Assembly (NCBI RefSeq): GCF_003403295.1
Contig: NZ_QUWV01000011.1
Coordinates: forward strand, 1-64,000
DNA from: Komagataeibacter melaceti
GTDB lineage: Bacteria > Pseudomonadota > Alphaproteobacteria > Acetobacterales > Acetobacteraceae
Reading direction: 5' to 3'
Length of the DNA stretch: 64,000 bases
In this document: positions 1-64,000 of the stretch, one piece after another
Position numbering within the stretch: position 1 is the first letter of the stretch
Layout of the letters: every line of letters begins with the position of its first letter
Notes under the pieces: generated by a model
What the model saw: only the letters and a program-made list of their open reading frames with translations
What the model was told of the DNA's origin: nothing
Databases searched by the model: none
Position numbers and translations under genes: made by a program

Positions 1-87
1 AGATGATGCCGGGGAGTGTGGAGGCATGGGTCAAATCTCGATGAAAATTTCCGCCCTACCCGGGTCAGTTCTCAGTGAAAATCAACA
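1..87. mobile_element. Terminal end of an IS21-like insertion sequence
   Basis: Two imperfect direct repeats lie at 28-48 and 62-82. Both begin GGGTCA and end TGAAAAT, and 17 of 21 positions agree. The second runs to a terminal CA at 86-87. Repeated GGGTCA...GAAAATC blocks ending in CA are typical of the multiple terminal repeats of IS21-family (IstA/IstB) elements. The transposase genes would lie to the left of the window and are not seen. Directly after position 87 the reading frame of the Wzc-like gene resumes in mid-domain, so the element appears to have inserted into that gene. The family call comes from the repeat style only. Confidence 0.55.
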
Positions 88-1824
88 CGCTGGGTCACGA
101 TCCTGAACGACGGGCGCTCCTATATCATCACCATTACGGCCAGCACCAATGACGCACAGACCAGCGCGCGGGTGGCGAATGCGTATGCCGACGTGTATCT
201 CGACTTCAAGCGCCACATGAAGATCTCGGCCACATGGCAGGCCAACGCCATGCTGGATGAACAGATCGTGCCGCTGCGTGAACGGCTGCGCAAGGCGGAA
301 CAGGCCGTGCAGGCATTCCGTGAAAAGAACGGCCTGATCGCCGCCGAACTGGAGCGCGCGCCGGGGGCCAACGCCAATAATAATGACAATGGCGGCACCA
401 CCGTCACCGACCAGCAACTGACCCAGATGAACCACCAGCTCATCACCGCCCGCGCCGAGCTTGAATCACGCCGCGCCCGCTATGCCGAGGTCCGCACGGC
501 CATAAGCAACGGCAGCGTTGACAGTATTCCCGATGCCGTTTCATCGCCGCTGATCCAGCAGCTACAGGCGCAGGAAGCCCAGATCAGCAGCCGCGCGGCA
601 AGCCTGAGCCAGACGGTGATGGACGGCAACCCCGACCTCCAGGCCGAACGCGCCGCCGCCGCCCAGGTGCGCCGCCGCATCGCGGCCGAGGTCCACCGCA
701 TCGCCAGCAGCGCGGCCAAGGAACTGTCCAGCTCCGAGGCACAGGTCGCGGCCCTGTCCGCCGCGGTCAACCGGCTGCAGGGGCAGGTCACGGCCGAGAA
801 CGAGGCCGACGTGACCCTGCGCCAGTTGCAGAGCGAGGCCACGGCGGCGCGCACGGTCTATCAGGATTATCTGGGCCGCTTTGCCCAGACCTCCACGCAG
901 GCGGAACTGCAGGTGGCCGAAGCCGACCTGATCTCCCGCGCGGATACGCCGCTCAGCCCCTTTGGCCCGCCACGCAAGCAGTATATGGCCATCGCCCTCA
1001 TTTTCGCGCTGCTGGTCGGCGCGGGCTCCGCACTTGTGATCGACCGCATGCACAAGGGGGTCAGGAGCACGGCGGAGCTGGATGCCATCCCGGGGCTTTT
1101 CGCGCTGGGGCTCGTGCCCGCCTTTGCCGGGCCGCTGCGCCGTCAGTACACCAGCCGGGAGCGGTCGGCCTATCTGGAAACGGTGGAATCCATCCGCAGT
1201 GTCCTGTCATTCGGCCACAGCCGCTTCCGCGCCAAGGTGGTGCTGGTCACATCGGCGGAGCAGGACGAGGGCAAGACCACCTTCGCCCTGTCACTGGCGG
1301 CCAATACCGCACGCTGCGGGCAACGTGCGCTGGTTATTGACTGTGACATGCGCAACCCCTCGGCCATGCGGGTGATCGGGGGTGTGAGCGTGCTGCACAA
1401 CAGCCAGATGCCTGTCGATACCCTTCTGGCCGGGCTGGAACGCGACGTGCTGCCCGGCGTGGATATCCTTACCCCTGAGGGCATGCTGCACCGGGGCGGG
1501 GGCGCGATGCTCCTGCCCGAGGAACTGGGACAGATCCTGTCCCATGTCCGCTCACAGTATGACATGATCATCCTTGACACCCCCCCGGCCCTCGCCTTTC
1601 CCGATGCCGCCGTTCTGTCGCGGCAGACGGATGGCGTGGTCATGGTGGTCAAGTGGGGGCAGACATCCCCCTCCACACTGGTGCAGGCCATGCGCGCGCT
1701 ACGTACCTACGATGCACGCACGCTGGGGGCGGTGCTGACACAGGCCCCGCCGAACAGCCTGGGCGAGGCGGAAAAGCATCCCTTCCGCATCTACAGCCAT
1801 TACGGGCTGCTTCCCCCCGGCTGA
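88..1824 (+). pseudogene. 5'-truncated Wzc/GumC-type polysaccharide co-polymerase with tyrosine-kinase-like domain
   Basis: Controls chain length and export of exopolysaccharide at the inner membrane in the Wzx/Wzy route. An open frame continues upstream of the GTG at 172 to about 88 and encodes Wzz-like sequence (DGRSYIITI), but it runs into the IS21-like terminal repeats, so the first transmembrane helix and most of the Wzz domain are missing. Counting from 172 (550 aa), what remains is a long coiled-coil region (about 20-250), the second membrane helix near 271-291, and a BY-kinase domain with Walker A (EQDEGKTT), Walker A' (VIDCDMR) and Walker B (IILDTPP). There is no Tyr-rich tail beyond YSHY near the end. 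Full-length relatives have roughly 700-750 residues. It is either IS-inactivated or a partial protein translated from the GTG at 172. It is followed within 15 bp by a glycosyltransferase. Confidence 0.75.
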
Positions 1825-1837
1825 AACGCAGTACAGC

Positions 1838-2938
1838 ATGTGGAGTGCCCAGGTGAACGACCCGCGTATCTACGTAAACGGACGCTTCTTGACCCAGCCG
1901 CTGAGCGGGGTGCAGCGGTTCGCGCTTGAAATCAGCCACGCATTGGCCCGCGTGACCCGCGCGGGGTCGGAGCCGCTGCCTGTCATGCTCACCCCCGCCG
2001 CCGCCATGAGCGGCGATGACGCGCCGGACCTGCCCCGGCGCATGGTGGGCCGATGCCACGGGCAGGTGTGGGAGCAGCTTGAACTGCCATGGGCCGCGCG
2101 CGACGGCGTGCTGCTCAACCTGGGCAATACCGCCCCGCTATGGGGCGGACGGCGGATCGTGATCATTCATGACGCGGGGGTTTTCAGCCAGCCGGGTTCC
2201 TATTCATGGAAATTCCGGCTGTGGTACCGGCTGCTGCATACCCTGCTGCGCCACACCCGCGCACAACTGGTTACGGTGTCCGAATTCTCGCGCGGCGAAC
2301 TGTCGCGCTACCTGCGTATTCCGCCAGAACGCATCGCGGTCATGAGCGAGGGCGCGGAACATATCACGCGCATTCCCCCTGATCCCACCATCCTGACCCG
2401 GCACGGGCTGGTGCCCCAGCGCTTCGTGCTGGCGGTGGGCAACCTTGCCCCGCACAAGAACCTGGCCCGGCTCGATGCACTGGCACGCGTGCTGGCGCTG
2501 CGCGGCATCCCGCTTGTGATTAGCGGCAGTGTGAACACGGCCGTATTCAACGCCAGCGGCATGCAGGCCCTGCCCCGGCCCGCCACCTATATCGGGCGGG
2601 TCAGCGATCAGGAACTGCGCGCGCTGTACGGGGCGGCGGCGTGTTTCGTGTTCCCGTCACTTTACGAAGGCTTCGGCCTGCCACCGGTCGAGGCCATGGC
2701 CTGTGGCTGCCCGGTGGTCGCGGCGGATATTCCCGTGCTGCACGAGATATGTGGCGCGGCTGCGCTCTACGCCAGCCCGCTGGAGCCGGAAGCCATTGCG
2801 CAGGCCGTGGCCTACCTGCTCGACACCCCGCAGAAGGCCGGAGAAATGCGCGCGGCCGGCCTGAAACGGGCCGCCACCCACACATGGGACCGCGCGGCGG
2901 AAACCCTGCTGCAGATCGCAAGGAGCATAACCCCATGA
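1838..2938 (+). CDS. GT4-family glycosyltransferase (exopolysaccharide)
   Basis: Predicted cytoplasmic retaining glycosyltransferase that adds a sugar from a nucleotide-sugar donor to the lipid-linked repeat unit. The N-terminus has the acceptor-side motif NGRFLTQPLSGVQRF. The C-terminal Rossmann domain has the donor-binding EGFGLPPVEAMACGCPVV and the HKNL segment usual for GT4 (mannosyltransferase-like) enzymes. The 366-aa length is normal. The ATG at 1838 has no clear ribosome binding site, while GTG at 1853 is preceded by GGAG at 7 bp and may be the true start. The stop overlaps the ATG of the next gene (ATGA), so the two are translationally coupled. Donor and linkage cannot be read from the sequence. 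Confidence 0.85.
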   Translation: MWSAQVNDPRIYVNGRFLTQPLSGVQRFALEISHALARVTRAGSEPLPVMLTPAAAMSGDDAPDLPRRMVGRCHGQVWEQLELPWAARDGVLLNLGNTAPLWGGRRIVIIHDAGVFSQPGSYSWKFRLWYRLLHTLLRHTRAQLVTVSEFSRGELSRYLRIPPERIAVMSEGAEHITRIPPDPTILTRHGLVPQRFVLAVGNLAPHKNLARLDALARVLALRGIPLVISGSVNTAVFNASGMQALPRPATYIGRVSDQELRALYGAAACFVFPSLYEGFGLPPVEAMACGCPVVAADIPVLHEICGAAALYASPLEPEAIAQAVAYLLDTPQKAGEMRAAGLKRAATHTWDRAAETLLQIARSITP

Positions 2939-3318
2939 CCCACCCCCGCCACGGCAGGTGGTCACGGCACATGGCGCGGGCCTGTATTGGCGGGGTCCTG
3001 CTTGTGGGGCCTGCCCTGCCCCGTGCCCATGCCGATCCGGCCATGCAGTCCGTATGGTGCAGCATTACCGAGGCCAACAGCCGCAGGCTGTTCATAAGCG
3101 ATCCCGCCCACCTGCCCGCAACATCGCGCATGACGGTATTTGCCTATAGCGGCCGCTTCGCCCGTACCGTGAACATGCGCTACGGCCTGCATTACGTGGT
3201 GGTCGGGCATTACTGCCAGGCCTTTCCAACACCCCGCCGCGCCGCCATAGCGCATGCCGACATGATCGCCCACCTGGCGGACCAGAACTTCCAGATTGTC
3301 AGCGTCGGTATTTTCTGA
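2935..3318 (+). CDS. Small secreted protein of unknown function in the polysaccharide operon
   Basis: A 127-aa protein whose start is fixed by AAGGAG about 8 bp upstream of the ATG and by a 4-bp overlap with the preceding glycosyltransferase. The N-terminus is a signal peptide: an Arg/His-rich n-region, a hydrophobic core (IGGVLLVGPALP) and a likely cleavage after AHA. The mature part has about 90 residues with two cysteines (VWC near the new N-terminus, HYC later) that could form a disulphide. No domain is recognised. Its position between two glycosyltransferases suggests a periplasmic role in assembly, modification or export of the polymer. A longer reading frame opens at 2641 but lies inside the previous gene. 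Confidence 0.6.
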   Translation: MTHPRHGRWSRHMARACIGGVLLVGPALPRAHADPAMQSVWCSITEANSRRLFISDPAHLPATSRMTVFAYSGRFARTVNMRYGLHYVVVGHYCQAFPTPRRAAIAHADMIAHLADQNFQIVSVGIF

Positions 3319-3332
3319 CCGCGTGAGGAGAC

Positions 3333-5288
3333 ATGTTCATGACCGTGCAGACCGCCGCCCTGCGCATTTCCGGACAGGCCGCGATACCCGGCATAACCAG
3401 ATATTATACCGCAACGCCCGGCCACATGGCCGGGCAGGCAGGGCATGAGGAAGAAAGGTTTACGGGCCGGCTGTTAGGGCACGTATTTGGCCCTGATCTG
3501 ATACATGCTTGGCAAAGGCGGGCGGATATCCTGTCCGCCGGGGTTGTCTGGACTCATACCGAAGCGCAGGCGCTGGCCGTCCTGCAGCTTTACCGCCTTA
3601 CGCCGCGCACCCTTCACCCTCCCCTTATCATCCAGTGTGACTGGCTTGTGGGGCGCTGGGCCAGTGCGTCGCCATGGCGCAGGCTGGTCCTGCGCGCATT
3701 GCTGTCACGGGCGGATATGCTGACATTCGGGGCAGCTGAAGACATGAAATACGCCCGTGCCCTTTTTCCCGGCCAGCGCATGGAATGGGTTGGCCCTGCC
3801 CTGCCCCGCCCGGCAGCGCCACCGCCCGCCCCGCGCGGGCCGGACCATCCCCTGCATGTGCTGTCGCTGGGCCATGACCCGCAACGGGACTGGGCCACGG
3901 TGCTGGATGCCATGGAATTCCTGCCACGCGACAGGCCCTGCCATGTTCGCGCGGCGACCATCTGGCGCATGGCGGTTCCACCCCATGCCAGACCCGTTTC
4001 CCCCTTATCCGGCAATACTCCGCCCGGGCCATTTGATGGGGTGGATATTGTTGTCATATCCCTGACCAGAAAGCTGCATGCCACGGATATTGCGATGATC
4101 GAGGAAGCAAACCGGCATGGCCTACCCGTTATTGTGACCGATACCGGCGGGTTGCGGCATTATCTGGATGAGAACTGCGTGCTTTACGTGCCCGCGCGCG
4201 ACCCACGCGCGCTGGCGCAGGCAATCACCACGCTGGCAAATGACGCGGGGCGCTGTGCCGCCATGGTCCGGCAGGCCCGCGCGCGCATCCGTTCCTTTCC
4301 GGCGGGCTTTACGCATACGTTGCGGCATGTCGCCCTCTCGCGCGAACTTCTGGGCAGGGAAAAGGCGGGACAGTCCACATGCGCCGCGCCAACCCCGTCC
4401 TGTGCAAACAAACTGAAAATAACGGTCGGGATCGCCACCAGCGGGCGCCCCGCCATACTGGCCGAGACCATTGCGGAACTGCGCCGCCAGAGCCTTGCGC
4501 CGCAGCAGATCATTGTCTGCGCACCCACGCCAGCCGATGTGGCGGGACTTGTTCCCGCGCCAGACCTGCGCATCATGCAGGGACCGCGCGGGCTGGCGCA
4601 CCAGCGTAACGTCATTCTGGACCATGTTGGCGAGGCGGACATCATCATGTTCTTTGATGATGATTTCCTGCCTGACCGCGACTATCTGGCAACCTGCGCC
4701 GACACGTTCGCCTGTGCCCCCGATATTGTGGGCATGACCGGCTACGTGCTGGCGGATGGGGCGAAGGGGCCGGGCCTGACGGTTGCAGCAGCCCGGCGCA
4801 TGCTGGCCGACCCGCGCATAAACAGCACCGCAACCCTGCCCGCCCTGCAGCCCGCATGGAACGGTTACGGATGCAACATGGCCTATCGCCTGGCCACCGT
4901 GCGTGAAACGGGGCTGCGCTTTGATGAACGCCTGCCGCTTTACGCATGGTACGAGGATATTGATTTTTCGCGCCAGATGGGCCGGTCGGGGCGCATCGTG
5001 CGCGCCAACGGAGCCAGGGGCATCCATCTGGGCAGCAAGCTCGGGCGCACGCCGGGGCGGCGGCTGGGTTATTCGCAGGTGGCCAACCCGTTATACCTGT
5101 CCCGAAAGGGCACGTTCCCGCTCGATCACGCGCTGCGCAGCATCGGGCGCAACATTGCCATGAACGCCCTGCGCAGCCTGTGGCCCGAACCCTATATCGA
5201 CCGGCGCGGGCGCATCACTGGCAACTGGCTGGCGCTGCGCGATGCCCTGCGGGGCCACATCTCGCCTGAAAAGATACTGACACTGTAA
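3333..5288 (+). CDS. Two-domain glycosyltransferase (GT4-like N-half fused to GT2 C-half)
   Basis: A 651-aa protein that appears to carry two sugar-transfer modules. Residues 1-340 resemble a GT4/GT-B protein: the later part has HVLSLGHD, then EANRHGLPVIVTDTGGLRHYL and VPARDPRALA, as in donor-binding C-terminal domains. After a short Cys/Pro linker, a GT2/GT-A domain starts near residue 358 (ITVGIATSGRPAILAETI), with the metal-binding FFDDDFLPD near 440 and the acceptor-side YEDIDFSRQ near 536. Start options are ATG 3333 and in-frame ATG 3339, preceded by GAGGAG. It lies 14 bp after the secreted-protein gene and 19 bp before the next GT2 gene, consistent with one operon. The N-half lacks a clean EX7E, so its activity is uncertain. 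Confidence 0.75.
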   Translation: MFMTVQTAALRISGQAAIPGITRYYTATPGHMAGQAGHEEERFTGRLLGHVFGPDLIHAWQRRADILSAGVVWTHTEAQALAVLQLYRLTPRTLHPPLIIQCDWLVGRWASASPWRRLVLRALLSRADMLTFGAAEDMKYARALFPGQRMEWVGPALPRPAAPPPAPRGPDHPLHVLSLGHDPQRDWATVLDAMEFLPRDRPCHVRAATIWRMAVPPHARPVSPLSGNTPPGPFDGVDIVVISLTRKLHATDIAMIEEANRHGLPVIVTDTGGLRHYLDENCVLYVPARDPRALAQAITTLANDAGRCAAMVRQARARIRSFPAGFTHTLRHVALSRELLGREKAGQSTCAAPTPSCANKLKITVGIATSGRPAILAETIAELRRQSLAPQQIIVCAPTPADVAGLVPAPDLRIMQGPRGLAHQRNVILDHVGEADIIMFFDDDFLPDRDYLATCADTFACAPDIVGMTGYVLADGAKGPGLTVAAARRMLADPRINSTATLPALQPAWNGYGCNMAYRLATVRETGLRFDERLPLYAWYEDIDFSRQMGRSGRIVRANGARGIHLGSKLGRTPGRRLGYSQVANPLYLSRKGTFPLDHALRSIGRNIAMNALRSLWPEPYIDRRGRITGNWLALRDALRGHISPEKILTL

Positions 5289-5307
5289 CTGATGGAGGCC
5301 GGTTCAC

Positions 5308-6174
5308 ATGTTTTTTTCACTGGTTGTGCCGACATTGGGGCGGGTTGATGAATTGCATGCCCTGCTTGTGTCCCTGACCCGTCAGTCACTGACAACATTC
5401 GAGGTCATTATTGTTGACCAGAATGGTGATGACCGGCTGGCACCCGTTCTGGCCCGGTTTAAGGACCGGCTGGACATCACGCACCTGCGCAGCTCCGTCC
5501 GCCAGTGCAACCATGCCCGTAACCTCGGGGCCAGCCGGGCAGTGGGGGATATCGTCACCTTCCCCGATGATGACTGCATCTATACGGACAACGTGCTGCA
5601 GCACGTCAATGACCTGTTCAGTTGCGCCCACAGCCCCGATTTCATTACCGGCTCCGTCCTCACGCCCGATGGCGCGCCCGCGAAATCCGGGCGCTGGCAC
5701 CCGGTCGGGACCACCATAAACAGCCATAATGTGTGGACCTGCCTGATCGAGTTCAATTTCTTCATCCGCCGCACGGCGTTCGCCGCCGCTGGCGGGTTTG
5801 ACGAAGGTGTGGGACCGGGCACGCCTTTCGGCTCGGCCGAAGGGCAGGATCTGGCGCTGCGCCTGCTCAAAAAGGGGTTCCTGGGGCTGTATGTTCCCGC
5901 GCTGCGCATCATGCACCCCGACAAGCCCGTTACCCTTACCATTGCACGCGCCTACAGCTACGGGGCCGGGATGGGGCGTGTCATGCGCCGCAACCATGTG
6001 GGCGTCATGACCGTGGGCACGTTCCTGCTGCGCTCCGTGGGCGGCGGGCTTGTCTATCTGCTCAGGGGGAACATGCCCCTCGCCCGTTATTATTTCCTGA
6101 CCTTTCTTGGCCGGATCAGGGGCTATCTTTCATTACGCGCGGATGCGGCTACAGTGGCCCCCGCCATCGGGTAG
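5308..6174 (+). CDS. GT2-family glycosyltransferase (exopolysaccharide)
   Basis: An inverting GT-A glycosyltransferase of 288 aa. The N-terminus (FSLVVPTLGR, then VIIVDQN) is the nucleotide-binding beta strand of GT2 enzymes. TFPDDDC near residue 86 is the metal/nucleotide-binding DXD equivalent, and GSAEGQDLALRL is the acceptor-site ED-like segment. The C-terminal third is hydrophobic (TFLLRSVGGGLVYLL), suggesting membrane association. A GGAGG ribosome binding site precedes the ATG. The 3' end overlaps by 52 bp with the convergent acyltransferase gene. Its sugar specificity is unknown. Confidence 0.85.
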   Translation: MFFSLVVPTLGRVDELHALLVSLTRQSLTTFEVIIVDQNGDDRLAPVLARFKDRLDITHLRSSVRQCNHARNLGASRAVGDIVTFPDDDCIYTDNVLQHVNDLFSCAHSPDFITGSVLTPDGAPAKSGRWHPVGTTINSHNVWTCLIEFNFFIRRTAFAAAGGFDEGVGPGTPFGSAEGQDLALRLLKKGFLGLYVPALRIMHPDKPVTLTIARAYSYGAGMGRVMRRNHVGVMTVGTFLLRSVGGGLVYLLRGNMPLARYYFLTFLGRIRGYLSLRADAATVAPAIG

Positions 6175-7250
6175 GAGGCACGGCCCGTGGGAGTGGTCGC
6201 ATCCGCGCCGCCACGCCTGCGTGAAAGGCGGGCGCGCACCGGCTCGTCAATTCCCTTGAGCACCGCGAGGGAGACCACCAGCACGACCATGCCGACCAGC
6301 GGCATCTCCACCATGGGGATGCGCTGGTGCGTCACTGCCTGAAACAGGCCGTTGACCCAGCAGAACACCGGGTAATGCAGCGCATACAGGGGGTAGGAAA
6401 TCTCCCCACCCCACAGGGAAATCCGTGCAGAAACAGGTGACAGGCGCACCCGCGCCCCCGACATGACCAGCAGCGGGGACAGCACGGTTATCCATATCAT
6501 GGCCACGCCGCGCGGAACATCGACAGGCCACATGAACAGTACCGCCATGATGCACATGCACGCGGCAAATACTGACGGACGCAGAAGAAATGCGGGCAGC
6601 ACCGGCGCAAGACGGTATGACGCCACCCCGAGGAAAAACGATGCCCCCACCCGTGGCAGGCCACTCCAGAAAGTGGCCGGGACATCCCCCCCCAGCCCGG
6701 TAAAGTAAAGCAGCGGGACACATAGCACGACCATGGCGGCGGCAAGGTAACGCTGGTCCACCCGCCGCAGGAACCACCAGAACAGGTTGATGAACAGTTC
6801 CAGAAAAAGGGAGTACTGCGGCCCATTGAGCGGAAAGACCTGTGGCCCCCCAATGGCGTGTGGCGCCCAGGGGTAGGGAAGGTTCAGCAACGCCAGCACC
6901 ACGGCGGTGAGTATGACCATGGGGGATATGTCAGCGCCATTCATCCGGCCACGGGAAATGACGTAAGCCCCGCCCAACAGTGTCGCCACGATAATGACCG
7001 GCATGAGCCGGACAAGCCGACGCCGGAAGAACTGCCCCATGGACAGTGATCCCGCCCCCGCCATCCGCCCGCCGTAGGACAGCGACAGCACATACCCGCT
7101 CAGGCAGAAGAACAGGTCCACCGCAAGGCCGCTATTGACCGCAAGGCCGGGCACATCCAGCCAGTGCCCGAGGTGATAGACCATGACCGACAGGGCCGCG
7201 AAACCACGCACCCCGTCCAGAGCCGCGTAATGGTGCCGTGGACCCGCCAT
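6123..7250 (-). CDS. Membrane acyltransferase of the OafA/acyltransferase-3 family
   Basis: A multi-pass inner-membrane enzyme of 375 aa that transfers acyl groups (commonly acetyl) to sugars. The N-terminus has the family signature LDGVRGFAALSVMVYHLGHW with the catalytic His, followed by DLFFCLSGYVLSLSY and FFRRRLVRLMPV. About ten hydrophobic segments follow. Polysaccharides of acetic acid bacteria such as acetan are O-acetylated, so decoration of the polymer made here is the natural inference. The gene is convergent with the GT2 gene and divergent from galE. GGGAGCGG ahead of its ATG is a good ribosome binding site and overlaps a CCGTTACGG palindrome. Confidence 0.85.
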   Translation of the reverse strand: MAGPRHHYAALDGVRGFAALSVMVYHLGHWLDVPGLAVNSGLAVDLFFCLSGYVLSLSYGGRMAGAGSLSMGQFFRRRLVRLMPVIIVATLLGGAYVISRGRMNGADISPMVILTAVVLALLNLPYPWAPHAIGGPQVFPLNGPQYSLFLELFINLFWWFLRRVDQRYLAAAMVVLCVPLLYFTGLGGDVPATFWSGLPRVGASFFLGVASYRLAPVLPAFLLRPSVFAACMCIMAVLFMWPVDVPRGVAMIWITVLSPLLVMSGARVRLSPVSARISLWGGEISYPLYALHYPVFCWVNGLFQAVTHQRIPMVEMPLVGMVVLVVSLAVLKGIDEPVRARLSRRRGGADATTPTGRASYPMAGATVAASARNER

Positions 7251-7598
7251 ATTCCGCTCCCGTTACGGATCATGTCGCCCATGATCCCCACTACGGAACA
7301 GGCTGGTCCGCATAAAGATTTTCCATGCAGGCAAAATATTTTCGTGACGGTGCCCGAATATCCCGGCCCGTTGGGGGAAATACTTCCCTTATGTCCGTTA
7401 CGGCAAAATTGCCCGAAAACCCGTTACGGGTAATGCCAATGGGCCACATGCGCCCGTTACATTGCGCGCATGTAACAAGATGACGGAATTCGGTCCTGCC
7501 ATGCAACTCCGGCACGCCCCGTATCGTTCGCGACTTGCAGCCCGATAAAACAGGGGTGCGCCAGTTCCGACCACACCCCAACAGACAGGAAGAATACG
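7251..7598. promoter_or_regulatory. Divergent control region with repeated CCGTTACGG palindromes
   Basis: This 348-bp gap separates the acyltransferase (reverse) from galE (forward). The 9-bp odd palindrome CCGTTACGG occurs at 7260-7268, 7395-7403 and 7421-7429. The last copy extends to a 13-bp palindrome, ACCCGTTACGGGT, at 7419-7431. A related half-site starts at 7454 and opens an inverted repeat, GTTACA (7456-7461) with TGTAAC downstream around a TGCGCGCA core. The clustering suggests operators for a dimeric regulator. The regulator is not known. Confidence 0.45.
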
Positions 7599-8678
7599 GT
7601 GCATTACCTGGTAACTGGGGGCGCCGGCTTTGTCGGCAGCCATGTAGTACTTGCCCTGCGCGATGGCGGTCATTCCGTTGTCGTGTTCGACAACCTCAGC
7701 ACCGGGCACCGGGCCGCACTGCCCCCGGATGTGCCGCTGGTCGTGGGCGACCTGTCCGACCATGCGCTCCTGAACGCTGTTCTGGAAAGTGAACGCTTTG
7801 ACGCGGTGCTGCATTTCGCAGCCCTCTCCCTTGTGGGTGACAGCATGCGGGTTCCGTTCAGGTACCTGCGGGACAATTACCTGAACAGCCTGCAACTGGT
7901 TGAGCTGTGTATCCAGCATTCGGTACGGCGGTTTGTATTTTCCTCCACCGCGGCACTGTTCGGCACCCCGGAACAGCAGCCGATCATGGAAAATGCCACG
8001 GTCAATCCGGGCTCCCCCTATGGGGAGAGCAAATTCATGATCGAGCGGGTCCTCCACTGGGCCGAGAAGATACACGGCATGCACAGCGCCTGCCTGCGCT
8101 ATTTCAATGCAGCCGGGTCCGACCCCGCCGGCCGCGCGGGGGAAGATCACCGCCCGGAAACCCACCTGATCCCGCTGGCGATCGACACGGCACTAGGCCG
8201 CAGGCCGCGCCTGTCCATTTTCGGTTCCGACTATCCCACAACGGACGGGACATGCGTGCGCGACTACATTCATGTCACCGATCTTGCCAATGCCCATCTG
8301 GCGGCGCTGGAACAGATCGAAACACGCAGCGTGACCTATAACGTGGGCAACACAACCGGCTTTTCAAACCTTGATGTCATCCGCGCGGTGGAGCGGGTGA
8401 CGGGCCAGCAGATAGACTGGCATCCTGCGGACCGTCGCGCGGGAGACCCGGCCATCCTCATTGCCGGATCGCAGCAACTGCGCGCGGAAACCGGGTGGAC
8501 CCCGCGCATTGCCGCCCTGGATGATATTGTGGAGACCGCCTATCGCTGGCGCCTCGCCCATCCGCAGGGGTACGACAGCGCCCCATCCGCGCGGGATGGA
8601 CACGAGGAAGCACTCTATCTCCCGCCCTTTCCCATTCCCGCCGCGACACAGGCGGCCTGCCGCCCTGCCCCGCCGTGA
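7599..8678 (+). CDS. galE: UDP-glucose 4-epimerase
   Basis: Interconverts UDP-glucose and UDP-galactose in the cytoplasm and supplies donor sugars for the polysaccharide. The extended SDR fold begins with the NAD-binding GGAGFVGSHV. The active site shows the SSTAALFG segment and YGESKFM, the YxxxK catalytic pair (Tyr near residue 142). RYFNAAGSDPAGRAGEDH and RDYIHVTDLANAHLAAL are typical GalE signatures. The 359-aa length is slightly longer than usual because of a poorly conserved C-terminal tail of about 30 residues. The start is GTG at 7599, preceded by AGGAAG. The gene may form a transcription unit with the flippase that follows. Confidence 0.92.
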   Translation: MHYLVTGGAGFVGSHVVLALRDGGHSVVVFDNLSTGHRAALPPDVPLVVGDLSDHALLNAVLESERFDAVLHFAALSLVGDSMRVPFRYLRDNYLNSLQLVELCIQHSVRRFVFSSTAALFGTPEQQPIMENATVNPGSPYGESKFMIERVLHWAEKIHGMHSACLRYFNAAGSDPAGRAGEDHRPETHLIPLAIDTALGRRPRLSIFGSDYPTTDGTCVRDYIHVTDLANAHLAALEQIETRSVTYNVGNTTGFSNLDVIRAVERVTGQQIDWHPADRRAGDPAILIAGSQQLRAETGWTPRIAALDDIVETAYRWRLAHPQGYDSAPSARDGHEEALYLPPFPIPAATQAACRPAPP

Positions 8679-8770
8679 AGTTTCAGGGACCAGACATATT
8701 CATACCACGATAGCGGCATGTGCGCCTTCCATCCTGAAGGCCGTCCCCGAACGGGCAGGATCTCATTTTC

Positions 8771-10315
8771 ATGACCATTACGGACCCGACACGCCTGACC
8801 CGCATGCAGACGGTACTGTTCAATGCGGGGTGGAACATGCTGGGCCGCATCGGGCCGGTTGCCGTCGCCCTGCTGGTAACACCGCCGCTGATTACCCAGC
8901 TCGGGCTTGCGCGCTGGGGGGTGCTGACCATAGCGCTCAGCCTGGTGGGCACGTTCGGGATATTTGATTTCGGGCTGGGCCGCGCCCTGACACGCGCCAT
9001 TGCCGAACGCATTGGCCAGGGGCGCGATGCGGAATGCGCCACGCTGGTGATGACAGGTATCGTCGCACTCGGGCTGCTGGGGCTGGCGGGCGGTGGCATG
9101 GCGGCGGCAGGCGTGCAGATGTGGGTCTATCATGGCCTGAAAATTCCCGCAGCCCTGCAGCACCAGACCCTGGTGGCCATGTGGGTCCTGTGCGCGACCG
9201 CGCCGCTGGTCATGATCAATGCCGCCATGTGGGGCGTCATGTCGGCCTATCAGGCATTCCGCGCCGCCAACCTCATCAACATTCCCATTTCGGTCATGTA
9301 CTATCTCGGGCCGCTGCTCATCCTCCAGCTATGGGACAGTCTGGTGGGGGTTATGCTGGTGCTGGCGCTGTGCCGCGTGGCGATGACGGTGGGGTATGGC
9401 TGGATATGCCTGCGTATCATGCCCACGCTCCTTGCAGCACGGCCCGCCTTCGGGCTGTTGCGCCCGCTGTTCAGGATTGGTGGCTGGATGACGCTGTCCA
9501 ACCTCATGTTCCCCATCCTGTCCTACATGGACCGTTTCATGATTGCGACGGTGCTGTCGGCCGCCGTGACCAGCTATTATACCACAGCGTTTGATGTCGT
9601 GGCCCGGCTGTCCATGATTACCATGGCCGTGACCAGCACCGCCTATCCGGCGATGGCGGCCTCGTGGCGTATCGACACGGTGGCCACGACCGCGCTGTAC
9701 CGCAACAGCATCCTGACCGTGCTGGGCCTGCTGTTCCCGTTCTGCCTGCTGGGCGCGCTGTTCAGCCACGATATACTGGCACTGTGGGTGGGGGCGGACT
9801 TTGCACGGCACAGCACCCTGATCATGAAGTGCCTGAGTATCGGCGTATTCTTCTTTGGCATGGATGCGGTTGCCGCCGGTTTTCTGGACGGGATCGGCCG
9901 GGCGGAAATGAACGCCATCCTGTCGGTGGTCGAGGTGGTGGTCTATATCCCCCTGCTGCTGGTGTTCCTGCACTGGTTCGGGGTCAATGGCGCGGCTTTT
10001 GCATGGGCCATACGCAGCCTGACGGACTGCGTGGTGCGTATCGGCCTTGGCATCCGCCTTTATCCCGCACTGGCACAGGTCGTGCGGCACCTTGTGCCCG
10101 TAGCCCTGATTGGCCTGACCGCCATGGCCATGTCCCTTCCCCCCGCCACCTATCTGGCCCGTGGGCTGATCGCCATGGGCGGGATGGCCATGTTTTACGG
10201 CGTGCTGTGGGCCCATGGCCTGGCGGGGGAAGAAAAAGCATCCCTGCGCAATACGGTCATGCGGGCCGGGGCGGCAGGGTGGCAGAACCTGCGGTGGTGG
10301 CGGTCAGCAGGATAA
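8771..10315 (+). CDS. Wzx-type polysaccharide flippase (MOP superfamily)
   Basis: A 514-aa integral membrane protein with about 12-14 hydrophobic helices. The start region (NAGWNMLGRIGPVAVALLVTPPLI) and the segment GIFDFGLGRALTRAIAE match polysaccharide transporters that flip undecaprenyl-linked repeat units to the periplasm. It lies about 90 bp downstream of galE and in the same direction as the glycosyltransferases, which fits a Wzx/Wzy-dependent pathway together with the damaged Wzc-like gene. No separate Wzy polymerase is seen in the window. It may lie to the left of the IS end. Confidence 0.8.
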   Translation: MTITDPTRLTRMQTVLFNAGWNMLGRIGPVAVALLVTPPLITQLGLARWGVLTIALSLVGTFGIFDFGLGRALTRAIAERIGQGRDAECATLVMTGIVALGLLGLAGGGMAAAGVQMWVYHGLKIPAALQHQTLVAMWVLCATAPLVMINAAMWGVMSAYQAFRAANLINIPISVMYYLGPLLILQLWDSLVGVMLVLALCRVAMTVGYGWICLRIMPTLLAARPAFGLLRPLFRIGGWMTLSNLMFPILSYMDRFMIATVLSAAVTSYYTTAFDVVARLSMITMAVTSTAYPAMAASWRIDTVATTALYRNSILTVLGLLFPFCLLGALFSHDILALWVGADFARHSTLIMKCLSIGVFFFGMDAVAAGFLDGIGRAEMNAILSVVEVVVYIPLLLVFLHWFGVNGAAFAWAIRSLTDCVVRIGLGIRLYPALAQVVRHLVPVALIGLTAMAMSLPPATYLARGLIAMGGMAMFYGVLWAHGLAGEEKASLRNTVMRAGAAGWQNLRWWRSAG

Positions 10316-10354
10316 GGCCCCATCCGTCACGACTGTCATGAAGGTGAAGAACAG

Positions 10355-11305
10355 ATGAAGTATTCCATTCCTCTTGCCATTCTGGGGGTTATCACCTCGG
10401 TCGCCACGGCGCGGGCGGATGACAGTGCGACGCTGCAGAACATGCTCGATGGCTGTTACGCAGGCACCAGAAGCTGCCTTATCGACCTGCAGGGCACCAC
10501 GCGAAACCTGACAAGGACGTTGAAGATCAACCCGGAAATGGTGACGATCCGCAACGCGACATTTGAATGCCGCATGACATCGGGCACCTGCCTCTACATC
10601 TCACAGGACGGGTTCGCGCATCATGACTGGGTCAAAACCAACCGTCTGGAAGGCATTACATTACACGGCAACCGGTCCATTGATGGCATAACGATGAATT
10701 ATACCGGAAACAGCAACTACAACGTCAATGCCGCCATGGCGCTGTTCAGTGTCTCGATCCAGGGGTTCAATCACGGCATCTCCTTTGGGAACAATGTCTG
10801 GGGGGTGGATATGTTCAATGTCATGATCGGCAATGGCAATATTGGCATCTATACCCAGCCCGGCACCCATAATGCGGGGGAACGGTCCACTTTTTCCGGT
10901 GGCACGATCTATAACAACGCCATTGCCGGCATTGATGAGGAATCATGCTGGGAATTTGATTTTGAGGGCACGAGCTTCGACTTCAACGGCCAGCAGATGA
11001 TCCTGCGCGGGGGCACGTCCTTTACCGGCCATATTGAAAACGCCGATACCGGCAGGCCCGAAATCGTGCTCGGCGCGCTGGAGGGCGTACCAGCCGGATC
11101 GCTTTACATGAGTGCGGGATCAAGCATCACGGTTGATGGCTGGAACCCCAAACACCCTAAGCAGCCGTGTTTTGTGCAGACAAGCCTGCCGTATAACAAC
11201 CTCAAGATTCCCGCCCTGCTCTACGGGTTTGGCGGCACGCAGGGAGCCGTGTGCGGGCCGGGAAAGGTCGTGACATGGGACGGACAGCCCTTTTCCAACA
11301 AATGA
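10355..11305 (+). CDS. Secreted beta-helix-like protein of unknown function
   Basis: A 316-aa exported protein. It has a signal peptide (KYSIPLAILGVITSVATARA, cleavage near residue 21). The body is rich in Asn, Gly, Thr and Ile in short repeated strands (GNSNYNVNAAMALFSVSIQGFNHG; FNVMIGNGNIGIY), the look of a right-handed parallel beta-helix as in pectate lyases and tail-spike-like enzymes. Four or more cysteines (GCYAGTRSC, FEC, GTC) suggest disulphides. AAGGTGAAG precedes the ATG, 39 bp after the flippase gene. It probably binds or trims the polysaccharide in the periplasm or outside the cell. No catalytic residues can be assigned with confidence. Confidence 0.65.
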   Translation: MKYSIPLAILGVITSVATARADDSATLQNMLDGCYAGTRSCLIDLQGTTRNLTRTLKINPEMVTIRNATFECRMTSGTCLYISQDGFAHHDWVKTNRLEGITLHGNRSIDGITMNYTGNSNYNVNAAMALFSVSIQGFNHGISFGNNVWGVDMFNVMIGNGNIGIYTQPGTHNAGERSTFSGGTIYNNAIAGIDEESCWEFDFEGTSFDFNGQQMILRGGTSFTGHIENADTGRPEIVLGALEGVPAGSLYMSAGSSITVDGWNPKHPKQPCFVQTSLPYNNLKIPALLYGFGGTQGAVCGPGKVVTWDGQPFSNK

Positions 11306-11711
11306 TTGCGTCCGTGCCATCATCTCCCGCGCTTTGGTGGTCTGATATATACCGTTTTCCATAGTGATATATGCTACACCCGGATTTCACAGCACCAGAG
11401 CGGGAACGGAGCGTGCATATTCAACCATTAATATCATGTTATAATTTTATATAACATTTTTTGATGTGCATAACGCCGAGAATGTGTTTATATAACCACG
11501 AAACTTGAAGTGGTTTTGAGCGCATGAGCCTGTATCCTGAACTGACCACGCCCCGCCCTGCACACAAGCCGACGCAGGGCCTGCCTGCACCGCACGCGGC
11601 CCCATGTCCGGCCACGGCAGGATACGCACGGCTGCCCGGTGGCAGAAACCGTGCCCTGACCGGCAACACGCCCGGCACCCCCGTTGGTTTCTTGCGTAAG
11701 GAAAGCAGGTG
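11306..11711. other. Intergenic region with AT-rich palindrome
   Basis: About 400 bp without a convincing gene. It contains the perfect inverted repeat TGTTATA (11437-11443) / TATAACA (11450-11456) followed by TTTTTT. This could be a weak terminator for the beta-helix gene or an operator for the next gene. A 62-codon Pro-rich frame (11524-11712) ends in an ATGA overlap with the next start, but it has no recognisable features and only a poor ribosome binding site. Confidence 0.4.
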
Positions 11712-12215
11712 ATGGCTCTTTCACCCGGCTGGAAAGCCCCTGATTTTACCACCGACACAACAGCAGGCCCGATCCGTTTCCACAACTGGGGTTACGGATG
11801 CTGGCGCATTGTCCTGACGCATCCGGGCGATTACAGCATGCGCAGCCTGCGTGCAGGCATCCGGTGGGCGCGAACCGGTTCACCCCCCATCCATCTGCTG
11901 TGCCTTTCGCCCGTGCATGGCATCATGGCTGGCACGTCCGCCAATCCCTGTGGCTTTCCCCCGCCGGGCCTGCCCGTCATTCATGATGAAACAGGGCAGA
12001 TTGGAGCGCTGTGGCGCGGGGTAACGGCGGATATCGGGCCAGTCGGCATCCCGCACAATGAACATGCGGTCTTTATCGTGGACCCCACGAACACGATACG
12101 CGGCACCCTGACCGGACCTGCCGCCGGGGGCCACGACTTTGCCGAGGTCATTGGCATGGCGCGCGGCCTTGGTGTGGAACAGCCACCCCTCAACCGTGCC
12201 CGCCGTGCGGCCTGA
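11712..12215 (+). CDS. Peroxiredoxin-fold protein lacking the peroxidatic cysteine
   Basis: A 167-aa protein aligned by eye with 1-Cys (Prx6-type) peroxiredoxins: PGWKAPDFTTDTTAGPIRFHNW at the start, then the helix-strand region ending in THPGDYS, and later GIPHNEHAVFIVDPTNTIRGTL. In active enzymes the HP.D.T segment is followed by VCTTE with the catalytic Cys. Here the sequence reads HPGDYSMRSL, with no Cys. Its few cysteines lie elsewhere (GCWR, LLCLS, NPCG). It is therefore unlikely to be a classical peroxidase and may have been re-purposed or be decaying. The ATG at 11712 has AAGGA upstream. A 13-bp perfect hairpin follows the stop. Confidence 0.65.
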   Translation: MALSPGWKAPDFTTDTTAGPIRFHNWGYGCWRIVLTHPGDYSMRSLRAGIRWARTGSPPIHLLCLSPVHGIMAGTSANPCGFPPPGLPVIHDETGQIGALWRGVTADIGPVGIPHNEHAVFIVDPTNTIRGTLTGPAAGGHDFAEVIGMARGLGVEQPPLNRARRAA

Positions 12216-12224
12216 CTGCCATAC

Positions 12225-12256
12225 TCCCTGCCGTCATCCGGTCATGACGGCAGGGA
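12225..12256 (+). terminator. Perfect 13-bp stem after the peroxiredoxin-like gene
   Basis: TCCCTGCCGTCAT (12225-12237) pairs perfectly with ATGACGGCAGGGA (12244-12256) around a 6-base loop. It begins 10 bp after the stop codon. The downstream T-run is weak, so it may act as a Rho-independent terminator of low efficiency or as an mRNA stabiliser. Confidence 0.6.
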
Positions 12257-12366
12257 AGCCAGCCTTCAAACCTGTTTTCTGCCCCCGCCCCGCTTCCTGT
12301 CAGTGACATTTGCCACGCCTGACCTTAAGATATGCCAACCAGGCGGCAGAATGACAGGACACTGTA

Positions 12367-12621
12367 ATGATAGACCATATCCGGCGGTTTAATGATGGCC
12401 GGACACTTCCGATGAATGCCGGAGCCTGCTTCTGCATCATTGTCATGATGGGCATTGCCAACCTGATCTGCCGCTTCGTGCTCAAGGCCGATATTTCCTA
12501 TCTGGTGCCGTGGCTTGTCAGTGGCACGGTGGTCTATTTCTTCGCCCCGGCGTTCATCCTGTGGTTCGCGACCGGCAGCCCGTCCGGTCAGCCCGGCGCG
12601 CAGAACACCAAACCACGCTGA
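12367..12621 (+). CDS. Small two-helix membrane protein, unknown
   Basis: An 84-aa protein with two hydrophobic helices, near residues 17-38 (AGACFCIIVMMGIANLICRFVL) and 43-68 (YLVPWLVSGTVVYFFAPAFILWF), and a polar Pro/Gly-rich tail. The N-terminus is short and polar. Codon use resembles the neighbouring genes. No family was recognised. It stands alone between a terminator-like hairpin and an unknown gene, so no role is suggested by context. The ATG is preceded by GACACTGTA, a poor ribosome binding site. Confidence 0.5.
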   Translation: MIDHIRRFNDGRTLPMNAGACFCIIVMMGIANLICRFVLKADISYLVPWLVSGTVVYFFAPAFILWFATGSPSGQPGAQNTKPR

Positions 12622-12762
12622 ACCAGCGGGCAACAGGCGCGCATCCGGTCTTACGCGCGGCCCACGCCAGTATTCCATAGCCAACCCACCCGCATTGGGC
12701 AGGGATTGTCAGTTACGCATGCAGGGGCGAAACTGACGATCCTGCCCGTGACGGAACATTGC

Positions 12763-13833
12763 ATGACGACAATCAACCCCACGTCTCCACTGGCTACGTA
12801 TCTCTCGCTTCAGGGGACCGGTGGCGCGCAGGAAATGCCCACCCCATCCGGGGCCACGGGCGCATCCCCTGCCAGCACCACCACGGATGATGTCGTCTCC
12901 CTCTCCGCCGAGGCCATATCCGAACTGGCGCAGGCAGCAGACAGTACCACGGACCCGCTGGCCGCCGATTTTGCCCGCTTCTTCCCTACCCTTGCGGGCA
13001 TGGATGCGACGGCGCTGGGGCTGGGAGCACTTGATCCGGCGGCCATGTCCCTCTCGGCTGGGCTGTCACCACAGGAAATCGCCATGGCGGCACGGGCCAG
13101 CATGGATGAGGCCCATGCCAGCCTGACCGGGGGCAACAGGCCAGCCGCCCCCGATGACCTGTACGCCATCATCCGCAATACCCTCATGGCCAGACTGGAC
13201 AGGACCGCGCTGGTTGCGGTCAGCACGAACGAACGCGGCCTGTTTACAAGAACCGAGCAGAATGACGCCCTGAACCTCCTGACCCGGCAGGAAGAACTGG
13301 CGACGGGCCTGCTCCCCGATGGGGCGGACACCCGGCCCGAACGTGCCGGGACACGAGACATCCCCGATACGCTGGAGCGGATAACCGCCAACATCCTCTT
13401 TCTGGACAAGGCTGGCAGTTACGAGGCTGGCACCGTGGCATGGGCCTTCAGCCGCGCCGCCGCCCAGGTCGTGTATGAAGGCGAGATGGCGGCCCGGGGC
13501 GAAATTCCCGATAACACGCTCATCAGCCAGTTCAGCGTTACCCTCATGCTGGCAAGTGCCATGACGATTGCCCAGAAATTCGTGCGCTACAACAGCCGGG
13601 CGAAAGGATCGGCGCTGGACGCCATGGATGAAGCATCTCTGCGCGACCAGCTTGATGACGTGCTGGCCAGAACCCGCAGGGAACTGGGCTTCCACGCCGA
13701 CCGGGCACGGCATATCTGCACACAGGCGCGGCGCCTTGCCACGCGAAACACCCCACAGGGCGCGCCCGTGGCCGACCTGATCCGGGCGTTTCATGCCATA
13801 GCCCGGCAGCAGGCCCACAGGGCCGGGCTGTAG
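12763..13833 (+). CDS. Unknown 356-aa soluble protein with VSLSAEA motif
   Basis: The start is placed at ATG 12763 (TTINPTSPLATYL) rather than at the in-frame codon at 12706, because the upstream 19 residues look non-coding. The N-terminal 80 residues are low-complexity Ser/Thr/Ala/Pro and contain DDVVSLSAEAISELAQ, a style of motif found in flagellar hook- and anti-sigma-like proteins. The remainder is predicted helical (RTEQNDALNLLTRQEEL, RDQLDDVLARTRREL). There is no signal peptide or membrane segment. I do not recognise a family. No flagellar genes lie nearby. The gene is monocistronic by appearance. Confidence 0.6.
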   Translation: MTTINPTSPLATYLSLQGTGGAQEMPTPSGATGASPASTTTDDVVSLSAEAISELAQAADSTTDPLAADFARFFPTLAGMDATALGLGALDPAAMSLSAGLSPQEIAMAARASMDEAHASLTGGNRPAAPDDLYAIIRNTLMARLDRTALVAVSTNERGLFTRTEQNDALNLLTRQEELATGLLPDGADTRPERAGTRDIPDTLERITANILFLDKAGSYEAGTVAWAFSRAAAQVVYEGEMAARGEIPDNTLISQFSVTLMLASAMTIAQKFVRYNSRAKGSALDAMDEASLRDQLDDVLARTRRELGFHADRARHICTQARRLATRNTPQGAPVADLIRAFHAIARQQAHRAGL

Positions 13834-13997
13834 GGCTTCCCGCCACCCACGCGGGGTATGTGGGGGAATTCATTTGCCACCCATGCAAAAAAAAGCCATC
13901 CAGTGCGGGTTCGCATCCAACGGAACAGTGACGGGCGCCAACAGCCATTGCTGAACCGGCTTGATAAAAGAAGATCAGTATTCGGGGCAGCGCCGCA

Positions 13998-14849
13998 TTG
14001 AACTACAGACACAGCTACCACGCCGGCAACTTTGCCGATGTCATGAAACACGTCCTGCTGACGGCCCTGATCGACACTTTTTACCGCAAACCGGCCCCTT
14101 TTTCGGTTCTGGACACGCATGCCGGGACGGGCCTGTACGACCTGTCTGGCCCGCAGGCGGAAGCCACGGGGGAATGGCGCGACGGTATCGGGCGGCTGCT
14201 TGATGCACCCACCAGCCCCGATGACAGCCCGGCGCTGGAACGCTGGCTCGAAATTGTCCGGGCCGTAATCCGGGAGCATGATGGACGCCTGTTCTATCCC
14301 GGCTCGCCCGATCTGGTCGCACGCCTGCTGCGCCCCGGTGATACCCTGACCTGCTGCGAACTCCACCCCGAGGACCAGCAGGAACTGAAACAACTGTTCC
14401 GCCGCAACCCGAATGTGTCCGTGCATGGGCGCGATGGGTACGAGGCCATGACCGCCCTGCTGCCGCCCAGAACGGCAAAGCGCGGGCTGGTGCTGATGGA
14501 CCCGCCATTTGAGCGCAGGGATGAATTCCAGCGCGTGACCGAAGCCATCATGACCGCGCGGCACCGTTTTCCCACCGGTATCGTGGCGGTATGGTATCCG
14601 ATCAAGCACCGCGCGCCCACGCGGGCCTTCTTCAACATGCTGAAGGATGCCGGGCAACGCAACCTGCTGGCGCTGGAACTGACGCTCCGCCCCCCGCTGG
14701 ACCCCGCGCGACTGAACGGGAGCGGGCTACTCATCGCCAACCCGCCCTACCAGTTCGATGCGCAGGCCCGGAGCATACTCACATCGCTATGCCACCATCT
14801 GGGCGATGGCGAAGCACAGGCCACCGTGGAATGGGTCGTGCCGGAATAG
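13998..14849 (+). CDS. rlmJ: 23S rRNA (adenine-2030-N6)-methyltransferase RlmJ
   Basis: Methylates A2030 of 23S rRNA using S-adenosylmethionine. The N-terminus NYRHSYHAGNFADVMKH is the diagnostic RlmJ start. VLDTHAGTGLYDL is the SAM-binding motif I, and LMDPPFE is the DPPF/Y catalytic motif IV of N6-adenine methyltransferases. The 283-aa length is normal. The start has to be TTG at 13998, because homology begins exactly there. It ends 3 bp before the convergent rpoN stop, leaving no room for a dedicated terminator. Confidence 0.93.
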   Translation: MNYRHSYHAGNFADVMKHVLLTALIDTFYRKPAPFSVLDTHAGTGLYDLSGPQAEATGEWRDGIGRLLDAPTSPDDSPALERWLEIVRAVIREHDGRLFYPGSPDLVARLLRPGDTLTCCELHPEDQQELKQLFRRNPNVSVHGRDGYEAMTALLPPRTAKRGLVLMDPPFERRDEFQRVTEAIMTARHRFPTGIVAVWYPIKHRAPTRAFFNMLKDAGQRNLLALELTLRPPLDPARLNGSGLLIANPPYQFDAQARSILTSLCHHLGDGEAQATVEWVVPE

Positions 14850-14852
14850 GCG

Positions 14853-16178
14853 CTACCGCCCCCGGTTCATCCCGTAATCCCGCCGCCGCTGAAAGGATGA
14901 AGGGATGCCCAGCATGCGCCGGTACTTGACGATCGTGCGCCGGGAAACGGAAAAGCCGCACTGACCCAGTGCGGCGACAATACCGGCATCGGACAGAACA
15001 CTCCCGGCTGTCTCGTTCTGCACCAGTCGGCTGACATGCGCCCGCGCGGCGGCGGCGGCCCGCGTCGTGCCATCTTCCGCACCGAGTGCGGCCGTAAAAA
15101 AGAACTTCAGCGGGTACAGACCGCACGGCGTTACGATATGCTTGTTCGCCACAAGGCGGCTGACGGTGCTTTCATGCAGGCGCACGTCCTGTGCGATGCG
15201 CTTCATGCTCAGCGGCCGCAGGCCCTGTGGCCCCTGCTCCAGAAACGCTTCCTGACGGAACATGATATGCTGGCCAACCAGCAGCAGGCTGCGCTTGCGC
15301 CGCTGCAATGTATGGGTCAGCCACCGGGCGTTACTGATCCATTCCGCCATCCGGGCCTGTGCATCCTCTCCCTCCCGCGCGGGCTGCACGCGGCACCGGT
15401 CCAGCAGGGTCGTGTTCAGGCTGGCGGCTGTCCGTCCCTCATCCCCCGCCATGACATGCCAGCCGCCCCCCGTCAGGCGCATGACCACCAGATCCGGCAG
15501 GCGGGCCGATAGCGGTGGCGCGCTGTCATCTTCCCCCGGGCGGGGGTTGAGCCGTCGCAGTTCATCAATCATGTCCGCCAGATCATCGGCGTCCACCCCG
15601 CATGCGGCGCGCAGGCGCGCCATGTCGCGTCTGGCCAGCAGCGGCAGGTTGGCCAGCAGGGCTTCCATGGCCGGATCATAACGCCCGCGTTCACGCAGTT
15701 GTACTTCCAGACACTCCGCCAGAGACCTTGCCCCCACCCCAACGGGGTCAAGCCGCATCATGCGCTGGCGCACGGCCTCGACCCGCGCGGGGGCAACCCC
15801 CGCCCGCCGGGCCAGAACCGATACATCCACGCCCAGCCGCCCGGAATCATCCAGCCCGTCCACCAGCATCGCCCCCACACGGCGGTCGGTCGCATCCTCC
15901 AGCGACAGGGCAAGGTCACGCAGCAGCCGCTCACGCACCGTGGGCGCATGGGCGGGGATACGCGCCATCCGGTCCGCATCCCCACTGGCCATGGCGCGCC
16001 ATTCAGCCACATGCGGGGTATCGGGCCATTCCAGAAAGGGGTTGTCATCAACCTGCGCTGCAACAAACGCTTCAAGGTCGGTATGCGAAAGCCGCAGGAT
16101 ACGCAGGGTCTCGCGCATCCGGGCCGTAATGGCCAGCCGCTGCCGCTGGCCAACTTTCTGGACAAGTGCAACCGGCAC
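14853..16178 (-). CDS. rpoN: RNA polymerase sigma-54 factor
   Basis: Directs RNA polymerase to -24/-12 promoters and needs an NtrC-type activator. Region I (RQRLAITARMRETLRILRL) interacts with the activator. The C-terminal DNA-binding part has IAQDVRLHESTVSRLVANK and the RpoN box SRRTIVKYRRMLG. I place the start at GTG (16176-16178) because GGAGG lies 5 bp upstream, directly after the stop of hupN. The longer frame to 16274 would overlap hupN. This gives 441 aa, near normal length. It is the last gene of the hydrogenase string, and two -24/-12 promoters occur inside that string, so it is probably the sigma factor for hydrogenase expression. Confidence 0.93.
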   Translation of the reverse strand: MPVALVQKVGQRQRLAITARMRETLRILRLSHTDLEAFVAAQVDDNPFLEWPDTPHVAEWRAMASGDADRMARIPAHAPTVRERLLRDLALSLEDATDRRVGAMLVDGLDDSGRLGVDVSVLARRAGVAPARVEAVRQRMMRLDPVGVGARSLAECLEVQLRERGRYDPAMEALLANLPLLARRDMARLRAACGVDADDLADMIDELRRLNPRPGEDDSAPPLSARLPDLVVMRLTGGGWHVMAGDEGRTAASLNTTLLDRCRVQPAREGEDAQARMAEWISNARWLTHTLQRRKRSLLLVGQHIMFRQEAFLEQGPQGLRPLSMKRIAQDVRLHESTVSRLVANKHIVTPCGLYPLKFFFTAALGAEDGTTRAAAAARAHVSRLVQNETAGSVLSDAGIVAALGQCGFSVSRRTIVKYRRMLGIPSSFQRRRDYGMNRGR

Positions 16179-16189
16179 GGCTGCCTCCG

Positions 16190-17242
16190 TTACAGGCGCG
16201 GCGTAAGGCGGGAGGCTGCCGGACGGGATGTGACCGGGCGCGCGGTCCGGTTGATGAAGGCCGCACCGGCCCACAGCAGCACGAACATCGACACGATCAC
16301 CACGCCCAGTGCCGGAAAATGCGCGCCCAGCACCGCCAGCGCGCGTGAAACCGGGCCATCCCAGCCGCCCAGTTCACCCACCTTCTGCGCAAGCTCGATC
16401 CCGCCCACCGCGCCAGCGGTGACGATGGAGATAAGGGTAATGGCCAGATTATAGGCCAGGCGGCGACGCCCCGAGCCCGCACTCCAGCCATAGGCCCGGT
16501 ACATCAGCACGGCATCAAGCGTATCCACCAGCGCCATACCGGCGGTGAAAAGCAGCGGGAAGCTCATCACACCCGGCAGGCCCAGCCCGTGCGCGGCCTG
16601 TGCCGCTGCCATGCCCAGCAGGCCGATCTCGGTTGCGGTATCAAACCCCAGACCGAACAGGAACCCCAGCGGATACATCTGCCAGCTCCGGCCAATCAGC
16701 CGGAAAACCGGGCGGAACAGCCATGCCAGCGGGCCCCCCGCCATTTCGGGCACGGGCGGCGCGGTTGCGGCATCACCCCTGCACAATGCACGCCACTGGC
16801 CCGTGGCCGTACCGATATTCGCTGCCACCATGGCGAACAGGAACATGGCGGAAACGACCGTACCCAGCGTCCCGCCAATCAGGTGCCAGCGTTCCAGCCA
16901 CCCATGCATGGGCAGGAGCACCAGCATGGCGGTGGCAAGGATGACCACGCTGGAATGGCCAAGCGAGAAAAACACCCCCACCCACACCGGCGAACGCCCC
17001 GCCAGCATGAGCTTGCGCGTGACCGTATCAATGGCCGCGATATGATCGGCGTCCATGCCGTGGCGCAGGCCGAACGTCCACGCCAGACCCGCAGCCCCCA
17101 GCAGCACGGGGGAAGTGCCCAGCATCCACAGCGTCCATGCCCAGGCGGCCATGTTCACGGCCACCAGCGCCGCAAGCAGGCCGGCCACCGGCCTGCGGCC
17201 CGCGCCGCACACTGCATCCGCCACTGGCTGGACTACCGCCAT
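16190..17242 (-). CDS. hupN: Nickel/cobalt permease of the NiCoT family (HupN/HoxN)
   Basis: A high-affinity nickel importer that feeds hydrogenase assembly. The 350-aa protein has about eight hydrophobic helices and the NiCoT signature RHGMDADHIAAIDTVTRKL (HX4DH-type metal site). The further signatures FFSLGHSSVVI and GLGFDTATEIGLL also match the family. It follows hypE by 1 bp and precedes rpoN with a Shine-Dalgarno sequence directly after its stop, so all three are likely cotranslated. A preference for nickel over cobalt is inferred from context. Confidence 0.92.
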   Translation of the reverse strand: MAVVQPVADAVCGAGRRPVAGLLAALVAVNMAAWAWTLWMLGTSPVLLGAAGLAWTFGLRHGMDADHIAAIDTVTRKLMLAGRSPVWVGVFFSLGHSSVVILATAMLVLLPMHGWLERWHLIGGTLGTVVSAMFLFAMVAANIGTATGQWRALCRGDAATAPPVPEMAGGPLAWLFRPVFRLIGRSWQMYPLGFLFGLGFDTATEIGLLGMAAAQAAHGLGLPGVMSFPLLFTAGMALVDTLDAVLMYRAYGWSAGSGRRRLAYNLAITLISIVTAGAVGGIELAQKVGELGGWDGPVSRALAVLGAHFPALGVVIVSMFVLLWAGAAFINRTARPVTSRPAASRLTPRL

Positions 17243-17243
17243 G

Positions 17244-18311
17244 TCAGCAGATCCTCGGCAACTGTTCGCCCATGGGCATGGTCACGACCCGCTGGCCACC
17301 CAGGCGGTTGACCAGCCGGACATCACCCCTGCGCCCGCTGGCCGGTATTTCAGCCAGTGTGCCAATCACCGCCGCGTTCCGCCCCAGCGGGTGCGCGTGC
17401 ATTGCCGCAAGGGCACGCTCCGCTGCCTCGGCAGGTACTACGGCCACCAGCTTGCCCTCATTGGCCAGATAGAGCGGGTCCAGCCCCAGCAGTTCGCAAA
17501 GCCCCGCCACGTCGGGGCGGATGGGCAGGCGGTCTTCCTCGATCCGCACGGTCACGCCGCTTGCTTCCGCCAGTTCCGTCAGCACGCCCGCCACGCCGCC
17601 GCGTGTCGCGTCACGCATGGCCCGCACATCGGGCACCGCGTCAAGAAGCGCCTGTGTCAGACCATTCAGCGCGGCACAGTCACTCTCGATTGCCGTATCG
17701 AGCGCCAGATCCCCACGCGCGCACAAAATGGCCGCGCCATGATCGCCCAGCGTGCCGTTTACAATCACGACATCGCCCACCCGACCGCCCGCGATGCTGA
17801 TGTCACACCCTGCGGGCAGCGTGCCGATGCCGGTTGTGGTAATGAACAAGCCATCACACGCCCCACGGGGCACCACCTTGGTATCCCCCGTGACAATCCG
17901 CACCCCGGCGGCACGGGCGCAGGCCGCCATGGACGCAACGACCCGCCGCAGCGTGGCCAGTTCCAGCCCTTCCGCCAGGATAAAGGCGGCGGACAGGGCC
18001 ACCGGCCGCGCGCCCCCTACGGCAAGGTCATTGACCGTGCCGCATACGGCCAGCGTGCCGATATCACCACCGGGAAACTCCAGCGGTTCCACAACAAAGG
18101 CATCGGTCGTGAACGCCAGCCGGTCCCCTTCCGCCGTGAACCGGGACAGGGGAAAGCGGGCCTGATCCTCCTGCGCCACGGCGGGGTCATTGCCAAAGGC
18201 CTGAAGGAACACATCATCAATCAGCGCGCGCATGGCGGTGCCGCCGCCGCCATGGGCCAGTGTGATATGGCCCCCCTGCCCGATGCCGGTAATCCTGCCT
18301 GCCGTGTTCAT
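17244..18311 (-). CDS. hypE: Hydrogenase maturation protein HypE
   Basis: Accepts carbamoyl from HypF on its C-terminal cysteine and dehydrates it with ATP to a thiocyanate, giving the CN ligands of the active-site iron. The protein is 355 aa. It starts with the glycine-rich ITLAHGGGGTAM and ends exactly with PRIC, the carbamoylated C-terminal motif of the family. The PurM/AIR-synthase-like ATP domain is represented by GTVNDLAVGGARP and DATRGGVAGVLTELAEASG. The ATG overlaps the hypD stop (ATGA). Confidence 0.96.
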   Translation of the reverse strand: MNTAGRITGIGQGGHITLAHGGGGTAMRALIDDVFLQAFGNDPAVAQEDQARFPLSRFTAEGDRLAFTTDAFVVEPLEFPGGDIGTLAVCGTVNDLAVGGARPVALSAAFILAEGLELATLRRVVASMAACARAAGVRIVTGDTKVVPRGACDGLFITTTGIGTLPAGCDISIAGGRVGDVVIVNGTLGDHGAAILCARGDLALDTAIESDCAALNGLTQALLDAVPDVRAMRDATRGGVAGVLTELAEASGVTVRIEEDRLPIRPDVAGLCELLGLDPLYLANEGKLVAVVPAEAAERALAAMHAHPLGRNAAVIGTLAEIPASGRRGDVRLVNRLGGQRVVTMPMGEQLPRIC

Positions 18312-19429
18312 GCCGCCCTCCCCACGCCTTCATATTCATAACAGGCCGCGCATGCCCCTTCTGACGAGACCATGAGCGCGCCAAGCGGCTGGTCCGGTGT
18401 GCAGGTGGTGCCAAACGCGGCGCAGTCGCGCGGGCGGATGCGGCCGGTCAGCACATCGCCACAGCGGCTGGCGGCGGGGTCCGCCACATGCCGGGGCACA
18501 AGGCCAAAGCGGCGTTCGGCATCGAAATCCCGCCACTGCGCGCGCAGCTGCAGCCCGGACCCGGCTATGGCGCCCAGCCCCCGCCATTCACATTCGGGCC
18601 GGGTTTCGTACACCCTGTCCATGGCCGCCATGGCGGCGGCGTTGCCATCGGGCGGCACCACGCGGCCGTACTGGTTTTCAACCCGTGCTTCCCCCGCCTC
18701 GATCTGGCGCAGGACCATATGGAGCGACTGGAGGATGTCCAGCGGCTCAAACCCTGCGACCACCACGGGCCTATGGAAGGTTTCGGCAATAAAATCGTAC
18801 GGGTGCGTGCCGATCACCATGGAGACATGGCCCGGCCCGATAAATCCGTCCACATTGAAACCGGGCTGTGACAGCAGGGCGCGCAGTGTCGGGACAATGG
18901 TAATGTGCTGGCATAGCATGGAGAAATTACTGATCCCTTCCGCCGCCGCACGCAGGACCGTCAGCGCGGTGGATGGCGCCGTGGTCTCGAACCCCAGCGC
19001 AAAGAACACCACCTGCCGCTGCGGGTTGGCGCGCGCAAGGGCCAGCGCATCAAGCGGGGAATAGACCATGCGCACATCCGCCCCGGCGGCACGGGCCTGG
19101 ATTAGCGTGCCCTGTGCGCCGGGCACGCGCATGGCGTCACCAAACGTGGTGAAGATCACGCCGGGCTGGCGGGCGATGGAGATCGCATCATCAATCCGCC
19201 CCATGGGCAGAACGCATACGGGGCAGCCCGGGCCGTGCGCGAACTCGATATTGTCCGGCATGCGGGTTTCAAGCGCGTAGCGGAAGATCGTATGGGTATG
19301 CCCGCCGCATACCTCCATCACGGTTACGGGTGTGGCGCGCGTACGGGCAATGCGGGCGGCGGCGTGGTCAATGGCCTCGAACAGGCTGCGGGCCAGTTCG
19401 GGGTCACGGAATTCATCGACAAATCTCAT
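18308..19429 (-). CDS. hypD: Hydrogenase maturation protein HypD
   Basis: The iron-sulphur scaffold protein that, with HypC, assembles Fe(CN)2CO. The start is set at ATG 19429 (RFVDEFRDPELA), where homology begins. Upstream in-frame sequence belongs to hypC in another frame. That gives 373 aa. Family motifs are VCGGHTHTIFRYALE, AHGPGCPVCVLP and GFETTAPSTA, plus C-terminal cysteines (CGDVLTGRIRPRDCAAFG and CAACYEY) that bind the [4Fe-4S] cluster. It sits 10 bp after hypC and overlaps hypE by 4 bp. Confidence 0.95.
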   Translation of the reverse strand: MRFVDEFRDPELARSLFEAIDHAAARIARTRATPVTVMEVCGGHTHTIFRYALETRMPDNIEFAHGPGCPVCVLPMGRIDDAISIARQPGVIFTTFGDAMRVPGAQGTLIQARAAGADVRMVYSPLDALALARANPQRQVVFFALGFETTAPSTALTVLRAAAEGISNFSMLCQHITIVPTLRALLSQPGFNVDGFIGPGHVSMVIGTHPYDFIAETFHRPVVVAGFEPLDILQSLHMVLRQIEAGEARVENQYGRVVPPDGNAAAMAAMDRVYETRPECEWRGLGAIAGSGLQLRAQWRDFDAERRFGLVPRHVADPAASRCGDVLTGRIRPRDCAAFGTTCTPDQPLGALMVSSEGACAACYEYEGVGRAA

Positions 19430-19439
19430 GCCATGCGCC

Positions 19440-19721
19440 TCAGGCGGCCTCGATGCCGCGCATGGCGGCCAGTTCACCATCCAGTTCGCCAATCTGCCCC
19501 AGCAGGCGCAGCGTCTCATGGGCCTCGGCTTCGTCTATCCGGCTCATGGCGAAACCGACATGCACCAGCACCCACCGCCCGACCAGATCGGAAAGCGGTT
19601 CGTCCGCATGCGCCACGCAGACAACATCCACCACACGGCGCACACCGGAAATATCGACTTCCGCCGTCATGCCCGCCTCGTCGAGAATGGCCGTTATCCG
19701 GCCCGGAATTCCCAAGCACAT
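19440..19721 (-). CDS. hypC: Hydrogenase maturation chaperone HypC
   Basis: A small chaperone that carries the Fe(CN)2CO unit from HypD to the large-subunit precursor. It has 93 aa. The N-terminus MCLGIPG holds the essential Cys2. The start is set by this motif at 19721 inside a longer open frame. The sequence VVCVAHADEPLSDLVGRWVLVHVGFAMSRIDEAEA matches the OB-fold core and the helix of the family. It lies 13 bp after hupR. A second HypC-like protein, HupF, is encoded upstream, so this one is taken as the general maturation factor. Confidence 0.95.
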   Translation of the reverse strand: MCLGIPGRITAILDEAGMTAEVDISGVRRVVDVVCVAHADEPLSDLVGRWVLVHVGFAMSRIDEAEAHETLRLLGQIGELDGELAAMRGIEAA

Positions 19722-19734
19722 ATCCGGCTTGCTC

Positions 19735-21216
19735 CTACTGTATCGTCTGTTTTTCGGCATCCGGCACAATGCCGTACCGATCCAGCTTCGCGCGCAGCCC
19801 CACGCGCGACAACCCGAGTTCACGCGCCGTGCGGCTCTTGTTCCAGCCGCAGCGCACGATCGTTTCCATGAGTATCCTGGCCTCCAGCATGTCCATGCGC
19901 TGCTGGAGCGGGCCGCTGGCGGGGATGTCATCCGCATCATCCATGGCGGTGCGCGGGCAGGCCGTCCCCTCGCCCGCCGGGTTCCTGACGGCGGGGGACA
20001 GCAGTTCCGGCCCGAGGATTTCATGCTCCGCCAGCACGAGCATGCGCAGCACCTCGTTCTGCAGTTCACGCACGTTTCCCGGCCAGCCGTACTGCACCAG
20101 CGCCGCCGTCGTCTCGGCCGCGAAACCGCGCACATGCCGCCCATGGCGCAGGCAGGCGTCATCCAGCAGGTGGTTGGCCAGCACGCGCACATCACCGGGC
20201 CGTTCGCGCAGTGGCGGGATGGTCAGCACCATGGCGGCCAGCCGGAAATACAGGTCCTCGCGGAAGCGCCCGGCGCGGACCTCCGCCTTCAGGTCGCGAT
20301 GGGTGGCCGCGAGCACGCGCACATCCGCCCGCCGGGTCTCGTTGGCACCCAGCGCGCGGAATTCCCCTTCCTGCAGGAAGCGCAGCAGCTTGACCTGAAA
20401 GGCGGGCGAAATATCACCGATTTCATCAAGCAGCAGGGTGCCGCCATCCGCTTCCTCAACCAGCCCGCGGCGGTTGGCGTAGGCCCCGGTAAACGCGCCC
20501 TTCTTGTGGCCGAACAGTTCGGATTCCAGCAGTTCATCGGGGATTGCGCCACAGTTCACCGCCACGAACGGGCCATCCGCCCGTGGCCCGGCGTAATGCA
20601 TGGCACGCGCCATGAGTTCCTTGCCGGTGCCGGTCTCCCCCTGGATCAGGACGGGAATGTTAAAGACCGCAACCTTTGCGGCCTGTCGGCAGGTTTCGTT
20701 CAGGGCGCTTTCGGGCGTGCGGATGATCGAACTGAAGTGATAGCTGCCCTGCACCCGCTCACGCTGGCGCAGCAGCCTGCCCTCGGCCACCGGGGGGGCC
20801 AGCTTCAGTTCCAGCGAGAGGCGTTCATAATCCCGCTGCATGGCGAAAAGCTGCGTCGCGTTGCGCGCGGCCAGCAGCAACTGGTCGGGGTGCCATGGCT
20901 TGGTGATGTACTGGTAGATCCCGGCGGCGTTGATCGCCTCGATCATGTCCTCCGGGTCGGTATATCCGGTAACGATGATCCGCACGATATCGGGCCAGCG
21001 GTTACGTACTGCGGTCAGGAACTCCACCCCGGTCGTGCCCGGCATGCGCTGGTCACAGAAAACCGCCTGTATCCAGTGGTTCTCCAGCACCTCCGTCGCC
21101 TCCGCCGGGCTGGCCGCCACGTGCACGTCAAATTCCTCACGCAGCACGCGGGCCATGACCTCGACCGAGCGGGGTTCGTCATCAACAACAAGAACAGACG
21201 GCAGGGTCACGCTCAC
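19735..21216 (-). CDS. hupR: NtrC-family hydrogenase response regulator HupR/HoxA
   Basis: Activates sigma-54 promoters of the hydrogenase genes. In its 493 aa, the receiver domain (1-125) has D12/D13, phospho-acceptor D55 (FCDQRMP), T83 and K106. The central AAA+ domain has Walker A GETGTGKE (193-200), the sigma-54-contact loop GAFTGA (240-245) and Walker B LLLDEIGD (261-268). The C-terminal Fis-type helix-turn-helix includes NKSRTARELGLSRVGLRAKL. GTG at 21216 is the start, 3 bp after hypB. In Rhodobacter, HupR is active when unphosphorylated and is silenced by HupT. The same logic is inferred here because hupT and hupUV are present. Confidence 0.94.
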   Translation of the reverse strand: MSVTLPSVLVVDDEPRSVEVMARVLREEFDVHVAASPAEATEVLENHWIQAVFCDQRMPGTTGVEFLTAVRNRWPDIVRIIVTGYTDPEDMIEAINAAGIYQYITKPWHPDQLLLAARNATQLFAMQRDYERLSLELKLAPPVAEGRLLRQRERVQGSYHFSSIIRTPESALNETCRQAAKVAVFNIPVLIQGETGTGKELMARAMHYAGPRADGPFVAVNCGAIPDELLESELFGHKKGAFTGAYANRRGLVEEADGGTLLLDEIGDISPAFQVKLLRFLQEGEFRALGANETRRADVRVLAATHRDLKAEVRAGRFREDLYFRLAAMVLTIPPLRERPGDVRVLANHLLDDACLRHGRHVRGFAAETTAALVQYGWPGNVRELQNEVLRMLVLAEHEILGPELLSPAVRNPAGEGTACPRTAMDDADDIPASGPLQQRMDMLEARILMETIVRCGWNKSRTARELGLSRVGLRAKLDRYGIVPDAEKQTIQ

Positions 21217-21219
21217 CGC

Positions 21220-22122
21220 CTACTCCGCCGCGCGCAGGGTGGCAGCATGCGCTTCCGCCTCAGCCGCAAGATCCGCCAGCAGGGCGCTGCGCTGACCGCG
21301 CAGCCAGTCGGTCCATTCATCCATCCCCGCGCCGGACCGGGTCGAGACATGCAGTATCCGCGCCTTGGGGGCGACACGCGCCACGTTGGCCTCCAGCATG
21401 GCGGTATCAACATCCAGATGGGGCAGCAGGTCGGTCTTGGTCAGGACGACCAGATCGGCATCCTGGAAGATATCAGGGTATTTGAGCGGTTTGTCTTCCC
21501 CTTCCGTCACGGACAGCAGGGTCACGCGCCGGTGTTCACCCAGATCGAAAGCGGCGGGACAGACCAGATTGCCCACATTTTCAATGAACAGAATCCCCCC
21601 TGCCACAAGCGGCAGGTGCGCCATGGCATGGCCGACCATGTGGGCGTCCAGATGGCAGCCCTTTCCGGTATTGACCTGTATGGCGGGCGCACCCGTGGCG
21701 CGGATACGCTCGGCATCATTGCTGGTCTGCTGGTCGCCCTCGATCACGGCGGCGGGAAACTTCTGGCCGAGACGGCGCAATGTTTCCACCAGCAGCGTGG
21801 TCTTGCCCGCGCCGGGACCGGCCAGCATGTTGAGCGCCAGCACGCCCGCCTGTTTCAGCCGCGCCCGGTTCGTGGCCGCGAACCCATCGTTTTTTGACAG
21901 GATGCCGCGTTCGATCTCGACCATGCGGGCCTGTGACAGGCCGGGCGCATGCGCGCGGGCGGGGCCGGTGCCATAATCCAGCACATCGCCGTCATGGGCG
22001 TGGCCTTCATGGGCATGGCCTTCACCCGGTGTGTGGTCATGGCCGTGCTCATGCGCATGGCCATGGGCGTGTCCGGCCTCGATCCGTGCTTCATCACCAT
22101 TGCAGCCGCATACCGTGCACAT
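21220..22122 (-). CDS. hypB: Hydrogenase nickel incorporation GTPase HypB
   Basis: A GTPase that inserts nickel into the hydrogenase large subunit with HypA and can store nickel. The start is at ATG 22122 (MCTVCGC, the N-terminal metal motif), preceded by GGAGG and overlapping the hypA stop (TGATG). This gives 300 aa. Residues 18-44 form a His-rich run ([14 protein letters not shown] and [10 protein letters not shown]) as in nickel-storing HypB. The G-domain shows [14 protein letters not shown] (P-loop), [11 protein letters not shown] and LTKTDLLPH. The metal site [10 protein letters not shown] links GTP hydrolysis to nickel binding. Confidence 0.96.
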
Positions 22123-22463
22123 CAGATTACCTCCAGATCCATGATCCTGATTTCCGTCCCACCTGTTGGCTGGAGCCGCGTGCCGCCACAATGCGGGCAC
22201 GGGTCCAGCCGCTGCAACAGTTCCACATCCGTCCCGCAGTCGAAGCACCATGCGCGGCCCGGTGCCTCGTGCAGTTCCAGCGCCGCCCCTTCCACCACGG
22301 TGCCGCGCGCCACGACATCGAACCCGAAGCGCAGGGCCTCGACCTCGACCCCGGCGAAACGACCGATTTCAACACGGACACGCCGCACGCGGGAAAAATT
22401 TTCCCGCTGCCCGGACTCCTCGATCACGTCGATCAGGCTTTCACACAGCGACATCTCATGCAT
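22122..22463 (-). CDS. hypA: Hydrogenase nickel metallochaperone HypA
   Basis: Delivers nickel together with HypB. It has 113 aa and starts [10 protein letters not shown], where the N-terminal amine and His2 bind Ni. The structural zinc site is formed by CFDC and CPHC with the intervening loop. The gene follows hupK by 3 bp and overlaps hypB by one base. Length and motifs are canonical. Confidence 0.96.
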
Positions 22464-22466
22464 GGC

Positions 22467-23471
22467 CTAACCCTCCTCGACCGTGACGGGCACGCACGGA
22501 TTGACGCAGCTTAGCATAAGGCGCGCAAGCCATGGGCGGCGAGGCCCGTCAACCGGCAGGCCCGCCGCAATGCGTGGCAGCAGCCCGCCCGGTGCGACAT
22601 GCCAGAATGTGGGGGAAAGGATGGCGTATTGCGTCACCCGGCCCTGCCGCACCACCGCCCGGTGCGTCACGATGCCCCGTGCGGCGCGGGCCACCCCGAT
22701 GCCGGGCAGGTGCGGAGACAGCGCGGCCGCACGTGAAAACAGGGCCTGCGACGTGGGATGAAGATACGCCAGCAGGTCCACAACCCGCGCCATGAGCCGC
22801 ACAAAAAGCGAGCCCCCTTCCGCCCCGATCAGGGCGCGGATGACGGGGGTGTCCATATGGTCAGGCAGTATTCCCGCATCACGGGGTGTCGGGGGCGCGT
22901 CGTGCCCCGCGCCAAACGCGGCCTCGATATCCCCGGCCTGCAGCGGCGGGAGCGACACGCGCCCCCAGTCGGCGCATAGCCTTTCACGCAGCCATGCCAG
23001 AACCGTAACAAGAACCGGGGCATGTGGCTCCCGCGCGCTTTCCAGCCATTGCCCAAGGCCCGGCAGGTCGAAGCCCGCAATATCGGCAGATGTTCCGGTC
23101 AGTTCCCGCCGCAGCCCGGCACAGGCTGCGGGGTCGTGGGCTTTCAGGTGCATGAGCCGCGCCAGTAGGTCACGCGCAGGCGGCAGGCCCAGCCAGCGCG
23201 GCCATTCCAGCAGCAGGGCAAGGGCATGGTCACGCATGATTTCAAGCCGCACCCCATCATGGCATGCAGCATCCATTTCCGTCAGGCCCAGCGCACGGGT
23301 GGCCGCGATGGCATGCGCCGTGCCGCACAGGCTGAACAGGCTGGAGACGCGCGCCACGGCTTCGTGCGGGGTCAGCCCCACGCAAAGCTGGCCCGCATCC
23401 ACCACCGCCCCGCAGGCAAGCCGCCACGGCCTGCCGTTTTCACCGCCGGAAAGGGTCAGGCTACCGATCAT
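22467..23471 (-). CDS. hupK: Hydrogenase assembly protein HupK/HoxV
   Basis: A 334-aa accessory protein distantly related to the hydrogenase large subunit and thought to act as a scaffold during Fe(CN)2CO transfer. The N-terminal LSLCGTAHAIAATRALG resembles the L1 CxxC region of large subunits with the second cysteine replaced by His, as in HupK/HoxV. The rest is Ala/Leu-rich with little conservation. It overlaps the upstream fusion gene by 4 bp and precedes hypA by 3 bp. The call rests on position in the hup order as well as on motif. Confidence 0.85.
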   Translation of the reverse strand: MIGSLTLSGGENGRPWRLACGAVVDAGQLCVGLTPHEAVARVSSLFSLCGTAHAIAATRALGLTEMDAACHDGVRLEIMRDHALALLLEWPRWLGLPPARDLLARLMHLKAHDPAACAGLRRELTGTSADIAGFDLPGLGQWLESAREPHAPVLVTVLAWLRERLCADWGRVSLPPLQAGDIEAAFGAGHDAPPTPRDAGILPDHMDTPVIRALIGAEGGSLFVRLMARVVDLLAYLHPTSQALFSRAAALSPHLPGIGVARAARGIVTHRAVVRQGRVTQYAILSPTFWHVAPGGLLPRIAAGLPVDGPRRPWLARLMLSCVNPCVPVTVEEG

Positions 23472-24319
23472 GCCCCGATACGGCTCCCGCTTCTTGCCGC
23501 CCCGAACAGAAGCCCCCGGCGGCTTGGCATGGTGGGCCTGGCCGCAACCGGCTCGGGTGCCGGGGGGGCGGCCTCGGGCTTATGGTCAGGGTTCACGCTC
23601 GGGTCGAGCAGGGCCTTCAGCGCTGCCTGCGCGGTCTCAATCGCCTGGAGCATGGTGGTGAATTCAAACACCGGGGAAAAGAGCGAGCAGGCCTTGTAAG
23701 GCGGCAATTCCGCCACCTCCGCCTTTGATGCACGGTTGACGAGCGTGAACTCGTAGCGGCCCGAAGGGAATTCGATCAGTTCCTTGCCGCCCGACACCAG
23801 ATCCGACCAGTCCTCCGCCACACCGGGGGCAAGGATCAGGTTCATGAACCATGGCGTAATCAGGATTCCCAGAAAATGCCCCTCATACGGGCGGAAACCC
23901 ACCGCACGTACCCCCAGCGCCTCGTTCAGCAGGGGGATGCCGCGCATCTGCCCACGATGGATTTCCCGAAATGCATCCTCCATTTGCCGGGCCAGCAGGG
24001 CCGCCTCATGGTTTTCGGGGAGAACCTCCACATCCTCCGCCGGGGAGACTGGCGGCGGGTCTGCGGGCAGCGTGGGCGCTTCGGCAGCCGTGGCACCGGG
24101 CACAACCATGAACTGTTCGCGCGCGCCGTCGCATGTGGGGCAGCGCCAGTGCTCCGGCAGGGCCGAGAACGGGGTGCCGGGCGGGACCTGCCATGTCTCG
24201 CACCCCTGCGCCGGGTCATAGACCGACCAGCAGATCTTGCACTCCATGACGGAATCCGGCCGCAGACGATCCGCATTGCCCATATAGGAGCCTTCAAACC
24301 CGTGGAAGACATCAGTCAT
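23468..24319 (-). CDS. hupIJ: Rubredoxin HupI fused to hydrogenase chaperone HupJ
   Basis: A 283-aa protein joining two accessory factors usually made separately (HupI/HoxR and HupJ/HoxT). Residues 1-75 are a rubredoxin with Cys27/30 (MECKICW) and Cys60/63 (WRCPTCD), plus the characteristic VPPGTPF. After a Pro/Ala linker (about 80-105), the HybE/HupJ domain runs from DAFREIHRGQMRGIPLLN through GFRPYEGHFLGILITPWFMN to about residue 235, followed by a Pro/Ala-rich tail ending SRRGLLFGAARSG. Rubredoxin HupI is thought to protect or reduce HupS during maturation in air. Fusion suggests that both act on the same small-subunit intermediate. No frameshift or internal start is needed to make the fusion. 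Confidence 0.9.
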   Translation of the reverse strand: MTDVFHGFEGSYMGNADRLRPDSVMECKICWSVYDPAQGCETWQVPPGTPFSALPEHWRCPTCDGAREQFMVVPGATAAEAPTLPADPPPVSPAEDVEVLPENHEAALLARQMEDAFREIHRGQMRGIPLLNEALGVRAVGFRPYEGHFLGILITPWFMNLILAPGVAEDWSDLVSGGKELIEFPSGRYEFTLVNRASKAEVAELPPYKACSLFSPVFEFTTMLQAIETAQAALKALLDPSVNPDHKPEAAPPAPEPVAARPTMPSRRGLLFGAARSGSRIGA

Positions 24320-25197
24320 GCCGCAGGTTCCACCGCGCTCAGGGCCGCGCAGATTTCAGCCAGGCGGGTTGCGGAATCGGCAATATCCTCCCGTGCGGCG
24401 CAGGCCACCTCCGGCACGTCGGTAACCTCGATGGTGTCGAGGATGAGCGTGTCCATCGAGTTGTAATAGCGCACGCGCCAGACATGGGGCGTGCCGGTGG
24501 CCTCGATACGGCAGTTGCCATACCCGCGCGAGAGAATGGTGGCATGGCCCCGCCCCAGCACCCGGGCAATCAGGTCCAGATCTTCGGGCGTGTGGGGCAG
24601 CAGGCTCAGGTTGACCACATGCGCCCGCGCACCGGGCCGCCACCGCGCCGCGTGGTCAAGCAGTTCCGTCAGCACCGCCGGGGCATTGACCACGCCGGGC
24701 GTGATGTGGTCGGCCATGTCGATCTCCGGCCCGTGCGCGGGAAAGGCGCGGGAGAGGATGACACGGGGAAAGGCCGCGATTTCCACCTGTTCACGCACCT
24801 CTCCGTCATCGCCCACAGCGCGCGTGCGGGCGCGCATGGACCATACCCCGGCAAAGACACTTTCCTGCACCGCGATCCGGCCGGCGGCGTCTTCCAGCAC
24901 TATGGAGACCTCTCCCTCCCCCAGCGCATCGTCAAACACGGCCTGGCTGGCCGCATCCAGCCCGGTGCGCTTGATGATGGTGGAATGGCCGGGCGTCCAT
25001 GCCCGCGCCACATCCCGCACCTGTTCCAGCAGCCCGATGGCAGGCTGCACGCGGGCCGGGTCATCAATCTCGGGCGTATGGGCGGCGTACACATGCACGC
25101 CGGAGGGCATGGCGAGGTACTGAAGCCCCTCCTCATTTTCCGGGGGCATGGAGCCGGGGCCAAAACCCACGGGTGGATAGGCGAAGGAAGCGGTCAT
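24316..25197 (-). CDS. hupH: Hydrogenase expression/maturation protein HupH/HoxQ
   Basis: An accessory factor for the membrane-bound uptake hydrogenase, implicated with HupG in small-subunit handling before Tat export. The 293-aa protein has the family N-terminus (FGPGSMPPENEEGLQYLAMPSGV) and a C-terminal region with EATGTPHVWRVRYYNSMDTLILDTIEV. It overlaps both neighbours by 4 bp, indicating translational coupling from hupG through to hupIJ. No cofactor motif is seen. The function is from family knowledge, and the precise biochemical role is not established. Confidence 0.9.
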   Translation of the reverse strand: MTASFAYPPVGFGPGSMPPENEEGLQYLAMPSGVHVYAAHTPEIDDPARVQPAIGLLEQVRDVARAWTPGHSTIIKRTGLDAASQAVFDDALGEGEVSIVLEDAAGRIAVQESVFAGVWSMRARTRAVGDDGEVREQVEIAAFPRVILSRAFPAHGPEIDMADHITPGVVNAPAVLTELLDHAARWRPGARAHVVNLSLLPHTPEDLDLIARVLGRGHATILSRGYGNCRIEATGTPHVWRVRYYNSMDTLILDTIEVTDVPEVACAAREDIADSATRLAEICAALSAVEPAA

Positions 25198-25613
25198 GCC
25201 GAAACATCTTTCTGGCCAGCATTGGAATAAGGGGACAGGAGGCCACGGAACAGGCGGCCATATTCATCCCAGTCGCGCATGCGCGGGATCATGCCCACCG
25301 GCACGCCATCATGCAGCAGGACAAGGGCGGGCAGGTTCAGCCCGTCGATGCGCGCGCACAGTTCCGCCTCCATCGCCGCATCCGCCACCGCGCCACGCAG
25401 CGGCGTGCCGGATGGCAGCAATGTCTGTGCGGCCCGCAGCAGGTCAGGCAGGACCGCCGCGATATCGGGGGTTTCCAGATGCGGGCGGGCGTGGCCGGGC
25501 ACAAAGACCACCACCAGCCCCAGGGCTGCGGCGGCGGGCGTATCGAGCACCGGCATGCCATGCCGTTCCGACAGGGCGCGGACAAGGGGAGTGTCCTGAA
25601 CGGATGCCATCAT
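25194..25613 (-). CDS. hupG: Hydrogenase accessory protein HupG/HoxO (thioredoxin-like)
   Basis: A 139-aa protein resembling the HupG/HoxO/HyaE group, a thioredoxin fold without the CxxC active site, that binds the twin-arginine signal of the small subunit. LNLPALVLLHDGVPVGMIPRMRDWDEY is the diagnostic C-terminal stretch. The start is taken at the ATGATG pair at 25613-25608, which overlaps the hupF stop (TGATGATGG). A longer open frame to 26051 runs through hupF in another frame and is not used. Confidence 0.88.
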   Translation of the reverse strand: MMASVQDTPLVRALSERHGMPVLDTPAAAALGLVVVFVPGHARPHLETPDIAAVLPDLLRAAQTLLPSGTPLRGAVADAAMEAELCARIDGLNLPALVLLHDGVPVGMIPRMRDWDEYGRLFRGLLSPYSNAGQKDVSA

Positions 25614-25969
25614 CACGCCTCCTCCAGCCCGGCCGCCCGCGCGGCTTCCAGATGTGGGGGAAGCCGGGGCGGCCCGGCGCACAGATCGGCAAAGCCGCGC
25701 GCCACCACGTCCGATACCGCCTGCGCGCCATCGGGGCGGGACAGCGCGGCCAGTGCGCCAAGGGCTGCGGCAATCCGCGCGGCCTCGCCTGCTTCCAGCC
25801 GCGTGCGCGCCAGCCCCATGAACACCAGCACCTGATCGCCGGGGCCAGCCTCGGGCAGCAGGGCCATGTCCACCCGTTCCTCCCGTGGCGGTGCGCCGGG
25901 AAGGGTTGCGATGCACAGGCCATACCCATCGCACACGCTCTGGACTGTCATTGGAATTCCCACGCACAT
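25613..25969 (-). CDS. hupF: HypC-family hydrogenase chaperone HupF/HoxL
   Basis: A second HypC paralogue of 118 aa, dedicated to the membrane-bound hydrogenase large subunit. In Rhizobium, HupF stabilises HupL under oxygen. The N-terminus MCVGIPM has the conserved Cys2. GDQVLVFMGLARTRLEAGEA is the second family block. A C-terminal extension of about 30 residues (GPPRLPPHLEAARAAG) distinguishes it from HypC. It is 5 bp after hupD and overlaps hupG by one base. Confidence 0.92.
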   Translation of the reverse strand: MCVGIPMTVQSVCDGYGLCIATLPGAPPREERVDMALLPEAGPGDQVLVFMGLARTRLEAGEAARIAAALGALAALSRPDGAQAVSDVVARGFADLCAGPPRLPPHLEAARAAGLEEA

Positions 25970-25974
25970 GGTTC

Positions 25975-26619
25975 CTAGCCCTCCATCCGGGCGAGCACGC
26001 GCTCATCACCGTAGCGACATGCCACGGCCGCATCCGGGCGGCCGGTTTCATACGGGGTCCGTGCCACCGCCGGGGTCACCAGCGTCTCCCCGCCCGGCGC
26101 GGGGCGGGCACGGGCAACCACGCCATAGTCACGTGCCAGCAGGTCCAGCACGGCCCGGGCGACCGGCTCCACCCGGGCTGCGACCTCCGGCGTCAGGCCG
26201 CCGCCATAATCCTTCATCGTGACGGGCTGCACGCCCACCAGCGAGACCCGGCGTGGCGCGTGGCCGCGCAGGTCCAGCAGCGCCAGCACTTCCTGAAATC
26301 CGGTCTGGTGCAGGCTCATCTTGCGCGCGCCGATCGTGGCGGGCACGTCCGCGCCATGCACCTCGTGCACGGTGGCGGGGGGCAGGCCGAAATCAAGCGC
26401 ATCGACAATGACCAGACCGGCCAGATCCTCCAGATGGGGCAGCAGGTACAGGCCCTGCGTGCCGCCATCCATCAACTCGACGGGTGCGGGAAATTCATAC
26501 CGCGCGGCCAGATATTCCACCGTGCGCACACCGAACCCCTCATCCGCCCACAGGATGTTCCCGATACCGAGAACCAGCACCCTGCCGACTGTCCCGCCTT
26601 CCTGCTGATCAATCGTCAT
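25975..26619 (-). CDS. hupD: Hydrogenase maturation endopeptidase HupD
   Basis: Cleaves the C-terminal extension of HupL after nickel insertion. In its 214 aa, VLGIGNILWADEGFGVR starts the fold, and the nickel-sensing residues of the HybD family are E27 (ADEGFG), D73 (IVDALDFG) and H104 (MSLHQTG). Its target is the extension after His590 of HupL. The sensor subunit HupV has no such extension and should not need it. The gene heads the second part of the cluster and has its own -24/-12 sequence about 70 bp upstream. Confidence 0.94.
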   Translation of the reverse strand: MTIDQQEGGTVGRVLVLGIGNILWADEGFGVRTVEYLAARYEFPAPVELMDGGTQGLYLLPHLEDLAGLVIVDALDFGLPPATVHEVHGADVPATIGARKMSLHQTGFQEVLALLDLRGHAPRRVSLVGVQPVTMKDYGGGLTPEVAARVEPVARAVLDLLARDYGVVARARPAPGGETLVTPAVARTPYETGRPDAAVACRYGDERVLARMEG

Positions 26620-26686
26620 CCAGCCTGTCGCCTCCGTTCCACAACCCTGGCCTGCGCGTTGCGCGCCCTGTTGACTCCTTATTGAA

Positions 26687-26702
26687 GCAAGAACCGTACC
26701 AT
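26687..26702 (-). promoter_or_regulatory. Sigma-54 (-24/-12) promoter of the hupD operon
   Basis: Read on the minus strand, the sequence is TGGTACGGTTCTTGC followed by TTC. GG (26700-26699) and GC (26688-26687) are separated by exactly 10 bases, as required for sigma-54. It lies about 70 bp upstream of hupD and after the terminator that ends hupSLC. It matches the hupS promoter at nearly every base, including flanks. Confidence 0.8.
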
Positions 26703-26740
26703 CTGCTCGGGGTGATCAGGCGCTAACCGCCCGGAAACAA

Positions 26741-26777
26741 AAAACCTGCCGCCACGGTATCCATGGCGACAGGTTTT
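26741..26777 (-). terminator. Rho-independent terminator after hupC
   Basis: AAAACCTGCCGCCA (26741-26754) pairs with TGGCGACAGGTTTT (26764-26777) with a single mismatch, around a 9-base loop. On the minus strand the stem is followed by TTTTTTGTTT. It lies 46 bp past the hupC stop and just upstream of the hupD promoter, so it separates the structural operon from the maturation operon. Confidence 0.85.
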
Positions 26778-26822
26778 ATGGAAGGCAGCTTTTCGGTTTT
26801 ACGGATAGTGGAAGTTTCGTGT

Positions 26823-27581
26823 TCAGTCCGGCCGGTCATCGCGGAAATTACGGTAACCATTCGTCATGGCCGAAATCAGCGTCTGCCGGGACATGATATC
26901 CTCACGCGAGACCGTATAGACATGGATCATCACGAACAGCACGATCACCCACATGCCCCAGTGGTGCAGGAAATGGGTGGACAGGTCACCACCCTGCCAC
27001 GGCATGATCCAGCCGAATACACGGCCTTCCCAGCTATCAATGCCGGTTCCATCCGAATAGAGCGCGAAACCGGTCACGATCATGAACAGCCCCGTCAGCG
27101 TAAAGCAGAAGAACAGGGCCGTACGCGCCAGCGCGTTATGGCCGACCACGGTTTTCGCCTGTTTCTTGATAAAGGCGTAAACCAGCATCTCATCCAGCAG
27201 GTCTTTCCAGTACTCCTTTTTCCATAGCGGCAGGAAAAAGATCTCCCGGGAATAGATATTGCCCATGAAGGCCCAGATCACCCGCCCGACAAAGCCGACC
27301 GAGAATATCCACGCCGCCGCGAAATGCAGGTAGCGTATCCAGCCCATCTGGTAATGGCTGCTGGCCTCACCGGACAGGCTGGGCGGTGGTGAGCCGATCA
27401 GGTACCCCGTTACGGCCAGCACCACGATGGATGCGGCGGTAACCCAGTGCCACAGCCGCACGGGTGCTTCGTAAACATAGACTGTCAGCAGCCTGCGCGC
27501 ACGCAACGGACGGGCGTGCAGCCCCTCCAGATTGGTGCCCTTCAGTTCCGCGTCCGTCAGCAGACGGTCGGATGCGCTCAT
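26823..27581 (-). CDS. hupC: Ni/Fe-hydrogenase b-type cytochrome subunit
   Basis: A di-haem membrane cytochrome b that anchors HupSL to the periplasmic face and passes electrons from H2 to ubiquinone. It has 252 aa and four hydrophobic segments with conserved histidines in or near them: VRLWHWVTAASIVVLAVTGYLIG, YLHFAAAWIFSVGFVGRVIW, LTGLFMIVTGFALY and HFLHHWGMWVIVLFVMIHVYTV. The signature FLHHWGMW is typical of HupC/HyaC. It is separated from hupL by a perfect hairpin and followed by a terminator. Confidence 0.95.
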   Translation of the reverse strand: MSASDRLLTDAELKGTNLEGLHARPLRARRLLTVYVYEAPVRLWHWVTAASIVVLAVTGYLIGSPPPSLSGEASSHYQMGWIRYLHFAAAWIFSVGFVGRVIWAFMGNIYSREIFFLPLWKKEYWKDLLDEMLVYAFIKKQAKTVVGHNALARTALFFCFTLTGLFMIVTGFALYSDGTGIDSWEGRVFGWIMPWQGGDLSTHFLHHWGMWVIVLFVMIHVYTVSREDIMSRQTLISAMTNGYRNFRDDRPD

Positions 27582-27650
27582 TTCTTCCTCCCCTCAGGCG
27601 GGGCCGGATACCTGTTCCGGCCCCTGCCCCCTTATTGTGCGGGCATGCCC

Positions 27651-27680
27651 TTCCCACCGGGTCCATTCACCCGGTGGGAA
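27651..27680 (-). repeat. Perfect 12-bp hairpin between hupL and hupC
   Basis: TTCCCACCGGGT (27651-27662) pairs perfectly with ACCCGGTGGGAA (27669-27680) around a 6-base loop. It starts 7 bp after the hupL stop and is 70 bp before hupC. There is no T-run, so it is more likely an mRNA-processing or 3'-end-stabilising structure that favours HupSL over HupC than a full terminator. Confidence 0.7.
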
Positions 27681-27686
27681 AGCGCG

Positions 27687-29504
27687 TTAGCGGACCGTGA
27701 CGCGGGCAAGTTCCTCGCCATCAGGCGCCATCACGTGGGTTGCGCAGGCCATGCAGGGATCGAAGGAATGCAATGTGCGCAGGATTTCCACCGGCTGCTC
27801 CGGGTTGACCATCGGCGTACCCAGCAGCGATGCCTCGAACGCACCGATATTGCCCTTGGCATCGCGCGGGCCACCGTTCCATGTGCTGGGCACGACGCAC
27901 TGGTAATTCTCGATCCGGCCATCGCGGATACGTATCCAGTGCCCCAGCCCGCCACGGGGGGCGGCAACCAGCCCCACACCCTTGGCTTCCTTCGGCCAGG
28001 TGGACGGGTCCCATTTGGAGACATTCGCCGTGGCGAGGTCGCCATTGCGGATGTTGGTGATCAGCGCGTCATAGTCATCCAGAAGCTGCTGGGCGCAGTA
28101 ATGGGCTTCCAGCGCGCGGGCGAGCGTGCGCCCGATGGTGCTGGGCAGCGCCTGCCGTGGGGTCAGGCTGGTGCCCGCCAGCGAGTTGAAGCGGCCAAGC
28201 GCGTCATCAACCTGCGCACGCACATAGGGAACACCCTTGGAATACGCCAGGATGTAGCGCGCCAGTGGCCCCACCTCGCACGCATTGCCACGCCAGCGCG
28301 GGGCCTTGACCCACGAATAGCGGGCACTTTCATCAATTTCGACAATGTTGGTGCGGCTGCCCTTAGCGCCCGCGCCCAGTTCGAAATGCGGGTCGGTCAC
28401 CCCATCCCACGGATGCAGCCCGATATCCTCGCGCCCCTTGCCGTAATCGTACCAGCTATGGGTGACGAATTCCTGCACCTGCTGCGGGTCGCGCGCATCA
28501 ACGGGATGGATCTCGTCCCAGTTGCCGCCGATGATCGCCCCGCCGGGAAAGCGGTCGGTTGACTTGTCGCCCTGCACGGTGGGGAAATCACCGTAATCCA
28601 TCACGTTGGTGGCAGCCAGGCCACCGCCATAGGTCCAGTCCTTGTAGTAACTGGCCACGGCCAGCACGTCAGGTACATAGACATTCTGCGAGAACGTGAA
28701 CGCATCCTGTATCTTCTGCTGGATGAAGTTCAGCCGCTCCATGTTCAGCGGGGCGCCCGCCGCCATGTCCCCGTCAATGTTGATGGCGCAGGGCACGCCA
28801 CCGACCATGTAGTTGGGATGCGGGTTCTTGCCGCCCAGAATGGTATGGACCTTCACGATCTCCTTCTGGAAATCGAGGGCTTCCAGATAATGCGTGACCG
28901 CCATCAGGTCGGCTTCGGGCGGCAGCAGGTAGGCCTTGCTGTCCCAGTAGCCGTTCTTGAAAATGCCGAGCTGCCCGCTTTCCACAAACTTCTTCAGCCG
29001 GTTCTGCACATCGCGGAAATAACCGGGCGAGGATTTGGGGTGGTTGGGGGAGACCGCCTGCTGCAGGGCCGATGTCGCGCGCGGGTCCGCCTTCAGCGCG
29101 TTGACCGGGTTGACCCAGTCCAGCGCGTGCAGGTGGTAGAAATGGACGACATGGTCATGCCAGGCCAGTATCTTCGCCATGATCTGGCGGATCAGGAACG
29201 CGTTGGTCGGGACACGGATGTCCAGCGCGTCTTCCACCGCACGCACGGACGCCAGCGCGTGGCAGCCGGTGCAGACCCCGCAGATACGCTCCACGAACGC
29301 CCAGGCGTCACGCGGGTCGCGCCCCTTCAGGATCACCTCCAGCCCGCGCCACATCGTGCCGGTGGAGACGGCGTTGCGGATGATGTTGTCGGCATCGACA
29401 TTCACCTCGCAACGCATGTGCCCTTCGATCCGGGTCAGCGGATCAACGATGATGCGCCGCCCCGTATTGTCGAGAGAAAAACCGTTTGCTGTCTGGATGG
29501 TCAT
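27687..29504 (-). CDS. hupL: Uptake [NiFe]-hydrogenase large subunit
   Basis: The catalytic subunit that splits H2 at the NiFe(CN)2CO site. It has 605 aa. The N-terminal nickel ligands are Cys75 and Cys78 ([14 protein letters not shown]), and the C-terminal ligands are Cys584 and Cys587 (DPCMACATH). A 15-residue extension after His590 (VMAPDGEE onward) should be removed by HupD. Motifs such as [14 protein letters not shown] and GTMWRGLE are canonical for group 1 enzymes. The start overlaps the hupS stop. It is exported with HupS by the Tat system, having no signal of its own. Confidence 0.97.
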
Positions 29505-30580
29505 CAGACGTCATCCCCCTTGTAACGCGCGCGGGTCAGCGCGCTGACAGCGGCATGCGCCGCAAGCCCTGCACCCACGACACCCGCCGCGGCCATTCCC
29601 ACCTTGTCTGCGCTCGCCTCGATCCCGAAGCCGCTGACATCCTGAAGCCGGGCGTACCATGATCCCTTGTCCCAGAACCCGTCCTCGGAGCAGCCGATGC
29701 AGCCATGGCCGGACTGGATGGGAAAGGAGACACCATCATTCCACCGCACGGTGGAGCAGGCGTTGTAGGTCGTGGGGCCCTTGCAGCCGACCTTGTAGAG
29801 GCAGTAGCCCTTGCGCGCGCCTTCATCATCAAAGGCCTCGACATACTGACCGGCATCAAAATGCGGGCGGCGGTAGCATTTGTCGTGAATCCGCTGGGAA
29901 TAGAACATCTTGGGTCGTCCCTGCCGGTCAAGCTCGGGCAGGCGGTCGAAGGTCTGCATGTAGGTGATGACACCCGTCATCACCTCTGCAATGGGAGGAC
30001 AGCCCGGCACCTTGATGATCGGCTTGTCCAGGATGACCTTGTGCACCGGGGTCGCCTGCGTGGGGTTGGGGCGCGCGGCCTGCACACAGCCATAGGATGC
30101 GCATGACCCCCACGAGATGACGGCCTTCGCCCCCGACGCCACACGCCTGAGCTGATCGACGAAGGGCTTGCCACCGATGATGCAGTACATCCCGTCCTCG
30201 TTCAGGGGGGGATTGCCCTCCACCGCCAGGATGTAGTTGCCGTGATACTTTTCCATCACTTCATCAAGGATGGCCTCGGCCTGATGCCCGGCGGACGCCA
30301 TGAGCGTATCGTCATAATCCAGCGAGATCATGGACAGGATCACGTCCTTGACCAGCGGATGCGCGGCACGGATGAAACTTTCCGAACAGCAGGTGCATTC
30401 CAGCCCATGCAGCCACAGCACCGGGGTACGGGGCTTGGTTTCCATGGCCTCGGCAATCTGGGGCACGAATTCCGGCCCCAGACCCAGTGCCGCGGCGGTA
30501 AGCGAGCAGTATTTGACAAAGGAGCGGCGCGATATGCCCTGTCGCCGCATCACATCGTAAAAAGTTTCAAGCACAGCCAT
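29504..30580 (-). CDS. hupS: Uptake [NiFe]-hydrogenase small subunit, O2-tolerant type
   Basis: Carries the iron-sulphur relay from the active site to HupC. It has 358 aa, with a twin-arginine signal (R18-R19-S-F-V-K then a hydrophobic stretch) and a C-terminal membrane anchor (about 325-348). The proximal-cluster cysteines are C62, C64, C65 (ECTCCSE), C160, C165 (GSCASYGC) and C194 (PGCPP). The two supernumerary cysteines C64 and C165 are the hallmark of the [4Fe-3S] cluster of O2-tolerant membrane-bound hydrogenases (E. coli Hyd-1, Ralstonia MBH). A -24/-12 promoter lies 60 bp upstream. It overlaps hupL by one base. Confidence 0.97.
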
Positions 30581-30640
30581 GTGTGGCGTCTTCCTTCCTC
30601 GGCTGCGGATCGGCAGGGGACCCGCGTCAACCTTGAGGAA

Positions 30641-30656
30641 GCATGAACCGTACCAT
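30641..30656 (-). promoter_or_regulatory. Sigma-54 (-24/-12) promoter of hupSLC
   Basis: On the minus strand the sequence reads CATGGTACGGTTCATGC followed by TTC. GG (30654-30653) and GC (30642-30641) are separated by exactly 10 bases. It is about 60 bp upstream of the hupS start in the 155-bp gap after hypF. The hupR and rpoN genes are in the same cluster. No clear HupR site (TTG-N5-CAA) was found by eye in the gap. Confidence 0.82.
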
Positions 30657-30735
30657 GTGAACCCGGCCGTATCGCGCCGCTAAAAAAGTCTGGCCTGGCG
30701 GGAACTTTGTGGAAAAAGCCTGACCACCCGGCCGA

Positions 30736-33081
30736 TCAGGTGCTTTCCATATACCGCACGGCGGCAATGGCCGCCTGCCCCAGCGCAATCCCGCCATCAC
30801 CCGCCGGGGCAAGGCGTGGCAGCAACACATGCAGGCCCACCATGCGCAACCGCATTTCCAGCGCCTCCACCAGCATGGCGTTGTGCATGACGCCACCGGA
30901 CAGGGCGATGGTCTCTACCCCGTGCCGCCGCGCGACCTGCCGGGCCACATCGGCGCAGGCAGTGGCCAGCCCCCGATGGAACGCCGCCGCGATATGGGCC
31001 GCTGGCGTGACCGCCGCCCTGAGCCGCAGGACCGCGCGCCACATGGGCGCGGGATCAATCCGCACCATGCCCCCTTCATCACGCAGGCCGAATGGCAATG
31101 CGTCATCACCCGCAGGAGCCTGCCGGGCCAGTGCCTCCAGCCGCATGGCCGCCTCCCCTTCATAGGACAGGCGTGCGGGGGCGACATCCAGCAGTGCGGC
31201 CATGGCATCGAACAGTCGTCCGGCGGAACTGCCGCGCGGTGCGTTCATGCCGGTGCGGACCATGGCGCGCATGACGGCAACGGGGCGCTGGTCCAGCGCG
31301 GCAATGGGGACATGGTGATGGGCAGCGTCCGTGCCCTCCACCCCCAGTGCTGCATCCAGATGCGCCAGCAGCATACGCCACGGCTCCCGGCTGGCGGCAT
31401 CTCCGCCCGGCATCGCGACGGGTGCGAGGCCACCCACGCGCTGGCACTCACGGTAATCACACAGCAGGATTTCACCCCCCCATGCCGTCCCGTCCTGCCC
31501 CAGCCCCACGCCGTCCAGCGCAATCCCCACGACCGGGCCGGATGTCACCCCGACCCCATGTTCCACCATGCAGGCCGCGACATGGGCGTGATGGTGCCAT
31601 ACCGGCAGCAGGGGCAGGCCAGCCTCCTGCGCCAGTTGCCGGCCCAATGCGTGGCTGTGATAATCAGGATGGGCATCCACCGCGATTACGGCTGGATGAT
31701 GCGCGAACAGGTTGCGGTAATCGGCCAGTGCCGCGCGGAATTCGTCCTGCACGCCCGGATCATCAAGGTTGCCGATATGGGCGGAAAGCAGCGCCTGCCC
31801 GTTCCCTGCCAGACAGAACGCGGCCTTCAGGTCCGCCCCCAGCGCCAGGACGGCGGGCGCATGCGCCATGTCTGGCGGCAGGGGCAGCGATGCCGGTGCC
31901 AGCCCGCGCCCGCGCCGGATGACCCGGCCCGCACCCGCGCAGACAGCCATCACACTATCATCCAGCCTGCGGGCAATGAGGCGGTCATGCACCAGCCAGC
32001 CATCGGCAATACCGGCCAGGTCCGTGTAGGCGCTGGCCTCATCAATCACCTGCGGGCAGCCCGAACGGTTACCGCTGGTCATGACCAGCGGCAGGCCGAC
32101 ACGCTCCAGCAGCAGGTCATGCAGGGGCGTATAGGCCAGCATGACCCCCACCCGGTCCAGACCCGGCGCAAGCCCGGCGGAAAGGGCGGGCCTGCCCGCT
32201 TCCCGCGCACGCACGGCAAGCGGCACCACCGGGGCGGCAGGATCACGCAGCAACGCCAGTTCCACCACTGTTGGCACACAGAAATCCATGACCATGGCGG
32301 CGCTGCCCATCATGACCGCCAGCGGCTTTGCCGGTCGTGCCTTGCGGGTGCGCAGTGTCCGCACGGCATCATCAGACGTGGCCAGACAGGCGAGGTGATA
32401 GCCACCAATTCCCTTAAGGGCGATAATCCCGCCTCGGGACAGGACCGCAACCGCCGCATCCAGACTGTCTGCGGCCTTCCCCTCCCCCGGCATGACAAAG
32501 TGCAGGCGTGGCCCGCAGGCAGGACAGGCCACGGGCTGAGCATGGAAACGGCGGTCGGCCGGGTTGTCATATTCCGCGCGACAGGCCGCGCACATGCTGA
32601 ACCCGGCCATGGTCGTATGCTGGCGGTCATAGGGCAGGCCCGTCACGATGGAAAAACGCGGCCCACAATCCGTGCAGTTGGTAAAGGCATAGCCCGCGCG
32701 CCGTGCGCCAGGGGTGCGGATTTCCGCACGGCAGGCCGGGCAGGTCGCCAGATCGGGTGCGATGCCCGTGCTGATGTTTCCATGCGCGCTATCGGCAATG
32801 ACGAACCCGGCCCCTTCCGGCAATGCGGCGGGCACGCGCACCAGATCCCGCACGACCGCCTGCGGTGGTCCCTGCCGGATTTCCCGCACAAGGGCAGCGC
32901 GCGCGGCGGATGGCCCGGCCACCACGATTTCCACCTCATCACCCCGGTTACGCACGCTGCCGCGCAGCCCCAGCCGATGGGCCACACGCCATACGAAGGG
33001 GCGAAAGCCCACCCCCTGCACCACGCCGCTTACGCGGATCAGTTCGGCTTCCTCCTCCACCGGCGCAGGCAACCCGGTCAA
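30736..33081 (-). CDS. hypF: Carbamoyltransferase HypF
   Basis: Makes carbamoyl-AMP from carbamoyl phosphate and ATP and transfers the carbamoyl to HypE. It has 781 aa with all expected modules: acylphosphatase domain (GVVQGVGFRPFVWRVA, near 17-32), two zinc-finger pairs (CPAC/CTDC and CAAC/CPAC), YrdC-like domain (around 205-395, KGIGGYHLAC) and Kae1-like domain with HHHAH, ending with ALSGGVMHNAML. It is a full-length, cluster-linked copy. The ATG overlaps the hupV stop (ATGA), so it belongs to the hupTUV transcript. It ends just upstream of the hupS promoter. Confidence 0.96.
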   Translation of the reverse strand: MTGLPAPVEEEAELIRVSGVVQGVGFRPFVWRVAHRLGLRGSVRNRGDEVEIVVAGPSAARAALVREIRQGPPQAVVRDLVRVPAALPEGAGFVIADSAHGNISTGIAPDLATCPACRAEIRTPGARRAGYAFTNCTDCGPRFSIVTGLPYDRQHTTMAGFSMCAACRAEYDNPADRRFHAQPVACPACGPRLHFVMPGEGKAADSLDAAVAVLSRGGIIALKGIGGYHLACLATSDDAVRTLRTRKARPAKPLAVMMGSAAMVMDFCVPTVVELALLRDPAAPVVPLAVRAREAGRPALSAGLAPGLDRVGVMLAYTPLHDLLLERVGLPLVMTSGNRSGCPQVIDEASAYTDLAGIADGWLVHDRLIARRLDDSVMAVCAGAGRVIRRGRGLAPASLPLPPDMAHAPAVLALGADLKAAFCLAGNGQALLSAHIGNLDDPGVQDEFRAALADYRNLFAHHPAVIAVDAHPDYHSHALGRQLAQEAGLPLLPVWHHHAHVAACMVEHGVGVTSGPVVGIALDGVGLGQDGTAWGGEILLCDYRECQRVGGLAPVAMPGGDAASREPWRMLLAHLDAALGVEGTDAAHHHVPIAALDQRPVAVMRAMVRTGMNAPRGSSAGRLFDAMAALLDVAPARLSYEGEAAMRLEALARQAPAGDDALPFGLRDEGGMVRIDPAPMWRAVLRLRAAVTPAAHIAAAFHRGLATACADVARQVARRHGVETIALSGGVMHNAMLVEALEMRLRMVGLHVLLPRLAPAGDGGIALGQAAIAAVRYMEST

Positions 33082-34556
33082 TGGACCGTGCAGGCCATGC
33101 AGGGATCGAAAGAACGCACGATATGCTGCACGGATAGCGGCGTACGTTCTCCCTCACGCACGACCGCACCCTCCAGCGCATGTTCCAGCGGCCCCGGTAT
33201 TCCCGCGCCGTCACGCGGGGAGAAATTCCATGTGGTGGGCGCTACGATCTGGTAGCGGGCAATACGCCCGTTTTCCACCTGCACCCAATGCCCCAGCGCG
33301 CCACGGGCGGCCTCGGTCATGCCAATGGCGCGACCATCGGGCACCCCGTCCGCCACGTTGCACCATGGCTGGCCGGGAACCAGCATCCTGACCCAGCCCT
33401 CCATTGTCATGACCAGTCGCGCGCTTTCCACCAGCCGCGCAACCACGCGGCTCATGACGTTTCCCCCACCCTGCGCCACCATAGCGCGCGCGAGCGGGTG
33501 CCCCGCCATCAGCTGGCGGGCCAGCGCGCCGGTCTCACACGGCTGGCCGGAAAGGCGCGGGGCCTTGCACCAGCTATATCCCTGCCGGTTATTCAGGTCA
33601 GGCACTGTCGAGCCATCAAAGGGAGCATTGGGCCGCGCGCGATCGGTCATGTAGCTCGTGGCATGATCCTCGGCCACGGTGGCAATATCCAGCGCCCCTA
33701 CCCTGCCCTGCGCAAACACCCCGGCGGGCCACAAACGCTGGCCATCATCTGCTGACAGCCCACCCGGATAGGCGCCGTAACTGAGAAAACGGTCATAAGA
33801 GCGGCCTGATTGCGCCAGTTCAAGATCATGCGCGATACGCAGGAACAGCCGCAGGTCACCCTCCGGCCCCGTGCTACGCCAGCGTTCAAGGTCTTCCACG
33901 TCCGTCAGGGCCGCGACTTCTTCCAGCGGTGCGCCAAACAGCCCCTCTTCCAGCGCCGCGCGCACGCCGGACAGGACCGTGAGCATGCGCATACATTCCT
34001 GCGCCTCCACCCCGCGCGACACACCACCGGGCTGGATGGCCAGCGTATGCGGCCAGCGCCCGGCCAGAATACCCATTATGTGCAGCAGCAGCGCGCGGGT
34101 TTGCAATATCGATCGCGCCGCCGTGCCGCGCAGGGCGGCGAAACGCCGGACCACGTGATCATGCCATGGATAGGCCGCATAATCAGGGCGGGCAAAATCC
34201 GGCATGAAGAACAGGTGAAAATGGGTCAGGTGATCGGCCAGGTTCTCGGTGGCCAGAATCAGGTTGGTGGCCACGCGCCCATTGGCCGCCGGTTCAACCC
34301 CCATAAGGCCCGCCAGCGCCAGCGCCGCCGCGTGGGATTGCGAGACCGAACATATCCCGCAGATACGCGGCGCGATGACCAGCGCATCCATCGGGGTGCG
34401 TCCTTCAAGTATCCGCTCGATGCCGCGAAACAGCGTTGCGTTGACAAAGGCTGCACGCACGCGCGCCTCCACCACATCCAGCCGTACCTCCAGATCCCCC
34501 TCGACCCGGTTGAACGGGCCGACAACCAGCCGGGTGCTTTCTTCCGCCTGTTTCAT
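33078..34556 (-). CDS. hupV: H2-sensor hydrogenase large subunit
   Basis: The large subunit of the regulatory hydrogenase (group 2b). It has 492 aa. Nickel ligands are Cys66/Cys69 (PRICGICS) and Cys486/Cys489 (DPCMACTVH). The protein stops right after His492, with no C-terminal extension, which is the usual feature of HupV/HoxC and means it is matured without HupD cleavage. Together with HupU it should bind H2 in the cytoplasm and control HupT. It follows hupU by 15 bp and overlaps hypF. Confidence 0.96.
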   Translation of the reverse strand: MKQAEESTRLVVGPFNRVEGDLEVRLDVVEARVRAAFVNATLFRGIERILEGRTPMDALVIAPRICGICSVSQSHAAALALAGLMGVEPAANGRVATNLILATENLADHLTHFHLFFMPDFARPDYAAYPWHDHVVRRFAALRGTAARSILQTRALLLHIMGILAGRWPHTLAIQPGGVSRGVEAQECMRMLTVLSGVRAALEEGLFGAPLEEVAALTDVEDLERWRSTGPEGDLRLFLRIAHDLELAQSGRSYDRFLSYGAYPGGLSADDGQRLWPAGVFAQGRVGALDIATVAEDHATSYMTDRARPNAPFDGSTVPDLNNRQGYSWCKAPRLSGQPCETGALARQLMAGHPLARAMVAQGGGNVMSRVVARLVESARLVMTMEGWVRMLVPGQPWCNVADGVPDGRAIGMTEAARGALGHWVQVENGRIARYQIVAPTTWNFSPRDGAGIPGPLEHALEGAVVREGERTPLSVQHIVRSFDPCMACTVH

Positions 34557-34571
34557 GACCGCAAGCCCGCC

Positions 34572-35570
34572 CTAGCGCCGTTTGGAAGGATGGCACGAAG
34601 GCGGGACGACCTGATGGTCACTGACGGCGTTCTTTGCCAGCCGCATGGGCGTTGCCGCCTTTGCCAGGGATGACAGCGCCACGAACCATGCCTTGGGCAT
34701 GTCCGTGGGCAGGCCGACGGGAATGCCCGCGATCTTGGGTGTCTGGCAGAAGGGATGGCCGGGCTCCTCGAATTCAGGGTCGGTGCAGTTGATGCAGGCA
34801 TAACCCGCGCGGGTGCACGACCCGCTGCCGTTCCACAATCTGGTATTGCAGTCACCATGCGCCTGCGTGCCGATACAGCCCATATGTTCCATCATGCAGC
34901 CCAGTTCGGACGGATGCCGGGCGCTGGCCTTGTATTCATAGAACTCGTTGCGGGTGCAGCCATGATGCACAAGCTGGTCGGCATAGAAACGTGGCCGCCG
35001 GAAATCATCCAGCGCTGCCGTATCCAGCATGTTCCGGGCCAGCAGCATCAGCGTTTCCGTCACCCAGTCAGGATGCGTGGGACACCCCGCCACGTTGATG
35101 ACCGGCAGGCCGCCCCGCGCCACGAACCCCGCACCCAGCGCGCCGCCGGGGTACTGCCCGTCATACTGCAGGCCACAGGCATCAAGAATGTTGGGGGCCG
35201 CCGCCGTGACCCCGCCATAGGCCGCGCATGACCCCACGGCCACGACATGCCGCGCCACACCGCACAGGCGGCGCACCCATTCAATCATCGCGACATCGGT
35301 GCCTGCCAGTGTATGGAAGCGCCCTGTTCCCTCCGGCCCGCGCAGTACCGCGCCCTCCATACACAGCGCGTCCAGCACCACGCGCCCGGCCAGAACATCC
35401 TCGAACAGTTCAAGGGCTTCGGCCCCCGTACGTTCCGACAGGCTGGGGTGCCACAGCAGTTCAATTCCGGCACCGCGCAATGTTGTCAGCAGATCAGGGG
35501 ATTCCGCGCAGAGCAGCGACATGGTGCATCCCCCACACCCGCCAGACTGCAACCAGATGACATTGAACAT
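34572..35570 (-). CDS. hupU: H2-sensor hydrogenase small subunit
   Basis: The Fe-S subunit of the regulatory hydrogenase. It has 332 aa, with no Tat signal and no C-terminal anchor, so it is cytoplasmic. The proximal-cluster ligands read GGCGGC and GSCAAYGG, i.e. the standard [4Fe-4S] set without the two extra cysteines of HupS. This contrast inside one locus supports distinct roles. The C-terminal part has CINCTDPEFEEPGHPF, as in HupU/HoxB. The start overlaps the hupT stop (TAATG). Confidence 0.95.
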   Translation of the reverse strand: MFNVIWLQSGGCGGCTMSLLCAESPDLLTTLRGAGIELLWHPSLSERTGAEALELFEDVLAGRVVLDALCMEGAVLRGPEGTGRFHTLAGTDVAMIEWVRRLCGVARHVVAVGSCAAYGGVTAAAPNILDACGLQYDGQYPGGALGAGFVARGGLPVINVAGCPTHPDWVTETLMLLARNMLDTAALDDFRRPRFYADQLVHHGCTRNEFYEYKASARHPSELGCMMEHMGCIGTQAHGDCNTRLWNGSGSCTRAGYACINCTDPEFEEPGHPFCQTPKIAGIPVGLPTDMPKAWFVALSSLAKAATPMRLAKNAVSDHQVVPPSCHPSKRR

Positions 35571-36946
35571 TACAGGCCGTCCCTCCCCTCGGGGCGGGAT
35601 GGCGCGGGCGGGCAGTCGGGCAGGTCCAGCGTCATTATCGTGCCTCCATCGGGGTGCGCCGCAGCGGTTATGGTGCCCCCGTGCTCGCTTACCATGCGGT
35701 AGCTGATCGCAAGCCCCAGCCCTGTCCCCTTGCCGACCGGCTTGGTCGTGAAAAACGGGTCGAAAATGCGCCCGGCTATTTCCGGGTCAATGCCCGGACC
35801 ATTATCCCGCACCATCAGGAGGACACGCCCGTCCTGCCGCCGCCCGCTGATGTGCAGGACCGGCGTCTCGATCCCCTCCATCGCATCAACGGCGTTCTGC
35901 ACCAGGTTCATCATGACCTGCTGCATCTGCCCTGCATGACCATCAATTTCCAGCGGTCCCTCAATATCTATCGTCACCGCGACGGGCCTGCCGCCTGCGG
36001 CCAGAACCCAGTCCTGCGCCGTATGGGCGACCGACGCCAGATCGAATATCCCGCCCCGGGCATGCGCGCCAGACGAAAAACGCCGCAGGTCCGCCACAAT
36101 ATCGCGCACCCGCTCCGCGCCCTCCACAATGCCGCCCAGCGCGCCATTGAGTTCGGACATGACCATATCAATGCGCAGGTCATGACGCTGGCGCGAAAAC
36201 TCGGCAGCACAGGCGGAAGCGTGGATGACGCCAAGATAGGATTCAAGCCGGCTGGCAAAACGCCGCAGCGTATGGGCATTGCCATAGACAAAGGAGATGG
36301 GATTGTTGAGTTCATGCGCTACCCCCGCCACAAGGCGGCCCAGCGAGGCCATTTTTTCCGCCTGCACAAGCTGCGTCTGCGCCTCCTTCAGGCGCTGGTG
36401 CGCGCGGTCCAGTTCGCTATAGGCCCGGCGCAGTTCCCCCAATGGGCGCGCGACCAGCACCATGCCCGATGGACGCCGCCGGTCATACAGCGCCGCGCCA
36501 TTGACCGCGAAGGGAAGCGGCCCGTTGACGGTTGACAGGACGAACTCCCTATCCTCCAGCCGCTGCCGCCGCGCCATGGCCGCCGCCACATCCTCGGCCG
36601 CGGTGGGGGATGAAGGATGGATCAGGTCCTTCAGCCACCCCATGCGCGCTCCCGCCGCTGCGGCGGGAAGCAGGAGGCGCTCCGCCGCCTGGTTGGTACG
36701 CACCACGCGCAGGGTGGTGTCGCACGCCACCAGAATGTCGGACATTGCATCAAACACCCCGGCCATGAAGGTGTGTGCATCTTCCAGTTCGGCATTCTTG
36801 CGTTCCAGCGCGACCTGCTGCGCCATCAGTTCGGCCCATGTCTCGTCCATCTTGTGGAGGACATTCAGCCAGACCTGTTCATTGTCCGTGACGGGCACCG
36901 TTTCATCTGCTTTTTCAACAGGCGGGATGAAACCGTCCATTGTCAT
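35570..36946 (-). CDS. hupT: Hydrogenase sensor histidine kinase HupT/HoxJ
   Basis: The cytoplasmic PAS-containing kinase that couples HupUV to HupR. I prefer the start at 36946 (MTMDGFIPP) because GGGAGG lies just upstream. The in-frame ATG at 36961 is an alternative. It has 458 aa: a short N-terminal helix, a PAS domain (about 55-170), a coiled coil ([20 protein letters not shown]), a HisKA box with the phospho-His in [14 protein letters not shown], and a HATPase domain ([29 protein letters not shown]). No transmembrane segments. In Rhodobacter, HupT phosphorylates and silences HupR when H2 is absent. Confidence 0.94.
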
Positions 36947-37027
36947 CACATCCTCCCCCATCCCTGCCGTGGAGGAATCGACACCACCCGGACCATATTT
37001 TCAAGGTTTTTCGCACAACATGCCTCC

Positions 37028-38098
37028 TCACCCCGGCAGGACAGGCGCGCTATCCGCCACCGGGCTGCTCACTCCCCTTTTGAGGAAATCATTCAGCCGC
37101 GCCCTGAATATGACATCCAGCCGGTTCAGGAACCATGCAAGCGTGAGCAAGGACGCCAGAATGGCAAGGCAGAGAACATAAGGCACATTGCCAAGCGGGA
37201 TATGCATGACCTTGCTTATGAACATAGCAAGCAGCCGCAATATGGGCATGTGGACGGTATATAATGCATAGGACGCCGCCCCTATGGATTCAAAAAACAG
37301 CAGGCTGGCACCGCTGGGCCGGGTTATCGCGCCAAGCCAGACAATGAGGGGAAACACCACCATCACGTTCACCAGATCAGTCACGGCATGAGAAATACCG
37401 GCATTGTCCACCATGAGGGCAACGACCAGCATACACGCCGGAACCCATGCGCTAAGATGCGAGGGAACCGGCTTCATGCGCCACAGTAGAATGCCCAGAA
37501 AGAACGAAAACCCGACACGCGCCGTAGCCACGCCTGACCCGGCCCATGAAAAACCGGCATTCAGCGAGCCCCACAGAAATGCCGAGACAACCAGCCCGGC
37601 ACCTGACAGGCCAATCAGGCTAACCAGCATCCGGTTATCAAGTCTGGGCCAGATGATGACCATGAGGATATTGACCACAAGTTCGTAGAGCAGTGACCAT
37701 GCCGGAAAGTTAAGTGGATAGAGTTCACCCAGCGGGCCATTCCACGGAATATAGAAAAGTGCGGGAATGAACGAGATCAGGCTGGCGGGGGAATCATAGC
37801 CAAAGATTATGCGCAGCACGGCCATGAAGGCGCCAATTGTCAGGCCCAGGGCGTAAAGCGGCCATAACCGTAATATACGTTTTTTTATGAAAACGGACAA
37901 AGAAAAACCGGCATCAAGCCGGTCCGAATAGGCCTCTGCCAATACAAATCCACTCAGGCAGAAGAACAGGTCAACAGCCAGGTACCCACCCGGTGGGTAC
38001 CAGACCGACGGAAAGAGTATGCGCATGTGCAGCGTTGCCACAGCCATCGCAGCAATGCCACGCAATCCATCTATTGTATGGAATATCTGTTTCGGCAT
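37028..38098 (-). CDS. Membrane acyltransferase of the OafA/acyltransferase-3 family
   Basis: The start is placed at 38098 (MPKQIFHTIDGLRGIAAMAVATLH), where the family signature begins. A longer frame to 38272 adds basic low-complexity sequence from an AT-rich region. This gives 356 aa with about ten membrane helices: the catalytic His in the TLHMR segment, then DLFFCLSGFVLAEAYSDR and FIKKRILRLWPLYALG. It is related to the acyltransferase at 6123-7250 but clearly not a duplicate. It probably acetylates a surface glycan or lipid. It lies about 80 bp upstream of hupT on the same strand, with no functional link apparent. Confidence 0.85.
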   Translation of the reverse strand: MPKQIFHTIDGLRGIAAMAVATLHMRILFPSVWYPPGGYLAVDLFFCLSGFVLAEAYSDRLDAGFSLSVFIKKRILRLWPLYALGLTIGAFMAVLRIIFGYDSPASLISFIPALFYIPWNGPLGELYPLNFPAWSLLYELVVNILMVIIWPRLDNRMLVSLIGLSGAGLVVSAFLWGSLNAGFSWAGSGVATARVGFSFFLGILLWRMKPVPSHLSAWVPACMLVVALMVDNAGISHAVTDLVNVMVVFPLIVWLGAITRPSGASLLFFESIGAASYALYTVHMPILRLLAMFISKVMHIPLGNVPYVLCLAILASLLTLAWFLNRLDVIFRARLNDFLKRGVSSPVADSAPVLPG

Positions 38099-39233
38099 GA
38101 ATCTGACTTTCTTTTTGAATTGGAAACGAAATGTACGGAGGCGTGCTTTATCGAAAAGCAGGGGCGGCCCATGCTGCAGAAATTTCAGATATGGTATATA
38201 TTTTTGAATACTTGAAATTATAGCATAGAATACAGTAAAAACACGAACTGTACCCAGCCGGGTCATTGCCACGGCATGAGGTATCGGTTCCTGTAACGAT
38301 ATGCTACGGTGAGAGTTTCCACGCCATCGGTTGTCATTGGCTGGTTCATGGTCCAGTCAGTCCGAGGAATAGCTGATGGCATTATTTTTGTAGGATTTAC
38401 TTGAGAAATATGCTACCAAGCATGCGCATAGCACAGAATTGCGACATGAGCGCATACGATCATGTTTGTCGTTATCTGTTGCTATTTATGACAAGAATAG
38501 TATTTATATAAATAATTACCTTCATTAATCGGTATAAATTCTGAAAAATGTGGAATATTTACAGAAAATCCGCTATCCGGCGTTACAGAGCCTAATTCAT
38601 GATTCGTTCGTAAATCGCAACATACTCCAAAAATTGCCAGAATTCACGCAACAACCACGCCCACTCATGTGAGCGTGGTTGTGCCTGACCTCACGGAAAT
38701 CCATATTCCATGGTGCTGGACAGACAGCAGGCAGGGCCTTGCATGCTGTCCAGCCCTTGAACGTGATCAAATATCTAACAGAACCCGGCATACCGAAAAA
38801 CAGGCAATATCCTGTCCTCAGCCATCACCGGGCCTGCTGCTTCACAGGCGCGAACGCCGTGGAATGCCCTGCCCCCGCCCCATCTCGCGGGGCAGAGAAC
38901 AGGAGCATCCCGCAAAATTCCTGTCCTACGAGCAACCGGTCGATCCAGACATAAAGCCTCCCGATCCAGTCGGCATCGAGAAAAGTCAGGACCATGACGG
39001 CAACTATATGTGCTTCCCCATTATGGGGCACTCCATACGCAACCCGGCGCCTGAACCTGCCTGAATACCGTTTTCCCCGTAGCTATATTTAATACTGCAA
39101 CAGAACCGTCCGGCACGATGGGATGGAGCCATATATGTTCAGGGCTATCCGGAGCGTGCCTGATTTTCTATCCTTGGTCCTGCTACAAAATGGGAGATTA
39201 CCCTCCCCACGCGCCCATAAGCATCATAATGCT
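38099..39233. other. Gene-poor AT-rich region with a strong inverted repeat
   Basis: About 1.1 kb of lower GC with no convincing gene. A perfect 10-bp inverted repeat, ACAACCACGC (38651-38660) / GCGTGGTTGT (38673-38682), contains a further CAC/GTG pair inside and would form a stable hairpin with no gene next to it. A 28-codon frame (38263-38349, reverse) and a few overlapping frames around 38600-39060 have no ribosome binding site or family resemblance. Confidence 0.4.
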
Positions 39234-39737
39234 TCAGGCAGCGTGCTGGTTCACGCATCCCTCGGCAATGCGCGTCAGCTTCTGGTCGGCATTTTTCTCC
39301 TCCTCAAGCGTCTGCTTCAGGAGAGAGGCGCAATCAGCACGACCAAGCTGCGTGGCATAGGCCACAAGGCTGCCATACCGGGTGATCTCATAATGCTCGA
39401 CAGCCTGCGCGGCCGAGAGCATGGCGGCGTCACAGACTTCCGGATCATCGCAATCGCTGATGACATCCTTCGCTTCGGAAAGTATTCCATCCATTGCCTG
39501 GCATGTTACGCCTTTGACAGGCTGGCCATGCATCTGGAATACCTGTTCCAGCCTGCGCACCTGCCCCTCCGTTTCCGTCAGGTGGCTCTGGAACGCGGCC
39601 TTTAGCGCCGGTTCGGAAGCTTTTTCCGCCATGGTTGGCAGGTTCTTGACGATCTGGTTTTCGGCATAATACATGTCCTGAAGCGTATGCACGAACAGGT
39701 CATCAAGGGTCTTTATCGGTTGAGAAAACAAGCCCAT
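39234..39737 (-). CDS. Ferritin-like DUF892 protein (YciE/YciF family)
   Basis: A stress-related four-helix protein of 167 aa. The N-terminus (FSQPIKTLDDLFVHTLQDMYYAENQIVKNLP) is the DUF892 signature. Acidic and His residues in AENQI, TETEGQVRRLEQVF and VEHYEITRYGSLVAYA suit a di-iron ferritin-like site. GGAGAAAATC precedes the ATG. The gene follows the repeat-rich small protein on the same strand, recalling the E. coli yciGFE stress operon. Substrate and activity are not known for the family. Confidence 0.88.
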   Translation of the reverse strand: MGLFSQPIKTLDDLFVHTLQDMYYAENQIVKNLPTMAEKASEPALKAAFQSHLTETEGQVRRLEQVFQMHGQPVKGVTCQAMDGILSEAKDVISDCDDPEVCDAAMLSAAQAVEHYEITRYGSLVAYATQLGRADCASLLKQTLEEEKNADQKLTRIAEGCVNQHAA

Positions 39738-39858
39738 TGATTTTCTCCATTATCGAAAGGACGCCCATTACCTGATTGGCATGGGACAGTCGGTAAACCG
39801 ATCGTGGCCTTCAGTTTCCGGGAATGTCAGCAATATGGCCGATACCCCAGATATGAAT

Positions 39859-40140
39859 TCAGGTGTTCTTGTGGCTCTGTTCACCCGCCCGGACATGCTG
39901 TTCATGCGTGCCGCCACGGGTGCCGGTGCTGTGCTCGCCCTCACTTTTGCCGCCTTGCGATGCGCCGCCGGTGTTCTTGTGGCTCTGCTCGCCAGCCTTG
40001 ACGTGCTGTTCATGCGTGCCGCCACGGGTGCCGGTGCTATGCTCGCCCTCACTTTTGCCGCTTTGCGATGTGCCGGTGTTCTTGTGGCTCTGCTCACCGG
40101 CCTTGACGTGCTGTTCATGGCTTCCGCCCTGATTTGCCAT
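39859..40140 (-). CDS. Small hydrophilic repeat protein, KGG/YciG-like
   Basis: A 93-aa protein made of two and a half near-identical units of 35-36 residues containing GGTHEQHVKAGEQSHKNTG and GKSEGEHSTGTRGG. It is highly hydrophilic, rich in His, Gly, Lys, Ser and Thr, and probably disordered. Such Gly-Lys repeats resemble the stress-induced KGG-motif proteins (YciG), and the DUF892 gene follows 121 bp downstream, as in yciGFE. GAGGAA precedes the ATG. Family membership is inferred from composition and neighbour rather than a full motif match. Confidence 0.65.
   Translation of the reverse strand: MANQGGSHEQHVKAGEQSHKNTGTSQSGKSEGEHSTGTRGGTHEQHVKAGEQSHKNTGGASQGGKSEGEHSTGTRGGTHEQHVRAGEQSHKNT
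39864..40130. repeat. Tandem 105-108 bp coding repeat
   Basis: The forward-strand landmark TGTTCTTGTGGCTCTG recurs at 39864, 39972 and 40077, giving periods of 108 and 105 bp. The repeats lie within the small repeat protein and remain in frame, so copy number could change by recombination without breaking the gene. Confidence 0.85.
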
Positions 40141-41030
40141 TTTTCAATTCCTCAGTTCTGGTCTGTGACGATCGTCAATCCGACCGCCCATGACAAACCG
40201 CCTGATCTGAACGGGGTTCCAAGGATGCGGGGAAATTTATGTTTTTTTGAGAAAAGGAAAACGCATAGAGACCAAATCAAGGCATATTCTTCACATTTTA
40301 CATGTTAATACTTTTTTATGAACAGTAATTACGTTTCCGTTCATGGTGCGGGCACACATGCAGCCAGATATACGCAACACGTGCCGTTAGGCAAAAATCT
40401 GCCTGTAATTCACTGGTTTATCGACGAATTTTGACGATATCCCCATGGATAGACCGAAGATGAGCAACCCTTTGGGGCTTATGGAGACTGTCTCCTTTTC
40501 CCGCCCTGCGCCCCCATGTCATAACAAGTCCCACGTCGAAATACCTAACAGTCTTCTCCCCGATCATGTCCTGCTCCCTCCTGTCAGGCGTCGGATGGAC
40601 AAGACGCGATTGGCCCCAAAGGCCCCCAAACCGTGCAGATATGCCTGAAACCATCAATATCCAGAATACGCTGGCGCAGTTCGATAGCCACAACACAGAT
40701 TTTGCGCTGGTGGTTTTGTCCTGCGGCGCATGGTGCCCAAGCAATTACAGCCAGTTTTGACCTTGAAGTGGTCGATGTTGAAGGTTTCCCGATCAATCCA
40801 TAATTGGCGGGCGACTGGACAGATAAGCCGTTTGGTACATATGTCCTTTTATAAAAGACATTCTGGTCATGATGTGAACTGGAAGTAATATTTCCAACTA
40901 TCCCCACGCATACACGTTCCCCTTGAAACAGAACCCAAATTCCATAAATATGAATATTATATGAAGATCATTCGCAACACCTTACGTCCATTTTTAAAAA
41001 TATTTACAAAGTGAATAATATTAACTTTAT
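40141..41030. other. Long intergenic region, no convincing gene
   Basis: About 890 bp between the repeat-protein gene and the phosphate transporter. Short overlapping frames in several phases (40418-40907) have mixed GC and no ribosome binding sites. They may be remnants of a decayed gene, but no parent family was recognised. A near-perfect AT-rich palindrome lies at 40842-40860 (TGTCCTTTTATAAAAGACA). The last 150 bp are very AT-rich and likely hold the transporter promoter. Confidence 0.35.
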
Positions 41031-42398
41031 GTGTGCAGTTATATGCTCCACTTTGCGCCCTATTCCACGTTTTCGATCATCGCGCTTGTCGTGTGTTTCG
41101 CGCTCGTATGCGTGTTTGAATTCGTCAACGGATTCCACGATACGGCAAATGCGGTTGCCACCGTTATCTATACCAGGTCACTTAAACCCCGTACGGCCGT
41201 GATCTGGTCGGGGTGCATGAATTTCGTCGGGGTCATCCTCGGCGGGATCAGTGTTGCATACGGTCTGGTTGAACTGCTGCCGGCCGATGTGCTGTCCCCA
41301 CCCAATGGTGACCCGGCGGTGCCAATGCTGATCTCCCTGTTCGGCACGGCACTCGCATGGAACCTGTTTACATGGTGGTTCGGCATCCCGAACTCCAGTT
41401 CACATTGCGTGATCGGCGCACTGATTGGCATAGCGATCGGGGATGCGCTGCTTCATACCCGCGATCTGGGGAACAGTGTTGACTGGTCCCAGATATGGAA
41501 GATCCTGCGCGCCCTTGCCATCTCGCCCCTGCTGGGCCTGATTGGCGCGGGTGGGCTGTATTTTGTCATCCGGCATCTTGTGCATGATCCGGAGCTGTAC
41601 CAGCCCCCGCAGGGAGATAAGCCCACACGCGGCTGGGTGCGCGGACTGCTGATCCTGACATGCACAGGTGTCAGCTTTTCCCACGGGAGCAATGACGGGC
41701 AGAAAAGCATTGGCCTGATCATGCTGACCATTATTGGTATTCTGCCCGCGACCTTCGCGCTGGCTCCCAACAGTGCGCCGCACATTGTCCATATTGCAGA
41801 ATATGCGACAAATGCCACTCCGCTCATTATGCAATATGACCATGATGGCCTGCGTGATGAAGCCGTGGCGTCCGTTACGCGCCTGTCCCAGACGGCACCG
41901 GATACGGTCGTACCTTCCGAACTGCGTGCCGACCTGTATGAGGTCGTGGCCGGGCTGAAAGCCGTGGCCGCAAACCCGCAGGCATCCGCGCAGGAGCGTG
42001 CGATGGCCAAAACACTGGGCAACCAGATGCGCCCGGTGGTGGAATACGCGCCGTGGTGGGTGCGTCTGCTCAGTGCGCTGTGCCTTGGTATCGGCACCAT
42101 GATCGGTTACAAGCGGATCGTGCATACGCTGGGTGAAAAAATTGGCAATACGCACCTGACCCCGGCACAGGGCGCATCGGCTGAACTGGTGGGCGCGGGG
42201 CTGATCGCCACGGCCGGTTATACCGGCCTGCCCGTAAGCACGACGCATATCATTACGGCAGGCATCGCGGGCACCATGCTTGGCTCCGGGTCAGGAATCA
42301 ACCGGGGCATGCTGGTCAAGATAGCGCTGGCATGGGTGTGCACGTTGCCTGTCACCATCACCCTGGCCGCCAGCCTGTTCTATCTGTTCAACCGGTAG
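41031..42398 (+). CDS. pit: Low-affinity inorganic phosphate transporter (PiT family)
   Basis: A proton- or metal-phosphate symporter in the inner membrane. It has 455 aa and the duplicated PiT architecture: first half FEFVNGFHDTANAVATVIYTRSL and NSSSHCVIGALIG, second half FSHGSNDGQKSIGLIML and PVSTTHIITAGIAGTMLGSG. A hydrophilic loop of about 100 residues (roughly 255-355) separates the two halves. ATG 41031 has no strong ribosome binding site, and an in-frame ATG lies at 41043. The polyphosphate kinase gene is about 660 bp downstream on the other strand, a possible functional link. Confidence 0.92.
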   Translation: MCSYMLHFAPYSTFSIIALVVCFALVCVFEFVNGFHDTANAVATVIYTRSLKPRTAVIWSGCMNFVGVILGGISVAYGLVELLPADVLSPPNGDPAVPMLISLFGTALAWNLFTWWFGIPNSSSHCVIGALIGIAIGDALLHTRDLGNSVDWSQIWKILRALAISPLLGLIGAGGLYFVIRHLVHDPELYQPPQGDKPTRGWVRGLLILTCTGVSFSHGSNDGQKSIGLIMLTIIGILPATFALAPNSAPHIVHIAEYATNATPLIMQYDHDGLRDEAVASVTRLSQTAPDTVVPSELRADLYEVVAGLKAVAANPQASAQERAMAKTLGNQMRPVVEYAPWWVRLLSALCLGIGTMIGYKRIVHTLGEKIGNTHLTPAQGASAELVGAGLIATAGYTGLPVSTTHIITAGIAGTMLGSGSGINRGMLVKIALAWVCTLPVTITLAASLFYLFNR

Positions 42399-43061
42399 GA
42401 CACGCTAGGGCCGTTCTATTGGCGGCCTTATGATTGGCTGTATGGCGCCGTGACGTCGGGAACAGACGCCACGGCGCTGATATGTTCATAGAGACAACCA
42501 ATTTCAGCAGTCCGGAGCAGGCTGCGCCCTTTGATGATATGGCCCTGCTCCGGGTATTACCTACATTCATTCCAATAACTGGCGGGGACTCACGTCCTGC
42601 AAAGCAGGCACTGGTATGCCACCAATATTATTGCACCGTACGTGCTCGGCATGAGGCTTTGCTTGTTAAAGACATGCCGTATCAAACAGAAAAACGGTTG
42701 ATGCGTTTACTTTCCTGGTATGGATGTACGGTCACAACCATCTGCTGCAATTTCATGGATGACTGATCCGGCGATGGGGATAAACCCTCTACGCAGACCT
42801 TATTCCCCTACCGCATCAGGCACACAATAATCTGCGATTGTGACGCTTTGAGAAGGAGGATAATGGCATTATGCCCGGTTCAATAAATTATACTGCAGGA
42901 TTGTACTGTCCTGACATCCGGTCCGGCAGATAAATGTCTATCCGCAGTGCATACTGCAAACCATACGGAAATTTCTGGATATCAAAAAAAATGCCGCTTT
43001 TTCAAAAAGCGGCATTCATGAAATTGATCTGGCGATTATAAAATAAACCCAGATTTTCGTT
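42399..43061. other. Intergenic region between pit and ppk2
   Basis: Contains an inverted repeat CCGGAGCAGG (42512-42521) / CCTGCTCCGG (42544-42553) and the ppk2 terminator at 42988-43017. A 110-codon forward frame (42434-42766) overlaps the inverted repeat, has no recognisable domain and lacks a good ribosome binding site. I do not call it. Confidence 0.4.
42988..43017 (-). terminator. Rho-independent terminator after ppk2
   Basis: AATGCCGCTTTTT and AAAAAGCGGCATT form a near-perfect stem around a tiny loop. On the minus strand the stem is followed by a run of eight T. It lies 45 bp beyond the ppk2 stop codon. Confidence 0.85.
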
Positions 43062-43973
43062 TCAGTATTTTTCAGGCACGATCATGCTGTCAGGCACGGG
43101 CTGGCGTATATAATCGGGACTGAATACCCGTTCGGGCAACCTGACTTCAGGCTTCTCGACTTCCTGATAAGGCACCTGTGACAGAAGGTGGCTTATGCAG
43201 TTGAGCCGGGCTTTCTTCTTGTTATCGGCAGGGACAATCCACCAGGGGGCCTCTTCAATGTTTGACCGCTCCAGCATGATTTCCTTGGCGAGTGTATAGG
43301 ATTCCCACCGCCGCCTGCTTTCCAGGTCCATGGGGCTGAGTTTCCACTGCTTCAGCGGATCTTCCATACGGGCGCGGAAACGCAGTTCCTGTTCATCATC
43401 GGAAATGGAAAACCAGTATTTTATGATCTGGATGCCGCTGCGCACCAGCATGCGTTCAAATTCGGGTACGGAGCGGAAAAACTCCTCATATTCTTCGTCC
43501 GTACAGAAATTCATGACACGTTCAACACCGGCACGATTATACCAGCTACGGTCAAAAAGCACGATTTCACCCGCAGCCGGCAGATGGCTGACATAACGCT
43601 GGAAATACCACTGTGTCCGCTCCCGGTCATTGGGGGCAGGCAGGGCGGCAACCCGGCAGATGCGGGGGTTCAGGCGCTGGGTGATGCGCTTGATCACACC
43701 CCCCTTTCCCGCCGCATCCCGGCCTTCACAGATCACGACCAGACGGTGGCCGGTCTCCTTTATCCAGTCCTGCAGTTTGACCAGTTCACCCTGCAGGGAC
43801 AACAGGTCGCGGAAATAGGTTTTTCTGAAGTCGGTTGTATCATAATCCTTTTCAGAGCCTAGGCGCGCATCATCGAGTTCCAGTTCGATTTCTTCGTCAA
43901 TATCGTCAAGAACCTCCTCCCGCAGGCGATTTCTTTCCCATAGTGATCTCGTGATGTCAGGGTTGACGGTCAT
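43062..43973 (-). CDS. ppk2: Polyphosphate kinase 2
   Basis: Transfers phosphate between polyphosphate and nucleoside di- or monophosphates. The 303-aa, one-domain protein has Walker A EGRDAAGKGGVIKR, the strand-lid motif LFDRSWYNRAGVERVM (Walker B Asp-Arg) and RFRARMEDPLKQWKLSPMD, typical of class I PPK2. The N-terminal 45 residues are acidic and probably flexible. Near the PiT gene it may link phosphate storage and uptake. The length and complete motif set suggest an active enzyme. Confidence 0.93.
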   Translation of the reverse strand: MTVNPDITRSLWERNRLREEVLDDIDEEIELELDDARLGSEKDYDTTDFRKTYFRDLLSLQGELVKLQDWIKETGHRLVVICEGRDAAGKGGVIKRITQRLNPRICRVAALPAPNDRERTQWYFQRYVSHLPAAGEIVLFDRSWYNRAGVERVMNFCTDEEYEEFFRSVPEFERMLVRSGIQIIKYWFSISDDEQELRFRARMEDPLKQWKLSPMDLESRRRWESYTLAKEIMLERSNIEEAPWWIVPADNKKKARLNCISHLLSQVPYQEVEKPEVRLPERVFSPDYIRQPVPDSMIVPEKY

Positions 43974-44091
43974 GACGTAACCTATCCTTGTTACTGTTCG
44001 GACTTAGACGGGCAGAAGCGATGGAAACCATCCGACAGAAGGGCTTCCTGCCCCGGCATATGGTGGGTCAGTGGGCATGACGGGCGGGCTG

Positions 44092-46017
44092 TCATGCCCT
44101 CATTACCCCCGGCTCATTCCCCGCCCTGGATGACCAGGCACCGGCCTTGATATCCGCCATCCACTGCGGATCGGGCGGATGGCTCTCCGTGGCATGGGTA
44201 ATCAGCGCGCCTTCGTACGCTACCAGATCGGGATCAGGGAGCAGGAACTGTCCGACCAGAGCATTGAGTTTATGACTTTCCCCCACGATGCTTCTGGATG
44301 TGGCGCTGAACTGTTCGGCTGCGGCGGCATTCTGCTGGGTTGCCCCGTCCAGGGAGGCGATGGCGGTATTGATCTCATCCAGACTTATGGACTGCTCATG
44401 CGATGCGAGGGCGATCGCATCAAGGTTCTCGCCCATATCGGAAATGAATTTCACAATGACACGCAACGCATCGCTACTGTCACGCACCCGGCTTGCCCCT
44501 TCCTGAATGTCGGATGCAGTGCCAAGAACCAGCGTGCGGATATCCCGGGCGGCCTGCGTGCTTTTTTCGGCAAGGGAGCGTACTTCACCCGCCACCACCG
44601 CAAAACCTCGCCCGACTTCGCCCGCGCGGGCAGCTTCCACGCTGGCGTTCAGGGCCAGTATTGTAGTGTGAAAGGCGATACTATCAATCATTTCAAGGAT
44701 CGAGACGATACGCCCCGCCCCTTCCTCGATCCGCTGCATGGCGTTGGCGGTCTCATCGGTAATCCGGGCGGAATCCGATGCGGTTTTGCGTGCCGTAATA
44801 CCAATCTGGCGCGCCGCATCCGAACGCTGCGCCGATAGCGCGACACTTTTGGCAATGCCCGCCACAGCCGCCGCCGTCTGTTCCAGCGAAGCTGATTCCT
44901 GTGCCGTGCGCCGGGCAAGGTGTTCGGCACCTGTCGCCATTTCCTGAATACCCTCATCCACTGTATGGACAGAGGCGGACATGGCGGAAAATGTACCGGC
45001 CAGTTGCATAAGCGCCTCATTAAAATCACGGCGCAGCGGCTCGAATTCCGGGGAAAACGGGGTTTCAATCTGGAATGAAAGATCACCCCCAACCATACGC
45101 CTGAGCGCATCGGCCATGCCGCCCGTCGCCTGTTTCAGGTGGGCACGGGCATCCGCCTTTGCCCTGTCCTGAATGGCGCGCTGGCTGATTTCGGCCTGTT
45201 CACGCTGGTGGTCGGCTTCCTTCTGCAGGGTTTCGGCGCGGATCGTGGCCGTGCGGAATACTTCCAGCGAGCGCGAAATATCACCAATCTCGTCCCCCCT
45301 GCTGCCATAGGGAAAGGCAAGCGTGGTATCACCGCCCGCAAGCTGCTTTATGGCGGCATTAATTCTTTTGAGTGGACGCAGAATATTACAGTACACGACC
45401 AGTACGGACGCCACCAGAACCACGAACAGCACCAGATAGGCCCCGTAAACGCGCTGGAGTGTAATGCCGTAGGTTTTCTCCGCCGCCCGGGCGTAAGACC
45501 CGGCGCGCACCGTGTTGATGGTGGTCAGGGATGACAGCGTGGCGGACATGGCCTGCTGCTGCTCCAGAAGTCGCGCACTGGCGGCTGTTCCCACCGTGCT
45601 ACTGGTGGGCTGGGCCGGGTTTGCAAATATTTCGGCATGGCTGGCGCGGTATTTCTGCCATTCCGAACGCAGATTATGGAAAAGCGCTTCTTCCTGATGG
45701 GAACCGACCAGCGGCGCATAGCTTTCGATAGCACTGGTCTCGCTCTGCGCGATCGGTTCGATCATTGCTTCCAGCGCGGTGACGGCTTCGGGCGTTGTGG
45801 CAGCAAACTGATCACTTTCGGTGGAGCGGAATGCCCGAAGCTGCTCCCCTATCGTGCTAATGGCCTGGATGCTGGCCAGCGATTTATGGCTGATCTGGTC
45901 TATGTGGTTATTAACGCTGGCAAGACCCCGGATTGAACAGACCCCAGCCGTAATGCAGGCGGCCACAATACAGATCTGCACAAGCCCCATGGAAAATTTA
46001 ATACTAAATGATCTCAA
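44092..46017 (-). CDS. Methyl-accepting chemotaxis protein
   Basis: An inner-membrane chemoreceptor of 641 aa. TM1 is near residues 9-30 (MGLVQICIVAACITAGV). The periplasmic part of about 155 residues looks like a four-helix-bundle sensor. TM2 is near 190-210 (VYGAYLVLFVVLVASVLVVY), followed by a HAMP domain (LKRINAAIKQLAGGD). The cytoplasmic coiled coil carries a second HAMP-like segment (MADALRRMVGGDLSF) and the signalling tip EVGRGFAVVAGEVRSLAEKST. No che genes are in the window. The ligand is unknown. Paired palindromes occur upstream. Confidence 0.92.
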   Translation of the reverse strand: MRSFSIKFSMGLVQICIVAACITAGVCSIRGLASVNNHIDQISHKSLASIQAISTIGEQLRAFRSTESDQFAATTPEAVTALEAMIEPIAQSETSAIESYAPLVGSHQEEALFHNLRSEWQKYRASHAEIFANPAQPTSSTVGTAASARLLEQQQAMSATLSSLTTINTVRAGSYARAAEKTYGITLQRVYGAYLVLFVVLVASVLVVYCNILRPLKRINAAIKQLAGGDTTLAFPYGSRGDEIGDISRSLEVFRTATIRAETLQKEADHQREQAEISQRAIQDRAKADARAHLKQATGGMADALRRMVGGDLSFQIETPFSPEFEPLRRDFNEALMQLAGTFSAMSASVHTVDEGIQEMATGAEHLARRTAQESASLEQTAAAVAGIAKSVALSAQRSDAARQIGITARKTASDSARITDETANAMQRIEEGAGRIVSILEMIDSIAFHTTILALNASVEAARAGEVGRGFAVVAGEVRSLAEKSTQAARDIRTLVLGTASDIQEGASRVRDSSDALRVIVKFISDMGENLDAIALASHEQSISLDEINTAIASLDGATQQNAAAAEQFSATSRSIVGESHKLNALVGQFLLPDPDLVAYEGALITHATESHPPDPQWMADIKAGAWSSRAGNEPGVMRA

Positions 46018-46365
46018 ACATCACCTTTTATACTATGTAGTATTATATTTCCAAAAGACACAGTCATGTAATTCTGATTCATGGGCAGAATTTACCGAGC
46101 ATAATACGTAGTATTGTGCAGTTTGGCCTAGCGGAAAGATGTTAAAGTTTTATGTCACCTGCCATGTCGGGGACGCACCGTCTATCCGCCTATCAGGCCA
46201 ATACAGATCACGCCTGTTCCGCCCCATCACAGGACGCCCGATGGGAGCAAGGCAACACACGGTTATTCATGGGAACACCCGTGCGATGAGATCGTTAAGT
46301 CAGGATCAGGCTGCCGTGGGCAATGCCTGCCCTGCGCAGCCTCTTGCAGCAGACGGAGAACAGTC
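46018..46365. promoter_or_regulatory. Divergent control region with paired palindromes
   Basis: Between the chemoreceptor (reverse) and the DJ-1 gene (forward) lie two related 17-bp elements, ATACTATGTAGTATTAT (46030-46046) and ATAATACGTAGTATTGT (46101-46117). They agree at 14 of 17 positions and start 71 bp apart. Each contains a small palindrome (ATACTA-TG-TAGTAT; AATAC-GTA-GTATT). The first begins 13 bp upstream of the chemoreceptor start. They look like operators. Confidence 0.45.
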
Positions 46366-47010
46366 ATGGCAGACCATGAACGCAGCACGGTCCGTAATGA
46401 TGGGCGACAGAATGCACCCTCCACACCCGGCGCCCGCCCCATGGGGGATAAAGACATCCTTGCGGGACGCACCATCGCCATACTCGCCACTGATGGCGTT
46501 GAGGAAGTGGAGCTGACCGAACCCGTCGCCGCCCTGCAAAAGGCGGGGGCACGTACGGTCCTCGTCTCGCCACATAACGGCGAGATCCAGGCCATGCAGG
46601 CAGATGTAAACCCGACCCGCTGCTATCATGTCGATACACCTGTCGGGCAGGCGGATGCCGCGAAGTTTGATGGTCTTGTCCTGCCCGGTGGCACCACCAG
46701 TCCCGACCATCTGCGCATGGATGCCGAGGCCGTGCGCTTCGTGCGGGAATTCGTTCAGGCCCACAAGCCGATTGCCGCTATCTGCCACGGCCCGTGGACC
46801 CTGATAGATGCCGATGGCGTACGCGGGCACACCATGACATCGTGGCCATCGCTCCGTGCCGACCTGACCAATGCGGGCGCACATTGGGTGGATCAGGATG
46901 TGGTAACTGATGGCACCCTGGTCACATCCCGCAATCCGCATGATCTCAAGGCGTTCTGTCCCGCGATTGTTGCCCTGTTTGCCGCAGCACCCCATCACGC
47001 AGGGCAATGA
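46366..47010 (+). CDS. DJ-1/PfpI-family protein
   Basis: A class I glutamine-amidotransferase-like fold of 214 aa, of the general stress/deglycase-protease type (PfpI, YhbO, YajL). After a polar N-terminal extension of about 30 residues, the fold starts GRTIAILATDGVEEVELTEP, with the conserved Glu in EEVEL. The nucleophile elbow is AAICHGPWTLI (Cys with adjacent His). VTSRNPHDLKAFCPAIV at the end is characteristic. It may detoxify carbonyls or repair glycated proteins. The next gene starts 10 bp later and is probably cotranscribed. Confidence 0.9.
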   Translation: MADHERSTVRNDGRQNAPSTPGARPMGDKDILAGRTIAILATDGVEEVELTEPVAALQKAGARTVLVSPHNGEIQAMQADVNPTRCYHVDTPVGQADAAKFDGLVLPGGTTSPDHLRMDAEAVRFVREFVQAHKPIAAICHGPWTLIDADGVRGHTMTSWPSLRADLTNAGAHWVDQDVVTDGTLVTSRNPHDLKAFCPAIVALFAAAPHHAGQ

Positions 47011-47019
47011 CACGGGACT

Positions 47020-47799
47020 GTGGACATGACGAAGAACCCGAATTTCCTTCGCTATTATAGCTCAATCATGCTGTGCACCGCAGTGGTAACATTGGGGGCC
47101 GGTTTCGTAGCCTGGTGGCGCGGGCGCAGGCTGGAACAGGGTGACAGCCCGACGACCAGTTCAGAACCTGCGGCACATGCAATACAGCCGGAACCATCCG
47201 GTTACGAACCGGATGAAAGCGACACGACCCGACGCGTCGCACGCAGGATGATCCAGTATTTTGTCATACCGCTGTGGCTGGCATCGGGCCTAACCGACTG
47301 GTGGTGCCACCGACGCACGGATATCGAACACACCACGGGCATGAAGGAAACCGGTATTCACCTGCTCATGCTGGGCGAAGCGGCTTTTCCTGTTATGGCG
47401 GGACTGTTTCTGGAAATTGACGCGCCGGTGCTCTCCCTGATGATCGCATCGTTTTTCGTGCATGAAGCAACGGCCATGTGGGATGTAAGCTACGCAGTTA
47501 CCCGCCGGGAGGTCCAGCCGGTGGAGCAGCATGTCCATAGCTTTTTAGAGATGGTCCCCCTGCTGGCGGTATCGCTGATTTCCGTATTGCACTGGCCGCA
47601 GTTGCAGGCCCTGCTGGGGCGTAAGGTAATCCCGTCCCGCCCGATCAGGTTTAAGCGCGTACCGCTGGGCCTGCCTTACGCATTCGGCGCGCTGGGCACC
47701 ATGGCCGTGTTCGAGGTTCTGCCCTATTTCGAGGAAGCCCTACGCGACTGGAAAGTCAATCCCGGCCGACTGGTCCCGCCAACCCCGCAAGAAACCTGA
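47020..47799 (+). CDS. Uncharacterised His- and acid-rich membrane protein
   Basis: A 259-aa inner-membrane protein with one N-terminal helix (about 12-30), a polar linker, then about four helices. Histidines and acidic residues cluster at helix edges: DWWCHRRTDIEH, ETGIHLLMLGE, FFVHEATAMWD and EQHVHSFLE. This arrangement is reminiscent of membrane metal sites, for example di-iron oxygenases, but no known family motif (such as the three His boxes of desaturases) is complete. It is 10 bp after the DJ-1/PfpI gene, suggesting a shared stress role. The function is unknown. Confidence 0.75.
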   Translation: MDMTKNPNFLRYYSSIMLCTAVVTLGAGFVAWWRGRRLEQGDSPTTSSEPAAHAIQPEPSGYEPDESDTTRRVARRMIQYFVIPLWLASGLTDWWCHRRTDIEHTTGMKETGIHLLMLGEAAFPVMAGLFLEIDAPVLSLMIASFFVHEATAMWDVSYAVTRREVQPVEQHVHSFLEMVPLLAVSLISVLHWPQLQALLGRKVIPSRPIRFKRVPLGLPYAFGALGTMAVFEVLPYFEEALRDWKVNPGRLVPPTPQET

Positions 47800-48336
47800 G
47801 CTGGTCCACTGCTGGAATGACAGACTGATACTGTGGCCGGGTTATTCTGTCCGGTCACAGCTTTGCAACAGCAAGGCATAAAAGCGGATATTCTGATTAA
47901 TCCCACACACACCCTTACACGACACATCGGATTTTCATTCAGTGTGGTGTTTCAGTTAATCATACCTGCGCAAATGATGAGTGGTTCAGTATATTTCAGA
48001 AATATGCCGTTATTTTTTCTTATTATTTTCTATTGCCAATACATTACTACCATTTGTATCGGACCATCAAGACAGTTCATCCACGATTTCCTGACTTAAT
48101 TTCACCCGTAGATCTTCAAATGTTATCGCCTGTTTCCTTTTACCTTCGGTCGAAGTCTCTCCAGTCGAAGGCATGCCGGAAGTTACCAATCCCGTCCGAT
48201 GGTCGCGCGGCATGCACACCCGCCTCACCGTCCGGCAATCATCAACAGACACATTTTGATATGTATTGCAAGTGATTCTCAGTTGCGTTAATGGTCCCCG
48301 TCCATTCGGCGGAAAACACCATTAACGAGGTCAGGT
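47800..48336. other. Intergenic region upstream of the iron-uptake operon
   Basis: About 540 bp, mostly AT-rich. It holds a small palindrome (ATATTT CAG AAATAT, 47991-48005) and the Fur-like box at 48266-48286. A 61-codon reverse frame (48067-48252) has a plausible end but no ribosome binding site and is not called. Confidence 0.4.
48266..48286. promoter_or_regulatory. Fur-like iron box
   Basis: This 21-bp palindromic site has the core TGATTCTCA flanked by TTGCAAG and GTTGC, very close to Fur boxes of the TGCAAATGATTCTCATTTGCA style. It lies 50 bp upstream of the TonB-dependent receptor start and should repress the operon when iron is sufficient. Confidence 0.75.
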
Positions 48337-50535
48337 ATGCAGCGCAGCAGGGGTTTTTATGTCTTTCCACTTTCACTTCTGGTAACGCAAAGTGCCCTTG
48401 CGGCGGATCTGGTCGAGAAATCAGGCCATCCCCCTCCCGCCCGGACATCGCACACGGATCAGGCAACGACCCAGCCCGACGCAAACGCCGTGCATGCTGA
48501 AAAGCTGGAAGTCCATGCCCGCAGGCCGGGCACCGTTGCATCCTCGGCAACGAAATCCGATACACCGCTGATCGAAACTGCCCAGTCGGTTACGGTTGTC
48601 ACCCGGAATGAAATGGATGTTCGCGGGGTTCTCAGCCTTAATCAGGCCGTGCGCTATACAGCAGGCATTACCCCTGACCTGCGTGGCGGGGAAGGCACGC
48701 GTTATGACCAGTTCGACCTGCGCGGCTTCAAGGTCCCGACCTTTCTTGATGGCCTGAAACTGCAGGACAGCCCGACGGGCTACGCCACGGCACAGACTGA
48801 CACATTCCGGCTGGAACGGGTCGAGATCCTGAAAGGTCCGGCATCCGCGCTGTATGGCCAGTCCAGCCCCGGTGGCCTTGTTGCCCTGTCCAGCAAGTTA
48901 CCGACTGACCAGAAATTCTATGGTGGCGTCAACACGACTGGCGGCATGTTCGACCTTTACCGCGTGGATGCCGATGTGGGCGGCTACGCGACGAAAGACG
49001 GCATGGTCCGCTATCGTCTGTATGGCACGGTCAACGGCCAGCATACCCAGTTGAGCCGGACGGGCAGCCGACGCTTTTCCATCAGTCCCTCCTTTACCTT
49101 TGGCGGGAATGGGCCAACCACGCTGACACTTCTGGGCAATTATCAGTATGACCCCGAAAACGGCACTTATGGTGGCGAGCCGCTGGTGGGGTCACTCAAG
49201 CGCGCATCTTACGGCTACCTGCCCCGGAATTTTTATGACGGCGACGTACCATTTGAAAAGTTCAACCGCCGTCAGGGCGGGATTACCTATATCTTCAACC
49301 ACCGCTTCAATGATAACTGGAGTTTCACCAGTCGCGGTCGGTATGATGACATCAGGACCATCTATCGCAGCGTGTATAACAACGGTTATTACACAAGTGA
49401 TGACATGCTCAGCCGGTCCGCTTTCGGCACGAACGAGCACACGCACAACCTGACTTTTGACAGCCAGTTCAGGGGCCATGTCCACACCGGCGCCCTGCAG
49501 CATACAATGATGTTCGGCTTTGACTACATGCAGCAGAGCGCATCGGAGCAGGGATTTTACGGTCAGGCACCTGATCTGGATGTGCTGCATCCAAACTATC
49601 ACATGACCATCCCGGCCATGAGCCCCTATGTAAATTACCGGACCAATTCGCACCAGATCGGCATGTACGCGCAGGACGAAATGCGCTGGAAAGGTCTGGT
49701 CGTGACCGGCAGCCTGCGTAATGACTGGTACCGTTCACAGCAGAACGAATATATCTACAATACATCCACGCATGAAAATCCACGCCAGATTACGTGGCGC
49801 GCATCGGCCCTGTATCATTTCAACTTTGGCCTTGCGCCCTATATCAGCTATTCGACCTCCTTCCAGCCGCAGTCGGGTGTTGTATCCAGCGATGGTGGCA
49901 AAACACAGCGCCAGGCTGATCCGTCGCTTGGCAAGCAGCTTGAAGGTGGCCTGAAATACCAGCTTCCGGGCACGTCGCTGCTGTTTACGGCTGCGGGCTT
50001 CCATATCGAACAGACCAACGTGCTCGTGGCCGTTGGCAATCTGGGCTACAGCACAGAAAGCGGGAAGGTCCATTCGGACGGCTTTGAATTTGAAGCCCAT
50101 GCCGAGCCATACAAGAACCTCATGATCACCGCCGCAGTAAGCGTGCAGAAAGTGCGTGATGATTCGACAGGCAAGCCCCTGATGCAGTCAGGCAAGGGAA
50201 ATGCTTCGCTGTTTGCGTTCTATACCCTGCCATCGGGGGCAGCAAAGGGGCTGGGCTTTGGCGGTGGCATGCGCTACTCCGCCAAGTCCTATGGCGGCGA
50301 GGCCAGTTATGGCAGCGTCTGGGTGCCGCAATATGCCGTATTTGATGCGTCGCTGCGCTATGACCTGTCCCATCTTTCGCCCGACCTGCGGGGATGGACG
50401 ATTGCTGCGAGCGCGCGCAACCTGTTTGACAAGAAATATGTCGCCAACTGCCTGAGCTACGCGTCCTACAATCAGGAATGGTGCTATTATGGCGAGCGGC
50501 GGAATGCGCAGGCGAGCATTGGCTTTACCTGGTAA
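48337..50535 (+). CDS. TonB-dependent siderophore receptor
   Basis: An outer-membrane ferric-siderophore receptor of 732 aa. Signal peptide residues 1-23 (LSLLVTQSALAA). The plug domain begins near residue 65 with TPLIETAQSVTVVTRNEMD and includes YDQFDLRGFKVPTFLDGLKL and VEILKGPASALYGQSSPGGLV. A 22-strand barrel follows and ends with an aromatic residue (ASIGFTW). The style matches ferrichrome/catecholate FhuA/FpvA-like receptors. The substrate cannot be told. A Fur-like box lies upstream, and three small membrane genes for iron release or uptake follow. Confidence 0.93.
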   Translation: MQRSRGFYVFPLSLLVTQSALAADLVEKSGHPPPARTSHTDQATTQPDANAVHAEKLEVHARRPGTVASSATKSDTPLIETAQSVTVVTRNEMDVRGVLSLNQAVRYTAGITPDLRGGEGTRYDQFDLRGFKVPTFLDGLKLQDSPTGYATAQTDTFRLERVEILKGPASALYGQSSPGGLVALSSKLPTDQKFYGGVNTTGGMFDLYRVDADVGGYATKDGMVRYRLYGTVNGQHTQLSRTGSRRFSISPSFTFGGNGPTTLTLLGNYQYDPENGTYGGEPLVGSLKRASYGYLPRNFYDGDVPFEKFNRRQGGITYIFNHRFNDNWSFTSRGRYDDIRTIYRSVYNNGYYTSDDMLSRSAFGTNEHTHNLTFDSQFRGHVHTGALQHTMMFGFDYMQQSASEQGFYGQAPDLDVLHPNYHMTIPAMSPYVNYRTNSHQIGMYAQDEMRWKGLVVTGSLRNDWYRSQQNEYIYNTSTHENPRQITWRASALYHFNFGLAPYISYSTSFQPQSGVVSSDGGKTQRQADPSLGKQLEGGLKYQLPGTSLLFTAAGFHIEQTNVLVAVGNLGYSTESGKVHSDGFEFEAHAEPYKNLMITAAVSVQKVRDDSTGKPLMQSGKGNASLFAFYTLPSGAAKGLGFGGGMRYSAKSYGGEASYGSVWVPQYAVFDASLRYDLSHLSPDLRGWTIAASARNLFDKKYVANCLSYASYNQEWCYYGERRNAQASIGFTW

Positions 50536-50821
50536 CATCCCTCCCGCCGGACAGGCCCGGCTGAATGTCGCTCTGCGCATGCTGGTGGCCCTGCCCGGGG
50601 GGTATGCCCTTGCTGCCCTTGGCGGGGTCGGCATCAGCCTGTGGCTTCCCCTGTCACGGGCGGACAGTGCCATGGCCGGAACACTTTCCGGCCTGCTGCT
50701 GTGGCCCATCGTGTTCATTGCGGCCTTTGGTGTCTCCAGTCTCCGGCGGCTTGTGCTGGGTGTTGCCGCCTGCATGGCGGCCTTTGCCCTTATGGCGTTT
50801 GCTGCCGGGTGGCGGCCGTGA
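50489..50821 (+). CDS. DUF3649-type small membrane protein of the iron operon
   Basis: A small inner-membrane protein of the DUF3649 iron-uptake group. It has up to 110 aa with three hydrophobic helices (MLVALPGGYALAALGGVGISLWL; AGTLSGLLLWPIVFIAAFGV; LVLGVAACMAAFALMAFAAG). The frame opens at ATG 50489, overlapping the receptor end by 47 bp. ATG 50579 (MLVALPGGYAL) is a possible shorter start. The stop overlaps the GTG of the PepSY gene (GTGA). The biochemical role is not established. Confidence 0.75.
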   Translation: MASGGMRRRALALPGNIPPAGQARLNVALRMLVALPGGYALAALGGVGISLWLPLSRADSAMAGTLSGLLLWPIVFIAAFGVSSLRRLVLGVAACMAAFALMAFAAGWRP

Positions 50822-52269
50822 AGGGGTCGTTTCGCGCTTCCATGGCGTGGCTGCATACCATGCTGGGACTCATCACCAGCTGGGTGCTGTTCGCTATTGC
50901 GCTGTCGGGTTCGCTGAGTGTTTTCCGTCAGGAAATTACCCGGTGGATGCACCCCGAACTGGCCGATCAGCCGGTTGATCCCCTGCAGGCCTGCAGCCGG
51001 GGCATTGACTGGCTGGGCCAGCATGCCGGTACGGCAGCGGCATGGTACGTGGCCTGTCCTACGCCACAGGCGCCATTTGCGACCGCCATATGGCCTGACG
51101 CACAGGGAAAATACATTCAACGCGTCCTTGATCCGCAAAGCGGTAGTCCGGACGGGATGCGCGAAACATTCGGGGGTGAGTTCTTTTACCGTTTTCACTT
51201 CGAGCTTCAGCTTCCCTATCCATGGGGCAGGCTGATTGCAGCCATCGCGGCTCTGGCGCTTGTGGTCGCCCTTGTGACGGGCATCATCATCCATCGGCGC
51301 ATTTTTGCGGATTTTTTCACGTTCCGGCCAAATAAGGGCCAGAGAAGCTGGCTTGATGCCCATAACCTGCTTGGGGTTGCGGCCTTTCCTTTCCATCTCA
51401 TGATTTCGTTGACGGGTGCGGTCACGCTGGCATCCCTGCTGCTGCCGTGGAGCACGCAGGCCGTCTATCAGCATGACAGGATGGCATCCTATACGGAACT
51501 GAACCCGGCCCTGTACTCCCGTCCCGCCAGCGGGCAGCCGGGACATCTTGTGCCCATTTCCCCCCTGTTTCAGGTGGCGAACGCGCATTTCAGGGGGGCA
51601 GGCATTGCACAGATCTATGTATTCAATCCATCTGATCGCGCTGCCCTTGTCACGTTCATTTCCGGCAACAACCAGACGGTCAGCACATCTGCGCACATCA
51701 TGACCTTCGATGGGGTAACGGGACAGGTACTGAACGAGCATACCGAAACGCGACCTGTCATCGGGCTTTATACATTCCTTTATGGCCTGCATGTCGCGCG
51801 CTTTGCGCCAGCGATCACACGCGCTCTCTATTTCCTGTCTGGTATGGCCCTCGCTGCCGTTATCGGTAGCGGAATGCATCTGTGGGCCATCAAGCGCCTG
51901 CGCCAGCGGCCTCACCTCGGGCACCTGATCGTCTGCCGCCTGAATGTTGGTATCGTGGCCGGAACTCCCCTGGCCTTTTCCGCCTATTTCCTTGGCAACC
52001 GGGCCTTTCCCCTCACACTGGCGGGCAGGGCCGGATATGAAGTGCAATCCGTTTTCATGGTATGGGCGCTGACGCTTGCCTTCGCCCTTTTCCGGCGCCC
52101 TGCGCGTGCATGGCCGGAACTTCTGGCTGCAAATGCACTGGCCTGTTTCACCATTGCCCTGCTCAGCATGCCGTGGGCAAATGCTGTAACATTCGGTACG
52201 GGTGCTGTTGCCTTGGGGCTGGCCGGGGCTTTCGGGTATGCAACATTGCGGTTGGAACGGCAGGCATGA
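50818..52269 (+). CDS. PepSY-associated membrane protein, putative siderophore-iron reductase
   Basis: A 483-aa inner-membrane protein. The start is set at GTG 50818 because it overlaps the DUF3649 stop and because homology begins at FRASMAWLHTMLGLITSWVLFAIALSGS, the PepSY-TM signature. Other family features are WLDAHNLLGVAAFPFHLMISLTGA and FLYGLHVARFAPAITRALYFLSGMAL, with His residues that could bind haem as in ferric-reductase-like members. Four extra C-terminal helices follow. It sits between DUF3649 and DUF3325 genes, an arrangement known in siderophore loci of other proteobacteria. It probably reduces or handles iron after uptake. Confidence 0.85.
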   Translation: MKGSFRASMAWLHTMLGLITSWVLFAIALSGSLSVFRQEITRWMHPELADQPVDPLQACSRGIDWLGQHAGTAAAWYVACPTPQAPFATAIWPDAQGKYIQRVLDPQSGSPDGMRETFGGEFFYRFHFELQLPYPWGRLIAAIAALALVVALVTGIIIHRRIFADFFTFRPNKGQRSWLDAHNLLGVAAFPFHLMISLTGAVTLASLLLPWSTQAVYQHDRMASYTELNPALYSRPASGQPGHLVPISPLFQVANAHFRGAGIAQIYVFNPSDRAALVTFISGNNQTVSTSAHIMTFDGVTGQVLNEHTETRPVIGLYTFLYGLHVARFAPAITRALYFLSGMALAAVIGSGMHLWAIKRLRQRPHLGHLIVCRLNVGIVAGTPLAFSAYFLGNRAFPLTLAGRAGYEVQSVFMVWALTLAFALFRRPARAWPELLAANALACFTIALLSMPWANAVTFGTGAVALGLAGAFGYATLRLERQA

Positions 52270-52550
52270 TGGGTGCGGCTATTGTATGTGGCCAATGTGC
52301 CATGCTGATATTGGCGATGGGAACTGTTCGGGGCAGTGGCATCTTTTTGAGCAAGACAGCCGCACCCCGCGTATGTCTCTGCCTTCGGATGGCAGGAATC
52401 GTACTGCTTGGCCTGAGCTTTTTTCTTCAGATGCAGGCAGTGAAAACACCGGTTATCGCGACCATCAACTGGATTGGGGTGGTCAGTGCCGAAATTGTCC
52501 TGACAGCCTTAACCTGCACAGCAATAGATAATATTAGGAAAATAAAATAA
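52266..52550 (+). CDS. DUF3325-type small membrane protein
   Basis: A 94-aa protein with three hydrophobic helices. The start ATGATG at 52266 overlaps the PepSY gene stop. It ends with a basic tail (NIRKIK). Sequence style (AAPRVCLCLRMAGIVLLGLSFFLQM; ATINWIGVVSAEIVLTALTC) and position identify it as DUF3325, the usual companion of PepSY and DUF3649 proteins in iron operons. Its function is unknown. It is the last gene of the operon. A double-hairpin element follows. Confidence 0.8.
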   Translation: MMGAAIVCGQCAMLILAMGTVRGSGIFLSKTAAPRVCLCLRMAGIVLLGLSFFLQMQAVKTPVIATINWIGVVSAEIVLTALTCTAIDNIRKIK

Positions 52551-52603
52551 TTACTGAATTAATTAAATCACCCTCAATGTTAAATTAATATTTTATAAAA
52601 AAT

Positions 52604-52684
52604 AAAAGTTTTGGGACGCTACCTTTTTTTTAAAAAGGCAGCGTCTCTTGAAGCTTTTTGTAAAAAGCTTCACCAAAAACTTTC
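52604..52684. repeat. Double-hairpin palindromic element (REP-like)
   Basis: About 80 bp with nested inverted repeats: GACGCTACCTTTTT pairs with AAAAAGGCAGCGTC (52614-52645), then GAAGCTTTTT pairs with AAAAAGCTTC (about 52650-52671), and the outer ends AAGTTTTGG and CCAAAAACTT are themselves inverted. It lies between the convergent iron operon and TDT transporter and can terminate both. The composite palindromic layout looks like a dispersed repetitive extragenic element, but copies elsewhere cannot be checked here. Confidence 0.65.
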
Positions 52685-52728
52685 TTATTATTATAGTATG
52701 TTCCGTGAATTGGATTTTCAAACAGTCT

Positions 52729-53904
52729 CTAAGATATTCCATGATTGCATTTAGGCTGAGAACCTATGCAGGGCGACACGAACAGATGGCCTTTCCACGC
52801 ACCAGCGCATGTTCTGGCCGCCACGATCATCCACATGAGCGCGAGTGCTGCAGTCAAAATCGTGCCGACATAACCGAAGAAAGCAAGATGGAACGTCGTG
52901 CCAAGGCGATAGGTCGCTGCCGTGTAAACGCCCAGGGGAAAAGTATACCCCCACCAGCCAAGATTGAACGGAATCCCGCCCCGCCAGTAGCGGATTGTGA
53001 TAAGCAGCGCGCATATCAACCACCATAGCCCCAGCCCCCACAGGGCAAGTCCGGCAATGGCCCCGATCCCTTGTGCAACCGCGCCGATCTGCGCAAGACC
53101 ATTTGCGGCGAAGATAGCCGGTGCATCGCCCCCCATAACCAGCATACCCAGCGCGCCCGTCCCGATCGGCCCCAGTGCCAGCCAGCATGAAGCCGCCATG
53201 CTGCCATGTGGAAGTTTGTAAAGCGCCATCCGTAAAATGAGGATCGCCAGAATACTGAGCGCAACCGGCACAGAATAGGCCCACAGCACATAGGACGTTA
53301 CCAACACCACGAACTGAACGTGTGCATCGGCCAGATATGGGGCAAGCAGTCCGCCTGATGCACCAGCCACCTCTGCCGCGACCACTGGCAGCAGCCATAC
53401 CGCCGTCATGCTGTCGAGGCTGATCTGGTGGCGGGTAAACAGCAGATACGGGATGCCGACACCGCAGGCCAACGACATGACAACGTCGATCCACCAGAGG
53501 GTTTCAGCCAGCGGAATGATGGCAGGCCCAAAAATGCCGGTTCCAAATACAAGGCAACCATTGATGATCGTGGCGAGGCCCATCGGAATCGTACCGATGA
53601 ACATGGAAACGACATCATGCCCGAAGATACGTCTGGCCTCATGGCTGAACATGACCCACCGCGCAGTGTAAAGCGCGGTGAAAAGCAGGAACAGCGCAAT
53701 GGTGACGAACCACAGCCCCTCCCCTACAGGCCTGAACTCCGGGCCGATGCCTGACATCTGGGGCAGGGTCAGCGCCAGAATACCAGTACCCATGGTCGCG
53801 GCGAACCAGTTCGGGGTGAACTGACGGATCACCTCGCGCGGATGCTCAAGCCCGGCGAACGGCCTGAAGCGGTTCACGGGTCTTTGTGTAATATTGGAGA
53901 TCAT
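52729..53904 (-). CDS. TDT-family transporter (TehA/SLAC1-like)
   Basis: An inner-membrane transporter of 391 aa with about ten helices. The start (FTPNWFAATMGTGILALTLPQM) is the signature of the tellurite-resistance/dicarboxylate transporter family, whose members move C4-dicarboxylates, sulphite or small anions. The repeated helix-pair pattern and the C-terminal WWGYTFPLGVYTAATYRLG fit. It begins one base into the stop of the upstream LysR gene, so the two are coupled and the regulator probably controls it. The substrate is unknown. Confidence 0.85.
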   Translation of the reverse strand: MISNITQRPVNRFRPFAGLEHPREVIRQFTPNWFAATMGTGILALTLPQMSGIGPEFRPVGEGLWFVTIALFLLFTALYTARWVMFSHEARRIFGHDVVSMFIGTIPMGLATIINGCLVFGTGIFGPAIIPLAETLWWIDVVMSLACGVGIPYLLFTRHQISLDSMTAVWLLPVVAAEVAGASGGLLAPYLADAHVQFVVLVTSYVLWAYSVPVALSILAILILRMALYKLPHGSMAASCWLALGPIGTGALGMLVMGGDAPAIFAANGLAQIGAVAQGIGAIAGLALWGLGLWWLICALLITIRYWRGGIPFNLGWWGYTFPLGVYTAATYRLGTTFHLAFFGYVGTILTAALALMWMIVAARTCAGAWKGHLFVSPCIGSQPKCNHGIS

Positions 53905-54776
53905 TATTTCCGTGTCTCCCTGAGCAGGTCGGCCATCGCATCCGCGGCACGGGTGCGATAGCGCTCCTTGTGCCGAAGGGCGTGGAAAGGTCGGGCTGGC
54001 ATTGGAAACTCAAGCCTGTGGAGTTCCCCTGTAGCCAGGGCGCGGCGGACAACGAATTCGGAAAGAACCGCAACGCCCGCCCCGGCTTCGACCGCGCTGC
54101 GCACTGCCTCGTTGGAGGGCATGACCATGGCAATCCGTAACTCACGCGGGTCGAAGCCACGCGCACGCAGTATCTCCTCAAAGGTCGAGCGCGTACCGGA
54201 CCCCTGCTCACGCACGATCCACCGCGCCGAACGCAGCCAGTCATCATCAACCTTCCCGACAGGCGATGAGGTAACAAGAAGCATCCTGTCCTCACCCACT
54301 GTCCACGATGCCAGGGCAGGTTCATCAATTGCCCCCTCCACCACGCCCAGTTCGGCCGTTCCGTCCAGAACCCGCCGGGCAGCGCCTTCGCTGTTATCAA
54401 TGCTGAGTTCGATCGAGATTCCCGGATGACGCGCACGAAACGCCGCCAACCTGCCAGGCAGCCAGTAGCTCGCGACCGTCTGGCTGGCGACCACACGAAG
54501 TGTACCACGTTTCAGTTCGCCATATTCCGCCAGCGCAAGCTCCGCAGCCGATGCCCGATCCAGCACGGCACGCGCCTCGCCAAGAAACATCGTCCCGGCT
54601 TCGGTCAGTTCAATGCGCCGGCCGATACGATGAAAAAGCTGTGTGCCGTGCTGCTTCTCCAATGCGGCGATGGCATTGCTGGCGGCGGACTGGGTAATAT
54701 TGAGGGCTTCAGCCGCACGCGTGACATGCTGGCGCTGGGCCACGGCGACAAAGATGCGAAGCTGTTCGAGTGTCAT
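53904..54776 (-). CDS. LysR-family transcriptional regulator
   Basis: A 290-aa LTTR. The start is set at 54776 (MTLEQLRIFVAVAQRQHVTRAAEALNITQSAASNAI) with GAAGGG upstream; an ATG 15 bp earlier (54791) is less likely. The winged helix-turn-helix occupies residues 1-60. The effector domain follows (RTLRVVASQTVASYWLPG-like region, then ELSIDNSEGAARRVLDG). Similarity is to the CysL/CbbR-like group. It precedes and overlaps the TDT transporter and is divergent from the DUF1348 gene, so it may regulate both. Confidence 0.9.
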   Translation of the reverse strand: MTLEQLRIFVAVAQRQHVTRAAEALNITQSAASNAIAALEKQHGTQLFHRIGRRIELTEAGTMFLGEARAVLDRASAAELALAEYGELKRGTLRVVASQTVASYWLPGRLAAFRARHPGISIELSIDNSEGAARRVLDGTAELGVVEGAIDEPALASWTVGEDRMLLVTSSPVGKVDDDWLRSARWIVREQGSGTRSTFEEILRARGFDPRELRIAMVMPSNEAVRSAVEAGAGVAVLSEFVVRRALATGELHRLEFPMPARPFHALRHKERYRTRAADAMADLLRETRK

Positions 54777-54998
54777 CGGTAATCCCTTCACCCGTTTGAT
54801 ACGGAACTGGGATCAATCTTTCCAACGGCATTTATATATGGTTTCAATCTTAAAATCAGATCATTCCGGGTAACCGAGAACAGGAACAGCCTTCAATCGC
54901 AAAAATCGGGATGGAGCAATCTATCCATAGCCAGACACGCGGCCAGGAACCACAATAGACCAGCGACCTTGTTTCTGAACCCGATCTGGAGTTTTGCC

Positions 54999-55463
54999 AT
55001 GTCACGACCACCCTTCCCGCCCTTTGATCTCGAAAGCGCGACACGCAAGGTCCGCCTTGCCGAAGATGCCTGGAACAGCCAGGAACCTGAACAGGTGGCG
55101 CTGGCCTACACAACGGATAGCCAGTGGCGCAATCGTGTGGAATTTATCCGGGGCCGAGACGAAATCGTGGCGTTCCTGACGCGCAAATGGGCTGCGGAGC
55201 AGGATTATCGCCTGATCAAGGAACTGTGGGGGTTCCGCAACAACCGCATGGCTGTCCGTTTTGCCTATGAATGGCATGACGACGCGGAGCAATGGTTCCG
55301 GTCCTACGGCAATGAAGTATGGGAATTCGATGAGGCCGGACTCATGCGCTACCGGTTCGCGGCCATCAATGATCTGCCCATTACCCCCAGCGACCGGCTA
55401 TTTCACTGGCCACGCGGGCGCCGCCCGGACGACCATCCCGGGCTTTCCGACCTTGGGCTGTAG
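54999..55463 (+). CDS. DUF1348 (NTF2/SnoaL-like) protein
   Basis: A 154-aa protein with a cone-shaped NTF2-like fold. The start is set at ATG 54999 with GGAG 6 bp upstream; ten extra residues from 54969 are unlikely. Family motifs are [43 protein letters not shown] and [25 protein letters not shown]. The family lacks an assigned reaction; the fold often houses small-molecule isomerases or hydrolases. It is divergent from the LysR gene. Confidence 0.88.
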
Positions 55464-55474
55464 ATAGCACACAC

Positions 55475-55508
55475 AAAGGCTGGTGTCCTGATATGGAGAC
55501 CGGCCTTT
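55475..55508 (+). terminator. Hairpin after the DUF1348 gene
   Basis: AAAGGCTGGTGTCC (55475-55488) pairs with GGAGACCGGCCTTT (55495-55508), allowing two imperfect pairs. It starts 12 bp after the stop. The following T content is low (GGACTTTAG), so termination strength is uncertain. Confidence 0.5.
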
Positions 55509-55648
55509 GGACTTTAGCTGTCATGGGGCGAAATCATGGATGCTGGCCGCGTTTATTCTTTTCAATATAATTCACTTGCATGCGATAACATCATAGCATC
55601 AGCATGCTACAAACCTAGTGCATGCGGACATAATGGCTACAAAGCCCC

Positions 55649-56248
55649 CTACTCGCGGCCCAACACCGGATTTTGGCGGGGAAGCTGGTTCAGATAGGCG
55701 CAGGCCAGTTCAGCCAGTCGTGCCTGCGGTGCGTTGACATCAAGCGCCATGACCACTTCCTCCTTCATGTCGGGCTCTTCGAGTGTGGCGAACTGGCTGT
55801 CGAGCATGGCGGACGGCATGAAGTGCCCCGTGCGCTGGCGCAGGCGGGGGGCAATATCCTCCCTGCTCCCCTTGAGATAGACAAAGCATACATCCGCACT
55901 ATTGCCGCCAATCCGTTCACGGTAGCTGCGCTTGAGTGATGAACAGGTTACGATCCCGCTCAGCCCAGCAGCACGCCACGCCTGAATCTGGCCTGCAATA
56001 CGCTCCAGCCAGGGGGCACGATCCGTATCGGTCAAAGGGATGCCGTTACTCATACGGGCAATATTGGCGGGCGGATGCAGGTCATCCCCCTCGACAAGAG
56101 GCCAGCCCATACATTCGGACATCAGTTGGGCAAGTGTGCTCTTGCCACATCCTGATACCCCCATGACCACCAGCACGCATGGTCGTCCTGCCGCGCCAAG
56201 CCTATGTGAAGGCAAAATTGCAACCGTATTCTGTTCAGTATCACACAT
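55649..56248 (-). CDS. gntK: Gluconokinase
   Basis: Phosphorylates gluconate to 6-phosphogluconate, feeding the pentose phosphate pathway in the cytoplasm. It has 199 aa. The P-loop is VMGVSGCGKSTLA. EGDDLHPPANIARMSNGIPLTDTDRAPWL is the GntK substrate signature, and CSSLKRSYRERI also matches. The first 25 residues before the fold are extra compared with the usual 175-aa enzyme, so a later start is possible, but no in-frame ATG with a good ribosome binding site was seen closer. Transcribed alone. Confidence 0.93.
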   Translation of the reverse strand: MCDTEQNTVAILPSHRLGAAGRPCVLVVMGVSGCGKSTLAQLMSECMGWPLVEGDDLHPPANIARMSNGIPLTDTDRAPWLERIAGQIQAWRAAGLSGIVTCSSLKRSYRERIGGNSADVCFVYLKGSREDIAPRLRQRTGHFMPSAMLDSQFATLEEPDMKEEVVMALDVNAPQARLAELACAYLNQLPRQNPVLGRE

Positions 56249-56663
56249 TGCGTATCCTACCGGATGTTATAGTAAAAAGTAATGTGACTTTCTCTAAATC
56301 CAGTCAGGTATATGAATGAACGCAATAAGATTCGGGGTCGATCGACATTCAGATTATCCCGATCATGGCAGTAGCGGGACAAATAAATCCAGTAAAATGG
56401 ATGGGACCAGAGACGGTTTTCAGCACGCGCATTCCCTGCCCCATCTTATATAATAAACCGTGAACAACGAAGGGTATGTGCGAATTGAACGTCAACATTA
56501 CTTTTAAATGCGCATAGCAAGATGATGCTACTCACATCATCGACTCATAAGTCACCTGCCATCCCTATGCTGCATTCGATATTTTTATAAATATCAAAGC
56601 AACATATATTTAATATTAAATTTTCACATACAAAGAACAATGTTTGTTGTACACCCAAGCCAA
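56249..56663. other. Intergenic region, nothing convincing
   Basis: About 415 bp of AT-rich sequence between gluconokinase and the porin gene. No gene, clear terminator or recognisable operator was found. It holds the likely gntK promoter and the porin 3' untranslated region. Confidence 0.4.
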
Positions 56664-58154
56664 TCACAAAATCTGTATCTGCGACTTGAAACCTATGAAC
56701 TCCACATTTTTCAGGTTTCTTTGCGCATTGGGGTGAAAATAGATCTGGAAATCCGGCGCAAATACCACACCGCGCATGACATGAACCTGATAGTTCGTTT
56801 CAAATATGGTTGCATGTTCCTGCACGCCCGTTGCGTGGTTTGGCAACGTCTTTTGCGGTATCATGCTGAGGTCAAGTATATCCGTGCTTGAAACACCGGG
56901 AGCAATCTTTACATAAGTCATGGCAGCGCCAAAAGAATCATAGGGCCTGCTCCTGATAAATCCACGATCGACAAACGCCGCATATGTCTCATAATTACGT
57001 AACGATGTATGCGGATCGTTATAGATCACCCCGCCCATTAGCGTCAGGCCGCCTTCGGCATTGGAATAGGAATGGTGAAGTATTTTCTGGTCCACTTCAA
57101 ACCACGTGCTCCATGTCTGCTGCCGGTTGCGGGCTGTTTTGCCTGAAAGGGCATAGGGATTACCATCCTCATCATAGTAATTGTCCGGGTTGGGGGCGGA
57201 AATCAGTTGCCCGCCAATCTTGTAGTGTCCCGGCAATTTGTGCTGGCGACCCAGAACGGGTTCCCAGCCCAGTTCGACCGGGACAAGCTGCCCTACAATA
57301 TTGGATGAATTGAAATGAAATCCTGTCCGATGCTGGTTGTTTGCATAGATCCCGCGCTCGGCAAAATATACGCCCGCCTGTATATAAATATAGCGCAGCG
57401 GACGCCCGCGGATACGGAATCCCCACTCCCCGGCCGGGTATGATGTAATATACTGGTTATCAATAGCCGCCTTGGGACGTCCGCAGAAACTGTTGTTCTG
57501 GAAGTTGCAGAAAAGGGCGCTGGCGCTGAATTCACTCATTTCGGTCAATCGCCCCCCGGCAATACTTATCCGGCCACCCAGCAGGGTTTCTTCCCCATAT
57601 GCCGTAACCAGATGAACAACGACATTGCCCCCTCCGCCATATATTTCTGATGAATGTGCCAGCCAGTCCCCCATCATCCGGTTGGCTGTCGTGCCGTACC
57701 GGCTGGTAAAGAGCGTGTGGGTGGCAAAGCCTTTCAGGCCGATGATCTTTTCCCAGTTGATGTGCAGGGCGGTATTCACCTGCCCCGCATTACTTGATCC
57801 CTGCTTGTAATTGGGGTGGCCCGAAGTCGGGCGGGAAATGGCGTCCGTGTATTCATTGGTGTTGTCCATTGTCAATGCAATGCCACGCGTGCGCAGCCAT
57901 GACGTCATGCCAAACGGGTCCGTAAACATTGCTTCGGGCCGGGAAAAGGCTGGCACCACAGGTACGTTTGCCGGATGGGCCATAAGGGGTGTCGCCACGC
58001 GCAGCCGGGCGTCACTGCTTGAATTGTCCTGAAACGTCTGGGCCATTGCCTGGCGGCACAGCATCATTACCGTTATGGCAATTACCGATGCATATGCCCT
58101 GGAAACCAGTTTTTTACGACAGAATGCCATAAGCATCGTGAAGAACACATGCAT
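56664..58154 (-). CDS. OprB-family carbohydrate porin
   Basis: An outer-membrane channel for sugars or sugar acids. It has 496 aa. A signal sequence of about 38 residues ends near AMA (VIAITVMMLCRQAMA). The mature part begins with FTDPFGMTSWLRTRGIALTMDNTNEY, the typical OprB opening, and continues as a 16-strand barrel with many aromatic-rich strands, e.g. WEKIIGLKGFATHTLFTSRYG. The last strand ends FIGFKSQIQIL. It is downstream of the dehydrogenase gene on the same strand but separated by a hairpin and an AT-rich gap, so it may have its own promoter. Confidence 0.88.
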   Translation of the reverse strand: MHVFFTMLMAFCRKKLVSRAYASVIAITVMMLCRQAMAQTFQDNSSSDARLRVATPLMAHPANVPVVPAFSRPEAMFTDPFGMTSWLRTRGIALTMDNTNEYTDAISRPTSGHPNYKQGSSNAGQVNTALHINWEKIIGLKGFATHTLFTSRYGTTANRMMGDWLAHSSEIYGGGGNVVVHLVTAYGEETLLGGRISIAGGRLTEMSEFSASALFCNFQNNSFCGRPKAAIDNQYITSYPAGEWGFRIRGRPLRYIYIQAGVYFAERGIYANNQHRTGFHFNSSNIVGQLVPVELGWEPVLGRQHKLPGHYKIGGQLISAPNPDNYYDEDGNPYALSGKTARNRQQTWSTWFEVDQKILHHSYSNAEGGLTLMGGVIYNDPHTSLRNYETYAAFVDRGFIRSRPYDSFGAAMTYVKIAPGVSSTDILDLSMIPQKTLPNHATGVQEHATIFETNYQVHVMRGVVFAPDFQIYFHPNAQRNLKNVEFIGFKSQIQIL

Positions 58155-58283
58155 TCATCCTGATCCGGTTGAATTTATTGTATTACTGTAAATAAACCCT
58201 CCATCACAAAGAATTATTTACATTATTAAGGGTATTTTATATGGCGCATCGGCCATGTGGCTGCACTGCCAGAAACATGCGGC

Positions 58284-58307
58284 GGATACGCCCCTACGGG
58301 CGCATCC
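58284..58307 (-). repeat. Hairpin between the dehydrogenase and porin genes
   Basis: GGATACGCCC (58284-58293) pairs with GGGCGCATCC (58298-58307) with one G-U type mismatch and a 4-base loop. It lies 19 bp after the dehydrogenase stop on the minus strand and lacks a T-run. It is a possible attenuator or processing site. Confidence 0.5.
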
Positions 58308-58325
58308 TGTAGCCGACATGCCTGT

Positions 58326-59255
58326 TCAGACCACGGCAGTAAGCAGTGACTGATCCGCAAAATGGGCGGCAAGATTTTTTACAACCAGTTCTCCCATCGC
58401 CAGCCGTGTCTCAACGGTTGCGCTGGCGCGATGGGGTTGCAGTACCGTGCGGGAGGACTGGCGCAGGGCCTCGGGCACGTCGGGTTCATGCTCAAACACA
58501 TCCAGCGCCGCACCGCCCAGCTTTCCAGCCTCAAGCACCTGCACCAGAGCCTGTTCATCCACGACCGAACCACGGGCCACATTGACCACAAAACCCTGCG
58601 GCCCCAGAGCCTCCAGCACCTCACGGTTGACCAGATGTCGTGATCCTGCCCCGCCCGATGCTGCAATGACCAGAATTTCGCTTTTCTGCGCCAGTACTTT
58701 CAGGTCGGGAACAAAAGTATAATCTTTCAGCCCAAAATCCTTCAGGTCGGTATAGGATACAGGCATTGCAAATGCCCGGGCACGCAGGGCAATCGCACGG
58801 CCCACATGTCCCATGCCGATAATCCCGACCTTCTTGCCAGTCACCTTGCGCCCCAGTGGCGGGGCGGCTTCATGGCCCCATGCGCCCTTACGCACATACC
58901 TGTCGCCTGCGGGCAGGCCACGCAGGAGCGACAGGATCAGCCCGATTGCCATATCCGCTACATCATCGGTCAGCACGCCCGGTGTGGTGGTTACGCGGAT
59001 ATTGCGCCGTTTGGCTTCCGTCAGGTTTACGGCATCCGTGCCAATGCCGTTGATGGCAATGATTTCAAGCGCGGGCAGGCTGTTCATGACATCTTCCGGC
59101 ACGCCAGTGCCACCACCCGTTGCAATGCCGCGTATGTTACGTGCAATGTCCTTCAACTGTGCCACCGAAGTAAAGCGATGCACGGTATAGGCGGCATCAA
59201 GCTGTTTTTCGATTTCAGGCATCATGGGTTCGATAAGCAGGATTTCCGGTTTCAT
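58326..59255 (-). CDS. D-isomer-specific 2-hydroxyacid dehydrogenase (GhrB/2-ketogluconate reductase type)
   Basis: An NAD(P)H-dependent reductase of 2-oxo acids such as hydroxypyruvate, glyoxylate or 2-keto-gluconate. It has 309 aa. The cofactor motif is KVGIIGMGHVGRAIALRA (residues 145-162). The catalytic triad is Arg in NVARGSVVDEQAL, Glu in VFEHEPDVP and His in LQPHRASAT. The N-terminal substrate domain has NGIGTDAVNL. It follows the hydratase gene by 17 bp. With the porin, symporter and oxidoreductase it forms a sugar-acid module. Confidence 0.9.
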   Translation of the reverse strand: MKPEILLIEPMMPEIEKQLDAAYTVHRFTSVAQLKDIARNIRGIATGGGTGVPEDVMNSLPALEIIAINGIGTDAVNLTEAKRRNIRVTTTPGVLTDDVADMAIGLILSLLRGLPAGDRYVRKGAWGHEAAPPLGRKVTGKKVGIIGMGHVGRAIALRARAFAMPVSYTDLKDFGLKDYTFVPDLKVLAQKSEILVIAASGGAGSRHLVNREVLEALGPQGFVVNVARGSVVDEQALVQVLEAGKLGGAALDVFEHEPDVPEALRQSSRTVLQPHRASATVETRLAMGELVVKNLAAHFADQSLLTAVV

Positions 59256-59272
59256 AATTTCATGCTTCCAAT

Positions 59273-60034
59273 TCAGGCAAGATGGGCGCGTACGCTGCCA
59301 ATTGCAGGAAAGTCGGCCACAACTTCAGTATCATGCCCGACAAAAATGGTTCCGGTTGTTGATCCGGTCGTGACAATGCTACCGGCCGCGATGCCGATTT
59401 TCCGTCGGGAAGCATGGTTGGCCAGCCAGACCAGCATACGCAGCGGGTCGCCAGCGGAATTCCCCCCGACATGATCTGCCACGACCTGGTTATTGATGGT
59501 CAGCACCACGCGTTCCGTAACAGGCGTGAATTTACGCCATTCCGCCACGCCCGGCCCCACGATCAGGGCGCCGTGGCTCTGCTGGTCAGCGGTGTGGAGA
59601 AATTTATGCTGTGATCCCGGCTTTGCAAAACGCGTGTCCAGAAGTTCGATTGCCGGGTGAATGGTGCCAATGGCGTCAAGCACTTCCTCACGGGTCCATT
59701 CCTGCGCGCGCGGCGGCAGGGCATGGGCAAAACGGTAGGCAATTTCAGCTTCCACCCCGCGATGAAAGCACAGGTCCGGCGGGAGCGTTGCACCATCCTC
59801 AAAGATGGTGGATGTATGGATCGGTGCGCAGAACGGCTCTGACTGCGGTGTTTCCGACCCGACCTTCCACCCCCCTATCGGCCCGAGATGCTGGGCGACC
59901 TCATCCTGTATGGCATAGGCATCATCGATGGAACGCGGGACCAGGCTGTCATGTACATGCTCGGGCGGCGTGGATTTTCTGTTCCGCACCGACAGCAGCA
60001 TGTGCGCGACATCGGACGATGTGACGGTTTGCAT
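59273..60034 (-). CDS. 2-keto-4-pentenoate hydratase/MhpD-like (FAH superfamily)
   Basis: A 253-aa enzyme. The start is at 60034 (MQTVTSSDVAHML), with GGGAAA upstream; ATG 60055 is a weaker alternative. Family motifs are AYAIQDEVAQHLGPIGGWKVG, the metal-ligand segment FHRGVEAEIAYRF and HPAIELLDTRF. MhpD-type hydratases act on dienoic 2-oxo acids; related FAH-fold enzymes dehydrate sugar-derived 2-keto-3-deoxy acids. Given the neighbours (2-hydroxyacid dehydrogenase, MHS symporter, Gfo/Idh oxidoreductase), a role in breakdown of a sugar-derived acid is inferred. It lies 34 bp after the symporter gene. Confidence 0.85.
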   Translation of the reverse strand: MQTVTSSDVAHMLLSVRNRKSTPPEHVHDSLVPRSIDDAYAIQDEVAQHLGPIGGWKVGSETPQSEPFCAPIHTSTIFEDGATLPPDLCFHRGVEAEIAYRFAHALPPRAQEWTREEVLDAIGTIHPAIELLDTRFAKPGSQHKFLHTADQQSHGALIVGPGVAEWRKFTPVTERVVLTINNQVVADHVGGNSAGDPLRMLVWLANHASRRKIGIAAGSIVTTGSTTGTIFVGHDTEVVADFPAIGSVRAHLA

Positions 60035-60067
60035 ATCAATAATTTCCCATAACAAAATAAAAAATAA

Positions 60068-61462
60068 CTATAGAATGTCGTTCTGCTCAACGAGATCACG
60101 GTTACGACATTCCGGGATGAAAAAAGTCGTGCCAATGGTAATGCCCGCAAGAAAAATGACATAACCCGCTATGGGCAGCCACGACATCTGACCCGGATGC
60201 GTAGCAGATGGGGAAAATGTCGCAACCCACCTGATAATACAGGAGCCAACCAGCGGCGTGACGCCACCGGCAATAACGGCCGAGACCTCACGCGCAAGGG
60301 ATACGGCCATGTAGCGGTGCCGGGCGCCAAACATTTCCGGCAGCATGGCGGCCTGTGTCCCGAACATGCCCCATGTGGTGATACCCAGCGCGACGGACAG
60401 CCCGATAACAGCCGGAAACGGGCGGCCGGTGCTGAAGGCATACCATACCGGCAGCGCCGTTACGGCCTGCAGGATGGCGAAGGTGCGGTACACCCTTATC
60501 CGCCCGAACCGGTCACTCAGCAGCCCGGCCGCCGGCACGGTAAAGCCCCCGATAATGGCAGCCGTTATCAGCGATGACGTACCCCACAGTCCGGGCAGGC
60601 CCATTGTATTGACCAGATAGCTGACCGCCAGCACCTGATAGATGGATGACCCGCCATTTTCAGCCATTCTGACGCCAATCCCCGCAAGGATCGTGCGCCA
60701 GGAACCATGGATGAGGGAAAACAGGGATTCACGCTCCTCCGCCACCTTGCGCTGGATGGTCTCGAAAGTAGGGGATTCCTTGAGCTTCAGCCGCATATAG
60801 AGGGCAACCGCCAGAATGATGGCGCTGACCAGAAACGGCAGCCGCCATATCCATGAATGCGTGATGTCCGTCACCCCGAACAGGAGACTGCAATAGACAA
60901 GCGCCGCAATGATGGTCCCGATCTGGATGCCAAGGAACGGCAACGAGGCATAGAACCCGCGCTGGCCCACGGGGGCGTATTCCGTCATCATCACGGCAGC
61001 ACCCGCCTGTTCCGCCCCGGCCCCAAGCCCCTGCAGCATCCGCGCCGTAACCAGCAGGACGGGCGCCCATATCCCTATGGTCTGATAGGTCGGGATCAGC
61101 CCAATACCCGTGCTGGCAAGCCCCATGAGGGTGATCGTCATGAGCAGGACCTTCTTGCGGCCGATATGGTCGCCCAGACGGCCAAAAATGATCCCGCCCA
61201 CGGGCCGCACGGCAAACCCGACAAAATAGGTTGCAAAACTGGCAATAAGGCTCGTGACCGCCGTGGCCGACGGGAAGAAAAGCGGCCCGAAAACCAGTGC
61301 CGAGGCCAGGCTGTAGAGCGCGAAATCATAATATTCCAGCGCACTTCCCAAAGAGCATGTCCACGCCGCGCGCCGCAGTTCGCTTACGGTCAGCGTGGCG
61401 CGCACCGGAGGCCCCATTATCCGGCCATCCACGCCGATGGCCCCGAATACTGCTTGTGTCAT
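60068..61462 (-). CDS. MHS-family major facilitator (organic-acid/proton symporter)
   Basis: An inner-membrane 12-helix symporter of 464 aa. The signature LEYYDFALYSLASALVFGPLFFP after the first 35 residues, and the MFS motif GRLGDHIGRKKVL, identify the metabolite:H+ symporter (MHS) group, which includes ProP, KgtP and ShiA. The segment LQGLGAGAEQAGAAVMMTEYAP is also typical. The start overlaps the upstream oxidoreductase stop by 4 bp, so the two are coupled. The substrate is likely the acid processed by the neighbouring enzymes. Confidence 0.9.
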   Translation of the reverse strand: MTQAVFGAIGVDGRIMGPPVRATLTVSELRRAAWTCSLGSALEYYDFALYSLASALVFGPLFFPSATAVTSLIASFATYFVGFAVRPVGGIIFGRLGDHIGRKKVLLMTITLMGLASTGIGLIPTYQTIGIWAPVLLVTARMLQGLGAGAEQAGAAVMMTEYAPVGQRGFYASLPFLGIQIGTIIAALVYCSLLFGVTDITHSWIWRLPFLVSAIILAVALYMRLKLKESPTFETIQRKVAEERESLFSLIHGSWRTILAGIGVRMAENGGSSIYQVLAVSYLVNTMGLPGLWGTSSLITAAIIGGFTVPAAGLLSDRFGRIRVYRTFAILQAVTALPVWYAFSTGRPFPAVIGLSVALGITTWGMFGTQAAMLPEMFGARHRYMAVSLAREVSAVIAGGVTPLVGSCIIRWVATFSPSATHPGQMSWLPIAGYVIFLAGITIGTTFFIPECRNRDLVEQNDIL

Positions 61463-62466
61463 GGGATTTCCACTTCGATCTGACGGCCCTTACGGGCCGA
61501 TTCACGAATGGCCAGCGCTATGGCCAGGGCAGCAAGGCCATCCCCGCCCGTTGCGGCGGGTTGCCCCGTGCCACGCACCGCATTGCTGAATGCGGCAAGT
61601 GCGTAGTGGTAAAGATTGTGATGGTGAACCGGTATTTCCTTTTCACCACCGGCATTGCGCATGAACAGACGGCCCGCGGCCCGCTGGCTCATGCAGTCCC
61701 GACCGATCAGGACGCCCTCGCTCCCGTAGAATTCCATTCCCCCTTCGGAAAACGGCACGGTATAGGCGCCATGGATCTGGACCAGCACATCACCCGGAAA
61801 ACGCAGGATGACCATGATGCCATCCTCCACCCCATCATGGGCAAGGCGGCCGCTCTGCGTCATGGCCATGACATGCGTCGGGTTGCTGCCCATAAGGAAG
61901 CGCAGCGTGTCGATGTCATGGATCGTACTGTCCAGTATCAGCCCGCCCCCATCGGGGTCGTTAACACGCCACCCATGCAGGGCCTGCGGCAGGAAATTGG
62001 CATGGAACACCCGCACGGCATTGAGCCTGCCAATAGCGCCATCATGCAGCAGGTCACGCAGTTTCTGGTGCATGGCATTGCAGCGCAGGTGGTGGTTGAC
62101 CCCCAGCACCACGCCCGCATCGTGGCAGGCTGCAATCATGTCCCGCGCATCGGCCACACTCAGGGCAACCGGTTTTTCACACAGGACGTTTTTCTCCGCC
62201 CCGGCCGATGCCAGCGTCTGACGGCAGTGAAACTGGTTGGCGGTGCTGATATAGACGGCATTTACCCGCTCATCCGCCAGGATCGTGTTGAGATCCGTCG
62301 TATGGGCGGGAATACCGTTTTCGGCCGCAAAGCTGGCGCCACGCTCCTCGCTTGAACTCAGCACGTTCAGGACCGTGCTGTCAGGCTGCGCGCGAATGGC
62401 GTCAATAACCCACTGCCGGGCAACGTTGCTTGCACCAATCAAAGCCCAACCGATGGTGTTGGTCAT
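61459..62466 (-). CDS. Gfo/Idh/MocA-family oxidoreductase
   Basis: An NAD(P)-dependent sugar or polyol oxidoreductase of 335 aa. The start is placed at 62466 (MTNTIGWALIGASNVAR), where the Rossmann fold begins; the longer frame to 62511 is not conserved in style. VLCEKPVALSVADARDM contains the catalytic Lys of the EKP motif. GGGLILDSTIHDIDTLRFLMG holds the conserved Asp-x-x-x-His-like active-site segment. It heads the five-gene module and overlaps the symporter gene. Confidence 0.9.
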   Translation of the reverse strand: MTNTIGWALIGASNVARQWVIDAIRAQPDSTVLNVLSSSEERGASFAAENGIPAHTTDLNTILADERVNAVYISTANQFHCRQTLASAGAEKNVLCEKPVALSVADARDMIAACHDAGVVLGVNHHLRCNAMHQKLRDLLHDGAIGRLNAVRVFHANFLPQALHGWRVNDPDGGGLILDSTIHDIDTLRFLMGSNPTHVMAMTQSGRLAHDGVEDGIMVILRFPGDVLVQIHGAYTVPFSEGGMEFYGSEGVLIGRDCMSQRAAGRLFMRNAGGEKEIPVHHHNLYHYALAAFSNAVRGTGQPAATGGDGLAALAIALAIRESARKGRQIEVEIP

Positions 62467-62709
62467 TGGATAATCAGGGACAATTTCCAGTCCTCTCCAT
62501 ATACCGGGCACACTTCCCCAACCGGGCGCGTGTCTTTTGATATCCGTTGCGAAAAACAGCCGAATGTTGAATTTTTATTTATTATTTATTGCCGCGCATT
62601 CGGTAACGGGCGATGGCTTACTTCAAACGTCACCCTGTCAGTCCGGTTTTCGCCGGTTTAAAACAAAATCGTGAAAGCAGGGTGCGTGTGGGGCCGTGGG
62701 CTGACCGGG

Positions 62710-63630
62710 TCAGGCATCGCCTGTCCGCGCGGAATTCCGGGGGTTGGCAATGGTGCCGCCCTTTGCCAGCACACTGACCAGAAGCGAGGTCTGTCCCGCG
62801 TTCCATGCCATATCAAGCAGGCTGTATGGAATTTCCCCATGGCTCGATGGTGCCAGCGTTTCCATCGCATAAGTAATCAGCCGAGTGTATTTCCCTGCCG
62901 TATATGTCATGCCATGTCCCTTGCCCAACCGCCCCGAGGGATAAAGAAGAAACAGCGGATCATCGGGGGACATGAGCGCAGGCGGAAAATCGGGTTCGTA
63001 CCAGTCCACAACAGCGTCGTAGCGATGGTCGCGGCCCGGTTTCATCGGCACGTCCACCGCATCAGGTGCGATGACCAGAACCAGCCTGACCCGACAGCGG
63101 GAACCGGCGGAGTCCAACGCCCTGTCCAGAATGGCTTTTCGCCCCGCGTCATCATCTGTTTCATGGCATGTCAGGACAGCGACCGCGCGGCTGTCCGCCA
63201 GCCGTTCGGCCAGGGCAGACGCATCCAGCCCTGCAGCCAGCACGACATGCACCGCACCGATGCGGATGCACGCAAGCACTGCAACCACGCTCTCCACCAT
63301 CAGCGGCAGGTGGATCGCCACCCTGTCGCCACGCTCTACGCCCTGATCCGTCAGGGCGTTTGCAAGGCGGCAGACCTGCTCATGCAGCGCGCGATAGGAT
63401 ACCAGTCCATCGGGCAGTGTGTCGGATTTCTGCCATGCCATCGCCGTCCTGTCCGCGTAATCGCCCAGATGGCGGTCAATGCACAGGGCGGAAATATTTG
63501 GCAGGGAGGGCGCATTTTCCGGTAACGGATCGGCACGCACCGGCACCTCATAATCCGTTGATTGCACGAAATACCGCCATACATGGACAGTGGGCGGAAT
63601 GGAGACATTGTCATAAGTCCTGCCGATCAT
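62710..63630 (-). pseudogene. Half-length, degenerate acetyl/propionyl-CoA synthetase-like protein
   Basis: A 306-aa frame that matches only the N-terminal half of AMP-forming acyl-CoA synthetases (full length about 630-650 aa). Recognisable blocks are CIDRHLGDYADRTAMAWQ, YRALHEQVCRLANALTDQGVERGDRVAIHLP and CIRIGAVHVV. The phosphate-binding loop, normally YTSGSTGKPKG, reads YPSGRLGKGHG, and the frame ends before the ATP/AMP motifs and the whole C-terminal domain. There is no continuation in other frames downstream (to 62512). It is either a decaying paralogue or a shortened protein with a binding role. The open frame is intact and codon use is ordinary. Confidence 0.7.
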
Positions 63631-64000
63631 GGACCTGCTTCCTGTCTTCTGGCGGCACCACGCATGTAATACGTAATGCAGCGATCAATTAAAGGAGATG
63701 TTACGCGCAGTTTACACTGTAAAACGCGATGACGGGCTTACCCATGCCGCACGTACGGGCGGGGCGGGATAGTGTTCCCGCATTGCCTGCTGGGTGGGCA
63801 GCGAACCGTTTCTGCGGGCCTGCGCCCGTTCATGGCATTTCATCCGTGGTGCTCTTGTTTGCTTTTGTTACCGCGGACTGTGACAAATACCGATTGCGGG
63901 CGGAAGATGTTTTGCCGTTTAAAGGGGCGAATACCGCGCTGCGAATTGCAAAGATTGCGAAGATGAAAAAAGCCGCCACCAAGACCTTCACCGGATCGCG
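63631..64000. other. Intergenic region and possible start of a further gene
   Basis: About 330 bp with no recognised feature, then an ATG at 63963 that opens a Lys/Thr-rich frame (MKKAATKTFTGS) to the window edge. Only 12 codons are visible and no clear ribosome binding site is present, so the call is tentative. Confidence 0.25.

Follow-up and report, generated by a model that had tools for sequence, protein, structure and literature searches.

Introduction

In Cupriavidus necator, HoxA and sigma-54 control the operons of the membrane-bound and the soluble hydrogenase, and the sigma-54 is the general one, encoded outside the hydrogenase cluster. Extra rpoN genes on rhizobial plasmids, e.g. 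rpoN2 of Rhizobium etli, are linked to nitrogen fixation. The locus described here lies in a window of 64,000 nucleotides (the whole stretch of Komagataeibacter melaceti DNA that was analyzed); like C. necator it combines an H2-sensing regulatory hydrogenase, a histidine kinase and an NtrC-type activator with putative sigma-54 promoters before the structural operons, and like R. etli it has a function-linked second rpoN, but unlike in C. necator this rpoN is part of the hydrogenase cluster. No box was found in the C. necator stretch, which covers just 114 nt before the gene.

The same sensor and regulator set, HupUV-HupT-HupR, is present in R. capsulatus, where, according to the matched passages of PMC5133592, H2 releases HupT and unphosphorylated HupR then activates; in contrast to the present locus, the HupR of the Rhodobacterales loci read here lacks GAFTGA, and these loci have no sigma-54 box. 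In Cereibacter sphaeroides, RpoN1, RpoN2 and RpoN3 work with private activators (for nif, flagella and xrpA), and the -11 base reportedly bears on whether RpoN1 or RpoN2 is used (matched passages of PMC11999139); here too a sigma-54 paralogue appears tied to one activator and gene set, although the gene set is a hydrogenase and the paralogue is the sole sigma-54 found in three Acetobacter species. For Acidithiobacillia, HupR is predicted by comparative genomics to be a sigma-54 activator paired with hupSL, but, unlike here, HupT is absent, and the only RpoN is a housekeeping gene whose phylogeny agrees with the species tree (matched passages of PMC12194929). The nearest prior mention of a hydrogenase-linked rpoN among the matches listed concerns Bathymodiolus mussel symbionts, whose hup/hyp clusters with hupR include a gene labelled 'rpoN' that the matched passages of PMC9789115 call a rubredoxin gene and to which they give no regulatory role; the likeness to our locus is a gene of this label in such a cluster. 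No paper among the matches listed in open-licence PMC text describes a hydrogenase-linked sigma-54 in acetic acid bacteria.

Results and Discussion

Twin boxes in the hydrogenase cluster

The genes for HupUV, HupT and HupR are all found in the cluster (Table 1), and similar hupT, hupU, hupV and hupR frames occur in Gluconacetobacter, Acetobacter, Ancylobacter and others. The original prediction had placed twin -24/-12 boxes with GG-N10-GC on the correct strand before hupS and hupD, and this exact pair was recovered on the minus strand: both P1 (TGGTACGGTTCATGCTTC) and P2 (TGGTACGGTTCTTGCTTC) follow the pattern TGGTACGGTTC[T/A]TGCTTC, with a GG-N10-GC core in TGGCAC/TTGC-like context. The positions first given were 1-3 nt off those in Table 1, while the predicted distance of 60-70 bp to the start codon holds, being 61 nt (P1, hupS ATG) and 68 nt (P2, hupD ATG) from the C of GC. 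Against TGGCACGNNNNTTGCW, P1 scores 10/12 and P2 11/12, the fourth position being T rather than C in both. The terminator expected at the gap before hupD is also present, as a hairpin with a 17-bp stem that starts 76 nt before the P2 box; the corresponding distance is 74-76 nt in 10/10 box-bearing acetic-acid-bacterial sequences. Behind P2 the genes of the putative operon follow one another with no gap longer than 13 nt (counting the frame between hupD and hupG), the last two being nicO-rpoN.

Table 1. Coordinates of boxes, candidate half-sites, terminator and genes in the window
Feature	Position	Strand	Basis or comment
rpoN (sigma-54) of hydrogenase cluster	14853..16274	-	Sigma54_AID, CBD, DBD; TIGR02395
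nicO, nickel transporter	16190..17242	-	PF03824
hypE	17244..18311	-	AIRS domains; name presumed from position
hypD	18308..19429	-	PF01924; start 19429 inferred from in-frame starts
hypC	19440..19721	-	translation; presumably hypC, from position and MCLGIPG start
hupR, response-regulator sigma-54 activator with GAFTGA	19735..21216	-	
hypB	21220..22251	-	PF02492; name presumed from position
hypA	22122..22463	-	ORF; relatives' frames 61-72% identical; name by position
hupK	22467..23471	-	NiFeSe_Hases below cutoff; name by position
hupI-hupJ fusion (rubredoxin + HybE)	23468..24319	-	PF00301, PF11939
hupH	24316..25197	-	PF04809
hupG (HyaE-like)	25194..25616	-	start inferred
hupF candidate, 118-aa frame between hupD and hupG	25613..25969	-	ORF; name by position only
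hupD, hydrogenase maturation protease	25975..26619	-	PF01750
P2, sigma-54 box upstream of hupD...rpoN operon	26684..26701	-	recurs in acetic-acid-bacterial loci
terminator 3' of hupC, directly upstream of P2	26741..26777	-	17-bp stem
candidate half-site CTTCCA	26779..26784	-	-83 from P2 box
candidate half-site CTTCCA	26809..26814	-	-113 from P2 box
hupC, cytochrome b subunit	26823..27581	-	PF01292
hupL, large subunit	27687..29504	-	PF00374
hupS, small subunit with Tat signal	29504..30580	-	
P1, sigma-54 box upstream of hupSLC	30638..30655	-	recurs in acetic-acid-bacterial loci
candidate half-site TTTCCA	30710..30715	-	-60 from P1 box
candidate half-site TGGAAA	30744..30749	-	-94 from P1 box; overlaps last hypF codons, coding constraint possible
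hypF	30736..33081	-	
hupV, regulatory hydrogenase large subunit	33078..34556	-	PF00374; name by position
hupU, regulatory hydrogenase small subunit	34572..35570	-	PF01058, PF14720; name by position
hupT, PAS histidine kinase	35570..36961	-	name by position

With up to three mismatches allowed, P1 and P2 are the sole matches to the pattern in the window (shuffle mean 0.04; 0/100 shuffles reached 2), while scanning the window with the bare consensus at a threshold of 10/12 gives 11 sites, P1, P2 and nine others. The genome scan with the 18-bp matrix that had been proposed as a check was run and gave no further regulon members above chance: the 18-mer with up to three mismatches matches 10 times in the whole genome and likewise 10 times in the reversed control, and the looser TGGYAYRNNNYNTGCT 14 times against 15. 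Further members in this genome were dropped on these counts; in some relatives the broader consensus matched more often than its control, e.g. 17 times against 9 (A. fabarum) and 15 against 5 (A. okinawensis). The near-matches L003, L004, L005, L007 and L008 sit in stop-to-stop frames of 158-553 aa, but because the P1 and P2 boxes likewise lie inside such frames (246 and 391 aa), this check cannot tell near-matches from boxes. P1 and P2 stand out as an exact pair, by where that pair lies and by how it is conserved, not by a sequence scan alone.

TGGAAR half-sites, candidates for activator binding, are common to the upstream regions of the boxes. We do not claim TGGAAR as a proven HupR site: one copy at P1 overlaps the last hypF codons in some species, P2 of this genome is without the copy at -91/-93 that is found at P2 in nine others, and 15 of the 57 box-bearing hupS upstream regions have no half-site in the preferred stretch.

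A sigma-54 gene in the same cluster

From the sequence evidence we favor, at a probability of about 80%, the reading that the locus forms an H2-sensing sigma-54 unit that is self-contained and feeds back positively on itself, its RpoN being dedicated to P1 and P2. HupUV-HupT would sense H2, and HupR would respond by activating the two promoters. P1 would drive the enzyme genes hupSLC, with the transcript stopping at the terminator behind hupC, and P2 would restart transcription of the genes for maturation and nickel uptake and of hupR and rpoN, the product of the last being a specialized sigma-54 for P1 and P2. Because hupR and rpoN both belong to the putative P2 operon, the unit would be expected to reinforce itself once on, and some basal transcription would be needed for start-up.

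The cluster RpoN has activator-interacting (AID), core-binding and DNA-binding domains all over cutoff and scores 321 bits with TIGR02395 (cutoff 277); its true start probably lies inside the listed frame, whose start overlaps nicO by 85 nt. Its RpoN box reads SRRTIVKYR in place of the canonical ARRTVAKYR, and with the domain and equivalog thresholds passed this is a variant within the RpoN family: SRRT[VI]VKYR is found in 10/10 linked copies, and alanine before KYR in 56/56 others read. Likewise, a glutamine in region I, kept in 29/29 other RpoNs, is fixed as glutamate in the linked ones (9/9). A branch supported at 100/100 sets the nine linked full-length RpoNs apart as a clade, within which long branches meet; in relatives the linked RpoN is 42-57% identical to this copy and HupS 93-97%. 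Given the fast divergence and the long branches within the clade, relaxed constraint on the linked RpoN is possible. We rejected the idea of hup-linked rpoN copies on plasmids: each of the 230 plasmid records that match RpoN is less than 60% identical to the cluster RpoN, and the 15 of them listed are all rhizobial, at 37.5-40.2%.

It is improbable, in our judgment, that P1 and P2 are ordinary promoters open to any cellular sigma-54, with a linked rpoN that sits there incidentally and could be exchanged for the nif-linked one. A second, nif-linked sigma-54 is indeed present in this genome (C226, 44% identical to the cluster RpoN) and could serve the hup promoters, and Azospirillum, Xanthobacter, Ancylobacter and others have hupS boxes although their one rpoN match lies on a different contig; in the non-acetic genomes checked, rpoN is on another contig in 10/10 (draft contigs, so that linkage is possible) and the box is present in 9/10. 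Against this, rpoN stands beside nicO and closes the row of queried cluster genes, both in this genome and in 8/8 relatives read, and also in G393; the linkage persists in Acetobacter, in Gluconacetobacter and in this genus, and the clade carries its own fixed residues. In A. fabarum, A. okinawensis and A. suratthaniensis, moreover, the linked copy is the single rpoN match. These three species each have three strong PF00158 proteins, and HupR alone has GAFTGA, their NtrC and NtrX being without it. Finally, in the two hup-less carriers seen (G060 and G368) only fossils of this rpoN type remain, broken or nearly erased, even though G060 retains a nif-type rpoN.

The base at -11 also differs between the two kinds of box, being T in 20/20 hup boxes and G in 12/12 boxes before what we take, from their sequences, to be nifH and nifB. 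Boxes before the presumed modA of acetic acid bacteria are mixed at -11, and the G. aggeris region gave none. Candidate boxes before other frames, outside these counts, mostly have G at -11, also T and C. Among eight nifH upstream regions from rhizobia and related bacteria, four have a box of at least 9/11 (-11 bases A, A, G and G), three have none, and S. fredii has only a weak off-position match; the hupS box of R. leguminosarum has A. We do not claim the -11 difference as proof of insulation, since the rhizobial and related bases vary (A or G) and modA is mixed.

Among the 19 genomes of this genus, HupS is present in one. In G060 the syntenic site between rsmJ and the acyltransferase gene holds rpoN and hupT remnants and a weak hypF trace, which fits presence and then deletion of the cluster there; the other 17 were covered by the searches for rpoN and HupS. 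Given these syntenic remnants, recent acquisition of the cluster by this genome is not the simplest account.

Conservation of the boxes

A GG-N10-GC box of at least 9/12 lies 20-130 nt upstream of hupS in 57 of 80 hupS loci. P1 and P2 are kept upstream of the same genes in orthologous loci, both being present in 10 of the 12 acetic-acid-bacterial hupS loci examined, and this genome has both a GAFTGA activator and an rpoN gene; P1 and P2 look like real sigma-54-type promoters. The two boxless loci (L073 and L102) come from small rumen Acetobacter MAGs of 1.5 and 1.7 Mb, which may be incomplete; hupSL is present in both, but hupR is missing between hypB and hypD, and neither genome has an rpoN match. 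These loci therefore suggest that hupSL can be retained without the regulatory system.

Similarity beyond the core, as first proposed, is borne out by an extended ungapped match of 25/29 bases between P1 and P2 (score 19; 300 shuffles gave a mean of 7.7 and a maximum of 13), and in A. suratthaniensis, A. peroxydans and A. okinawensis the 16-base cores of P1 and P2 are identical. Such likeness could stem from a recent duplication or from gene conversion instead of selection for a single sigma factor, but we regard this as very unlikely: when the two 86-nt stretches are compared, the best ungapped match ends at 29 bases, the spacer sequence varies between species while box position, -24, -12 and -11 stay constant, and the contexts differ, P1 lying behind hypF and P2 behind the terminator.

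Box presence and the HupR loop agree in 49 of the 52 loci with a readable loop: G[AS]FTGA occurs with a box of at least 9/12 in 42 and another loop without a box in seven, whereas another loop with a box was found in none and G[AS]FTGA without a box of 9/12 in three (L052, from Beijerinckia, L124 and L125). Least likely of all is that the boxes are relics, with sigma-70 RNA polymerase transcribing hup and HupR a conventional activator: R. capsulatus HupR can reportedly work without sigma-54, and neither GAFTGA nor a box is seen in the six Rhodobacterales loci whose loop is readable, but in the HupR of this genome GAFTGA is intact, the agreement between loop and box is close, and a simple search for sigma-70 promoters gave no site on the minus strand of 26500-30900.

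Box conservation, the agreement between loop and box, and the presence of HupR, HupT, HupUV and rpoN in the cluster together support the hydrogenase sigma-54 regulon of the original prediction. Its boxes stand; the cluster-borne rpoN had been overlooked, and with it the meaning shifts from promoters of an ordinary hydrogenase kind to a regulon with its own sigma factor.

A sigma-54 possibly local to hydrogen oxidation

Beyond the self-contained unit favored above, the cluster may be autonomous in a stronger sense, to which we give even odds: its private sigma-54 would be insulated from the nif sigma-54, sigma factor and activator would both be made from the cluster's own promoter, and in some Acetobacter the cell's sigma-54 system would amount to two promoters for H2 oxidation. 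The putative marks of such privacy are the Q to E change in region I, the A to V change in the RpoN box, and T (hup) against G (nifH/nifB) at -11.

The common view of sigma-54 is that of a global factor that works with many activators. At this locus it appears local to the cluster of one enzyme, kept with that cluster and lost with it in the two cases seen, and in some related acetic acid bacteria the linked sigma-54 appears, from gene content, to serve only hydrogen oxidation. In the resident activators (NtrC, NtrX and RtcR-like), the loop that touches sigma-54 is altered or lost. The locus may provide a natural system in which to study how sigma-54 paralogues are kept insulated, how a sigma factor comes to be reduced to one task, and how a unit starts up when it encodes the sigma factor it needs. 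A further suggestion, for hydrogenase engineering, is that a moved cluster may bring its own control machinery.

Two sigma-54 boxes in the hydrogenase cluster

A pattern search of the window located two -24/-12 boxes, P1 upstream of hupSLC and P2 upstream of the genes from hupD to rpoN. The two sites of the original prediction exist, on the minus strand and with the GG-N10-GC cores it described, but its coordinates were off by 1-3 nt. From the C of the GC to the start codon there are 61 nt at hupS and 68 nt at hupD, in agreement with the 60-70 bp expected; the claimed likeness past the core amounts to 25 identical bases out of 29 (score 19 versus a best of 13 in 300 shuffles), and the terminator foreseen at the break is a 17-bp stem between hupC and P2. 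Within the window P1 and P2 are the only matches with at most three mismatches, and two such matches were reached in none of 100 shuffles. The proposed genome scan for further matches failed to exceed its reversed control (10 versus 10; 14 versus 15 in a second scan), and a consensus scan did not discriminate by sequence alone, since 11 window sites score at least 10/12; it is therefore the exact pair, its position and its conservation that argue for the boxes. Unlike this genome, A. fabarum (G223) and A. okinawensis (G222) gave 17 versus 9 and 15 versus 5 matches, respectively, when a loose hup-type pattern was compared with the reversed control.

Features of the hup region and its flank in the window
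Feature	Position	Strand	Sequence or basis
P1 box	30638-30655	-	TGGTACGGTTCATGCTTC; pattern search of window
P2 box	26684-26701	-	TGGTACGGTTCTTGCTTC; pattern search of window
Whole cluster, hupT to rpoN	36961 (hupT) to 14853 (rpoN)	-	all genes on this strand
Stem-loop after hypF	30719-30740		CCTGATC...GGTCAGG, then T-rich
Terminator stem, hupC to P2	26741-26777		17 bp
Frame in hupD-hupG gap	25613-25969	-
hupI-hupJ fusion	23468-24319	-	rubredoxin and HybE domains in one maturation protein
Exopolysaccharide-type genes	1-10315		glycosyltransferases, flippase-like, epimerase; left side of window

The cluster runs hupT, hupU, hupV, hypF, P1, hupS, hupL, hupC, terminator, P2, hupD, hupF, hupG, hupH, hupIJ, hupK, hypA, hypB, hupR, hypC, hypD, hypE, nicO, rpoN; genes were assigned by domain searches, except for hypA, hypC, hupF, hupK, hupU, hupV and hupT, whose names we presume from position. 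Neighbouring genes in the hupD-rpoN stretch overlap or are separated by at most 13 nt, with an additional frame filling the gap between hupD and hupG, and therefore P2 probably drives the maturation genes, the activator gene hupR and rpoN jointly. All three sigma-54 domains are present in the rpoN product, which at 321 bits exceeds the cutoff of 277 for the NCBIfam equivalog TIGR02395. The G+C content of the hup cluster is ~63-67%, versus ~52-59% to its right.

Conservation of the promoters and of the activator

Among 80 named hupS loci kept from 350 candidates, 57 carry a GG-N10-GC box scoring at least 9/12 at 20-130 nt upstream of hupS. P1 and P2 occur together in 10 of 12 acetic acid bacterial loci, this genome included, and in a further genome, G393; beyond the acetic acid bacteria P2 is found in a few loci, e.g. 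Zavarzinia (L081, L082), L087, L091 and L108. The hupC terminator hairpin starts 74-76 nt before P2 in all 10 box-bearing sequences, its stem sequence varying. Two loci from rumen Acetobacter MAGs (L073, L102) have neither P1 nor P2, no hupR between hypB and hypD, and no rpoN match in their small genomes (1.5 and 1.7 Mb), which may be incomplete; hupTUV was not seen in the 6.9 kb upstream in L102, and the upstream stretch covered for L073 is 3 kb. Retaining hupSLCD and hyp genes, these loci are perhaps a version of the cluster without sigma-54 regulation.

The sigma-54-contacting loop of HupR and the box go together in most of the 52 loci with a readable loop, which are related and so are not 52 independent cases: 42 combine G[AS]FTGA with a box, seven with a different loop lack the box (six Rhodobacterales, plus Asticcacaulis), three have G[AS]FTGA without a box (Beijerinckia L052; gammaproteobacterial L124, L125), and in no locus does a box accompany a different loop. 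HupR without GAFTGA stands beside box-less hupS at L101, L089, L090, L098, L099, L107 and L111, that is, in Rhodobacterales and separately in Asticcacaulis, which has GAFVGA.

The half-site TGGAAR/YTTCCA, a candidate for activator binding, was counted 13 times in the 200-nt upstreams of ten P1 boxes, against a shuffle mean of 1.4, and 26 times in those of the ten P2 boxes (shuffle mean 2.6), neither count being reached in 500 shuffles; TGGAAA is the commonest of all 6-mers and is present in 14 of the 20 upstreams. Of the half-sites in the 57 hupS upstreams with a box, 46 lie within the 31-position interval -106 to -76 and 14 in the other 124 positions; they peak at -103, -92/-93 and -82 to -78, spacings of roughly one helical turn, and 42 upstreams have at least one in this interval. 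Caution is called for in that one P1 half-site lies inside the last hypF codons in this genome and several relatives; the usual -91/-93 half-site is missing from this genome's P2. Directly after hypF there is a stem-loop, matched by a comparable inverted repeat in several relatives; it may act as a terminator or belong to the activator site.

A sigma-54 linked to the hydrogenase

In this genome and in the eight relatives examined at this region (A. fabarum, A. okinawensis, A. suratthaniensis, A. peroxydans, A. lambici, an Acetobacter MAG, G. johannae and G. aggeris), the cluster-borne rpoN adjoins nicO and comes last among the cluster genes searched for, and G393 shows the same arrangement; in A. 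papayae it is a fragment at a contig end, where linkage cannot be assessed. All 10 non-acetic genomes with a located rpoN, as draft assemblies, have it on a contig other than that of hup. In a tree of 38 RpoNs, a branch with 100/100 support sets the nine full-length linked ones apart from the rest; the tree programme flagged long branches that meet within the linked group. Four alignment columns separate these nine from the 29 others, including Q to E in the activator-interacting domain and A to V in the RpoN box. This box reads SRRT[VI]VKYR in all 10 linked copies, the A. papayae fragment included, versus alanine before KYR in all 56 other RpoNs read, 30 of them the best-scoring of a family sample and not random. 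The RpoN box contacts the -24 element, and region I the GAFTGA loop (PMC7057263). A DNA pattern for the box with valine before KYR matches 5 of 397 family genomes, namely this one and four from a single other genus.

In the genus of this genome rpoN occurs in 3 of 19 genomes and HupS in 1 of 19. This genome has two rpoN genes, the second (contig C226) being 44% identical and near what we take to be a NifA-like activator gene and nifB; of its five strong PF00158 proteins, only HupR and NifA have an intact GAFTGA; the motif is GAFSGA in NtrC and has been lost from NtrX and from an RtcR-like protein. A. fabarum, A. okinawensis and A. suratthaniensis each have one rpoN match, the linked copy, and three PF00158 proteins above 40 bits, of which HupR has GAFTGA, whereas it is absent from NtrC and NtrX. 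Another rpoN is kept in G. johannae and G. aggeris, and there an NtrC-type protein has GAFTGA (L173, L164; NtrC by neighbourhood). A second rpoN is also present in A. peroxydans and in the Acetobacter MAG, but their NtrC loop is degenerate (L187, L188). It is as if acetic acid bacterial NtrC, NtrX and RtcR-like proteins with altered loops had been converted to sigma-54-independent use. Loops of these proteins are altered or lost at L010, L012 and L013 (this genome), L169, L179-L181, L187, L188, and L290-L294.

HupS was found in 4 of 26 genomes (this one, 13 of genus g43 and 12 of genus g31). G368, from another genus of the family, has the valine-type box without HupS; its hup-type rpoN is broken into pieces (contig C14, L266, ~10093-11075), and the 35 kb read there contain no further hup or hyp gene. 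G060, of the same genus as this genome and also without HupS, retains short pieces of rpoN (3' end) and of hupT, along with a weak match to hypF (E 0.006; L252, 8916-9331), between rsmJ and an acyltransferase gene, the site of the cluster here. Among the genomes read, the linked rpoN was thus intact only next to hup, and decayed in both hup-less carriers seen.

Comparison with nif promoters

At -11, nifH and nifB boxes have G in 12 of 12 cases (6 genomes) versus T in 20 of 20 hup boxes (10 genomes; Fisher p 4e-9, relatedness of genomes ignored), and the four genomes with both sets give 8 G for nif versus 8 T for hup. Among modA boxes the base varies (three G, two T, one A), no box was found in the G. 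aggeris region, and A or G occurs in nifH boxes from rhizobial and related plasmids, so that insulation of the hup sigma-54 from nif is only plausible. The nif regions compared were L239, on this genome's C226, and L270-L279. For C. sphaeroides, PMC11999139, citing earlier work, reports that the -11 base aids promoter choice by RpoN1 and RpoN2.

A proposed regulatory circuit

Hydrogenases under sigma-54 control are known, and so are dedicated sigma-54 paralogues; we found no report, in the literature searched, of a cluster-borne, hydrogenase-dedicated sigma-54 in acetic acid bacteria. A paper on mussel symbionts lists rpoN within hup clusters but terms it a rubredoxin gene (PMC9789115). From the gene content, boxes and conservation documented here we infer transcription, H2 control, sigma choice and feedback as follows. 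HupUV-HupT would sense H2, and HupR would then act at P1 and P2 on the closed sigma-54 complexes, following the logic of R. capsulatus HupUV-HupT-HupR (PMC5133592). P1 would yield the enzyme, whereas P2 would provide for maturation and nickel supply and add to both HupR and the cluster's own sigma-54, giving a positive loop through HupR and sigma-54 that would require a basal source.
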